NCBI RefSeq assembly: GCF_014191425.1
Contig: NZ_JACHWP010000012.1
Location: 1-39,018 of the forward strand
Length of the DNA: 39,018 bases
Origin: Helcobacillus massiliensis
GTDB lineage: Bacteria; Actinomycetota; Actinomycetes; Actinomycetales; Dermabacteraceae
Direction: 5' to 3'
Of this stretch, positions 1 to 39,018 are shown piece after piece; position 1 is the stretch's first letter; the number at the start of each line of letters is the position of its first letter. The notes beneath the pieces are model-generated. The model ran no database searches and had not been told where the DNA came from. It saw nothing but the letters and a program-made list of their open reading frames with translations. A program made the position numbers and the translations under genes.

Positions 1-1
1 T

Positions 2-1579
2 TTTTCGGGTGATCCCGTCGGCGCTCCCCGCGAGGATGCGGCTGCCCGTCGGCGCGATCTCGCCAACGATATGGCGCGCGCTGCCCGGTCCCGCCGTGCC
101 GCCTCCAAACGTTCCGCCACTGCAGGTGCGGCCGCGCCCGCGCCGGCTGCTGCGCCGGCTGCTGCGCCGACGTCAGCCCCCTCCGCCGCTCCGACTGCCG
201 CCCCTGCTGCGGCGAGGCCCGCTGCGGCACCGACCGCGGCTCAGCAGAAGGACGCTGACGCCTCCGGCACCAGCGTGGAGGAGAAGGTCCTCTCCCCGGC
301 TGGGGAGACCCGTGCTCCCGCAGCGCCGACCCCTGCACCGGAGCAGTCTCCGGCGGCCGTGACGGCAGCGACCCCGGACGCTGACCAGACTGACGCCCCG
401 GCTGCCGAGTCGGCAGAGCGCACGGATACCGAGAATGCGGCTCCTGCGCCGGCGGCGTCGTCGAAGTCCGCGACCGAGGGCTTCGGGTACGACGATGTGG
501 TGATGGTCGGTGAGGACGAGCGCCGGTTCGATCCCGACGCGGCTGGGCCCGCTGCGGCAGCCGAATCCGAGGCTGACGATGCTCCTGGGGCAGATGCCTC
601 CGCTGAGGCGCCGTCAGCGGCCTCTGAGACGGCTCAGGACCGCTCCGATGAGCACGAGGATCCCTCCGTCGCTGCGGCCGCGTCCGGGGCTGAGGACGAG
701 TCCTCCAGCGCCTCGGAGCTGTCGATCGACACAGACGATCTCGTCGCTGTTCCCGGTGCCGAGTTCGCGGAGCTTCCCATCAATGAGATCCGCGAGAACC
801 CGCGGAACCCGCGCACCGTCTTCGATGAGGAAGCGCTCGATGAGCTGGCGTACTCCCTGCGCGAAGTCGGCGTCCTGCAGCCGGTTGTGGTTCGACCAAT
901 TCCGGTCACGGAGAGCGGCGAATCGTTTGAGCTCGTCATGGGTGAGCGCCGTTGGCGCGCCGCGCAGCGCGGTGGGCTGACCTCGATCCCGGCGATCATT
1001 CGTGAAACCAGCGACGATGACCTCCTGCGCGATGCTCTGCTGGAGAACCTGCACCGCAGCCAGCTGAACCCCCTGGAAGAGGCCGCCGCGTACGCGCAGC
1101 TCCTGGAGGACTTCGGTTCCACGCAGGACGAACTGGCGGAGCGCATCGGCCGCTCCCGTCCCCAGATCACCAACACGCTGCGTCTGCTGAAGCTGGCGCC
1201 GCTTGTGCAGCGCCGTGTGGCCTCCGGGGCCCTCTCTGCGGGCCATGCGCGCGCTCTCCTGGCCGTGGACGATCCGAAGCTCCAGGAGGAGCTGGCGGCC
1301 CGTGTGGTGGCCGAGGGGCTGTCAGTCCGCGCTGTTGAGCGCCTGATCTCCACAGGCAGCGGCCCGACGGGGCGTGCATCCACTCCCCGCCGCACCACCT
1401 ACAATCCGCACGTGGTGGACCTGACCTCCCGCATCAGCAACCGCTTCGAAGCTCCGGTCCGGATCGATGTGGGCAAGCGCAAGGGCAAGATCACCTTTGA
1501 GTTCTCCTCGATGGAGGATCTCGATCGCCTGGCGTCTCTCCTCGGGATCGACGCCGATGACCTGCCCGGCGAGGGCTGA
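2..1579 (+). CDS. parB: Chromosome partitioning protein ParB (5' end outside window)
   Basis: ParB is a CTPase clamp that loads at parS sites and spreads along DNA to drive origin segregation with ParA. The frame is open to the window edge. The first ATG (71) lacks the usual N-terminal GLGRGLGAL motif, so the true start probably lies upstream. Counting from that ATG, residues 1 to about 225 are Ala/Pro-rich then acidic low complexity. The ParB/Srx CTP-binding domain follows from about 227, with PRNPR, GERRWRAA and ENLHRSQLNPLEEA. A helix-turn-helix (ELAERIGRSRPQITNTLRLL) and a C-terminal dimerisation segment (KGKITFEFSSMEDLDRL) come next. The long low-complexity insert is unusual for ParB. 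A hairpin terminator and the parS array lie immediately downstream. Identity is certain; the N-terminus is not. Confidence 0.95.
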   Translation, partial: FSGDPVGAPREDAAARRRDLANDMARAARSRRAASKRSATAGAAAPAPAAAPAAAPTSAPSAAPTAAPAAARPAAAPTAAQQKDADASGTSVEEKVLSPAGETRAPAAPTPAPEQSPAAVTAATPDADQTDAPAAESAERTDTENAAPAPAASSKSATEGFGYDDVVMVGEDERRFDPDAAGPAAAAESEADDAPGADASAEAPSAASETAQDRSDEHEDPSVAAAASGAEDESSSASELSIDTDDLVAVPGAEFAELPINEIRENPRNPRTVFDEEALDELAYSLREVGVLQPVVVRPIPVTESGESFELVMGERRWRAAQRGGLTSIPAIIRETSDDDLLRDALLENLHRSQLNPLEEAAAYAQLLEDFGSTQDELAERIGRSRPQITNTLRLLKLAPLVQRRVASGALSAGHARALLAVDDPKLQEELAARVVAEGLSVRAVERLISTGSGPTGRASTPRRTTYNPHVVDLTSRISNRFEAPVRIDVGKRKGKITFEFSSMEDLDRLASLLGIDADDLPGEG

Positions 1580-1611
1580 GCGTCACGGCCTGGTTCTGAT
1601 TACCATCCGGT

Positions 1612-1644
1612 AAGGGAGGGTGCCGACGAGTGCCCTCCCTTTTC
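1612..1644 (+). terminator. Rho-independent terminator after parB
   Basis: A perfect 9-bp stem (AAGGGAGGG at 1612-1620 with CCCTCCCTT at 1633-1641) is followed by a short T run, 33 bases after the parB stop. Confidence 0.8.
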
Positions 1645-1725
1645 TCTGCCCATCTCGTCCGTCCGGGTCGAGCGCGGGTGAGCTGTCTGTGCTGCGCAGT
1701 GTTCGGTTGTGCTGTGGCGCGTTGA

Positions 1726-1750
1726 GCTGTGCTGTGCTGTGCTGTGCTGG
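1726..1750 (+). repeat. GCTGT pentanucleotide microsatellite
   Basis: About five tandem GCTGT units lie in the parB-trx gap. More imperfect GCTG/TGTG copies spread over 1681-1770. No function is apparent. Confidence 0.7.
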
Positions 1751-1884
1751 CTGTGGCTGGGTTGCCGCGGGCTGCTCCGTGCTGACTGTCTCTTCCGTCC
1801 ACTGACTTGGGGCGAGATCCGTCAGGGTGCTCACCCGCGCTGATCTCACCTCTCGAGTGCTGTATCCACGTGTGTGCACTCTTC

Positions 1885-1986
1885 TGTGGATAACTCCGTG
1901 AAACGATCCCTGACCTGCGCGGATAGTGGCACTGGTCGGGCTCTGGTCAGGACTTGTCGCCCTCTCTCGGGCCGCCTTGTGGACAA
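1885..1986 (-). promoter_or_regulatory. DnaA-box-like sites, left flank of the parS array
   Basis: A perfect DnaA box on the minus strand (TTATCCACA, 1885-1893) and a TTGTCCACA box (1978-1986, the form preferred in streptomycetes) lie just before the first parS-like site. Box identity is read directly; DnaA binding is inferred. Confidence 0.6.
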
Positions 1987-2399
1987 GGACAGCGGCACTG
2001 ATCTGCCGCTAGGTTTCACGTGGAACCTCAGCCCCCGTCCCCACGCATCCTCAGCGGCAGCGCGCGTTGAGTACCAGCGTGACGTCTGGATGGAGCGGCG
2101 TGTTTGAGGGATCAGTTCAGGTGCCGGGACCATTGAGTCCGACCCGGCAGATAGGTCGTTTCACGTAGAACTGCTGAGTAATGGACCACGCCCAGGGTGC
2201 GCCTATTCGCTTCGCTGTCGGTCCGAGGGTGTGGTGACTTGTCCCAGGAGTCGAGTTTCACGTGGAACCGGTCCGATAAGTGCTGATCAGCGCGTTGTTG
2301 GAGGTGTTCCACGTAAAACACTTCGATAGACATGACGTCATGGTTTGCTCCAGTCGGGTCTGGACACCCACTTGTGCGAAAGATAGCTAGCCTCCTCAG

Positions 2400-2413
2400 G
2401 TTTCACGTGAAAC
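2400..2413. promoter_or_regulatory. parS: Exact parS site
   Basis: GTTTCACGTGAAAC is a perfect palindrome identical to the conserved parS core, and an A follows it as in the 16-bp consensus. Confidence 0.9.
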
Positions 2414-3331
2414 AGACCCTTTCCACTAGAACCTTCGCGCACGTAGACACGACAGAGCGATGGGGTACACCCTCCTGACGCTGCACGACTGTGGAGTTCA
2501 GCTGACTGCCACCCTCTTGAGTTGTCGTATCTGACTGTGGTTGTACGTGAAACGGCGACGGTGTGGATGCGCAACGCGGGAGGAGTTCGCATGCAGACAA
2601 TGCCGCGAAGTGGTTCCACGTGAAACACGCTTGTTCAACCTCAGTCAGGACGCAACATCGTGCCGGCCAACCGGCATGCACCCTTGACCCTCTTCGTTTG
2701 CTGTGCGGCTAGGAAAACTGTGCCCTGCGGGCATGTCCGTTGATTGACACATTGCGTACTCGGCCGAGGTGGCGGTGGACGTGTAGTTGTGCTCACTCGG
2801 TTCCACGTGAAACCAACGCTCTCGGCAACAGAAGCGCAGGCAATCATTCGGAGTGGTATTTCGACCTTGGCAGAGCCGCTGCCCCGAGTCACTGTGTTCG
2901 GTCAATCGAAAGTTGTGCTCTTCGGTGGCAATGAGTTCTCAATGTGGGGAGATGCTGCGGTGCTGTGTCTGCGACAGTGTGTTCCACGTGAAACCACTGA
3001 GACGGAACGACAGGGAGGGAGCTACGGCCATGGCGACTCTCCACTGGCTCAAGTTGCGGTCGTGCGAGGTTTCACGTGAATCCTCGACGACGTGCCACAT
3101 TCGGCGGCGTAGGGTGCGAAGGCTCTCCGGCGTGCTTCCTTCCGGTGCAGGCAGTTCCACGTGAAACAGCCTGCGGCACGAGATAGCAAGTGTCGGAGCT
3201 CCGGAATGAACGTGCCGCGCGCCCTCGCCGGCGATGGCGACACGTTTCGCGTGGAACGGACCGGTGTGCCTCGGCCTGTTAGAGGCTCTTGTGCGCACCT
3301 GACAGTTGCCGGCGCGATCAATGGGGCGCTT

Positions 3332-3345
3332 GTTTCACGTGAAAC
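3332..3345. promoter_or_regulatory. parS: Exact parS site
   Basis: This is the second exact GTTTCACGTGAAAC palindrome. It is preceded by T, as in the 16-bp consensus. Confidence 0.9.
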
Positions 3346-3850
3346 GCGACTGACGTGTTTGTAGAAAGCCAAGGCTGGACCAGTGTCCCTACGGCGAGGT
3401 GCCGATTGTGATGACGTCTCTGTCTCATCGAAAAGAGTCGGAGGCTGCTATCGGAATCGAGAGGGTGGCTTCCCAACCATGCTGGGACGGCATGTTTCAC
3501 GTGCAACCAATGAACGGCAATACCCAAAGCCATCCGTTTCACGGGAAACGTTCTGAAAGAGCATCCGGCTGAGGGCGCGGCGTCGTCAGAACCGCCAAGC
3601 TCTGTTGGCCCCAAGCCACACTTTTGCCCGCGACTTGGTGGCGACAGCGACCAGTGGGCCGGGCCCGAGGCCCCTGCGGCGTGTGCACGCTGCTGCTGGC
3701 CACGCGGCCCATGCGTTTCACGCGGAACTCCGCGTTGAGAAAGCGGCAGGGCGCGCATTCCTCTTTGTAGGGGGACGGGTCGGCATCTGGCCCCCAGCCT
3801 CTCCTCTGGAAGGGTTGCGATTGAGGTGAGCCAAGGCCCGGGGCTGACTG

Positions 3851-4100
3851 TTATCCACGAGTGTGCAATCAATTGTGGAAGAACGTGGTCCGGTCGAGTT
3901 ATCCACAGTGATGGTGACAACGTCAGTGATCGCTAAGCGGGGTTCCACGTGGAACCGGTATGGCACATAGGCGGTAAAATCGCAGGTCAGAGGTGATTTT
4001 CGGCTCTTTGAGAAGCGCTCACCGTGCGAGCGCACGCGACGAGGGCCGGAGCGCACGGCCTGGGATCTGCACAGACTTGTATCCACAAGGTTGTGGATAA
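3851..4100 (+). promoter_or_regulatory. DnaA-box-like cluster, right flank of the parS array
   Basis: Four boxes are visible: TTATCCACG (3851-3859), perfect TTATCCACA (3899-3907), GTATCCACA (4079-4087) and perfect TTATCCACA on the minus strand (4092-4100). The last two face each other as an inverted repeat, ATCCACAA-GG-TTGTGGAT (4081-4098). With the left pair this gives six boxes within about 2.2 kb. They could be part of an origin, a DnaA-titrating locus or a regulatory site. dnaA itself is not in the window. Confidence 0.6.
3942..3955. promoter_or_regulatory. parS: Variant palindromic parS site
   Basis: GTTCCACGTGGAAC is a perfect palindrome carrying the symmetric T-to-C / A-to-G change that many other sites in the array carry on one side only. 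It is the last site on the right. Confidence 0.75.
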
Positions 4101-4213
4101 CCTAGTGGATGGCTGGGGACAAGTGAGCTTGACCCAACAAGGCGCGGGGCCAGTAGCTGCGGTCCGGCACGCCTGGCGCCCAGCTGGCGACCCAGGCGGA
4201 CGGGATGAACGGA

Positions 4214-4756
4214 TTACGGATGCAGCAGTCGCTCGATAGCGTCGACGACCTCGTACTTCGGCCGGGCTCCCCGGAGAAGTGTGATTGGCGAATCGGCAAG
4301 TGCGCCAGGGCCGTCACCGCCATCATTATGCCCCTCTCCGCCCGGAGCTGAGTGCGCCGCTGCCGCGTGTAGGCCGGCCTCGGGAATGAGGAGCCATGTT
4401 GGGAGGCGACGCTCAGTTGCGGTATCGCCAATCAGAGCTGCCGTGTCGTCTTCGACCGCTTCCAGAAGCTGCGCGGGACGGCTTCTGGAGAACACTGGCA
4501 ACTGCTTCAGGTCATCAGAAGTTGGGAAACCGTCGGACACATCCACGGTCGCTGTCGTGACACGCGGCCCCATGACTTGGCCGATCTCCTCCGCCGCCAG
4601 CACTGCCGGCAGGGAGGGAATGCTCCACCGCGCCCAGAACACCACGGCCGACACGTGGGCACCGGCCGCCGGCGCAACAGGAGCAGCCGCAGCAGGAACG
4701 CCAGCGGCAGGGGAAGCCTCCACTGGGCCTTCCCCGCCGCTGCCCGCTGCATGCAC
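4214..4756 (-). CDS. Thioredoxin-like protein lacking both active-site cysteines
   Basis: A 180-residue protein with a GTG start 23 bp after the trxB stop, in the place where trxA/trxC normally follows trxB in actinobacteria. After an Ala-rich leader (1-33), VVFWARWSIPSLPAV matches the thioredoxin strand and helix, but the CGPC redox motif is SIPS (residues 45-48), so neither catalytic cysteine is present. The cis-proline segment (RRLPTWLLIPEAG) and the C-terminal helix (GARPKYEVVDAIERLL) are retained, with a Gly/Ala/Asp-rich insertion between them. It cannot be a normal thiol-disulphide oxidoreductase. It may be a structural or binding protein, or a gene in decay. The fold assignment is by motif alignment. 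Confidence 0.8.
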   Translation of the reverse strand: MHAAGSGGEGPVEASPAAGVPAAAAPVAPAAGAHVSAVVFWARWSIPSLPAVLAAEEIGQVMGPRVTTATVDVSDGFPTSDDLKQLPVFSRSRPAQLLEAVEDDTAALIGDTATERRLPTWLLIPEAGLHAAAAHSAPGGEGHNDGGDGPGALADSPITLLRGARPKYEVVDAIERLLHP

Positions 4757-4779
4757 ACCGCCGGAGCGGTCCGAACTGC

Positions 4780-5832
4780 TCAGACGTCGTCCTTCGCCAG
4801 CAGGTAGCGCTCAGCATCCAGAGCCGCCGAGCAGCCGGAGCCGGCCGCGGTGATCGCCTGACGGTACGTGTGGTCCACAACGTCGCCGCACGCGAACACA
4901 CCCTCGAGGTTCGTCAGCGTGGACCGCCCCTGAACGGCGATGTACCCGGCCTCATCGAGCTCCAGCTGGTCCTTCACCAGGTCAGTGCGCGGCAGGTGCC
5001 CAATGGCCTGGAAGAACCCGTCGGCCTCCACCTGGGAGGTCTTCCCGGTGACCGTGTCGCGGATCGTGAGGCCCGTGAGCGCGTTCTCGCCGTGCAGCTC
5101 CGTCACTTCGGTGTTCCACATGATGGTGAGCTTCGGGTCGTTCTCGGCGCGGCGCACCATTGCCTTGGAGGCGCGCAGCTCGTCGCGGCGGTGCATCAGG
5201 GTGACGTCACCGAAGCGGGTGAGGAACGTTGCCTCCTCCACCGCGCTGTCGCCGCCGCCGACCACCACGAGCTTCTTGTCCTTGAAGAAGAAGCCGTCGC
5301 AGGTGGCGCACCAGGAGACGCCCTTGCCCGTCAGTTCGTCCTCGCGTGCGAGGCCGAGCTTGCGGTACGCGGATCCCGTCGCGATGATGACCGCGCGTGC
5401 ACGATGCACCTCGCCGGACTCCGTCTCGATCTCCTTGATCTCGCCGTCCAGCTGCAGACGCACCGCATCCTCGTACACGAGCTCCGCGCCGAAGCGCTCC
5501 GCCTGCTCCTGCATGTTCGTCATCAGCTCCGGGCCCATGATGCCCTCGGGGAAGCCGGGGAAGTTCTCCACGTCCGTGGTGGTCATGAGGGCGCCGCCCG
5601 CGTCGAGGGAGCCGGCGATCACCAGGGGCTTCAGCTCGGCGCGGGCCGCGTACACGGCGGCGGTGTAGCCGGCCGGGCCGGACCCCACGATCACAACCTC
5701 CCGCACCGGCGAATCGGCCTGCGGCTCCGCACCGGCCTCGGGCGCGGCCTGCGGGGCGGCATCGGAGTCGCCGACTCCGATGCCGAAGCCGGAGATGGAG
5801 CTGAGGATCGACGGGTTGGTCTCAGTGTTCAC
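4780..5832 (-). CDS. trxB: Thioredoxin reductase (NADPH)
   Basis: A flavoprotein that passes electrons from NADPH to thioredoxin in the cytoplasm. The 350-residue product has an N-terminal extension of about 43 residues before the FAD-binding GSGPAG. The redox-active CATCDG follows near residue 175, then the NADPH-binding [10 protein letters not shown], then the C-terminal FAD contact (FACGDV, then [12 protein letters not shown]). The start is GTG with AAAGGA five bases upstream. All catalytic elements are intact. Its usual partner gene downstream encodes a cysteine-less thioredoxin-like protein, so the real substrate must be encoded elsewhere. Confidence 0.96.
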
Positions 5833-5971
5833 GAGGGTCCTTTCTTCGCAGAGGCGCTGCGGTCAGAGAACGGGTCAGCGGCCGGGACGGGCCGACGGGG
5901 TCGGGTGGCGGACAGTGGAGGCGGGGCGGTCGGGGCCGGGGAACCGGTCGGCGGGCCGACGGAGCCGGGAT

Positions 5972-6586
5972 CTAGGACGTGGGCACGAGCTTCACGGCTC
6001 CGTTCCACAGGCGGGAACTGCTCGCCCCCTTCGATTCGGGGGTTCCACAGGAAGAACGCACAACCGTCGCGTTCACTTCCCCGCCCTCGGTGTGGATCAC
6101 GTCAGCGGTGGTCGCGGAGTGCACCAGCAGCCAGGCCGGCCCTGAATCCATCCACGACACCTCCTCGATCATGAGGATCTGGTCGTCCACGCCCTGCTCC
6201 TGCATGCAGGCGGTGACGTCGAACGAAGCGGGGTTCTGCAGAGTTCCGGTGTCCACGAGGCGCTGCACCTCCTTACCGATGGAGTTCTCCGTCAGCACCG
6301 GCAGGCCGGACGCGTCCACTCCCCGTTCCGACTGCGACCCCGCCGGCACCGCCGCCGAGGTCGAGGTCTGGCTGGACACGCTCAGGCCCCAGGACAGCAT
6401 CACGCCGAGCAGGATCGCGGCCGCGATCAGCAGCAGCATGATCGACGGCGGCATCCCGATCGCCTCCTTCAGCGGAGTCCTCAGGATCCGGGCGCGGCGT
6501 CCACGGCCCCGCCCGCTCCCCGGCTCTCCCGCGCGGCGCGGGGTCACGCGCCGCCGGGACCCGGGCTGGTCGCTGCGCTTCGCCAC
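5972..6586 (-). CDS. Small single-pass membrane protein of unknown function
   Basis: A 204-residue protein not recognised as a known family. It has a very basic N-terminus (Arg/Gly-rich, 1-45), one transmembrane helix (about 47-70, IMLLLIAAAILLGVMLSWGL) and an extracytoplasmic domain with two cysteines (ACMQEQ and SSCGTPE) that could pair. The GTG start lies four bases after the pseudokinase stop, and the end of that gene supplies GAGGTGA as a ribosome-binding site, so the two are probably translationally coupled. Its place between the murJ/pseudokinase pair and trxB is where mycobacteria carry sigM and its anti-sigma gene, but no sigma factor is present and no anti-sigma signature is visible. 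Confidence 0.75.
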   Translation of the reverse strand: MAKRSDQPGSRRRVTPRRAGEPGSGRGRGRRARILRTPLKEAIGMPPSIMLLLIAAAILLGVMLSWGLSVSSQTSTSAAVPAGSQSERGVDASGLPVLTENSIGKEVQRLVDTGTLQNPASFDVTACMQEQGVDDQILMIEEVSWMDSGPAWLLVHSATTADVIHTEGGEVNATVVRSSCGTPESKGASSSRLWNGAVKLVPTS

Positions 6587-6590
6587 CGAG

Positions 6591-9107
6591 TCACTTCACC
6601 TCGACTTCGGCGACGTCCACACGGAAGCGGCCGTTCGGCAGGGCGCCCGGCTTCGGCGACCACAGCATCAGCCGCTCAGCCTCCACGGGCTCCTCCGGCT
6701 TCAGCGACATCTCACCCGGGTTCAGATCCGTGGAGGCGAGGACGTCACCGGGGGTGCCGTCGGGGTTCACGGTGCGCAGCTCCAAGGTGCCGCCCTGCGC
6801 CTCACCACCGTGCACGATCACCTCGGTGACCTCGCCCTTCTTCTCGAAGTTCAGCAGCACACCCATGCCGTTGCGGAGGTTCCCGAAGTCCTCGCTGGCG
6901 TACTCCTTGGTCTTCCACACGGTGCCCATGTCGCCGTCCTTGATGCGGCCCGCGTTCTCCGGGTAGTCCGCCTTCGAGGGGTCCTCCGGGTACACGATCT
7001 CGGCATTCTTCAGCGCCGCCGGCTCGACCTTCGGCTCCTCCGACTTCGCCGGCTCCGGGGACTTCTCCGCCGGAGCCTCCGACTCCGCGGTCGCGGTCGG
7101 CTCCACAGTCTTCGCGGGCTCACTGGAGACCCCGCGGTCGCGGTTCACCGAGGTGACCGTGTTGATCGCCAGGAACCCGGCGAGCGCCACCAGCACGATC
7201 ATCAGAATGATCAGGATGCGGGACTGATAGCTGCGGCCGTCACCACGAGCATCACCGGTGCTGAGCGAGTCCGGGTCATCCGATGCGAAGGCCACCCCAA
7301 CCACGTCGCGCAGCAGCGACGGGGAATCGCGCTCGCCGGTGTCCTCGGTGGGCGGCTCCGTCATGGACCGCTGGCGCCCCGGCACCGGGATCGCGGGCGC
7401 GCCGGCACCGCGAGGGGTGTCGTTCGCGCTGGTCAGCGCTGCGGCGGCCGACGGGTGCACCGGCTCCACCGGTGCGGATCGCCCGGACCGCTTCGACGGA
7501 TTGACAGGCTCGGGCGCGCCCGTCGGCTTCGACGGGTCGACCGGCGCAGGGGCCTCCGACGCCGTCGGCACGGACCCCACGCCCGTCGGATCGTGGGGGG
7601 TGCGCCCACCCGTACTCGCGGAACCGGCAGCGCCGAGAGCGGCGGCACCCGCGGCACCCGCAGCGGCGCTGGACGAACTGGACATCGCGATCCCGCCGGT
7701 GGTGGTCGCCGGCTCCCCGCTCAGCGACTCGGTGCGGCCCGCCACCCGCAGCGGACCGGTCGCGGCGGCGCTCTCCGCCTCAGCGCGGGTCTGCTGCCTG
7801 TCGGTGCGGGAGGAGAACTCGGGGGCGGGGCCGATCGCGTCGCCCCACGCCTGCGTGGCCGGCGCGCCCGAATCGGCAGCGCCAGCAGCGGCGGCGCCGC
7901 CCGTGGCAGTGCCAGCGGCGGCAGCGCCCGCGGTCGAGGCGCCAGCAGTGCCGGCGCCGGGGGCGGTGTCGTCGGCGGAGCCGTCAGCGAGGACGGAGGG
8001 GCTCGTCGGGGCGTCGTCGCCCACGGGCCCCGCTGCGAAAGCGCTGCCGGCGGCCGTGGAACCGGACGCGGCCGCAGGATCCGTCGGCTCCGAGGCGGAC
8101 TCGGAGGCCGGCTGGTCGGAGACGGTCCCGGCGGCGGGCGCCTGGTCAGCGGGAGCATCATCAGCGGGCGCGTCCTTGACCGGCGGCTCCTCGCCGCGCA
8201 TCACGGCCAGCTGCGCCGCCGACAGCGGCTGCGGCGCCCCCACTCGCTGCTCCGGATCGAACGCCTCCAGCGTCACCGGCAGCGACTGCCACGGCCGCAG
8301 ATCATTGTGCACATCCTGCGGCTCGTACACCGGGTCGCCCACCTGCGGAGCCACATACGTCAGCGCCATCACCGTGATGTCCCGCAGGTCATCCGGCACC
8401 GTCCGCGCCGACGCCAGCTGCGGATCCACCACATCGGACCCGCCGAAGAACTCACTGTCCCGGCCCGTCAGGCCCACGAACAGGATCCGGCCCAGGGACC
8501 GCGCATCCGGGTCCACCGTTCCCGGCTCGCCCTCACCGCTGCCGCGGCCGGCGCCCGAGGTCAGGCCCACGATGTCCAGGTCGCTCAGCGCCGCGGACTC
8601 CACGCCCGCACCCAGGATCAGCACCCGGTCAGCGTCCGCATCCACGAACACACGGTCCTCATCCAGCAGGCGATGCGTCACACCCTTGCGGCGCGCCGCC
8701 TCCAGCGCCACCGACGCCTGCCCGGCGATCGACCGCACCGTCTCCGGGCGCAGCGCACGCTCACGCGCCATGTCCGACAGCGACGGCGCATCGACCCGCT
8801 CGTACACGACAGCCGCCACGGCAGTGCCGTCGTCGTCGGTCAGCTCATGAACAGCGGCGATCGGCACCAGCGACTGGTGCACCACCAGCTGAGAGCGCCG
8901 CGCCGCATCCGCCACATCCGCGGCGATCTCCCCGCGCGCGAGGAAGACGAGGACGCTGCCGCCCTCCTTCTCACCCACATGCCAGGTGGCGCCGTCCACA
9001 GGGTGCGCGGGCAGCGTCCGGTCCGCGGGGGCCTCGCCCTCGCCGTCGAACCCGGGCAGGATCGCGTACTCCTTGAGGAATGCGTCCACCGTGGAATGCT
9101 CGGCCAT
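6591..9107 (-). CDS. Membrane pseudokinase linked to MurJ (mycobacterial MviN C-terminal half equivalent)
   Basis: An 838-residue protein. Residues 1 to about 300 form a degenerate protein-kinase-like domain; the catalytic-loop region reads THRLLDEDRVFV with no HRD motif, so activity is unlikely. A long Ala/Pro/Ser/Gly-rich linker follows to about 630. One transmembrane helix (about 632-655, IILMIVLVALAGFLAI) and an extracytoplasmic beta-rich domain (DGDMGTVWKTKEY to the end) resembling the discoidin-like end of mycobacterial MviN complete it. In Mycobacterium these parts are fused to MurJ; here they are a separate gene downstream of murJ. The FhaA-recruiting role is known for the mycobacterial protein and inferred here. 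The ATG at 9107 is preferred over a TTG seven codons upstream because AGAGGTG precedes it. Confidence 0.82.
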   Translation of the reverse strand: MAEHSTVDAFLKEYAILPGFDGEGEAPADRTLPAHPVDGATWHVGEKEGGSVLVFLARGEIAADVADAARRSQLVVHQSLVPIAAVHELTDDDGTAVAAVVYERVDAPSLSDMARERALRPETVRSIAGQASVALEAARRKGVTHRLLDEDRVFVDADADRVLILGAGVESAALSDLDIVGLTSGAGRGSGEGEPGTVDPDARSLGRILFVGLTGRDSEFFGGSDVVDPQLASARTVPDDLRDITVMALTYVAPQVGDPVYEPQDVHNDLRPWQSLPVTLEAFDPEQRVGAPQPLSAAQLAVMRGEEPPVKDAPADDAPADQAPAAGTVSDQPASESASEPTDPAAASGSTAAGSAFAAGPVGDDAPTSPSVLADGSADDTAPGAGTAGASTAGAAAAGTATGGAAAAGAADSGAPATQAWGDAIGPAPEFSSRTDRQQTRAEAESAAATGPLRVAGRTESLSGEPATTTGGIAMSSSSSAAAGAAGAAALGAAGSASTGGRTPHDPTGVGSVPTASEAPAPVDPSKPTGAPEPVNPSKRSGRSAPVEPVHPSAAAALTSANDTPRGAGAPAIPVPGRQRSMTEPPTEDTGERDSPSLLRDVVGVAFASDDPDSLSTGDARGDGRSYQSRILIILMIVLVALAGFLAINTVTSVNRDRGVSSEPAKTVEPTATAESEAPAEKSPEPAKSEEPKVEPAALKNAEIVYPEDPSKADYPENAGRIKDGDMGTVWKTKEYASEDFGNLRNGMGVLLNFEKKGEVTEVIVHGGEAQGGTLELRTVNPDGTPGDVLASTDLNPGEMSLKPEEPVEAERLMLWSPKPGALPNGRFRVDVAEVEVK

Positions 9108-9242
9108 CCAGTCACCTCTGCTCGGCAATGGTCATCCTGACTTCAGTCATCGGGTCATCGGCCGCACACGGCCGGAACGCGCCTCCCGGCGCAGGGCCCG
9201 CGGCCGATACCGCTTCCCCATGGTAGACGCACGGCGTGCGGA

Positions 9243-10967
9243 TCACCTCGAGCGCTTCAGCCGTCGGCCCACGAACGCCCCCATGGCGCGGATCTCCTCC
9301 ACCCGCAGCACGAACGCTGCACCGATGAACAGAGCCGCCATCACCGCACCGATCGCGCCGCACACCAGCACCGCCACCGGACGGCTCGACCACACCCAGT
9401 CATGCGCCGCGTGCAGCAGCCCCCACCCGGCAGCGCCGGACACGACCGCCGCCACCAGCAGACGCAGGAACGTGGAGATCGTCAGGCCCAGGCCGTGCGG
9501 CCGCACCCCCAGGCGCTGCAGCTTCCGACGCAGCATCCACGTGCCCATGCCCCACGCCATCAGGTTGCCGATGCTGGTGACCAGCGCCGCCGCCGGGGTC
9601 GCGAACTGCGGATCCACCAGGCGCGAGATCGGAATGATCATCGCCAGGCTGAACGCGGTGACGGGGATCTGCGTCAGGAAGCTCATCCGCGCGTCCTCAT
9701 ACGCGTAGAAGAACCGCTTGGTCAGGTACAGCGACGCGAACGGCAGCAGACCCACCATGTACGCGGCCAGCACCAGGCCGTTCGCTTCGGCGGACGTCGG
9801 CGTGGTTCCACCGATCGCCACCCACATGATCGGTCCCGCCAGCACCCCGAACAGCACACTGAACAGGATCATCGGCACCATCAGGATGCGGCCCGTCTCC
9901 GCGTACGTCTCGAACGCGCCCTGGTGATCGCCGTCGCGGGCATGCCGGGAGATCTGCGTGAACACGCTCGTCACCAGCGCCACCGCGATGATGCCCTGCG
10001 GCACCATGAACACCGTGTAGGACCAGTCCAGCGCCGCCAGACCCGCATACTTCTGCGCCTCCGCAGTGCGGCCCTCCTGGTGCAGGCGCGAAATCGCATC
10101 CACCGTGGGGCCGGACGCCCACCGAGTGGCGAACACGCCGATCTGCCCCAGGATCACCATCGCCAGGGTCCACATGCCGAGCTTGCCGAGGGTGCGCAGG
10201 CCGAGGTTGCGGAAGCCCCACTTCAGGCGGATCCGCAGCCCGATGCGGTGCGTCCAGTACCAGAGGAACGCCGACTGCACCACGGAGCCGGAGACCTGGA
10301 TGCCGGCGAGCATCAGCACCATCGGCATCGTCCACGCCGTCGGGTCCGGCTGCGACCCGAACAGCACCAGGAACGCGATCGAGGAGAGGATCGCCATGAT
10401 GTTGTTCAGAGCCGGCGCCCACTGGAACGGGCCGAACGACTCGTGCGCGTTCAGCACCTGCCCGAACATAACGTACAGCGCCGACAGCAGCATCTGCGGC
10501 AGCAGGAAGTACGCCAGCGTGGTCGCCGCCTGCATCGTCACCGGGTCGAGGTTCGAGTTCGCCACCACCAGCAGCGGCGTCACCAGCAGCATCGCCAGCG
10601 CCGTCGCCGCACCCGTCACCACCAGGATCAGGGTGGTCAGGCGCGACATGTAGTCGTCGCCGCCGTCGGGCCGCTTCATCGCCCGCACGATCGCCGGCAC
10701 CAGGATCGCGTTGAGGGTGCCGCCGCCGATCAGCAGCCACAGCGAGCTCGGCAGGATGTTCGCCGCGGAGAACGAGTTCGCCGCCACCGTGCTGGTGCCG
10801 CCCAGCACCATGCCGAGCAGGAAGTTGCGGACGAACCCGAGGATGCGGGAAACGGTGGAGCCGGCCGCCATGAGCGCGGAGGCGCGCATGTGGGCGGCGC
10901 GCCCGCGCTGCGGGGCCGCAGGTGCGGAGGAGTCCGAAGGCATGGAGTCGGGGGCCTCACTTCTCAT
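9243..10967 (-). CDS. murJ: Lipid II flippase MurJ
   Basis: This polytopic membrane protein of the MOP superfamily moves the peptidoglycan precursor lipid II across the membrane. It has 574 residues and about 14 hydrophobic helices, and carries the family signature SRILGFVRNFLLGMVLGG near residue 40. It lacks the fused pseudokinase found in mycobacterial MviN; that part is the next gene downstream. Its ATG overlaps the end of the DUF6049 gene by 11 bp, which suggests coupled translation; no strong Shine-Dalgarno is present. Confidence 0.95.
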   Translation of the reverse strand: MRSEAPDSMPSDSSAPAAPQRGRAAHMRASALMAAGSTVSRILGFVRNFLLGMVLGGTSTVAANSFSAANILPSSLWLLIGGGTLNAILVPAIVRAMKRPDGGDDYMSRLTTLILVVTGAATALAMLLVTPLLVVANSNLDPVTMQAATTLAYFLLPQMLLSALYVMFGQVLNAHESFGPFQWAPALNNIMAILSSIAFLVLFGSQPDPTAWTMPMVLMLAGIQVSGSVVQSAFLWYWTHRIGLRIRLKWGFRNLGLRTLGKLGMWTLAMVILGQIGVFATRWASGPTVDAISRLHQEGRTAEAQKYAGLAALDWSYTVFMVPQGIIAVALVTSVFTQISRHARDGDHQGAFETYAETGRILMVPMILFSVLFGVLAGPIMWVAIGGTTPTSAEANGLVLAAYMVGLLPFASLYLTKRFFYAYEDARMSFLTQIPVTAFSLAMIIPISRLVDPQFATPAAALVTSIGNLMAWGMGTWMLRRKLQRLGVRPHGLGLTISTFLRLLVAAVVSGAAGWGLLHAAHDWVWSSRPVAVLVCGAIGAVMAALFIGAAFVLRVEEIRAMGAFVGRRLKRSR

Positions 10968-13524
10968 TGATGGTCTCAGGGGTCTGCACGCCGGGGCTGC
11001 GGGCGTCGGAGCGGCCGGAGCGGCCCGCCCGGATCACACCCGCCACCACGAGAACGGCCATGCCCACCACGATGATGAGCGTGGTCCGGTTCTCCCAGGC
11101 GGGATTGGCGTGGACCTCCACGGACTGCGTCCCGAACGGCTTCGACCCGTCCGGGGTCACGAGGGTGACGTCGAGGTCGAGGGTGCCGTTGGCGATCGCC
11201 TCGATCGGCACTGACACGTCCACGGAGGAGTGCGGCGGGATCGTCACCGCGCCCGGCTCCTTCTGGATCCGGACGATCCGCTTCGACACCGACAGGTCCG
11301 GCGTCACCGTGACCGGGGTGTCGAAGTCGTTGCGGATCGTGATCGGCAGACCGACGGAGGAGGACGCCAGGTTGTAGCTGGAGGCCATCGTCACCGTCAC
11401 TCGCTTGTGGAAGTCACTGCTGAAGTCCACGGTTCTCTCCGCCAGCGCGGTCGCCAGCGCGTCATCGCGCGCGGCCCGCGGCGAGGTGGACGCGAACGCC
11501 GTCAGCAGCGGCGGGTTCGCCCGCGTCTGGTCCTTCATCATGGACCGCAGCGGCAGGATCTGCCCCACCGCCGCGTCCGACACCGTCACCACATCGCCGG
11601 ACACCGCGGGGCGGTCCGCCGGAGAATCGGGCCGCTCCAGGGTGCCGTCGGCCCCGATGGCGACGGGCGCGAGGGAGGCCGACGGGCCCCTCCACAGCAG
11701 AGACTGCGACCCCTTGTCCACCCACAGGCTGCGGGTGCCGCTGCCGGAGCGCGCCGCATCCACCAGGTCACTGGTGGGGCGCTGCTCCACCCACGGCGCG
11801 TCCGCCAGGGCGTCCATCCCCGCCGTCATCGTGGTGGGGTCGAGCGTCGCCGACGGGTCCGGGGAGATCAGCACGTGCCGCGGCGCGTTCGTGGACTGCC
11901 CGGAGATCACGGCGGTGTCCGCCAGCACCTGCTGGCGGATCAGCATCGGGTCGGTCACTGAGGAGTCCGCTTCGCTGAGGGCGCTGAGGCGGGTGTCGTA
12001 CGCCAGCAGCGGAACGCTCGGACCCCGCTTCCCGCTGCCCTTAGCGGGGTCGAGGCGGCCGTAGCCGCTGGTGGTGACCTGCGGCTCCGGGGTGGAGCCG
12101 AGGGACTCCGCGGGCACCAGGACGATGTCGGCGCCGCGGCCGGCGGCGTCCTGCGCGTGGCGCGCGGAGGCCTCCCCCGGTGCGAGCCGCACCGTCGAGC
12201 CGGCGGGCGTGACGGACCGCGCGTTCAGGACCCGGCCGGTCTCGGCGCTCCCGGCGGCGGCGAGGCGGGACTTCGCATCCACCGCGAGGGGGTCGAACTG
12301 GCCGTACGGCGCGGCGATGACGGTGCGGTCCTCGGCGGCGTCGGTGAGCGCGGAGGCGGTGGCGGCGGCCGTCGGATCAGCGACCCACGGCTCGGAGGAG
12401 GCCCAGGCGGCCGCGGGGTCGTCGGCCTGCGCGCTCGGGGACGGCGACGGGCTCGCCGACCCCTCAGTGCCCTCGTCGCCGCCCTTCTGCTTCTTCGCAG
12501 TCGAGGCGGCCGGCTCCTCCGCCAGTGACTGCGGCACCGGCACCGACGCCAGCATCGACGGATCCAGCAGCCAGTCCGCATCGGGGCGCCGCGCCACCTC
12601 CAGCTGCTTCTTCATCGTCCCGGAGTTCAGCGACTCGGCGTACCCGGCGGGATCGGTGACGGCCTGCGCCGGCACCTCGGAGCGCACCGGCACCAGGGTG
12701 GACACGCCCGTGGTGGGCAGGTCCTGCGCGTCCTGCGGCTGCCACACGATGAACGAGCGGACAGCGGAGACGCTCTTCTGCCCCTCCAGCGGGAGCAGGT
12801 TCGGCGCCTCGGGGCCGGTGATCGCGGTGGAGTCGTTCGCGGCTGCGGCCGAGGAGGTGCCGGCGCCGTCGGCGGCATCGGCGGACGCCTGGGACCCGTC
12901 GGCCGGGCCGAGCGTCACCAGGGTGAGGGACACGGCCCGCGCGCCCCAATGGTCGGGGCTGGGGCCGAGACCGAGATCGGCGGCGCGCGCGGTCACCACG
13001 AATTCCGCGGACTTCCCGGGAGCGATCGTGGACCGGGGTGAGAGCGCGACGGCAGAGCCGAGGTCCTTCAGCCCGTCGGTCGCGGCCCAGCGGCTGATGT
13101 CCTCCCGATCGTCCAGGCGGGGGCGCTTGATGCCGAGCTGCACCGCGGCGCGCTCCAGCGGCTCCTCGCCCGTGTTCGTGACCGTCACCTTCACGGTGAG
13201 GGTGGAGTCGGGGGTGACGGCGGCGGGCGCCATGTGCGTGATCGTCATCCGCACCCCGTCGCGCTCCATCGGGGCGATCGGCACGGCGGGCGCGGCGTCG
13301 GCTGTGCGGGCGCCGCCCGCGGTGGGCTGGGGTGCAGAGGGGCTGCGGGGGGCGGCCGGGCCGGTCGGGCCGGTCGGTGCGGAGGGGGCCGACGGGGCCG
13401 GGCGGATAGACTGGGCGGACAGAGCTGCGGCGCTCGCGGCCTGCGGCACCACTGCGATGCACAGAAGCATGAGGAGCGCGCTGATGACAGCACGCACCCC
13501 CCTCATGGTCGCCTGGGTCCGCAT
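10957..13524 (-). CDS. DUF6049 family secreted/membrane protein (Rv3909-like position)
   Basis: An 855-residue protein. A signal peptide (ISALLMLLCIAVVPQAASA) is followed by a Pro/Ala/Ser-rich stretch, an extracytoplasmic region beginning with a conserved beta domain (TLTVKVTVTNTGEEPL), and a C-terminal transmembrane helix (TTLIIVVGMAVLVVAGVI) with a short basic tail. The same arrangement directly upstream of murJ and divergent from the CCA enzyme is seen in Mycobacterium (Rv3909), which supports a role in envelope assembly, mechanism unknown. The frame stays open into the antisense of the CCA gene, but the start is placed at ATG 13524 because a TACAGT -10 element sits seven bases before it (probably leaderless). 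ATG 13506 is the alternative. Confidence 0.85.
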   Translation of the reverse strand: MRTQATMRGVRAVISALLMLLCIAVVPQAASAAALSAQSIRPAPSAPSAPTGPTGPAAPRSPSAPQPTAGGARTADAAPAVPIAPMERDGVRMTITHMAPAAVTPDSTLTVKVTVTNTGEEPLERAAVQLGIKRPRLDDREDISRWAATDGLKDLGSAVALSPRSTIAPGKSAEFVVTARAADLGLGPSPDHWGARAVSLTLVTLGPADGSQASADAADGAGTSSAAAANDSTAITGPEAPNLLPLEGQKSVSAVRSFIVWQPQDAQDLPTTGVSTLVPVRSEVPAQAVTDPAGYAESLNSGTMKKQLEVARRPDADWLLDPSMLASVPVPQSLAEEPAASTAKKQKGGDEGTEGSASPSPSPSAQADDPAAAWASSEPWVADPTAAATASALTDAAEDRTVIAAPYGQFDPLAVDAKSRLAAAGSAETGRVLNARSVTPAGSTVRLAPGEASARHAQDAAGRGADIVLVPAESLGSTPEPQVTTSGYGRLDPAKGSGKRGPSVPLLAYDTRLSALSEADSSVTDPMLIRQQVLADTAVISGQSTNAPRHVLISPDPSATLDPTTMTAGMDALADAPWVEQRPTSDLVDAARSGSGTRSLWVDKGSQSLLWRGPSASLAPVAIGADGTLERPDSPADRPAVSGDVVTVSDAAVGQILPLRSMMKDQTRANPPLLTAFASTSPRAARDDALATALAERTVDFSSDFHKRVTVTMASSYNLASSSVGLPITIRNDFDTPVTVTPDLSVSKRIVRIQKEPGAVTIPPHSSVDVSVPIEAIANGTLDLDVTLVTPDGSKPFGTQSVEVHANPAWENRTTLIIVVGMAVLVVAGVIRAGRSGRSDARSPGVQTPETINEK

Positions 13525-13614
13525 GACCACTACTGTAAAGTGCCGAGCCCCCGGACGCAGAGGCCGCGCCGCCATCTGCAGACGGCCATCACGAATCCCA
13601 CACGAAAGAGCCCC
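13525..13614. promoter_or_regulatory. Divergent promoter region between the DUF6049 gene and cca
   Basis: The palindrome TACTGTA gives overlapping -10 elements: TACTGT on plus (13531-13536) and TACAGT on minus (13537-13532). The minus-strand transcript would begin at or near the DUF6049 ATG. Neither side has a clear -35. Confidence 0.45.
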
Positions 13615-15087
13615 GTGAGCGAACCCGAGAACGAGACCAGCCGCCCCGACGCCGTCGAGCAGGCCCGCACCAGAGCGGAGAAGATGTTCCGGGCCCTGCC
13701 CCAGGAGATCCACGACCTGGGCCGCCTCTTCGAGGACGCCGGGCATGAGCTCGCCCTCGTCGGCGGCCCCGTGCGCGACGCCATCCTCGGCCGCTCCAGC
13801 AGCGACCTCGACTTCACCACCAGCGCCCGCCCCGACGACACCGAGGCGATCCTCAAGCGCTGGGGCGGCACCATCTGGGACATGGGCCGCGACTTCGGCA
13901 CCCTCGGCGCGCAGAAGGCCGGCGTGCAGGTGGAGATCACCACCTACCGCTCCGAAACCTACGATCCGCTCTCCCGCAAGCCCGAGGTCTCCTACGGCGA
14001 CACGATCGACGGGGACCTCTCCCGCCGCGACTTCACCGTCAACGCGATGGCGGTGCGCCTGCCGTCCCTGGAGTTCATCGACCCGTTCGGCGGCCTCGAG
14101 GACCTCGCCCACGGGCTGCTGCGCACCCCCGTGCGCGCCGAGCAGTCGTTCAGCGACGACCCGCTGCGGATGATGCGCGCCGTCCGCTTCGCCTCCCAGC
14201 TCGGCTTCGAGATCGAGGATGCGACGGCCGCCGCCGTCACCCAGCTCGCCGAGCGCATCGACATCGTCTCCGCCGAACGCGTCCGCGACGAGCTGGTGAA
14301 GCTCATCAACGGCGCCGAGCCGCGACGCGGCCTCGAGCAGATGGTGGACCTCGGCCTCGCCGAATACGTCCTGCCGGAGCTGCCCGCGCTGCGGCTGGAG
14401 CGCGACGAGCACCACCACCACAAGGACGTGTACGAGCACACGCTCACCGTGCTGGAGCAGGCGATCGACCTCGAGACCGACGCCGACGGCCCCTGCCCCC
14501 GGCCCGACTTCGTGCTCCGCTTCGCCGCCCTCATGCACGACATCGGCAAACCGGACACGCGCCGCTTCGAGAAGGGCGGGCAGGTCACGTTCCGCTTCCA
14601 CGAGATCGTGGGCGCCCGCATGACCGCGAAGCGGATGAAGCAGCTGCGGTTCGACAAGGACACCACGAAGGCCGTCACCCGCCTGGTGGAGCTGCACCTG
14701 CGCTTCCACGGCTACGCCGACGGCGAATGGACCGACTCCGCGGTGCGCCGCTACGTCACTGACGCCGGCCCCGTGCTGCAGCACCTGCATCGCCTCACCC
14801 GCGCTGACTGCACCACCCGCAACAAGCGCAAGGCGCGCCGTCTCGCCTCCGCCTACGACGACCTGGAGCGCCGCATCGACGAGCTCGCCCAGCAGGAGGA
14901 GATCGACGCGATCCGCCCCGACCTCGACGGCAGGCAGATCATGGAGATCCTCGACCTCGCGCCCGGGCCCGTGGTCGGCGAGGCGTACAAGCACATGCTT
15001 GAGGTGCGGATGGACGAGGGTCCTCTCAGCCAGGAGGAGGCCACCGAGCGGCTGCGCGCCTGGTGGCGGGCCCGCAGCGTCGACTGA
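13615..15087 (+). CDS. cca: CCA tRNA nucleotidyltransferase
   Basis: Adds or repairs the 3'-CCA end of tRNAs. The 490-residue protein has the class II nucleotidyltransferase head (LVGGPVRDAILG near residue 50, then SSDLDFTT), the RRDFTVNAMA motif, the DDPLRMMRAVRFASQLGF ribose/base-binding region and a C-terminal HD domain (HHHHKDVYEHT, LMHDIGKPD). The GTG start at 13615 is preceded by GAAAGAG; the open frame further upstream is antisense to the DUF6049 gene and is not used. The need for this enzyme fits the tRNA-Leu gene in this window, which does not encode CCA. Confidence 0.93.
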   Translation: MSEPENETSRPDAVEQARTRAEKMFRALPQEIHDLGRLFEDAGHELALVGGPVRDAILGRSSSDLDFTTSARPDDTEAILKRWGGTIWDMGRDFGTLGAQKAGVQVEITTYRSETYDPLSRKPEVSYGDTIDGDLSRRDFTVNAMAVRLPSLEFIDPFGGLEDLAHGLLRTPVRAEQSFSDDPLRMMRAVRFASQLGFEIEDATAAAVTQLAERIDIVSAERVRDELVKLINGAEPRRGLEQMVDLGLAEYVLPELPALRLERDEHHHHKDVYEHTLTVLEQAIDLETDADGPCPRPDFVLRFAALMHDIGKPDTRRFEKGGQVTFRFHEIVGARMTAKRMKQLRFDKDTTKAVTRLVELHLRFHGYADGEWTDSAVRRYVTDAGPVLQHLHRLTRADCTTRNKRKARRLASAYDDLERRIDELAQQEEIDAIRPDLDGRQIMEILDLAPGPVVGEAYKHMLEVRMDEGPLSQEEATERLRAWWRARSVD

Positions 15088-15112
15088 CGCTCGCCCCTGG
15101 CCGCCGGGCCCG

Positions 15113-15130
15113 GGGCGCCGCGCGGCGCCC
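15113..15130 (+). terminator. GC-rich hairpin after cca
   Basis: A perfect palindrome of GGGCGCCG and CGGCGCCC about a two-base centre, 25 bases after the stop, with no T run. It could end the cca transcript; weak evidence. Confidence 0.35.
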
Positions 15131-15247
15131 GGAGGAATGGGGACGGTCTGTGCAGATGCGGTGTGAACTGAATCGGGTGCAGGTGTTCACCACCAGGGAA
15201 TGGACCTAGGCTCTGATCACTCCCATCAATCGGAAGGAATCGACCGC

Positions 15248-17809
15248 GTGAGCGACAAATCGTCAGGCAAGGATCCTCACCGCCCCAGCCGGGCGGCCAG
15301 CGGATCGCGCCGCACCGTGCGCACCCCCGGTTCGGAGTCGTCGGGTCGCCGCAGCGCCGGAGCCGGCGCCGCAGCCGCCTCCACCAGGCGCACCCCTGCC
15401 GGTGGTCGGCGCCGTCGCGCCGCCGGGACGGCCGCGGCCGGTTCCGCCGCTGCCCGCCCCAAGGGCAACCTGATCGGCTGGCCCCGCGCCGGCAAGAAGG
15501 GCCTGTGGCGCTGGATCCCGTCGTTCCGTCTGCTGGCCCTCGTCGGTGCCCTGCTGATCCTCGCCGGTGTCGGCGTCGGCGTGTGGTTCTACAACGACAC
15601 CGACGTGCCGGAGCCGACGGACGTCGCAGTCGCCCAGACCTCCCGCGTCTACTTCTCCGACGGCACCACCCTGATGGGTGAGTTCAGCGAAATCGACCGC
15701 ACGATCCTGCCCTCGGACGAGATCCCGCAGAACGTGAAGGACGCCGTGGTGGCGTCCGAGGACTCGTCGTTCTACGAGAACCGCGGCGTGTCCCCGAAGG
15801 GCATTGTGCGCGCCTTCGTCAACAACGTGTCCGGCGGCGCCCAGCAGGGCGGCTCCACCATCACCCAGCAGTACGTGGAGCGCTACCACACCGGCACCCA
15901 GACCGGATACCTGGGCAAGGCCCGTGAGGCCGTGATGGCGCTGAAGATCGACCAGGAGCTCTCCAAGGACGAGATCCTGTCCCGCTACCTCAACACCATC
16001 TACTTCGGCCGCGGCGCGTACGGCATCGAAGCGGCCGCGCAGGCGTACTTCAACAAGCCGGCGAAGGACCTCAGCGACTCCGAGGCCGCGATGCTCGTGG
16101 GCCTGATCCCCGCGCCGTCGTCCTGGGATCCCGCGGTGAACGAGAAGATGGCGCAGCAGCGCTGGGCTCGCGTGATCTCCCGCCAGGTGAACGACACGAA
16201 GACGCTGACCGAGAAGGAAGCGGACGCGATGGAGTTCCCCGAGGTGAAGAAGCCGAAGAAGGAGAACCGCTTCGGCGGCACCAACGGCTACCTCCTCGCG
16301 GAGGTGAAGAAGGAGCTCGAGGCGAAGGGCCTGACCCCGGAGGAGCTCGACACCGGCGGCTACCACATCGTCTCCACGATCGACAAGAAGAAGCAGCAGT
16401 ACGCCGTTGACGCCGTCAACAGCCTGCCGGAGGACCGCCCCGAGCGGAACCATGTCGGCACGGTCACGATCGACCCGAACAACGGTGAGATCGTCTCCAT
16501 GTACGGCGGCAAGGACTACATCACCCAGGGCCGCAACGACGCCACCCAGTCGCGCATGCAGGCCGGCTCGATCTTCAAGACCTTCACCCTGGTCGCAGCC
16601 CTCGAGGACGGCTACGGCCTCCGCTCCCGGTGGGACGGCGACTCGCCGAAGGACATCCGCGGCTGGAAGGTGAAGAACTTCGGCAACACCTCCTACGGCC
16701 GCGTGGACCTGAAGAAGGCCACCACCAACTCGATCAACACCGCCTACGGGCAGCTGAACTTCGAGATGGGGCCGGAGCGCACGAAGGAGACCGCGATCAA
16801 GCTCGGCCTGCCGGAGAAGACCCCGGGCCTGGACGGCGACGTCACCAACGTGCTCGGCACCGCGTCCCCGACGGTGCGGGAGATGGGCGAGGCGTACGCG
16901 ACCATCGCCTCCGGCGGCATCTACCGCCCCTCGCACATCGTGCGCGAGGTGAAGAACCCCGACGGTTCCGTGCGGTATAAGCCGAAGGACGAAGCCAAGC
17001 GTGTGCTGGACGAGGGCGTGGCCACCAACGCCATCGAGGCACTGACCGGCCCGCCCTCGCAGCAGGGGTCGGCTCGCCGTGTCGCCCAGAACATGGACGG
17101 CCGCCCCGTGGCCGGCAAGACCGGCACCTCCGAGAAGTTCCACTCCGCATGGTTCGTGGGCTTCACCCCGCAGCTCGTGACGAGCGTGGGCATGTTCCAG
17201 CCCACCGAGGACGGCAAGGGCTCGGAGTCCCTCACTCCGTTCGGTGAGTTCGATCAGATCACCGGCGCCACGTTCCCCTCCCTGCTCTGGGTGGACATCA
17301 TGAAGCCGTCCCTGGAGGGCGAGCCGTTCATGGAGTTCCCGCCGCCGGGTGACCTGCCGCAGAAGCAGCGGTCCAAGACGGACCAGAAGGCTGTGAACGA
17401 GCAGCGCCAGAAGGAGCGTCAGCAGCGCCAGGAGCAGGAGAAGGCGCGCCAGGAGGAGCAGCGCCAGCAGAAGGAGGAGCAGGACAAGAAGACCGAGGAG
17501 GAGCGCAAGAAGCGCGAAGAGGAGAAGAAGCAGGAAGAGGAGAAGAAGAAGCAGGAAGAGGAGAAGAAGAAGCAGGAGGAAGAGAAGAAGAAGCAGGAAG
17601 AGGAGAAGAAGAAGCAGGAAGAGGAGAAGAAGAAGCAGGAAGAGGAGAAGAAGAAGCAGGAGGAGGAGCGCAAGAAGCGCGAGGAGGAGGAGAAGAAGAC
17701 TCCCGCCCCCACCACCCCTGCTCCAGCACCGGATCCTGCTGATCCTCCGGCGACGCAGCCGACTGCGGACAGCCCGGCCGCTGATGCGCCCGGCACTGCC
17801 CCGCGCTGA
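15248..17809 (+). CDS. Class A penicillin-binding protein (bifunctional PBP1) with coiled-coil tail
   Basis: Polymerises glycan strands and cross-links peptides. The 853-residue product has a basic N-terminus, one membrane anchor (about 94-115), a GT51 glycosyltransferase domain (SEDSSFYENRG, then GGSTITQQYVERY) and a transpeptidase domain with SxxK in AGSIFKTF (about 441), SIN in TTNSINTAY (about 493) and KTG in AGKTGTSE (about 623). The unusual part is the C-terminus: about 105 residues of Gln/Arg/Glu/Lys with KKKQEEE repeats (predicted coiled coil), then a Pro/Ala-rich end. GTG 15248 with GGAAGG ten bases upstream is chosen over ATG 15200, which has no good ribosome site. In actinobacteria such a PBP commonly sits just before rpsF. 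Confidence 0.92.
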   Translation: MSDKSSGKDPHRPSRAASGSRRTVRTPGSESSGRRSAGAGAAAASTRRTPAGGRRRRAAGTAAAGSAAARPKGNLIGWPRAGKKGLWRWIPSFRLLALVGALLILAGVGVGVWFYNDTDVPEPTDVAVAQTSRVYFSDGTTLMGEFSEIDRTILPSDEIPQNVKDAVVASEDSSFYENRGVSPKGIVRAFVNNVSGGAQQGGSTITQQYVERYHTGTQTGYLGKAREAVMALKIDQELSKDEILSRYLNTIYFGRGAYGIEAAAQAYFNKPAKDLSDSEAAMLVGLIPAPSSWDPAVNEKMAQQRWARVISRQVNDTKTLTEKEADAMEFPEVKKPKKENRFGGTNGYLLAEVKKELEAKGLTPEELDTGGYHIVSTIDKKKQQYAVDAVNSLPEDRPERNHVGTVTIDPNNGEIVSMYGGKDYITQGRNDATQSRMQAGSIFKTFTLVAALEDGYGLRSRWDGDSPKDIRGWKVKNFGNTSYGRVDLKKATTNSINTAYGQLNFEMGPERTKETAIKLGLPEKTPGLDGDVTNVLGTASPTVREMGEAYATIASGGIYRPSHIVREVKNPDGSVRYKPKDEAKRVLDEGVATNAIEALTGPPSQQGSARRVAQNMDGRPVAGKTGTSEKFHSAWFVGFTPQLVTSVGMFQPTEDGKGSESLTPFGEFDQITGATFPSLLWVDIMKPSLEGEPFMEFPPPGDLPQKQRSKTDQKAVNEQRQKERQQRQEQEKARQEEQRQQKEEQDKKTEEERKKREEEKKQEEEKKKQEEEKKKQEEEKKKQEEEKKKQEEEKKKQEEEKKKQEEERKKREEEEKKTPAPTTPAPAPDPADPPATQPTADSPAADAPGTAPR
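17515..17675 (+). repeat. In-frame Lys/Glu/Gln codon repeat in the PBP tail
   Basis: About seven near-identical 21-bp units (AAGAAGCAGGAAGAGGAG plus AAG) encode KKKQEEE. The purine-only plus strand explains a long Leu-rich antisense open frame. Unit number is likely to vary between strains. Confidence 0.85.
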
Positions 17810-17881
17810 TCGACTCCGCTCCTGCGGCGCTGGGCTGCTTCCCCACTGTGCCGCTCCATCACTGCGCCGCTCCACTACTGT

Positions 17882-17931
17882 GCGAAGGCGCCGTCCCTCC
17901 CCGGGATCATGGGGACGGGCGGCGCCTTCGC
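17882..17931 (+). terminator. Terminator hairpin after the PBP gene
   Basis: A long stem, GCGAAGGCGCCG with CGGCGCCTTCGC, encloses TCCC/GGGA pairing. It lies 72 bases after the PBP stop. There is no T tract. Confidence 0.6.
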
Positions 17932-17939
17932 CGTTGCCG

Positions 17940-17999
17940 GCACCCGTCAGCCCCTGCCGGCGCCCGTCGGTCCCTGCCAGCACCCGTCGGCCTCCCCGG
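17940..17999 (+). repeat. Three tandem 20-bp repeats
   Basis: Three units starting at 17940, 17960 and 17980 follow the pattern GCRCCCGTCRGYCCCTGCCR. They lie in the PBP-rpsF gap between the terminator hairpin and the rpsF leader. Confidence 0.6.
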
Positions 18000-18074
18000 T
18001 CGCGCGGGTGAGGCTTATGCCACCAGCGATCGCTCTTCTGCCCGGTCGCTGGGCGCGGTAGGGTTGGAGTTCGT

Positions 18075-18126
18075 GTGGGCGGACCTCGCCCACCAGCATG
18101 ACCCTCCTGCCACGGAAGGACCGTGG
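18075..18126 (+). promoter_or_regulatory. Structured rpsF leader, possible S6:S18 autoregulatory motif
   Basis: Two hairpins precede the rpsF ribosome site: GTGGGCG/CGCCCAC (18075-18093), and CCACGG-AAGGA-CCGTGG (18110-18126) followed by CCGC. Leaders of rpsF operons in many bacteria carry a hairpin with an exposed CCG bound by the S6:S18 complex, so this is a plausible example. A TAGGGT -10 candidate lies near 18059-18064. Structure seen; function inferred. Confidence 0.45.
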
Positions 18127-18159
18127 CCGCGATAGACCACAGGAGGTGGGTATACACAC

Positions 18160-18450
18160 ATGCGTAACTACGAGATGGTTGTGATCCTGGACCCGTCGAT
18201 TGACGAGCGCACCGTTGGATCCACGTTCGAGAAGCTCGTGCAGGTCGTCCCCGCTGAGGGCGGCAAGATCGAGAACGTCGATGTCTGGGGCAAGCGCAAG
18301 TTCGCCTACGAGATCAACAAGAAGGCCGAGGGCATCTACGTGGTCCTCTCCTTCGTCTCCAAGCCCGAGACCGCTGCCGAGCTCGACCGTCAGCTGGGCC
18401 TCAACGAGTCCGTGCTGCGCACCAAGCTGATGCGCACCGACGCCAAGTGA
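18160..18450 (+). CDS. rpsF: Ribosomal protein bS6
   Basis: A 96-residue small-subunit protein that pairs with bS18 on 16S rRNA. It begins [19 protein letters not shown] and contains [20 protein letters not shown], both typical. The ribosome site AGGAGGTG is about ten bases before the ATG. First gene of the rpsF-ssb-rpsR-rplI operon. Confidence 0.98.
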
Positions 18451-18495
18451 TCTAGTCGACCTCCGTACACGAACCTCATCAGGGAAGAGAAGGCA

Positions 18496-19098
18496 ATGGC
18501 TGGCGAAACCGTCATCACCGTGGTCGGGAACCTGACCGCGGACCCCGAACTGCGATTCACGAACTCCGGAGTGCCCGTGGCGGGCTTCACCATCGCGTCC
18601 ACTCCGCGAACCTTCGACCGTCAGGCCGGGGAATGGAAGGACGGCGAAGCCCTCTTCCTGCGCTGCTCCATCTGGCGCGACGCCGCTGAGAACGTCGCCG
18701 AGTCCCTCACCAAGGGCACCCGCGTCATCGCTCAGGGCCGCTTGAAGCAGCGTTCCTTCACTGACCGCGACGGCAACAACCGCACCACCATCGAACTCGA
18801 TGTCGATGAGATCGGTCCGGCTCTGCGCTACGCCACGGCCAAGCCCACCCGCGTTCAGCGCGGCGGTGGCGGCGGTGGCTTCGGCGGCAACCAGGGCGGC
18901 GGCTTCGGCGGCGGCCAGGGCGGTCAGCAGGGAGGCTTCGGCGGAGGTCAGGGCGGCTACGGTCAGAACCAGGGCAACCAGGGCGGCTACGGCAACCAGG
19001 GCGGCTACGGTCAGGGCCAGAACCAGGGCGGTCAGGCACCGCAGGACGTCGACCCGTGGGGCGGCTCCGGCGGCGCTGAAGAGCCCCCGCCCTTCTAG
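18496..19098 (+). CDS. ssb: Single-stranded DNA-binding protein
   Basis: Coats single-stranded DNA in replication and repair as a homotetramer. The 200-residue protein has an OB fold (about 1-110; [36 protein letters not shown]), a flexible Gly/Gln-rich linker with GGYGQNQG-type repeats, and a C-terminal tip ending EEPPPF, a variant of the acidic DDDIPF tip that recruits partners. It lies 45 bp after rpsF in the same operon. Confidence 0.97.
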
Positions 19099-19301
19099 AT
19101 CCCTCACCGGCCGCACACGCGGCCACCATGACCTCCACGCGCGGCCGGAACGGCTGCGGCGAGGCGGTCACGGATCCGTCGGCCGGACCTCAGCGGTCCG
19201 CCGGCCGGGAAGCCCCGGCGCCCGACGGGTTCACAACCACACCTATTCACCCCATCCCGGGCTGAAACCCCGGGCTCCATGAAAGCTGAAGGAGCACCAC
19301 G

Positions 19302-19538
19302 ATGGCGAAGCCAGTTCTTCGTAAGCCGAAGAAGAAGCAGAACCCGCTGAAGGCGGCCGGCATCGAGTCGGTCGACTACAAGGACGCTGCACTTCTCCGC
19401 AAGTTCATCTCCGACCGCGGCAAGATCCGCGCACGCCGTGTGACCGGCGTGTCCGTCCAGGAGCAGCGCCAGATCGCCAAGGCCGTCAAGAACGCCCGCG
19501 AGATCGCTCTTCTGCCCTACTCGACCACCGGTCGCTGA
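19302..19538 (+). CDS. rpsR: Ribosomal protein bS18, cysteine-free form
   Basis: A 78-residue small-subunit protein and partner of bS6. It contains the signature [22 protein letters not shown] and ends LLPYSTTGR. The N-terminal zinc-binding CxxC found in the zinc form is absent ([13 protein letters not shown]), as is common in Micrococcales. The ribosome site AAGGAGC lies about eight bases before the ATG. The 203-bp gap to ssb holds small GC-rich hairpins but no gene. Confidence 0.97.
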
Positions 19539-19561
19539 TCAGGAAAGGAAGAGACACTCAC

Positions 19562-20035
19562 ATGGCAACCACCACGAAGCTCATCCTCACCCACTCGGTC
19601 GCCAAGCTCGGCGCTGCCGGCGAGGTCGTTGAGGTCAAGTCCGGCTACGCACGCAACTTCCTGCTGCCGCGCAACCTGGCCACCCCGTGGACCAAGGGCG
19701 CACAGCGTCAGATCGAGCAGATGGCCGCTGCACGCTCCAAGCGTGCGATCGCTTCCCTCGAGGACGCACAGGCCCTGCGCGACCTGCTGAAGACCCGCCC
19801 GCTGGTCATCGCTGAGCGCGCCGGCGAGTCCGGCCGCCTGTTCGGCGCCGTCACCTCCGGTGAGGTCGCCGACGCCGTCAAGGAGACCTTCGACCGCGAG
19901 ATCGACCGCCGCACCGTGGCGTTCGACGCTCCGATCAAGACCCTCGGCGAGTACACCGTCACGATCCACCTGCACGACGAGGTCGATGCCAAGGTCATCG
20001 TCCAGGTCGTCGCAGCGAAGGGCGCCCGCGCCTGA
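19562..20035 (+). CDS. rplI: Ribosomal protein bL9
   Basis: A 157-residue large-subunit protein. The N-terminal domain begins KLILTHSVAKLGAAGEVVEVKSG with the signature GYARNFLLPRNLA, joined by a long helix to a C-terminal domain (SGRLFGAVTSGEVADAV). The ATG is preceded by AGGAAAGGA. It is the last gene of the operon; dnaB, which often follows, is absent here. Confidence 0.97.
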   Translation: MATTTKLILTHSVAKLGAAGEVVEVKSGYARNFLLPRNLATPWTKGAQRQIEQMAAARSKRAIASLEDAQALRDLLKTRPLVIAERAGESGRLFGAVTSGEVADAVKETFDREIDRRTVAFDAPIKTLGEYTVTIHLHDEVDAKVIVQVVAAKGARA

Positions 20036-20063
20036 TAGCGACGCTGGTCGCGTGATCGTCTGA

Positions 20064-20107
20064 GAACCCGCTGGTGGTGGGGCTTCGGCCCCGCTGCTGG
20101 CGGGTTC
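20064..20107 (+). terminator. Terminator of the ribosomal protein operon
   Basis: Outer stem GAACCCGC/GCGGGTTC (20064-20071 and 20100-20107) with an inner stem GGGGC-TTCG-GCCCC closed by a stable UUCG-type loop, 28 bases after rplI. Confidence 0.85.
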
Positions 20108-20191
20108 CCGCATGCCTGCGCGCGGGTTCCGCGTCGCGCGGTCGGCGGTTGCCCGTGTCCCCGCTCGGGCCACTGCTCGCGCCTTCGGCTT

Positions 20192-20333
20192 GAACTTGCG
20201 GGGAATCATCCACGCCTGTGCTCCGGGTTGTGAACTTGTGGGGAATCATCCACGCGTGGAGGGCTTCTGAGGTGGATGATTCTTCCCAAGTTCGAGAGGG
20301 GGTCTGGAGAGGTGGATGATTCTTCCGAATTTT
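20192..20333. repeat. Four-unit dyad-symmetric repeat (two direct, two inverted copies)
   Basis: Four 22-bp units share the core GAATCATCCAC. Units at 20192-20213 and 20232-20253 are on plus; units at 20272-20293 and 20312-20333 are on minus. Start-to-start spacing is exactly 40 bp in each pair, and both pairs are centred on the same point (20262.5). The inner pair could fold into a 22-bp stem with about three mismatches and an 18-base loop. The function is unknown: operator array, REP-like element or recombination substrate. Confidence 0.8.
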
Positions 20334-20463
20334 GGCGATCGCCCTCCCGGGGGCAGGGATGAGCAGTGCGCACGGCCGCAGTGAGCATCGCGGCATCCCG
20401 GGGGCAATGAGCATCTGGGTATCCCAGCTGAGGGAAGGGGCGCACATCGCAGATCGGGCCGGT

Positions 20464-20625
20464 GGTGCCGATGTTGAATCGGGGGAGCCCGGTGCCGATG
20501 TTGAATCGGTGGAGCCCGGTGCCGATGCCGACCCAGTGGAGCTCGGTGCCGATGCTGATTCGGCGGAACCAGGGGCCGGCGGCGATTCGGCGGAACCAGG
20601 GGCCGGCGGCGCGTCGGTGGATTCG
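20464..20625 (+). repeat. 27-bp minisatellite, six units
   Basis: Six tandem 27-bp units begin GGTGCCGATG and degrade toward the right (last two GGGGCCGGCGGC). In the permease frame they encode a nonapeptide like GADVESVEP. The frame is open across it, but the permease probably starts after it at 20662. Confidence 0.8.
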
Positions 20626-20661
20626 CCTGCGCCAGCTGTGACCGTGGGGTACTTTGGCCGG

Positions 20662-22218
20662 ATGGACAACGAAGACACCCCCTCGAGCGGCTCCCACTCA
20701 TCGGGAACCCGCTCATCCCATCCCTCCGCACAGTCCGACCCGCAGCGTCCCGCAGCATCGAGTTCCGGCACCGTCGCCGGCCCCGGCACGGGCAGCACCA
20801 CCGCAGACCCGGCCGCCGTCGGCCTCTCCCGCACGCTGTCCCACCGCCAGATGGCGATGATCGCGATGGGCTCCGCCCTCGGCACCGGCCTGTTCCTCGG
20901 GTCCGGGCAGGCGATCGCCGTGGCCGGACCCGCCGTCATCATCTCGTTCGCGATCGGCTCCGCCATCGCCGCCACCATCGCCCTGACCATGGGTGAAATG
21001 GCGTCCCGCTACCCCGTGCGCGGCGGCTTCGGCACCCTCGCCGCCCGGTTCCTGTCCCCGTTCTGGGGCTACCTGGTGCGGTGGCTGTACTGGTTCGTGA
21101 CCCTGTGCGTGACCGGCGCTGAACTGGTCGCCTGCGCCACCTACCTGCAGTACTGGTTCCCGCAGGTGCACCTCGGGTGGGGCATCCTCGTGTTCGCCGT
21201 CGCCGTGATCGCGGTGAACCTCTACAGCGTGAACTCCTTCGGCGTGATCGAGTTCTTCCTGTCATCCATCAAGGTGATCGCGGTGCTCGCGTTCATCATC
21301 GTGGGCCTGTTCTTCGTGTTCGTGGGCACGGGCAGCCACCCGGCGCCGGGACTGCAGAACTGGACGAACGACGGCGGCTTCCTGCCCAACGGCATCGGTG
21401 CCGTATGGCTGGCGATGAGCATCGTGATGTTCTCCTTCGGCGGCATCGAGCTGCTGAGCGTCTCCGCCGCTGAGGCGAAGAATCCGGCGCGGTCGATCCG
21501 CGTGGCGGCCCAGACCACGATCGTGCGGCTCGCGTTCTTCTACGTGATGGCGATCGGCATCGTGGTGGCGCTGGTGCCGTGGCAGTCGGCTGCGCAGGCC
21601 GACGGGGTCGAGCAGTCCCCGTTCGTCCGCGTCTTCGACTACGCCGGCATCCCGGGAGCCGCATCCATCACGAACTTCGTGGTGCTGATCGCGGCCCTGA
21701 GTGCCGCGAACGCGAACCTGTACGCGTCGAGCCGGATGATGCATTCGCTGTCGGTGGACCGTCTCGGCCCGGCGTTCGCGCGCTACACCACGCGTCGCAA
21801 TGTGCCGCTGGCGGCGATGAGCCTGACGATCGTGTTCATCGTGGCGGTGGCGATCCTCGCCGCGACCGGGGTCGGCAACATCTTCGGTCTGCTGATGGCG
21901 ATCGTGGTGTTCTCGGTGACGCTGGTGTGGGCGCTGATCCTCGTCACCTACATCGCGTACCGGCCCACGCGCGACGGCCTGGAGACGTTCCACGCCCCCG
22001 GCGGCACCGTCATGGCGGTGCTGGGCCTGATCGGGCTGGTCTTCGTGTTCTCGACCGTGGTCGCTGTCGAGTCGATGACGCTCGCGGCGATGCTGGGTGT
22101 TCCGGCGGTGGCGCTGATGGCGATCGCGTACGCCGCGGTGTTCCGCAGGCGTGTGGATGCTGCGGAGATCGACGAGTCGTTCGTGGAGGCGGAGCAGGCC
22201 CGTACGCTGACGGACTGA
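20662..22218 (+). CDS. APC-superfamily amino-acid permease
   Basis: A 518-residue polytopic membrane protein of the amino-acid transporter family. After a hydrophilic Ser/Ala-rich N-terminus of about 60 residues, the conserved first helix reads MIAMGSALGTGLFLGSGQAI, followed by GPAVIISFAIGSAIA and the MGEMASRYPVRGGFG loop, with about 12 helices and FSFGGIELLSVSAAEAKNP mid-protein. The GabP/AnsP-like subgroup fits best; the substrate cannot be read. ATG 20662 is chosen because TACTTT, a -10 element, lies six bases upstream (leaderless). An in-frame ATG at 20332 would add 110 residues, including the minisatellite. Confidence 0.88.
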   Translation: MDNEDTPSSGSHSSGTRSSHPSAQSDPQRPAASSSGTVAGPGTGSTTADPAAVGLSRTLSHRQMAMIAMGSALGTGLFLGSGQAIAVAGPAVIISFAIGSAIAATIALTMGEMASRYPVRGGFGTLAARFLSPFWGYLVRWLYWFVTLCVTGAELVACATYLQYWFPQVHLGWGILVFAVAVIAVNLYSVNSFGVIEFFLSSIKVIAVLAFIIVGLFFVFVGTGSHPAPGLQNWTNDGGFLPNGIGAVWLAMSIVMFSFGGIELLSVSAAEAKNPARSIRVAAQTTIVRLAFFYVMAIGIVVALVPWQSAAQADGVEQSPFVRVFDYAGIPGAASITNFVVLIAALSAANANLYASSRMMHSLSVDRLGPAFARYTTRRNVPLAAMSLTIVFIVAVAILAATGVGNIFGLLMAIVVFSVTLVWALILVTYIAYRPTRDGLETFHAPGGTVMAVLGLIGLVFVFSTVVAVESMTLAAMLGVPAVALMAIAYAAVFRRRVDAAEIDESFVEAEQARTLTD

Positions 22219-22244
22219 AGCCCGGGCCGTGTGCTCGAGAGCAG

Positions 22245-22276
22245 AAGGAGGCGGGCGCAGCTGTGCCCGCCTCCTT
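22245..22276 (+). terminator. Terminator after the amino-acid permease
   Basis: A perfect 12-bp stem, AAGGAGGCGGGC with GCCCGCCTCCTT, and an eight-base loop, 26 bases after the stop. Confidence 0.85.
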
Positions 22277-22351
22277 CGTCGCTGTCCTGGGGCGTCCCGT
22301 CTACTGTGAGGGTGTCGGCACAGTCGCCGGCATCGCCGAGAGGAGCTCCTG

Positions 22352-23311
22352 ATGACCCCGATCCGTTCCCGCAGCCCGTTCTCGTCCGCCCGGCGCCTCA
22401 GCGGCATCACGGCTGGTGCCGGCATCGCCGCGCTGCTGCTCACCAGCTGCGGCGGTGTCACCCCTGATGGGGAGGGGGCCGACGCGTCCTCCACGTCCAC
22501 TGACTCCTCCACGTCCGCAGGGCAGGACTCCTCGTCCGATGGCGGGGCCCCGACGGCCGGTGCGGATGGGACTGCAGCCTCCGACGGCGGCACGTCCGAC
22601 GGCGGTGCGTCCGATGGTGGAGCCTCCGGCGGCACATCTGACGCCGGCGGCGCCCATGGCGAGGTGAAGGGCGCTCCCGCGGTGACGCTGGCGCAGCCCG
22701 GCCCCACCGGTTTCTTCACCATCGCCGCTGACGACGGCGCGGACACTCTGAGCCCGGAGGAGCTGTCCTCCGGCATCGAATCGTCCCTGCCGGACAGCAG
22801 TGGCGCTGAGTGTGACGGCCCGTTGGATCTGACGGACCCGTCGGCCTCCGTGACCTGCCGGGAGAAGGGCGCCCCCGAGGGGAAGGGCGTCCTGACGGTG
22901 ACGCCGATGGTGACTGCCCGCGCTGATGGTGACGAGACCGGGGGCGCGCTGGTGACAACGGGGACGCCGCTGCAGAGCGAACTCGCACAGCTCGTGGCGG
23001 ATCGGCAGGATTCGAACCAGCTGACGGTGGTGTCCTTCGGCCAGGGCGGCATGTTCGGCGTGGACCAGGAGGTGCCGAAGGCGGACGTGGAGCAGATCGC
23101 GATGAGTGCCCTGGGGAAGGTGGGTCTGGAGAAGGACCTGACGGCGGTGGACTGTGAGGGGCCGCTGTCGCAGTCGCAGAGCGCCACGGCGTGCACGTTC
23201 ACCACGAAGCACGGCGACACGTGGCAGGGCTACGCTTTCCTGGGCATGACGCCGTCGCAGGACATGGGGCTCACGGTGCTGATCCCCACGGAGGCGTTCC
23301 CCGCCGAGTGA
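22352..23311 (+). CDS. Lipoprotein with two DUF4333-like repeats
   Basis: A 319-residue surface lipoprotein. The signal peptide ends in the lipobox LLTSC (acylated Cys). A Ser/Gly/Asp/Thr-rich linker follows to about residue 105, then two similar halves. Each has a helix and a Cys pair in the pattern CxGPL...S...C: AECDGPLDLTDPSASVTC, and VDCEGPLSQSQSATAC. This resembles the DUF4333 module of actinobacterial lipoproteins, apparently duplicated; that is my alignment by eye. The ATG follows GAGAGGAG. A TACTGT -10 candidate lies at 22302-22307. Ligand unknown. Confidence 0.8.
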   Translation: MTPIRSRSPFSSARRLSGITAGAGIAALLLTSCGGVTPDGEGADASSTSTDSSTSAGQDSSSDGGAPTAGADGTAASDGGTSDGGASDGGASGGTSDAGGAHGEVKGAPAVTLAQPGPTGFFTIAADDGADTLSPEELSSGIESSLPDSSGAECDGPLDLTDPSASVTCREKGAPEGKGVLTVTPMVTARADGDETGGALVTTGTPLQSELAQLVADRQDSNQLTVVSFGQGGMFGVDQEVPKADVEQIAMSALGKVGLEKDLTAVDCEGPLSQSQSATACTFTTKHGDTWQGYAFLGMTPSQDMGLTVLIPTEAFPAE

Positions 23312-23447
23312 TCGCGCCGCCGCCCGCGGCTGTCGGCCTCCGGGCTGCGGGCCGCGAGCGGGCTGCGGGCCGACGGGTGCTGCCCGCTCGGTGAACGGTC
23401 AGAACAATGGCATACGACACATGTGCGGCCTGCGGGTGGCGCCCGAG

Positions 23448-23476
23448 TGGACCAGTCCCGGGCCGCACCCTATAGT
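23448..23476 (+). promoter_or_regulatory. Promoter of the tRNA-Leu gene
   Basis: A -35-like TGGACC (23448-23453) and -10 TATAGT (23471-23476) are 17 bp apart, about 50 bases before the tRNA. This is the best sigma-70-type promoter in the region. Confidence 0.65.
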
Positions 23477-23525
23477 TGAACATGCTTCGGCGTTGGTCGT
23501 GCTTGACACCCGGCTCCGAAGAGAC

Positions 23526-23609
23526 GCGCAAGTGGCGGAATTGGTAGACGCGCACGGTTCAGGTCCGTGTGCCTTCGCGGGCGTGGGGGTTCAAGTCCCC
23601 CCTTGCGCA
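23526..23609 (+). tRNA. tRNA-Leu (anticodon CAG)
   Basis: The acceptor stem GCGCAAG/CTTGCGC, D-arm GGCGGAATTGGTAGACGC, anticodon loop TTCAGGT (CAG at 23560-23562), long variable arm typical of tRNA-Leu, and T-arm GGGGGTTCAAGTCCCCC are all present. The discriminator is A73, and CCA is not encoded. Confidence 0.96.
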
Positions 23610-23615
23610 CAGATG

Positions 23616-23652
23616 AGGCCCCGGCCCGATCAGCAGATCGGGCCGGGGCCTT
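23616..23652. terminator. Bidirectional terminator between tRNA-Leu and the lipoprotein cluster
   Basis: A 16-bp stem, AGGCCCCGGCCCGATC with its complement, and a four-base loop. It follows the tRNA on plus and lies after the first lipoprotein gene on minus. A diverged copy occurs at about 25166-25200. Confidence 0.85.
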
Positions 23653-23700
23653 CCGCATGTCCGGCAGTGGGAACTGGCCGGTCAGCCGTCTGCGCTGGGA

Positions 23701-24351
23701 TCAGCCCATTGCCTTCATCATGTACTCCATCACCTTGGGCTCCTTCTGGCCGCAGGTCACGAGGGCGGTCATCATCTGCTCCTCGTTGCCGGGCTTGCTC
23801 GGCAGGTCCTCGCCCTTGGAGATCGCCACCTTCGACTCATCGGACAGGTGCGGGTAGATCTCTTCGCTGAAGCAGGTGAAGAACCGGTCGAACTGCTCGT
23901 CGGTGATGCCGGCTTCCTTCATCTCGTCGAGCGAACCGTCCTCAGCAGAATTCGCCCGCACCTGCTTCACGGTCAAGGCGATGAACTCCTCCTTCGACGG
24001 CACGTCCTTCGGATCCACCGTCTTCGCGGACGCATCATCCTTGTCATCGTCAGCGTCATCGTCATCGTCGGCGTCATCGGTGGGGGCGCCGGGGCTGGTC
24101 GACGCCTTCGTGTCAGTGGGGCCGCCATCGGAGGCGTCGGTGTCATCGCTCGGGTCCGCTGACTCGTCGGAGTTCGCGTCGTCGGTCTTCTCGCTGGGCT
24201 TCTCCGGCGGCGCGGTGGTCGCCGGCGACGATGCGGGCTCCGTGGTGCTTTCACCCTCGGTGCTGGAGCTGCCGCAGGCGGCGAGGCTGATGGTGAGCAC
24301 GGCGGCGGCGCCGACGGATGCCAGACGGGCGGTGATCCTTCGAGTGCGCAT
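23701..24351 (-). CDS. Lipoprotein, two-cysteine family, copy A
   Basis: A 216-residue surface lipoprotein. Signal peptide with lipobox SLAAC (Cys26), then an Asp/Ser/Thr/Pro-rich acidic linker (about 27-115) with a poly-Asp run. A helical C-terminal domain begins VPSKEEFIALTVKQ and contains AGITDEQFDRFFTCF and MMTALVTCG; the two Cys could form a disulphide. The same domain recurs in the genes at 24465, 25270, 26273, 27148 and 27543. The nearest relative is the 25270 gene, with almost the same signal peptide and TDEQFDRFFTCFS motif. Ribosome site GAGGAGGG. Not assigned to a known family; function unknown. Confidence 0.85.
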   Translation of the reverse strand: MRTRRITARLASVGAAAVLTISLAACGSSSTEGESTTEPASSPATTAPPEKPSEKTDDANSDESADPSDDTDASDGGPTDTKASTSPGAPTDDADDDDDADDDKDDASAKTVDPKDVPSKEEFIALTVKQVRANSAEDGSLDEMKEAGITDEQFDRFFTCFSEEIYPHLSDESKVAISKGEDLPSKPGNEEQMMTALVTCGQKEPKVMEYMMKAMG

Positions 24352-24464
24352 GGCACCCTCCTCGTGGTTGATGCCGGGCCCGGTGCCCGGCGCATGGTTC
24401 CAGCGTAGAGAGGATGCGGCGTCCCGTCAGCGGGTCGCCGGGTGGAGGAGTGCCCATCGCGCCG

Positions 24465-25061
24465 TCATTGCGTCACCAGGTCGATGGCGCAGGCGTCGAT
24501 CGCGTTCTCCACGAGGGTGTTGTCCTCCTCGGAGATGGTGGCGTACTTCTCACTCTCCTTGTTGGAGATGATCTGGAGGGTCTCGTCGGAGACGTCGTCG
24601 TAGGTCTTGTCGGCAACGCAGCGCCACGTGTCGTCCATGTCCTTCTGCGTCAGGCCGTTCTTCTTCAGCTCCTCCTGCGAGGGCGTGAACGTCCGCATCG
24701 TCTCCACGAACCCGTCGGTGTACTCCTGCTTGCTGACGCGCCGCGCAGCGCCGCTGTTCGCCGACGCCGACTCGGACGGGGACGCGGCCGGGCTGGAGGG
24801 GGACGCGGCGGGGCTGGACGGGGAGTCCGACGGGGACGCGGAATCCGTCGGCTTCTGAGGGGAGGTCGACGCCGGCGCGGGCGACGCCGACGGCGACGGG
24901 TCCTCACCACCGGCGGTGAGGGAGCCGATGGCGCCGCAGCCGGTGAGGGAGGCGCACAGCAGCGCACCGGCGGTGAGGAACAGCGCGGAGGAGCGGGGGC
25001 GGAGGGGGAGAGTTATGGGGACATCCTGTCGGTGAGTGCCGCGGCGACAGTGCAGCAGCAT
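24465..25061 (-). CDS. Lipoprotein, two-cysteine family, copy B
   Basis: A 198-residue lipoprotein with lipobox ASLTGC near residue 40, a Ser/Pro-rich linker (SPSSPAASP units) and the shared domain (SKQEYTDGFVETMRT, GLTQKDMDDTWRC, NTLVENAIDACAIDLV). The start is uncertain: ATG 25061 gives a signal peptide of acceptable length but lacks a clear ribosome site; upstream in-frame codons fall in the 88-bp repeat. A truncated second copy of this gene lies at 26040-26170. It sits 113 bp upstream of copy A on the same strand. Function unknown. Confidence 0.75.
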   Translation of the reverse strand: MLLHCRRGTHRQDVPITLPLRPRSSALFLTAGALLCASLTGCGAIGSLTAGGEDPSPSASPAPASTSPQKPTDSASPSDSPSSPAASPSSPAASPSESASANSGAARRVSKQEYTDGFVETMRTFTPSQEELKKNGLTQKDMDDTWRCVADKTYDDVSDETLQIISNKESEKYATISEEDNTLVENAIDACAIDLVTQ

Positions 25062-25087
25062 GGGGAGGCCCGCACACACGGGTTGGA

Positions 25088-25175
25088 ATGACAGTACCCC
25101 GCCCGGGCAGTGCCGAGCGGGGTACGTGTCGCAACGGGGGGCGTCGGCGCCGGTCAGGTGACCGGGCCGATCAGC
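25088..25175. repeat. 88-bp direct repeat, copy 1
   Basis: Nearly identical to 26174-26260; they differ by one G in a G run and one C/T. It contains the hairpin TACCCCGC (25095-25102) / GCGGGGTA (25117-25124), which may terminate the upstream minus-strand lipoprotein gene. It marks the edge of a tandem duplication. Confidence 0.9.
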
Positions 25176-25269
25176 GGATCGGACCGGGGCCTTCCGCATG
25201 TGTGGGTGCGGGACCCGTTGGCGCGCGCTCGCCCTGCCCTTCACGAGGCCAGGCGCGGCAGGAGTCGGG

Positions 25270-25899
25270 TCATCCCTTCATCTCCTCCATCATGATCTTC
25301 AGCATCTCCGGGTCATCCTTCCCGCAGGTGACGAGGGCATTCATCATCACATCGTCCGAAGGCGGTTCGCCCGACGGGGTGTCACCGTTCATTATCGCGA
25401 CCTTCGCCTCGTCCGACAGGTGCGGGTAGATCTCGTCGCTGAAGCAGGTGAAGAACCGGTCGAACTGCTCGTCGGTAATGCCGGTGGCCTTCATCTCCCC
25501 GAGGGCGCCGTCCTCCTCGGCGGAGGTGCGCAGCTCCTTCACCAGGTATGCGGAGAACTCATCCTTGGATGGGACGTCCTTCGGGTCCACCGGGGTTGGG
25601 GTGGCCTTGTCAGTGCCGCCGCCCTCGTCGGTTCCGGTGGTGCCGTCGAGGTCGTCACCGCGCGGGGGCTTAGCGCCGGTGGCGCGCTTCCCGTCGGCCG
25701 ACGCGTCCTTGCGGTCGCCAGCGTCGGCTTCCTCAGCGGGGCTGGTCTCCTTCGGCGGGGAGGTGATGGTCGGCGTCGTCGTCGGCTCCTCCGTGCCCCG
25801 GCCTTCGGTGGTGGAGCCGCCGCAGGCGGCCAGGCTGATGGTGAGCACTGCCGCGGCGCCGACGGAGGCCAGACGTGCAGTGAGCGGTCGAGTACGCAT
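25270..25899 (-). CDS. Lipoprotein, two-cysteine family, copy C (duplicate of copy A)
   Basis: A 209-residue lipoprotein with lipobox SLAAC (Cys26) and a signal peptide differing from copy A at only two positions (MRTRPLTARLASVGAAAV). The linker is rich in Thr/Pro/Asp/Gly and has diverged almost completely from copy A. The C-terminal domain is highly conserved (VDPKDVPSKDEF, GITDEQFDRFFTCFSDEIY, MMNALVTCG). Ribosome site GAGGGG; a -10 TAGGCT lies upstream near 25951-25956. The strong contrast between conserved ends and divergent linker suggests the linker evolves freely or by recombination. Confidence 0.86.
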   Translation of the reverse strand: MRTRPLTARLASVGAAAVLTISLAACGGSTTEGRGTEEPTTTPTITSPPKETSPAEEADAGDRKDASADGKRATGAKPPRGDDLDGTTGTDEGGGTDKATPTPVDPKDVPSKDEFSAYLVKELRTSAEEDGALGEMKATGITDEQFDRFFTCFSDEIYPHLSDEAKVAIMNGDTPSGEPPSDDVMMNALVTCGKDDPEMLKIMMEEMKG

Positions 25900-26039
25900 C
25901 GCGTCCCCCTCTTCTCAGGTGCCGGGCCCACTGCCCGGCGTCTGTCCCCAGCCTAGAGACGACACAACGGGCAGTCACGCCGACAGCGGGTGCAGGAGTG
26001 CCCATGCGGCAGGCCCGTCAGGCTGGTGCCCGCCTGCGG

Positions 26040-26170
26040 TCAGGAGACCAGTTCGACGGCGCAGGCGTCGATCGCGTTCTCCACCAGGGTGTTGTCGGCG
26101 TCCGGGATGGTGGCGATCTTCTCGCCCTCTTCTGCGGCGATGATCGTCCGCGTCTCGACGGGGTCGGGGC
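26040..26170 (-). pseudogene. Truncated second copy of lipoprotein gene B
   Basis: About 43 codons remain, matching the end of the gene at 24465: TRTIIAAEEGEKIATI, then NTLVENAIDAC and VELVS before the stop. The signal peptide, lipobox and first cysteine are missing. Its upstream end joins the 88-bp repeat within a few bases, so an internal deletion of about 470 bp is the simplest explanation. Confidence 0.85.
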
Positions 26171-26173
26171 CAC

Positions 26174-26260
26174 ATGACAGTACCCCGCCCGGGCAGTGCC
26201 GAGCGGGGTACGTGTCGCAACGGGGGCGTCGGCGCCGGTCAGGTGACTGGGCCGATCAGC
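26174..26260. repeat. 88-bp direct repeat, copy 2 (87 bp)
   Basis: Second copy of the repeat at 25088-25175, including the hairpin (26181-26188 / 26203-26210). It lies after the stop of the 26273 lipoprotein gene and could serve as its terminator. Confidence 0.9.
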
Positions 26261-26272
26261 CGGGTGGGGAGA

Positions 26273-26926
26273 TCAGTTGCCGCCCTTGCCGGAGTCCTGG
26301 CCGTCACCGGGGGCCTGACCGTCACCGCCGGGTGCCTGGCCCTGGCCGCCCTGGTTCTGCTGGAGGGCCTTGTCCAGGCCGAGCTCCGAGACACAGGTCT
26401 GGGTGGCGGTGGCGAGCGCCTGCTGCTCCTCCTGGGTGACCTGCGCCGGGGTCTGCGGATCGCCGGTGGCCAGCGCCGCCTTCACCCCGTCGGACATCTC
26501 CGGGAAGGACTTCTCGGCGCTGCACTTCAGGAGGTCATCGACCTGCTTGTCGTTCAGGCCGGCGGCCTTCATCTGGTCCGCCATGCCCTGCGCCTTCATG
26601 ATCTTGATGAAGCCGTCGGTGTAGTCCTCCTTGGAGGTGGGGCCGGCTGCGGCGCCGCCCGCGTCAGAAGCACCGCCCGCATCGGACGCGCCACCGGCAT
26701 CCGACGCGCCACCGGCATCAGAGGCGCCGCCGGCATCGGATGCACCCCCGGCGTCAGACGCCCCAGCGTCCTGCGTGGTGTCCGCCGGCTGCGAGGACGA
26801 CGAGCTCGACTCCGCGGGCTTCTCGTCCTTCTTGTCATCGCCGCACGCAGCCAGGCCGAGGGCCAGCAGGCCCGTAGCGCTCAGCGCGACGATCTTCTTG
26901 CCGTGGGTGCGGATGGTGGTGCTCAA
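26273..26926 (-). CDS. Lipoprotein, two-cysteine family, with GASDAG repeats
   Basis: A 217-residue lipoprotein with lipobox GLAAC (Cys28). The linker holds six or seven hexapeptides (GGASDA). The shared domain follows (SKEDYTDGFIKIMKA, AAGLNDKQVDDLLKCS, ATATQTCVSELG), then a Gly/Gln/Asp-rich C-terminal tail (QAPGGDGQAPGDGQD) that the siblings lack. The TTG start at 26926 is chosen because GGAGAG lies seven bases upstream and it gives a normal signal peptide; the frame is open 30 codons further. Function unknown. Confidence 0.82.
   Translation of the reverse strand: MSTTIRTHGKKIVALSATGLLALGLAACGDDKKDEKPAESSSSSSQPADTTQDAGASDAGGASDAGGASDAGGASDAGGASDAGGASDAGGAAAGPTSKEDYTDGFIKIMKAQGMADQMKAAGLNDKQVDDLLKCSAEKSFPEMSDGVKAALATGDPQTPAQVTQEEQQALATATQTCVSELGLDKALQQNQGGQGQAPGGDGQAPGDGQDSGKGGN
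26640..26770 (-). repeat. 18-bp coding repeats (GGASDA)
   Basis: Six or seven tandem 18-bp units in the linker of the 26273 lipoprotein gene. They differ mostly at third codon positions, so the peptide is kept while the DNA drifts. Confidence 0.8.
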
Positions 26927-27066
26927 TTCGGTTCTCTCCTGTATCAGTGGATTGTTCCGGGAACGGGCCGACTGTTCCATGCCAGCCTGACCGTGCCATG
27001 AACAGAGTCTGGGCATCTGATCACGCCTCCCGCTGATGCGGGGACGGCCGGACCCCGGGCATAGAA

Positions 27067-27114
27067 GAACCCGTCGCCTCCCACAGGAAGAGAAAGGGGG
27101 AGGCCGACGGGTTC
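27067..27114 (-). terminator. Terminator of the 28139-27148 lipoprotein pair
   Basis: Stem GAACCCGTCG-CCTCCC with GGGAGG-CCGACGGGTTC, 33 bases after the stop of the 27148 gene. It separates this pair from the 26273 gene. Confidence 0.75.
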
Positions 27115-27147
27115 CGAGTTCGTGTCAGTGACCGTCGATGGCCCGGG

Positions 27148-27495
27148 TCAGCCGATGATCTTGGAGGCGCAGCCGTCGGCCGCCTTCTCCACAGCCTTGT
27201 AGTCCTCGTCACTGACCTTGGATTCGCCGTCGCCCTCGGCGATGAGCTTCTGGCCGCGGCTGGAGACGTTCGGCTTCACTTCCTTGGCGATGCAGGTGTA
27301 GAACTCGTCGATCTGCTCGTCCGTGATGCCGGACTCCTTGAGCTTGGCGCGGTCGAAGCCTTCGGCGGCCATCATCTTCTCCATGCCCTTGGCGAGCTCC
27401 GCCTCGGACGGCTCCGAGCCGCACGCGGCGAGGCTGCCGGCAAGGACGAGGCTGGCGCCCAGGGCGGCGATGGCGCGACGGGTGGTGGTGATCAT
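27148..27495 (-). CDS. Short lipoprotein, minimal two-cysteine family member
   Basis: A 115-residue lipoprotein with lipobox SLAAC (Cys25), followed almost at once by the shared domain (EAELAKGMEKMMA, SGITDEQIDEFYTCIAKEV, AVEKAADGCASKIIG). It has no low-complexity linker, so it defines the minimal domain of about 85 residues with two Cys. ATG with AAAGGAG upstream. It lies 47 bp after the 27543 gene and is probably co-transcribed with it. Closest sibling: the 27543 gene (AKGMEKM, DEKIDNYFTCI). Confidence 0.85.
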   Translation of the reverse strand: MITTTRRAIAALGASLVLAGSLAACGSEPSEAELAKGMEKMMAAEGFDRAKLKESGITDEQIDEFYTCIAKEVKPNVSSRGQKLIAEGDGESKVSDEDYKAVEKAADGCASKIIG

Positions 27496-27542
27496 GATGT
27501 TCTCCTTTGGGTTGAGGAGGTGGAAAAAGGGGATGGCCGGGA

Positions 27543-28139
27543 TCAGCCGATGGTCTTGCTCACGCAGGTGTCGATCGCGGAGTTCAGCACCTTCTTCTCC
27601 TCCGGGGAAAGCGGGGCGTTGGAGTCACCGTCGGCGATGGCGCGCTTCAGCTTCGGGCTCAGCGACGGGGCGGACTCTTCGACAATGCACGTGAAGTAGT
27701 TGTCGATCTTCTCGTCCGAGATGCCGCTCTCCTTGAACTTCTCGCGGGAGTAGCCGGCCTCAGCGGTCATCTTCTCCATGCCCTTGGCCATCTCGTCAGT
27801 GCTCGGCTCCTTGTCGGGGTCCGCGGAGGAGTCATCCGTGGTGGGGGCCGCCGGGGTGGTCTCCGCCGGGGTGGTCTCCGCAGGAGTGGTCGCCTCCGGG
27901 GTGGACTCCTCAGGAGTCGTCGCCTCGGGAGTCGTCTCCTCCGGCGTGGTCTCTTCGGGGGTGGTCTCTTCGGGGGTGGTCTCTGCCGGGGCGGAGCTCT
28001 CCTCCGTGGGCTTGGCGTCGGTGTCCGAGTCCTGGTCGCCGCCGATGCCGAGGGCGCCGCAGCCGCTGAGGCTGAGGGCCAGGACTCCGATGGCGGCAAG
28101 AGAGGCGGCGCGGGCACGGGTGCTGCGGATGGTCTTCAT
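27543..28139 (-). CDS. Lipoprotein, two-cysteine family, with TTPEE repeats
   Basis: A 198-residue lipoprotein with lipobox SLSGC (Cys27), a linker of pentapeptides (TTPEE, TTPAE; about nine units, codon repeats at 27847-27985), then the shared domain (EMAKGMEKMTAEAGY, SGISDEKIDNYFTCIVEES, LNSAIDTCVSKTIG). The ATG at 28139 follows AAGGAG; the open frame upstream is not used. First gene of a two-gene unit with 27148. Thr/Pro repeats suggest a wall-spanning stalk. Function unknown. Confidence 0.86.
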   Translation of the reverse strand: MKTIRSTRARAASLAAIGVLALSLSGCGALGIGGDQDSDTDAKPTEESSAPAETTPEETTPEETTPEETTPEATTPEESTPEATTPAETTPAETTPAAPTTDDSSADPDKEPSTDEMAKGMEKMTAEAGYSREKFKESGISDEKIDNYFTCIVEESAPSLSPKLKRAIADGDSNAPLSPEEKKVLNSAIDTCVSKTIG

Positions 28140-28372
28140 GAGGGGCTCCTTATGAATCGGAAGGGCGGTGATGGCTACAACTGTTGCACCACTTGCGATT
28201 CCTGCCGATGGGGACATGTGACCCGCGCATGGGTACTTTGGTGAACAGTCGGTGACCAGGAGGTTCGCAGGGCGGCCCCGAACGTGCGGGCGACCTGCCC
28301 GAACACCCTGCGGGGCCGGCGTCCCCATGGGAGAATCGTCCCGGTCCATCACCGATGAGCGAAGGAGCCCCC

Positions 28373-29974
28373 GTGACCGCCACCGCCACCACCGGAACGT
28401 CCGTATTCGTCCGCGAGGATGAGGCTCTCTCCCGGGAGGCGGTGCAGTCCGTGGTGGACCAGCTGCCGCAGTGGCTCAGCACCCTCGGGGATCTGCGCCG
28501 CCTGTCCGGCCTGCAGGTCGCGATCTGGCACGACGGCGACATCGTCTTCGACTACGCGCAGGGCACTGCCGACCCCGAGACCGGCACCGAGCTGCTGCCC
28601 ACCCATCGACTGCGCATCGCTTCGCATTCGAAGATGTTCACCGCCATCACCGTGATGCGGCTCGTGGAGCAGGGCCGCATGCGACTGGACGACGCCGTCG
28701 GCGACCTCGTGGACGACCTCGCCGACACCCCTGTCGCCGACCGCACCATCCGCGACCTCCTCTCCCACTCCGCGGGCCTCACCCGCGACAGCTCCGACTC
28801 CCGTTGGTGGGCGCTGCAGACCCCGTTCGCGGACCGCGCTCAGCTGATCGAGATCGCGCGCGACGGCGCCGTGGTCGCCGAGGCCGGCATCCACCTGCAG
28901 TACTCCAACATCGGCTACGGCTTCCTCGGCCTCGCCATCGAAGCGGTCACCGGCCAGTCGTTCGAGGACGCCGTCACCGACCTCGTCCTCGATCCCGTCA
29001 CGGCGGAGGTGGAGCGCGACAGCGACCGCACCCTCCACCTGGGCGCCGATCTCCCGGAGGGCGCCGCCGGACCGGAGCAGGCCGACGGGTTCGCGTACGG
29101 CCACACGGGCCTCATCCACGGGGACCGCCGCGCTGTTGAGCAGATCAGCACCGGCGCACTCGCCGCCGCCACCGGCTTCTGGGCCACCGCCGCGTCCATC
29201 GCCGAGTTCACCGGCCGTGTCTTCACCGACAGCGCTCTGCTCACCGACCGGTCCCGCCGCGAAATGCGCCGCAAGGTGTGGACCCTGCGCGAAGGCGGGC
29301 ACTACGGTCTCGGTCTCCAGCAGGGCCGCTTCCACGGCTTCACCGCCCTCGCCCACTCCGGTGGATTCCCCACGGGGCTGTCCCGCACCTGGGCAGTGCC
29401 CGCGTCGCGCCTGTGCGTCAGCGTCATCGGCACGTCCACGGACTCGCCGTCATCGGAGATCGCCGTCGGCATCCTGGGCCTGCTGGCGCTCGCCGCCGGG
29501 CGCCCCGCCCCCGACGCGGACATGTTCGAAAGCGCCGCCGCGGGCGGCGGAGCAGCCGTCGGCCGACCCCGCCCGAAGGAGCTCGCCGACCAGCCCTCCG
29601 TCACCATCGGCGGTGAGGAGATGACGGCGGAGCAGGTCGCGGGGATCGTTGAGGGCACGTACAGCGCGGGCTGGGGCCGCACCTGGGTGGCGCGCCTCGG
29701 CGACCGCCTGTTCGAGCTGCCCCTGTCCTCCTACGACCCCGCCGCCGGCGCCATCGAACTCGCTGTCACCGGCACCCGCCCGGACGCGATCCTCGACGGT
29801 GTCCCGTGCGTGGAGCTCACCACCTGGGGCGACACCGGGTACGGCTCCTACTTCGAGCCCGTTCTCGCTCGCGTCGAGAACGGCCGCTGCACCGGCCTCG
29901 TCGACACCGGGCAGGTGGCGGTCCCGAGCGAGGACTTCGAACTGCCCGAGCGGATCCGCGCCCCCAAGGCGTGA
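28373..29974 (+). CDS. Serine hydrolase, class C beta-lactamase/DD-peptidase fold
   Basis: A 533-residue protein without a signal peptide, so probably cytoplasmic. The beta-lactamase-fold catalytic elements are SHSK (Ser84, Lys87), YSN (near 177) and HSGG (near 328) in place of KTG, as in many esterase/peptidase members. DLLSHSAGL is also typical. The C-terminal ~130 residues form a separate beta-rich part (VEGTYSAGWGRTWVARLGD) like the lipocalin-like domain of this family. GTG 28373 is chosen because GAAGGAG lies seven bases upstream; ATG 28355 has none. The substrate is unknown. Confidence 0.85.
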   Translation: MTATATTGTSVFVREDEALSREAVQSVVDQLPQWLSTLGDLRRLSGLQVAIWHDGDIVFDYAQGTADPETGTELLPTHRLRIASHSKMFTAITVMRLVEQGRMRLDDAVGDLVDDLADTPVADRTIRDLLSHSAGLTRDSSDSRWWALQTPFADRAQLIEIARDGAVVAEAGIHLQYSNIGYGFLGLAIEAVTGQSFEDAVTDLVLDPVTAEVERDSDRTLHLGADLPEGAAGPEQADGFAYGHTGLIHGDRRAVEQISTGALAAATGFWATAASIAEFTGRVFTDSALLTDRSRREMRRKVWTLREGGHYGLGLQQGRFHGFTALAHSGGFPTGLSRTWAVPASRLCVSVIGTSTDSPSSEIAVGILGLLALAAGRPAPDADMFESAAAGGGAAVGRPRPKELADQPSVTIGGEEMTAEQVAGIVEGTYSAGWGRTWVARLGDRLFELPLSSYDPAAGAIELAVTGTRPDAILDGVPCVELTTWGDTGYGSYFEPVLARVENGRCTGLVDTGQVAVPSEDFELPERIRAPKA

Positions 29975-29998
29975 CGGCCGGGTGGGGGCGTCGGCCGG

Positions 29999-30949
29999 TC
30001 ACCACCGGACCCAGACGTCCCCATCCTCGCCATCGACGGCGACCGACTGGATCGACGCCGCCACCGGCGCCACTGTCGTCGACGAATCCGGGGTGGTCTG
30101 CCCCGCCCGGCGCCGACGCCACCCCGCCACATACTCGGGCTCCGGCACAGTCCGTGTCGCCTCCGGCAGCAGCACGGACGCCACGCACGCATTGAACGGG
30201 CGGGTCGCCACCGTATGGAATCGGCGACGCCCATCGTCACCGGGCTGACCCGCCCCCTCAGCGGCCGGCAGCACGGCCTCGATCGCCCACGCGTCATCGA
30301 TCGCCAGAGGATGCGGCAGCAGCAGCTCCACCACCGTCAGCGACGTCCCCGGCACCGGCCACCATTCGCCCACCTGCGCGCCGTCGATCCGGATGGGTTC
30401 GCGCGACAGGTCAGCAGAGTCCACCGCGACGTGCACGCAGTTCATGTCCGCCAGCGACGACGTGAACGTGAGCCGCAGCGTGACGGTGGGTGCCGACGGG
30501 TCCCGCAGATCCAGCTCGGACAGCAGCATCAGCGGCCGGTGCCCCGGCATCGGCGTCACCGTGCACGCCCGCCGAGAATCCGCCATGACACGGCACAGGG
30601 TGGGGAAATGGTCATGGCAGGAGTGCTCCGCGAGCTCGGAGGACTCCACATCCAGCAGGGTGCTCAGACTGCCCGGCCGCAGCTGCAGCACCTCTTCGAT
30701 CGTGGCCACCGCCCGGCGGGTCGAGCCGCGCGCCGGCGCACCCTCGCCCCTCGACCAGGTCCGCAGAGTCGGCGCCGACACCGATGCGCCGCGCTTCTTC
30801 AGCGCCTGCGCCAGGGACGCGTACGTGAACTCCCGCTCCGTCATCGCCGTGGCCAGCGCCTCCGCGAACGTGTCACGGCGAACGCCCATGTCAGCGGCAG
30901 GATCCGTCGGCCCCGTCGGCTCCGGGTGGTGCACCGCCTTCGTGTTCAT
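29999..30949 (-). CDS. HTH protein with unrecognised C-terminal beta domain (second of a pair)
   Basis: A 316-residue protein. An N-terminal helix-turn-helix-like region (about 28-75: FTYASLAQALKKRG, VSAPTLRTWSRGEG) is XRE-like, where SxxTLxxW would be the recognition helix. A C-terminal region rich in beta strands (VTLRLTFTSSLADMNCVHVAV, SLTVVELLLPHPL) is not recognised. It shares its plan with the 30946 gene, whose stop overlaps its ATG (ATGA), so the two proteins are probably made together and may form a heteromer. Three cysteines in the middle (CHDHFPTLC, RRAC) could bind metal; speculative. Target unknown. Confidence 0.75.
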   Translation of the reverse strand: MNTKAVHHPEPTGPTDPAADMGVRRDTFAEALATAMTEREFTYASLAQALKKRGASVSAPTLRTWSRGEGAPARGSTRRAVATIEEVLQLRPGSLSTLLDVESSELAEHSCHDHFPTLCRVMADSRRACTVTPMPGHRPLMLLSELDLRDPSAPTVTLRLTFTSSLADMNCVHVAVDSADLSREPIRIDGAQVGEWWPVPGTSLTVVELLLPHPLAIDDAWAIEAVLPAAEGAGQPGDDGRRRFHTVATRPFNACVASVLLPEATRTVPEPEYVAGWRRRRAGQTTPDSSTTVAPVAASIQSVAVDGEDGDVWVRW

Positions 30950-31974
30950 CCGTCCCACTCCCACTCCATGCAGATGCCGCCGTTGGCGACGAACTCATCG
31001 GTGGTGACCAGCAGCAGGGCGCCGTCCTTCGAGTCGTCAAGGAACTCCGTCCCCTCCGGCTGGGAGGCCATGTTGTGCCGGCGGATCTTCGGCCTGCGCG
31101 GAGGGCAGTCCGGATGGAAGTGCAGCTCCATGCCCAACTGGCCGATCGCGTTCGTGGTGCGGACGTCGTACAGGGGCCTCGACCGCGGAGCGTCCAGCCG
31201 GCTCGGGGTCATCTCGTACTCCACGTACGCCATCTGCCCGCGCTCCAGCGGCTGATCGAGGATCAGCTCGAACACGGTCTGCCCCGATCCTTCGAACACG
31301 CGCTGCAGGCCGATGCGACCGCCCGCGCGCACGTTGACCCGATGCGGATTCCGATCACCGTGCGCATCCGGGAACGTGGCCTGCAGGGACCGCTCACCGC
31401 GCGCCGCCACCGCCTGGAAGATGTGGGTGCTGCGCGCACCCATGAACTGGCCGTTCTCGTTGTACCAGACAGTGCAGTGCATGAACGCGTTGCGCAGCTC
31501 CGGCGGGCCGTCCAGTCCCACCTCCCTGCGCACCTGCGCGTACTCCTCGCTATGGTTCAGCACTTCGGGACGGGTCTGGATCGACGCCCACCACGACTCC
31601 GACCCCTTCTCCACCTGCTGCTCCGCCGCCGTCAGATAGCCCGGCGGCGTGTCCAGGATCGACTCCAGTGCCTGCAGCGCGCGCAGCGACTGGTCGCGCC
31701 ACGGCTTCGTGCGGCCCGTGCGCCACATGCTGAGAGTGGAGGCGGACACGCTGACGCCGTGCGACTTCAGATGCTCCCGCATCCGGTGCAGGCTCAGGTT
31801 CCGCCGCTGAACAGCGGCCTGGAAACGAGTCGGGAAGTCAGGGTCCGCCGGCAGGTCCAGTGGCAGCGGTTCATCGCCGGTGTTCAGGAACGGCGGCCGC
31901 GAATCAGGCGATGCCGACTTCGGATCCTGCACGACGAACCCCCTTGTTCCTGTTCGTTCCTGCTCGGCGGCCAT
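30946..31974 (-). CDS. HTH protein with unrecognised C-terminal beta domain (first of a pair)
   Basis: A 342-residue protein. HTH region at about 50-90 (LSLHRMREHLKSHG, VSASTLSMWRTGRTKP) aligns with that of the 29999 gene (SVSA-TL-W-G, followed by LE/IEE and a PG-L motif). The C-terminal domain (HCTVWYNENGQFMGARSTHIF, QTVFELILDQPLERGQMAYVEYEM) matches the sibling mainly in the ELxLxxPL segment. It lacks a clear ribosome site at ATG 31974 (GTG 31977 is the alternative). It lies divergent from the SDR gene with 237 bp between, a natural site for autoregulation. Family not recognised beyond the HTH. Confidence 0.75.
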   Translation of the reverse strand: MAAEQERTGTRGFVVQDPKSASPDSRPPFLNTGDEPLPLDLPADPDFPTRFQAAVQRRNLSLHRMREHLKSHGVSVSASTLSMWRTGRTKPWRDQSLRALQALESILDTPPGYLTAAEQQVEKGSESWWASIQTRPEVLNHSEEYAQVRREVGLDGPPELRNAFMHCTVWYNENGQFMGARSTHIFQAVAARGERSLQATFPDAHGDRNPHRVNVRAGGRIGLQRVFEGSGQTVFELILDQPLERGQMAYVEYEMTPSRLDAPRSRPLYDVRTTNAIGQLGMELHFHPDCPPRRPKIRRHNMASQPEGTEFLDDSKDGALLLVTTDEFVANGGICMEWEWDG

Positions 31975-32108
31975 CACTGCCGACGGATGCTCAGCGTGCC
32001 GTGGGCCGACGCATCACACCGTTTTCTACAGCGCTCAACCTACCACCGTGCCCGTGTCTGATTCGCGCAGTTCAGAGCATAACGGTGATCCGTGTCCATC
32101 ACAGGGTG

Positions 32109-32138
32109 TTGGCACCCGTCGGCCGCCCTTCCTAGCCT
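32109..32138 (+). promoter_or_regulatory. Promoter of the SDR gene
   Basis: TTGGCA (32109-32114) and TAGCCT (32133-32138) are 18 bp apart, about 75 bases before the GTG start. Confidence 0.55.
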
Positions 32139-32211
32139 GGAGGCACCAGCGAGACCGAACCCGTCGGCGCGCCCCACCGCCCGCCGACCCCGCGGCCCAA
32201 GGAGCCCCATC

Positions 32212-32973
32212 GTGCACACCCTCATCACCGGCGCCTCATCCGGCCTCGGCACCATCTTCGCGGACCGCTTCGCGCGCCGTGGCCACGACCTCATCCTCGT
32301 GGCCCGCCGCACCGACCGCCTCGAAGCCCTCGCCACCCGCCTTTCGAGCGGCTACGGCATCGACGTCCAGGTCATCGGCCAGGACCTCGCCCGCGAAGGC
32401 GCCCCCGAGGCGCTCATGACCGAGATCGAACGCCGCGGCCTCGAGGTCGATGTCCTCGTCAACAACGCCGGGTTCGCCACCATCCGCCCCGTCAAGGACT
32501 CCACCCCGGGCACGCTGGAGAAGCAGGTGCAGCTCAACTGCGTCACCCCCGTCGGGCTCGCAGCCCGCGTGCTGCCGGCGATGCGGGAGCGCGGCCGCGG
32601 CACCATCATCAACATCGCCTCCACCGGCGCGTACCAGCCGATCCCCGATATGGCGGTCTACGCGGCGTCGAAGTCGCTCGTGCTGTCGTTCAGCGAAGCG
32701 CTCTGGTACGAGGAGAAGAAGCACGGCATCCGCGTGCTCGCCGCCTGCCCCGGCCCGATGAACACCGAGTTCTTCGACAACGCGGAGGCGACCGGTCTCG
32801 CCCTGCCGATGCAGAGCCCCGACCATCTCGTGGACACCACGCTGAAGAAGCTCGATGGCAGCGCCCCCAGCTTCATCGACGGGTTCGCGAACACCGTGCT
32901 GGCGAAGGTGATCATCCCGCGGGCGCCGAAGAAGCTGGTGCTGAAGGTCGCGCACCGCATCGCCCTCGGCTGA
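32212..32973 (+). CDS. Short-chain dehydrogenase/reductase
   Basis: A 253-residue NAD(P)-dependent oxidoreductase with a Rossmann fold. The cofactor motif TGASSGLG lies near residues 6-13, RRTDRLEAL favours NADP(H), NNAGF is near 84, and the catalytic triad is Ser in IASTGAY plus Tyr150/Lys154 in YAASK. CPGPMNTEF follows, as in DltE/YdfG-like members. GTG 32212 has AAGGAG seven bases upstream. Convergent with the PAP2 gene (20 bp apart). The substrate cannot be read. Confidence 0.92.
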   Translation: MHTLITGASSGLGTIFADRFARRGHDLILVARRTDRLEALATRLSSGYGIDVQVIGQDLAREGAPEALMTEIERRGLEVDVLVNNAGFATIRPVKDSTPGTLEKQVQLNCVTPVGLAARVLPAMRERGRGTIINIASTGAYQPIPDMAVYAASKSLVLSFSEALWYEEKKHGIRVLAACPGPMNTEFFDNAEATGLALPMQSPDHLVDTTLKKLDGSAPSFIDGFANTVLAKVIIPRAPKKLVLKVAHRIALG

Positions 32974-32993
32974 CCCTCTCGGGCGAGCGGCGC

Positions 32994-33686
32994 TCAGGGG
33001 GCCGACGGGTGCTCGCGCTGGCCTGGTTCCGCGACGATCTTCTCGGACGGCCACCAGGAGCTGAGCGCGATCGCCGCCCCGGCGCCCACCAGTGCCCCGC
33101 CGACGGTGTCCGACGGCCAATGAACCCCCAGGTAGATGCGGATCAGCGCCGTTGTCACCACCCACGCCGCCGCTGCGGCGATGAGGGCTGCGCGGGCGCG
33201 TCTGGTCCGGATGGCGCCGCACAGGACGAGAACAAGGACGATTGCCGTGACCAGCGACGCCGCACCCGTGGAATGACCCGACGGGAACGCCGGGCTCGTC
33301 TCGTGCACCAGGTGAAGGGTCTCCGGCGGCCGCTCCCGACCGAACACCTCCTTCAACCAGTCCGTGAGGACCCCCGCGCCCGACGTGGACGCGATGACCA
33401 GCAGGCCGGACCACCAGCGCCTCGTGGCCGCGACCAGGGCGATCACCGCGACCGCGGCGAGGGCCACACTGCCGAGCGGGCTCGCCAGCGGTGTGAACAG
33501 CTGCGCGATCCCCGTGAGGGCCGGAGTGCGGGCACTGATCGCCGCGGAGGACAGTACGTGGTCGACCTGCGCGAGTGCATTGGTGCGGGTGAGCAGGCCC
33601 ATCAGGAGAGCCGCAGCGATCAGGGCGAGGCCGGTGAGCAGGCGCGCTGGGGAGAAGGCGGGGCTGGGACGAGCGGGGCGCGGCAT
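32994..33686 (-). CDS. PAP2-family membrane phosphatase
   Basis: A 230-residue integral membrane protein with about five or six helices and all three PAP2 motifs: KEVFGRERPP, SPAFPSGHSTGA and RIYLGVHWPSDTVGG. The family dephosphorylates lipid phosphates such as phosphatidate or undecaprenyl pyrophosphate on the outer face. In a Gram-positive host with envelope genes nearby, undecaprenyl-PP recycling is possible, but the substrate is inferred. Confidence 0.92.
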   Translation of the reverse strand: MPRPARPSPAFSPARLLTGLALIAAALLMGLLTRTNALAQVDHVLSSAAISARTPALTGIAQLFTPLASPLGSVALAAVAVIALVAATRRWWSGLLVIASTSGAGVLTDWLKEVFGRERPPETLHLVHETSPAFPSGHSTGAASLVTAIVLVLVLCGAIRTRRARAALIAAAAAWVVTTALIRIYLGVHWPSDTVGGALVGAGAAIALSSWWPSEKIVAEPGQREHPSAP

Positions 33687-33799
33687 GGACCCACCGTAGC
33701 CCGGTCAGAACGCGAACAGCCCCACACTCAGCGCGTTCGCCTTCACGGCGACGGCGAGGCGGGGGCGAGCGAATTGGGCGAGCTGGACGCGGGCACGCC

Positions 33800-36700
33800 C
33801 TACGCCACGGCCTTGGCGGCGAGGAACAGGTCGCCCGGCATCGCCCGATCCAGGCGCCACTGGATCTGCATCGGCTTCGACCCCGTCGCCGAGACGCACG
33901 TCGCCGTGCCGAGACAGGTGTACGGCTCCGTTCCGATGTCCCCCGTCTTCGTCTCACGCACGAACAGGACCACGGTCGAGGACCCGTCGGCATACCTCCT
34001 GCCGGTGGGGCTGTCCGCCCCCGTCAGCGACTGCGACTCCCAGTGCATCTCCTGCTGGTTCAGCGCATAGTCGCGGTACAGAGTGGACGGGGAGAAGTCT
34101 GCCTCCGACTTCTTCAGCGTGATCAGCAGGATGTCGGTGTTCAAGGCCCGCACGTACTTCACGCCCTCACGGATCGACCCGGGCTTCTCCGCATCGAGCG
34201 TCCCCACCCCGAGCCCCGCCAGGAGCTCCTCGCGGGTGTAGGCGGCGTGCGTGCACAGCGGCGACACCGCCCCCAAACGGCCCTCCAGCGCTCGTGGCAC
34301 CGTGTCCATCTGCTCAGCGCGCACCTCGAAGATCTGCAGCAGCTCACCCACCACCGCCGGCAGAGACCGCAGGTGCTCCACGCCGGCAGCGACCGCCGCC
34401 TCCCGCGCCTGAACCGAATCGGTCGATCCATCCGACCCGGTGAACGCCTCCCCGTCAGGCCGGGTGAAACCGCCCGGGAAGAATGAGAACACCAGCATCG
34501 CCGCCGCCAGCTTCGTGGGTGCATCAGCTGCGGCGAGGTCCACCCGGTTCAGCAGCAGGTCGCGGTAGAGCCGTAGCCGCGCCGGGTCATCCACCGCCGT
34601 GAACGCCCGCACCCGCTGCAGCAGCCGTTCCTCCTCCGCGCTCGGCAACCGGATCAGGTCCGTGCCGAACGCCCAATCCGACACGCTCCGCCACGACGTC
34701 GACCGCTTCGACCCCTGATAGGTGCGCGTCGACGCCCGCGCCCCGTACACGTCCTCGAGCGTCCGATCCGCCTCCTCCAGGTACGCCCGCAGCGTCAGTC
34801 CTCCGGCGGAGGCGTCGGCCGCTGCGGCGGCATGACCGCGCACATCCGCCACCAGCTCCCGCGTGGTCATCTCCATCTGGGTGCGGATCGACTGCACCAC
34901 GATGTCCTGCGCCGTCTCATCCAGCACGATCTCGCACCCCGGCGCCAGGAACGGGAAGCCCTTGCGCACCTGGTCCTCGAGGCGGCGCCGGCTCGTGCCC
35001 GTCAGCGCCCGGAACTTCAGATCGAAGCGGAACGACCGGTTCTGTTCACCGATGAAGTCCAGCACCGTCAGCAGCGCCTTGCCGTGACTGCGGCGCAGAC
35101 CGCGCCCCAGCTGCTGCAGGAAGATCGTCGCCGACTGCGTGGGCCGCAGCATCAGGATCGTGTCGATCTGAGGAATGTCCAGGCCCTCATTGAACAGGTC
35201 AACCGCGAAGATGCACCGCAGATCCCCCGCGCGCAGGGCGTTCAGCGCATCCCGGCGCACCTCCTGCGGCGACTCACCCGACAGCGCCACCGACGCGATC
35301 CCCGCTTCGGTGAACACCTCGGCCATGAACTGCGCATGCGCCACGCTCACACAGAACCCGAGCGCCCGCATCCCGGCCACATCGGTCACCGTGGTGCGCA
35401 GCGCCTCGATCACCCGTGCCGCACGGTCCCGGTTGTGGGCGAGGATCTGCGCGAGCTGCTGCTCGTCGTACCGGCCGCGGGCGAAGCGCACCTGCGTCAG
35501 GTCGGTCCCGTCGGCCACCCCGAAGTAGTGGAACGGGACCAACAGGTCCTCTTCCAGCGCGTCCCACAGCCGCAGCTCGCTCGCGATCCGGCCGTCGAAG
35601 AACTCGGTCGCGACGCTGACCCCGTCGGCCCGCTCCGGTGTGGCCGTCAGCGCCAGCAGCTCCTCCGGCCGCAGGTGCTCGAGGACGCGGCGGTACGAGG
35701 AGGCGCTGGCGTGGTGGAACTCGTCCACCACCACCACCTGGAAGGCCGACGGGTCCACCTCGTTCACCAGGCGCGCCTTCGACAGGCTCTGGATCGACGC
35801 GAACACGTGCCGCCACCGCTGCGGCCGCTGCCCGCCCACCAGGACCTCCCCGAACGTGTCGTCCTTCAGCACCGTGCGGTACGTGCGGCGCGCCTGCTCG
35901 ATGATCTCCTGCCGGTGCGCCACGAACAGCAGGGTGGGCCGCGGCCCACTCGGTGGGCAGAGCCGCAGGTAGTCGAGCGCGGCCAGGATCGTCTTGCCGG
36001 TGCCGGTCGCCGCCACCACCAGGTTCCGGTGCCGGTCATGCAGGGTGCGCTCCGCCTCCAGATGCTCCAGCATCCGCGCCTGATGCGGGTACGGGCGCAC
36101 ATCCACGTGCGCGGTGGTGATCGCCAGATCCTCGCGGGGCCGCGGCGCCGGCGCGCTGCGGACCGACTGCCGCGCGATCTCGGACGTCAGCAGGTCCAGG
36201 TCCCGCGCCGGATCGAACGGGACGAACTCGTCGGACTCCCAATACGTGGAGAACGCGGAGTCGAACTTCTCCAGCAGCCGCGGAGTCGCCGTGCTGGACA
36301 GCCGCACGTTCCACTCCAAGCCGTCCACCAGCGCCGCCGAGGACAGGTTCGACGACCCCACATACGCGGTGCTGAACCCGGTGCGGCGGTGGAACATCCA
36401 CGCCTTCGCATGCAGCCGCGTGGTGTCCGCCGTGTACGAGACCCTCACCTGCGCGCCGTACTCCTGAGCCAGCCGCTGCACCGCGGTGGCGTCCGTGGCG
36501 CCCATATAGGTGGTGGTCAGAACCCGGATCGGGATGCCGCGCTCTCGGGCTCGCTTCAGGCTCGCGTGCAGGATCCGCAGCCCCGAGTGCTTGACGAAGG
36601 CGCACAGCAGGTCGATGCGGTCGGCGCTGTCGATCTCCTTGAGCAGCTGACTGGACAGGCTCGGATCGTGCTTCGCGTTGGTGAGCAGGGCGGCGTCCCG

Positions 36701-37111
36701 CAGCGGGATCTCCGGGTGCGGCGGTGCGGCGACGAGCGGGTCGGCGATGCTGCGCAGCAGGCGCGGCCCCGGCATGATCGTGGAGGCGGGGGCGCTGTCG
36801 CGGGCAGGGGCGGCGGCGTCGAGCAGGTCGAGGATGCGGTTGGCGAGGTCGATCTGGTCGCTGCTGTCCTTCATCTGGTCGAGGACGCGGTGCAGACGCT
36901 CCGCTACTTCCACGGTCAGCACATGTGCGGCGTCCGCGGCGTCCACGTCGGCGGGCTCCTCGACGCGCAGGCCGGCATCGCGGGCCTCCTGGATGAGGTG
37001 GAGGAGGCCGACGGTCTCCACGCGCTCGTAGAGCCCCGGGGTGAGGGCGGGTGCTGGGCGCGGGGAGGAGGCGGCTGGTGAGGCGCCCGTGGGGGCCGAA
37101 GGTTCCTGCAT
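33800..37111 (-). CDS. PLD nuclease / SF2 helicase / DUF3427 protein, SauUSI-like type IV restriction enzyme
   Basis: A 1103-residue protein. A phospholipase-D-type nuclease domain (about 140-320) carries HAKAWMFHR near 231 and GSSNLSSAAL. The helicase core has ATGTGKT (near 370), DEFHHA (near 461), LTATPERAD, FNEGLDIPQID and QQLGRGLRRS. The C-terminal DUF3427 (about 955-1100) reads YTREELLAGLGV, LITLKKSEADFSPSTLYRDY, HWESQS, VVLFVRE and YTCLGTATC. This domain order is that of Staphylococcus aureus SauUSI, an ATP-dependent enzyme that cuts DNA containing 5-methylcytosine and reads the mark with DUF3427. Specificity here is inferred. Probably leaderless: TAGGCT lies six bases before the ATG. 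It starts 35 bp after the phosphate-transporter gene ends. Confidence 0.9.
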   Translation of the reverse strand: MQEPSAPTGASPAASSPRPAPALTPGLYERVETVGLLHLIQEARDAGLRVEEPADVDAADAAHVLTVEVAERLHRVLDQMKDSSDQIDLANRILDLLDAAAPARDSAPASTIMPGPRLLRSIADPLVAAPPHPEIPLRDAALLTNAKHDPSLSSQLLKEIDSADRIDLLCAFVKHSGLRILHASLKRARERGIPIRVLTTTYMGATDATAVQRLAQEYGAQVRVSYTADTTRLHAKAWMFHRRTGFSTAYVGSSNLSSAALVDGLEWNVRLSSTATPRLLEKFDSAFSTYWESDEFVPFDPARDLDLLTSEIARQSVRSAPAPRPREDLAITTAHVDVRPYPHQARMLEHLEAERTLHDRHRNLVVAATGTGKTILAALDYLRLCPPSGPRPTLLFVAHRQEIIEQARRTYRTVLKDDTFGEVLVGGQRPQRWRHVFASIQSLSKARLVNEVDPSAFQVVVVDEFHHASASSYRRVLEHLRPEELLALTATPERADGVSVATEFFDGRIASELRLWDALEEDLLVPFHYFGVADGTDLTQVRFARGRYDEQQLAQILAHNRDRAARVIEALRTTVTDVAGMRALGFCVSVAHAQFMAEVFTEAGIASVALSGESPQEVRRDALNALRAGDLRCIFAVDLFNEGLDIPQIDTILMLRPTQSATIFLQQLGRGLRRSHGKALLTVLDFIGEQNRSFRFDLKFRALTGTSRRRLEDQVRKGFPFLAPGCEIVLDETAQDIVVQSIRTQMEMTTRELVADVRGHAAAAADASAGGLTLRAYLEEADRTLEDVYGARASTRTYQGSKRSTSWRSVSDWAFGTDLIRLPSAEEERLLQRVRAFTAVDDPARLRLYRDLLLNRVDLAAADAPTKLAAAMLVFSFFPGGFTRPDGEAFTGSDGSTDSVQAREAAVAAGVEHLRSLPAVVGELLQIFEVRAEQMDTVPRALEGRLGAVSPLCTHAAYTREELLAGLGVGTLDAEKPGSIREGVKYVRALNTDILLITLKKSEADFSPSTLYRDYALNQQEMHWESQSLTGADSPTGRRYADGSSTVVLFVRETKTGDIGTEPYTCLGTATCVSATGSKPMQIQWRLDRAMPGDLFLAAKAVA

Positions 37112-37146
37112 ATCGGCAGCCTAGAGCCCCGCGCCCGCGCAACGGA

Positions 37147-38766
37147 TCAGAACACGGTGCGGAACGCCGTCACGGCGATTGCGCCGAGCACCGCGGCGAC
37201 CGGCAGCGTCACGATCCACGCGAGCGCGATCGGACGCATCATGCGCCAGTTCGCGGCCCGGTTCACCATGCCCACACCGAGCACGGCACCGATGAGGATG
37301 TGCGTGGAGGACACCGGCAGGCCCAGCTGCGAGGCGCCCATCACCACGGTTGCAGCGGCGAGCTCAGCAGCGAAGCCGGAGGACGGGTGCATCTTCGTCA
37401 GGCCCGACCCCACGGTCTGAATGACGTTGCGGCCGATGAACCACAGGCCCGCCACGAGCGCGATGCCGAACGCGACCAGCACCGGCAGCGGGATCAGGGC
37501 CTCTTCGCCCACCTCACCGGTGGCGAGGACGTCCAGCACCGCGGCGAACGGGCCGATGGCGTTGGCGATGTCGTTGGAGCCGTGCGAGAACGCGAACGCG
37601 CTCGCGGTGAACACCTGCATCCAGGCGAACAGGATGAACGTGGCTCGGGACAGGGAGCGGGTCTGCAGGCTGTTCGCGAACATGAACAGGGACATCCACG
37701 CGATCACAGCGACCATGGCCAGGCCGACGACGGCCTGGGTGGTGGTCGGTTCGAACCCGGTGTTCTTCAGCCCCTTGAACAGCAGCATCGCCGTGATCAT
37801 GACGGCGCCGAACGCGCCCAGCAGCGGCACCCAGAAGGTGAGGGCGCGGTGGCTGCGGATGTCATCGACCTTGCGGTCCAGTTTGCGCATCGTGCGGTAG
37901 AACTGATGCTCCGCCTCCTCAGCGTCGAGGTCGACGTCCTCATCGATCGCCAGCTGGGCGCGTTCACGGGCGCTCATCGGGCGGTTGGAGTAGGCGAGGG
38001 CCTGCAGCGAGGTGATGCGGTCCACCTCTTCCTCATCGCCGCTCTCGAGCATCTGCTCCTTGACGGCGGCGAGGCGGCGGGTGGCCTTGCGGTTGTACAG
38101 CAGGATGTAGCGGCGGATGAACCAGAACAGGGCGTAGGCGACAATGCCGCCCAGCACCGGCGACAGCACCCAGCTCACCACGATCTGCACGATCTGGTCC
38201 CACTGCACCATCGACAGTCCGCCCGAATGGGTGGAGTAGCCGACCACGAGGGACGCACCCACGATGGCGCCGATGATCGAATGCGTGGTGGACACGGGCA
38301 GGCCGAACTTCGTGGCGACCAGCAGCCACACGGCGGCGCCGAACAGGGCCGCCATCATGATGTACACGAACTGCATCGGGTCTGCGGAGATCGGGCCGAT
38401 GTCCACGATGCCGCTCTTCACGGTGTCGGTGACCTCACCGCCGGCGAGGAGCGCACCGGAGACCTCGAAGACGGCGGCGATCAGCAGTGCCTGCTTCATG
38501 GTGAGGGTGCCGGCGCCCACCGAGGTGCCGAACGAGTTGGCGACGTCATTGCCGCCGATGTTGAACGCCATGAACAGACCCAGCAGGATCGCCACGACGA
38601 TGAGGATGCCGAACTGGCCGTTGGGCAGGTGCCCGCGGGTCCACAGCGTGAAGACGATGAGGGTGACGGCCATGAGCGAGCCGAAGGCGAGATGCCACCA
38701 GCGGTCGGCACCGAGGAAGCCCTGGTTCTCCGTGACGTCGGGCGCCGGAGCAGAAGTGGGAGACAT
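37147..38766 (-). CDS. pit: Inorganic phosphate transporter, PiT family
   Basis: A low-affinity phosphate symporter of 539 residues. It has the two inverted PiT repeats: FNIGGNDVANSFGTSVGAG with PVSTTHSIIGAIVG in the first half, and SHGSNDIANAIGP with PVSSTHILIGAVLG in the second. A hydrophilic charged cytoplasmic loop of about 120 residues (KEQMLESGDEEEVDRI to DDIRSHRAL) lies between them. ATG 38766 is chosen over an in-frame TTG 12 codons upstream, although its ribosome site is weak. Confidence 0.93.
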   Translation of the reverse strand: MSPTSAPAPDVTENQGFLGADRWWHLAFGSLMAVTLIVFTLWTRGHLPNGQFGILIVVAILLGLFMAFNIGGNDVANSFGTSVGAGTLTMKQALLIAAVFEVSGALLAGGEVTDTVKSGIVDIGPISADPMQFVYIMMAALFGAAVWLLVATKFGLPVSTTHSIIGAIVGASLVVGYSTHSGGLSMVQWDQIVQIVVSWVLSPVLGGIVAYALFWFIRRYILLYNRKATRRLAAVKEQMLESGDEEEVDRITSLQALAYSNRPMSARERAQLAIDEDVDLDAEEAEHQFYRTMRKLDRKVDDIRSHRALTFWVPLLGAFGAVMITAMLLFKGLKNTGFEPTTTQAVVGLAMVAVIAWMSLFMFANSLQTRSLSRATFILFAWMQVFTASAFAFSHGSNDIANAIGPFAAVLDVLATGEVGEEALIPLPVLVAFGIALVAGLWFIGRNVIQTVGSGLTKMHPSSGFAAELAAATVVMGASQLGLPVSSTHILIGAVLGVGMVNRAANWRMMRPIALAWIVTLPVAAVLGAIAVTAFRTVF

Positions 38767-38917
38767 TGACACACCAGATTCGTGGGAACGATATGCGAAC
38801 AAAAGGCCACTTGCAGGCTAACGCTCCATGAACGTCTGTTGCAGAGCCGAGATGTTATCGAGACCTACCGCAAGACAACATCACAGCAATGGTGGACGGA
38901 AGGTTAACGGGGGTTCG

Positions 38918-39018
38918 TCATCGCTTCCGTGCGGCCGCTTTTGCAGGCCCGGCGCCGTTCACCACCATGCCGCCGCGGATCGTGAAGGGGTAGCACATGC
39001 CGTTGATGCCGGGTCCCA
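38918..39018 (-). CDS. C-terminus of an unidentified protein (5' part outside window)
   Basis: The last 32 or so codons of a minus-strand gene are present. The sequence contains GINGMCYPFTIRGGMVVNG and ends in a basic tail AKAAARKR before TGA. Codon use looks genuine, and the segment reads like a conserved C-terminus, but I cannot assign a family. The 151 bp between it and the phosphate transporter hold no obvious gene. Confidence 0.55.
   Translation of the reverse strand, partial: GPGINGMCYPFTIRGGMVVNGAGPAKAAARKR

Follow-up and report, generated by a model that had tools for sequence, protein, structure and literature searches.

Downstream of parB, in a 39,018-nucleotide stretch of Helcobacillus massiliensis DNA (the window), lies a dense array of parS-like sites that is unique in the assembly and conserved across the family. 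Its sites are held by selection, a cluster of DnaA boxes adjoins its end, and SMC-ScpAB is undetected in its lineage. In many bacteria ParB and parS have a dual role in ParA-driven partition and SMC loading; ParB clamps load at parS and ParA moves the ParB complex. From the sequence evidence given below, we consider it likely that this array is the lineage's only chromosomal centromere, a ParB platform of many weak sites that would serve ParA-driven partition, would probably be coupled to DnaA and would not load SMC. Each parS-like site would load ParB CTPase clamps, and the 17 sites, mostly sub-consensus and about 120 bp apart behind converging gene ends, would build one large ParB complex to be moved by ParA after replication. 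Having many moderate sites may make this complex large but fast-exchanging. DnaA would probably bind the centromere through a distal module and a few boxes on the parB side, timing or licensing segregation as reported for Caulobacter.

Dense parS clusters (PMC3899335) and bacteria with a single condensin (PMC7485682) are already in print (papers are cited here and below from excerpts of their texts). New are the SMC-less lineage, the DnaA module and the fact that Brachybacterium has almost no perfect sites; among the literature matches listed, no paper links Brachybacterium to parS or condensin. Nearly the whole family is without detected SMC-ScpAB, yet it retains ParABS with an extremely compact site array. 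It thus offers a natural system in which to separate ParB-parS partition from the SMC-loading job, to ask whether MksBEF can be the sole condensin beside ParABS, and to test for a direct link between DnaA and the centromere outside Caulobacter.

The parS-like array and its gene neighbourhood

Counting as parS-like any sequence with at most two mismatches to the 14-mer GTTTCACGTGAAAC, a motif scan finds 17 sites at positions 2013..3955 (no strand assigned), with a mean interval of 121 bp. They start at 2013, 2158, 2255, 2306, 2400, 2540, 2613, 2800, 2981, 3069, 3154, 3244, 3332, 3494, 3536, 3715 and 3942. Two are exact (2400..2413 and 3332..3345, likewise unstranded), nine have one mismatch and six have two. 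Matches to this parS motif far exceed chance, since a first-order Markov null (200 sequences for the same 2.6 kb) gives an expectation of 0.01. The 16-mer TGTTTCACGTGAAACA at up to three mismatches is found 12 times in the window, also against 0.01 expected. The first-pass annotation had described 17 recognisable copies, two of them exact, in one non-coding block, with one paired variant present six times, and both counts are reproduced here (GTTCCACGTGAAAC or its complement occurs six times). Intervals between the sites are more even than random (p 0.002).

According to the open reading frames, the array occupies a 2.63-kb non-coding block (1580..4213, unstranded), the spacers of which are little conserved among relatives. 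The block is bounded by parB on the plus strand and by a convergent minus-strand gene at 4214..4756; because parB and the trxB side converge, it sits behind two gene ends. The array had been placed directly after parB, which is right as to its downstream side, but the first site lies 434 bp past the parB stop. Repeats found among the spacers are short, and most of them include the parS-like sites themselves; two others consist of DnaA-box-like stretches (D6) and a short GCTGT-rich run (D7). A structured RNA in the block was considered and rejected, as there is no Rfam match in 1500-6000.

The scan of the whole genome proposed in the first-pass annotation, at up to two mismatches to the 14-mer, gives 27 matches in 2,616,799 bases on 28 contigs, 17 of them in the array and ten in a second contig, C25. 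The last 3137 bases of C25 copy the start of the window's contig with a single difference, at the first base, so the ten additional sites most likely reflect contig overlap. Beyond the array and this copy, no parS-like site was found in the 2.62-Mb assembly at that threshold.

The window carries the last 525 codons and the stop of parB (1..1579, plus strand; TIGR00180 at 1.5e-55, over its cut-off), and the complete gene of 689 codons is present in C25 (L016:8564-10633). Its top-scoring model is that of Noc (TIGR04285), at 206 bits and under the cut-off of 315, and a structural counterpart in the PDB is ParB 6t1f (3.7e-48). The protein has a long Ala/Pro-rich linker, an HTH and a GERRWRA motif, which we take to be the CTP-binding motif, and it keeps the parS-type contact residues R and G. 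Gene order in C25 is dnaN-dnaA-yidC-jag-gidB-parA-parB (names other than parB come from sequence and order). With parA adjoining parB near oriC, and a ParB with a CTP-binding motif and a parS-type HTH, gene order, families, structures and residues all identify a ParABS system. Altered, Noc-like ParB specificity as the reason for imperfect sites was rejected: R and G are of parS type in the 37 of 57 ParBs readable by pattern (13 of the 20 unread ones are from Brachybacterium). The ParB linker is very long in array-bearing genomes generally, with open frames of ~460-900 codons against ~355-620 in others. On the other side of the block, the bounding gene (180 codons, no NCBIfam match) may be thioredoxin-like judging by its position, and it is followed by the thioredoxin-disulfide reductase gene trxB at 4780..5832 (minus strand; TIGR01292, 1.1e-116).

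Conservation of the array and selection on its sites

We sampled 47 Dermabacteraceae genomes, the family in which NCBI places Brachybacterium and Dermabacter, and read all 43 that have a ParB match (the four without one were left out), nine of the array-bearing ones from loci matched by position. The window's genome is the only one of its genus in the sample. An array of 10-18 sites lies downstream of parB in 42 of the 43 genomes, none of which has sites upstream in the stretches read, and trxB stands opposite to parB in all 42 array-bearing loci. The remaining genome, the deep-branching Micrococcales bacterium 31B (G002), has 14 looser sites that extend from inside parB to 6.7 kb past it. Relatives that keep parB while lacking the array had been named as the observation that would count against a dense platform; within the family none was seen apart from this looser case, and the array together with its conservation supports the view of one putative dense ParB-site platform on the chromosome. 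In one genome, G046 (L197, 11.1-16.9 kb), two inverted IS21-like copies (IstA/IstB, by eye) sit inside the array, with 6 + 8 sites kept and the DnaA module intact.

Genomes of other actinobacterial families have fewer sites, and these often precede parB. Of 14 genomes from other families of the order, ten have sites (3-10) only upstream of the parB stop, three have them on both sides and one has none, counted over a stretch of up to 20 kb around parB. Among 53 scored loci (of 80), 22 Dermabacteraceae loci, which mostly repeat genomes of the other counts, have 10-18 downstream sites, and the 31 others, G002 (L157) included, have at most six per 2 kb. The densest exception outside the family is G036, where ten sites occupy 2.1 kb on the upstream side of parB. 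The general premise that chromosomal parS sites are usually few and widely scattered does not hold up: 13 of the 14 other-family genomes have 3-10 sites around parB, and Myxococcus xanthus, in the excerpts available, has 22 (24) near-consensus parS, with 22 packed into about 3 kb (3.05 kb) near parAB (PMC3899335, PMC3778016). The notion of a point-centromere-style loading platform is partly supported, as regards a dense chromosomal array with individually kept sites, without the rule of few, scattered sites elsewhere or a host-preferred form (see below).

The M. xanthus cluster resembles the window's in being dense, near-consensus and close to parAB, and M. xanthus ParB shifted a 3.12-kb cluster probe in vitro (PMC3899335, PMC3778016). 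It differs in lying ~4 kb upstream of parA, and the excerpts of these papers mention neither a DnaA module nor condensin loss. One might therefore read the Dermabacteraceae array as an ordinary cluster of this type, offering many ParB nucleation sites for partition and functionally unconnected with DnaA and with the condensin change. Support comes from the M. xanthus cluster itself, located upstream of parA and bound by ParB in vitro (PMC3899335), and from G036, which has matches to SMC and ScpAB; that dense clusters coexist with SMC in both cases also counts against our preferred reading. We nevertheless regard an ordinary cluster as rather unlikely, given that all 42 genomes carry a DnaA-box module where the array ends, with favoured steps of 12 and 22 bp, and the non-detection of SMC-ScpAB in 35 of 35.

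To compare sites with spacers, we took the sites of each pair as defined in its first genome, a cleaner test than alignments anchored on the sites, in which site identity runs high. In the closest pair, G021 and G058, array sites are 98.4% identical over 182 bases and spacers 74.2% over 1364 (2% spacer gaps), with 96.2% identity in the upstream region and 88.2% at fourfold sites. Because site identity exceeds identity both in spacers and at fourfold sites, the sites are held while the spacers drift, which upholds the suggestion that they are individually kept by selection. Between G011 (L081) and G021 (L085), spacers are barely above the similarity of shuffled sequences and the flanking genes are ~96% identical. 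Homogenisation of the flanks by recombination is one possibility behind this divergence. Replacement of the array by transfer is disfavoured, since nine of 11 matched intervals in this pair agree within 8 bases.

Interval patterns are not kept in more distant pairs. Of 24 genomes (G002 left out), 16 have sites spaced more evenly than random (p < 0.05, uncorrected, the genomes not being independent), which speaks for our preferred reading, and the other eight do not, which speaks against it. In the same 24 genomes the spectrum of site variants differs by genus.

Site strength was counted in 42 genomes (G002 left out), whose relatedness makes the counts non-independent. In 34 Brachybacterium genomes, only five of the 342 sites in which neither half has more than one mismatch are perfect, against 41 expected when halves are shuffled within genomes, and four of these five belong to one species, G016. 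Doubly weakened sites are also rarer than expected (108 vs 144). In the eight genomes of other genera, the window's included, perfect sites are about as frequent as expected (47 of 104 vs 50). These counts fit stabilising selection for moderate site strength in one genus, Brachybacterium. Departures from consensus in Brachybacterium are AT-to-GC in 517 of 619 cases and, with the variant spectrum differing by genus, the idea of a host-specific preferred form loses its footing. Avoidance of restriction at the CACGTG core is unsupported, because common variants retain the core. A directional orientation of half-sites was likewise set aside, as there is no clear bias in Brachybacterium (97 strong-right vs 81 strong-left in 33 genomes, G002 left out).

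DnaA boxes at the end of the array

DnaA boxes were scored as matches to TTATCCACA with at most one mismatch unless stated. At the distal end of the window's array, the motif scan places exact boxes at 3899..3907 (plus) and 4092..4100 (minus), boxes with one mismatch at 3851..3859 and 4079..4087 (both plus), and a weak box with two mismatches at 4114..4122 (minus), 22 bp from the preceding box, a spacing common in relatives. A GCAGGTCA motif lies among them at 3982..3989 (plus). The parB side has an exact box at 1885..1893 (minus) and a one-mismatch box at 1978.

Over 42 genomes (G002 left out), there are 154 boxes in 29.4 kb distal to the array. The arrays themselves (73.5 kb) contain 10, the parB side (23.2 kb) 27 and the upstream stretches (252 kb) 20. 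Box densities per kb are 5.24 in the distal region, 0.14 within the array and 1.16 for the parB side, with 0.08 over the 6 kb upstream and 0.07 beyond. Per 700 bp distal to the array, 3.67 boxes are found against a Markov mean of 0.055. At least two boxes follow the last parS in all 42 genomes; G046 alone scored below two, because its IS inserts moved the module to +7500-7712, and is measured here from its true last parS. Neighbouring boxes on the same strand favour steps of 12 bp (50 cases) and 22 bp (15), and in 25 of the 42 genomes the 800 bp distal to the array contain GCAGGTCA, in 17 cases 51-52 bp before a plus-strand box.

Boxes at a putative centromere recall Caulobacter, where the centromere is not known to be a dense array beside a separate block of boxes. 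DnaA acts at parS in that species (PMC6399470, recounting Mera 2014), and the likeness, in the excerpt available, lies in DnaA boxes at parS that act in addition to those of the origin. Caulobacter differs in its condensin, with SMC and ScpAB both matched in our profile search. ParB and DnaA are predicted to occupy the Dermabacteraceae array, and we infer a timing role for DnaA there. By binding the module, DnaA could link initiation with segregation, as PMC6399470 describes for Caulobacter.

The distal boxes might instead form a datA-like reservoir of DnaA or a second part of oriC, with the parS array a mere neighbour, an explanation partly compatible with our preferred one. Compared with the dnaA-dnaN gap, examined in 38 of the 42 genomes, the distal block has more boxes in 27 and equal numbers in five, and in the window's genome it holds three of the 12 distinct exact boxes. 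GCAGGTCA is shared by both places in many genomes, being present in 18 of the 38 gaps, although it is absent from the window genome's own gap. Low local GC points in both directions, with the 60-bp minimum lower in the distal block in 13 of 38 genomes and lower or equal in the gap in 25. The two genomes with a GC skew maximum also disagree: in G024 it lies at -6.6 kb, near dnaA, which speaks against an origin at the block, though in G003 it lies at +11.7 kb.

The company that DnaA clusters keep elsewhere suggests a link to parS and so weighs against a reservoir or origin part. In 42 loci without a dense array, counted from a point 3.5 kb ahead of the parB stop, 11 clusters of at least three boxes in 300 bp occur in ten genomes, and ten of these clusters have a parS within 300 bp. 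The other 32 loci are without a cluster. Such non-origin clusters adjoin parS in nine other genomes, but their independence is limited because five of the 11 are one Actinoplanes-type element. On balance we find the reservoir or second-origin reading doubtful and prefer a DnaA-coupled centromere. The Actinoplanes-type element (L139, L140, L142, L144, L155) is strongly conserved and lies ~4.8-7.3 kb past parB; DnaA boxes are interspersed with its two perfect parS, which are 78 bp apart. A widespread element made of an exact parS and an exact DnaA box was also considered and rejected, as it is found in only three of 394 genomes of the class and in none of the Dermabacteraceae.

Condensins in array-bearing genomes

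We surveyed condensins in 58 genomes (35 array-bearing, 22 of other families, and G002) with profiles for SMC (TIGR02168, E up to 1e-20), ScpA (PF02616) and ScpB (PF04079). Each of the three was undetected in all 35 array-bearing genomes, ten of which are single-contig, and each was found in the same 23 of 23 remaining genomes. Four of these 23 SMC matches (G031, G035, G036 and G038) are under the model cut-off, partial or split at contig ends. The window's genome has three weak matches to the SMC profile, none over the cut-off (best E 7e-7, 74 residues), which count to some degree against an SMC-less reading. One of them is beside dnaN, which we take to be the usual position of recF. Over the class, ScpB was undetected in five of 394 genomes, two of them Dermabacteraceae. 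Another actinomycete, G317 (2.3 Mb, nine contigs), also has no detectable ScpB and may have lost the SMC complex independently.

The lineage thus appears, from these profile searches, to have lost SMC-ScpAB. A platform for loading SMC, such as ParB-parS is known to provide in both Bacillus and Corynebacterium (PMC8357415, PMC7083940, in excerpt), is disfavoured for the array because SMC-ScpAB is undetected; we dropped this explanation once profile searches of the window's genome found no SMC over the cut-off, no ScpA and no ScpB, and now hold it to be extremely improbable. In Corynebacterium glutamicum, a close counterpart in being an actinobacterial ParABS with a single oriC-proximal cluster of mostly intergenic sites, parS1-10 load SMC-ScpAB and are spread over 35 kb, nine of the ten being intergenic (PMC7083940). 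In Bacillus, clustering of strong parS has been proposed to avoid collisions of Smc (PMC8357415), a reason that would not apply in an SMC-less lineage. We infer that compaction of the array is linked to SMC loss, but this loss is confined to a single clade and therefore represents one event, which weakens our preferred reading.

The remaining candidate condensin is MksBEF. The MksF family (PF11855) is present in all 35 array-bearing genomes, in G002 and in seven of the 22 other-family genomes. In the window's genome mksF, mksE and mksB match JetA, JetB and JetC, the families shared with MksBEFG of Wadjet (JetABCD). The resemblance to Wadjet plasmid defence stops there: no JetD nuclease was found beside mksB (JetC) in ten Dermabacteraceae mksB loci, nor at G032, with one chance-level match (E 0.33) at G024, whereas JetD follows mksB in G002, G029, G034 and G448. 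MksF is also not patchy but present in each of the array-bearing genomes, and MksB is 67-79% identical across genera, a range covering nine of the ten other array-bearing genomes compared with the window's (G021 has only mksF in the stretch examined), against 26-30% outside the clade. Where more than one is seen, mksF, mksE and mksB keep their order and are separated by up to ~20 kb of inserted genes (L237-L244, L250-L268).

The array could then load this condensin, with ParB-parS recruiting MksB instead of SMC, which would be compatible with a DnaA-coupled partition centromere. We know of no contact between ParB and MksB. The universal presence of MksF in the SMC-less genomes and the conserved, JetD-free MksB argue for such loading. 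Against it, MksF is also found in SMC-bearing G002 and other families, and Corynebacterium MksB was without specific chromosomal loading sites by ChIP-seq, MksBEFG of C. glutamicum acting on plasmids and not on the chromosome (PMC7083940, in excerpt). We judge MksBEF loading unlikely. As a broader and rather speculative scenario, the common ancestor of Brachybacterium and Dermabacter might have lost SMC-ScpAB, leaving nuclease-free MksBEF as the sole condensin, with looser SMC-loading parS replaced by a dense, deliberately imperfect array plus a DnaA switch that would now load or guide MksBEF.

Elsewhere in the window, small genes predicted to be lipoprotein-like form a run at 22352-28352, mostly on the minus strand and several of them mutually similar (by eye). 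The protein encoded at 15200-17809, judged by eye to be a penicillin-binding protein, has a charged repeat tail rich in E, K and Q at 17200-17800.
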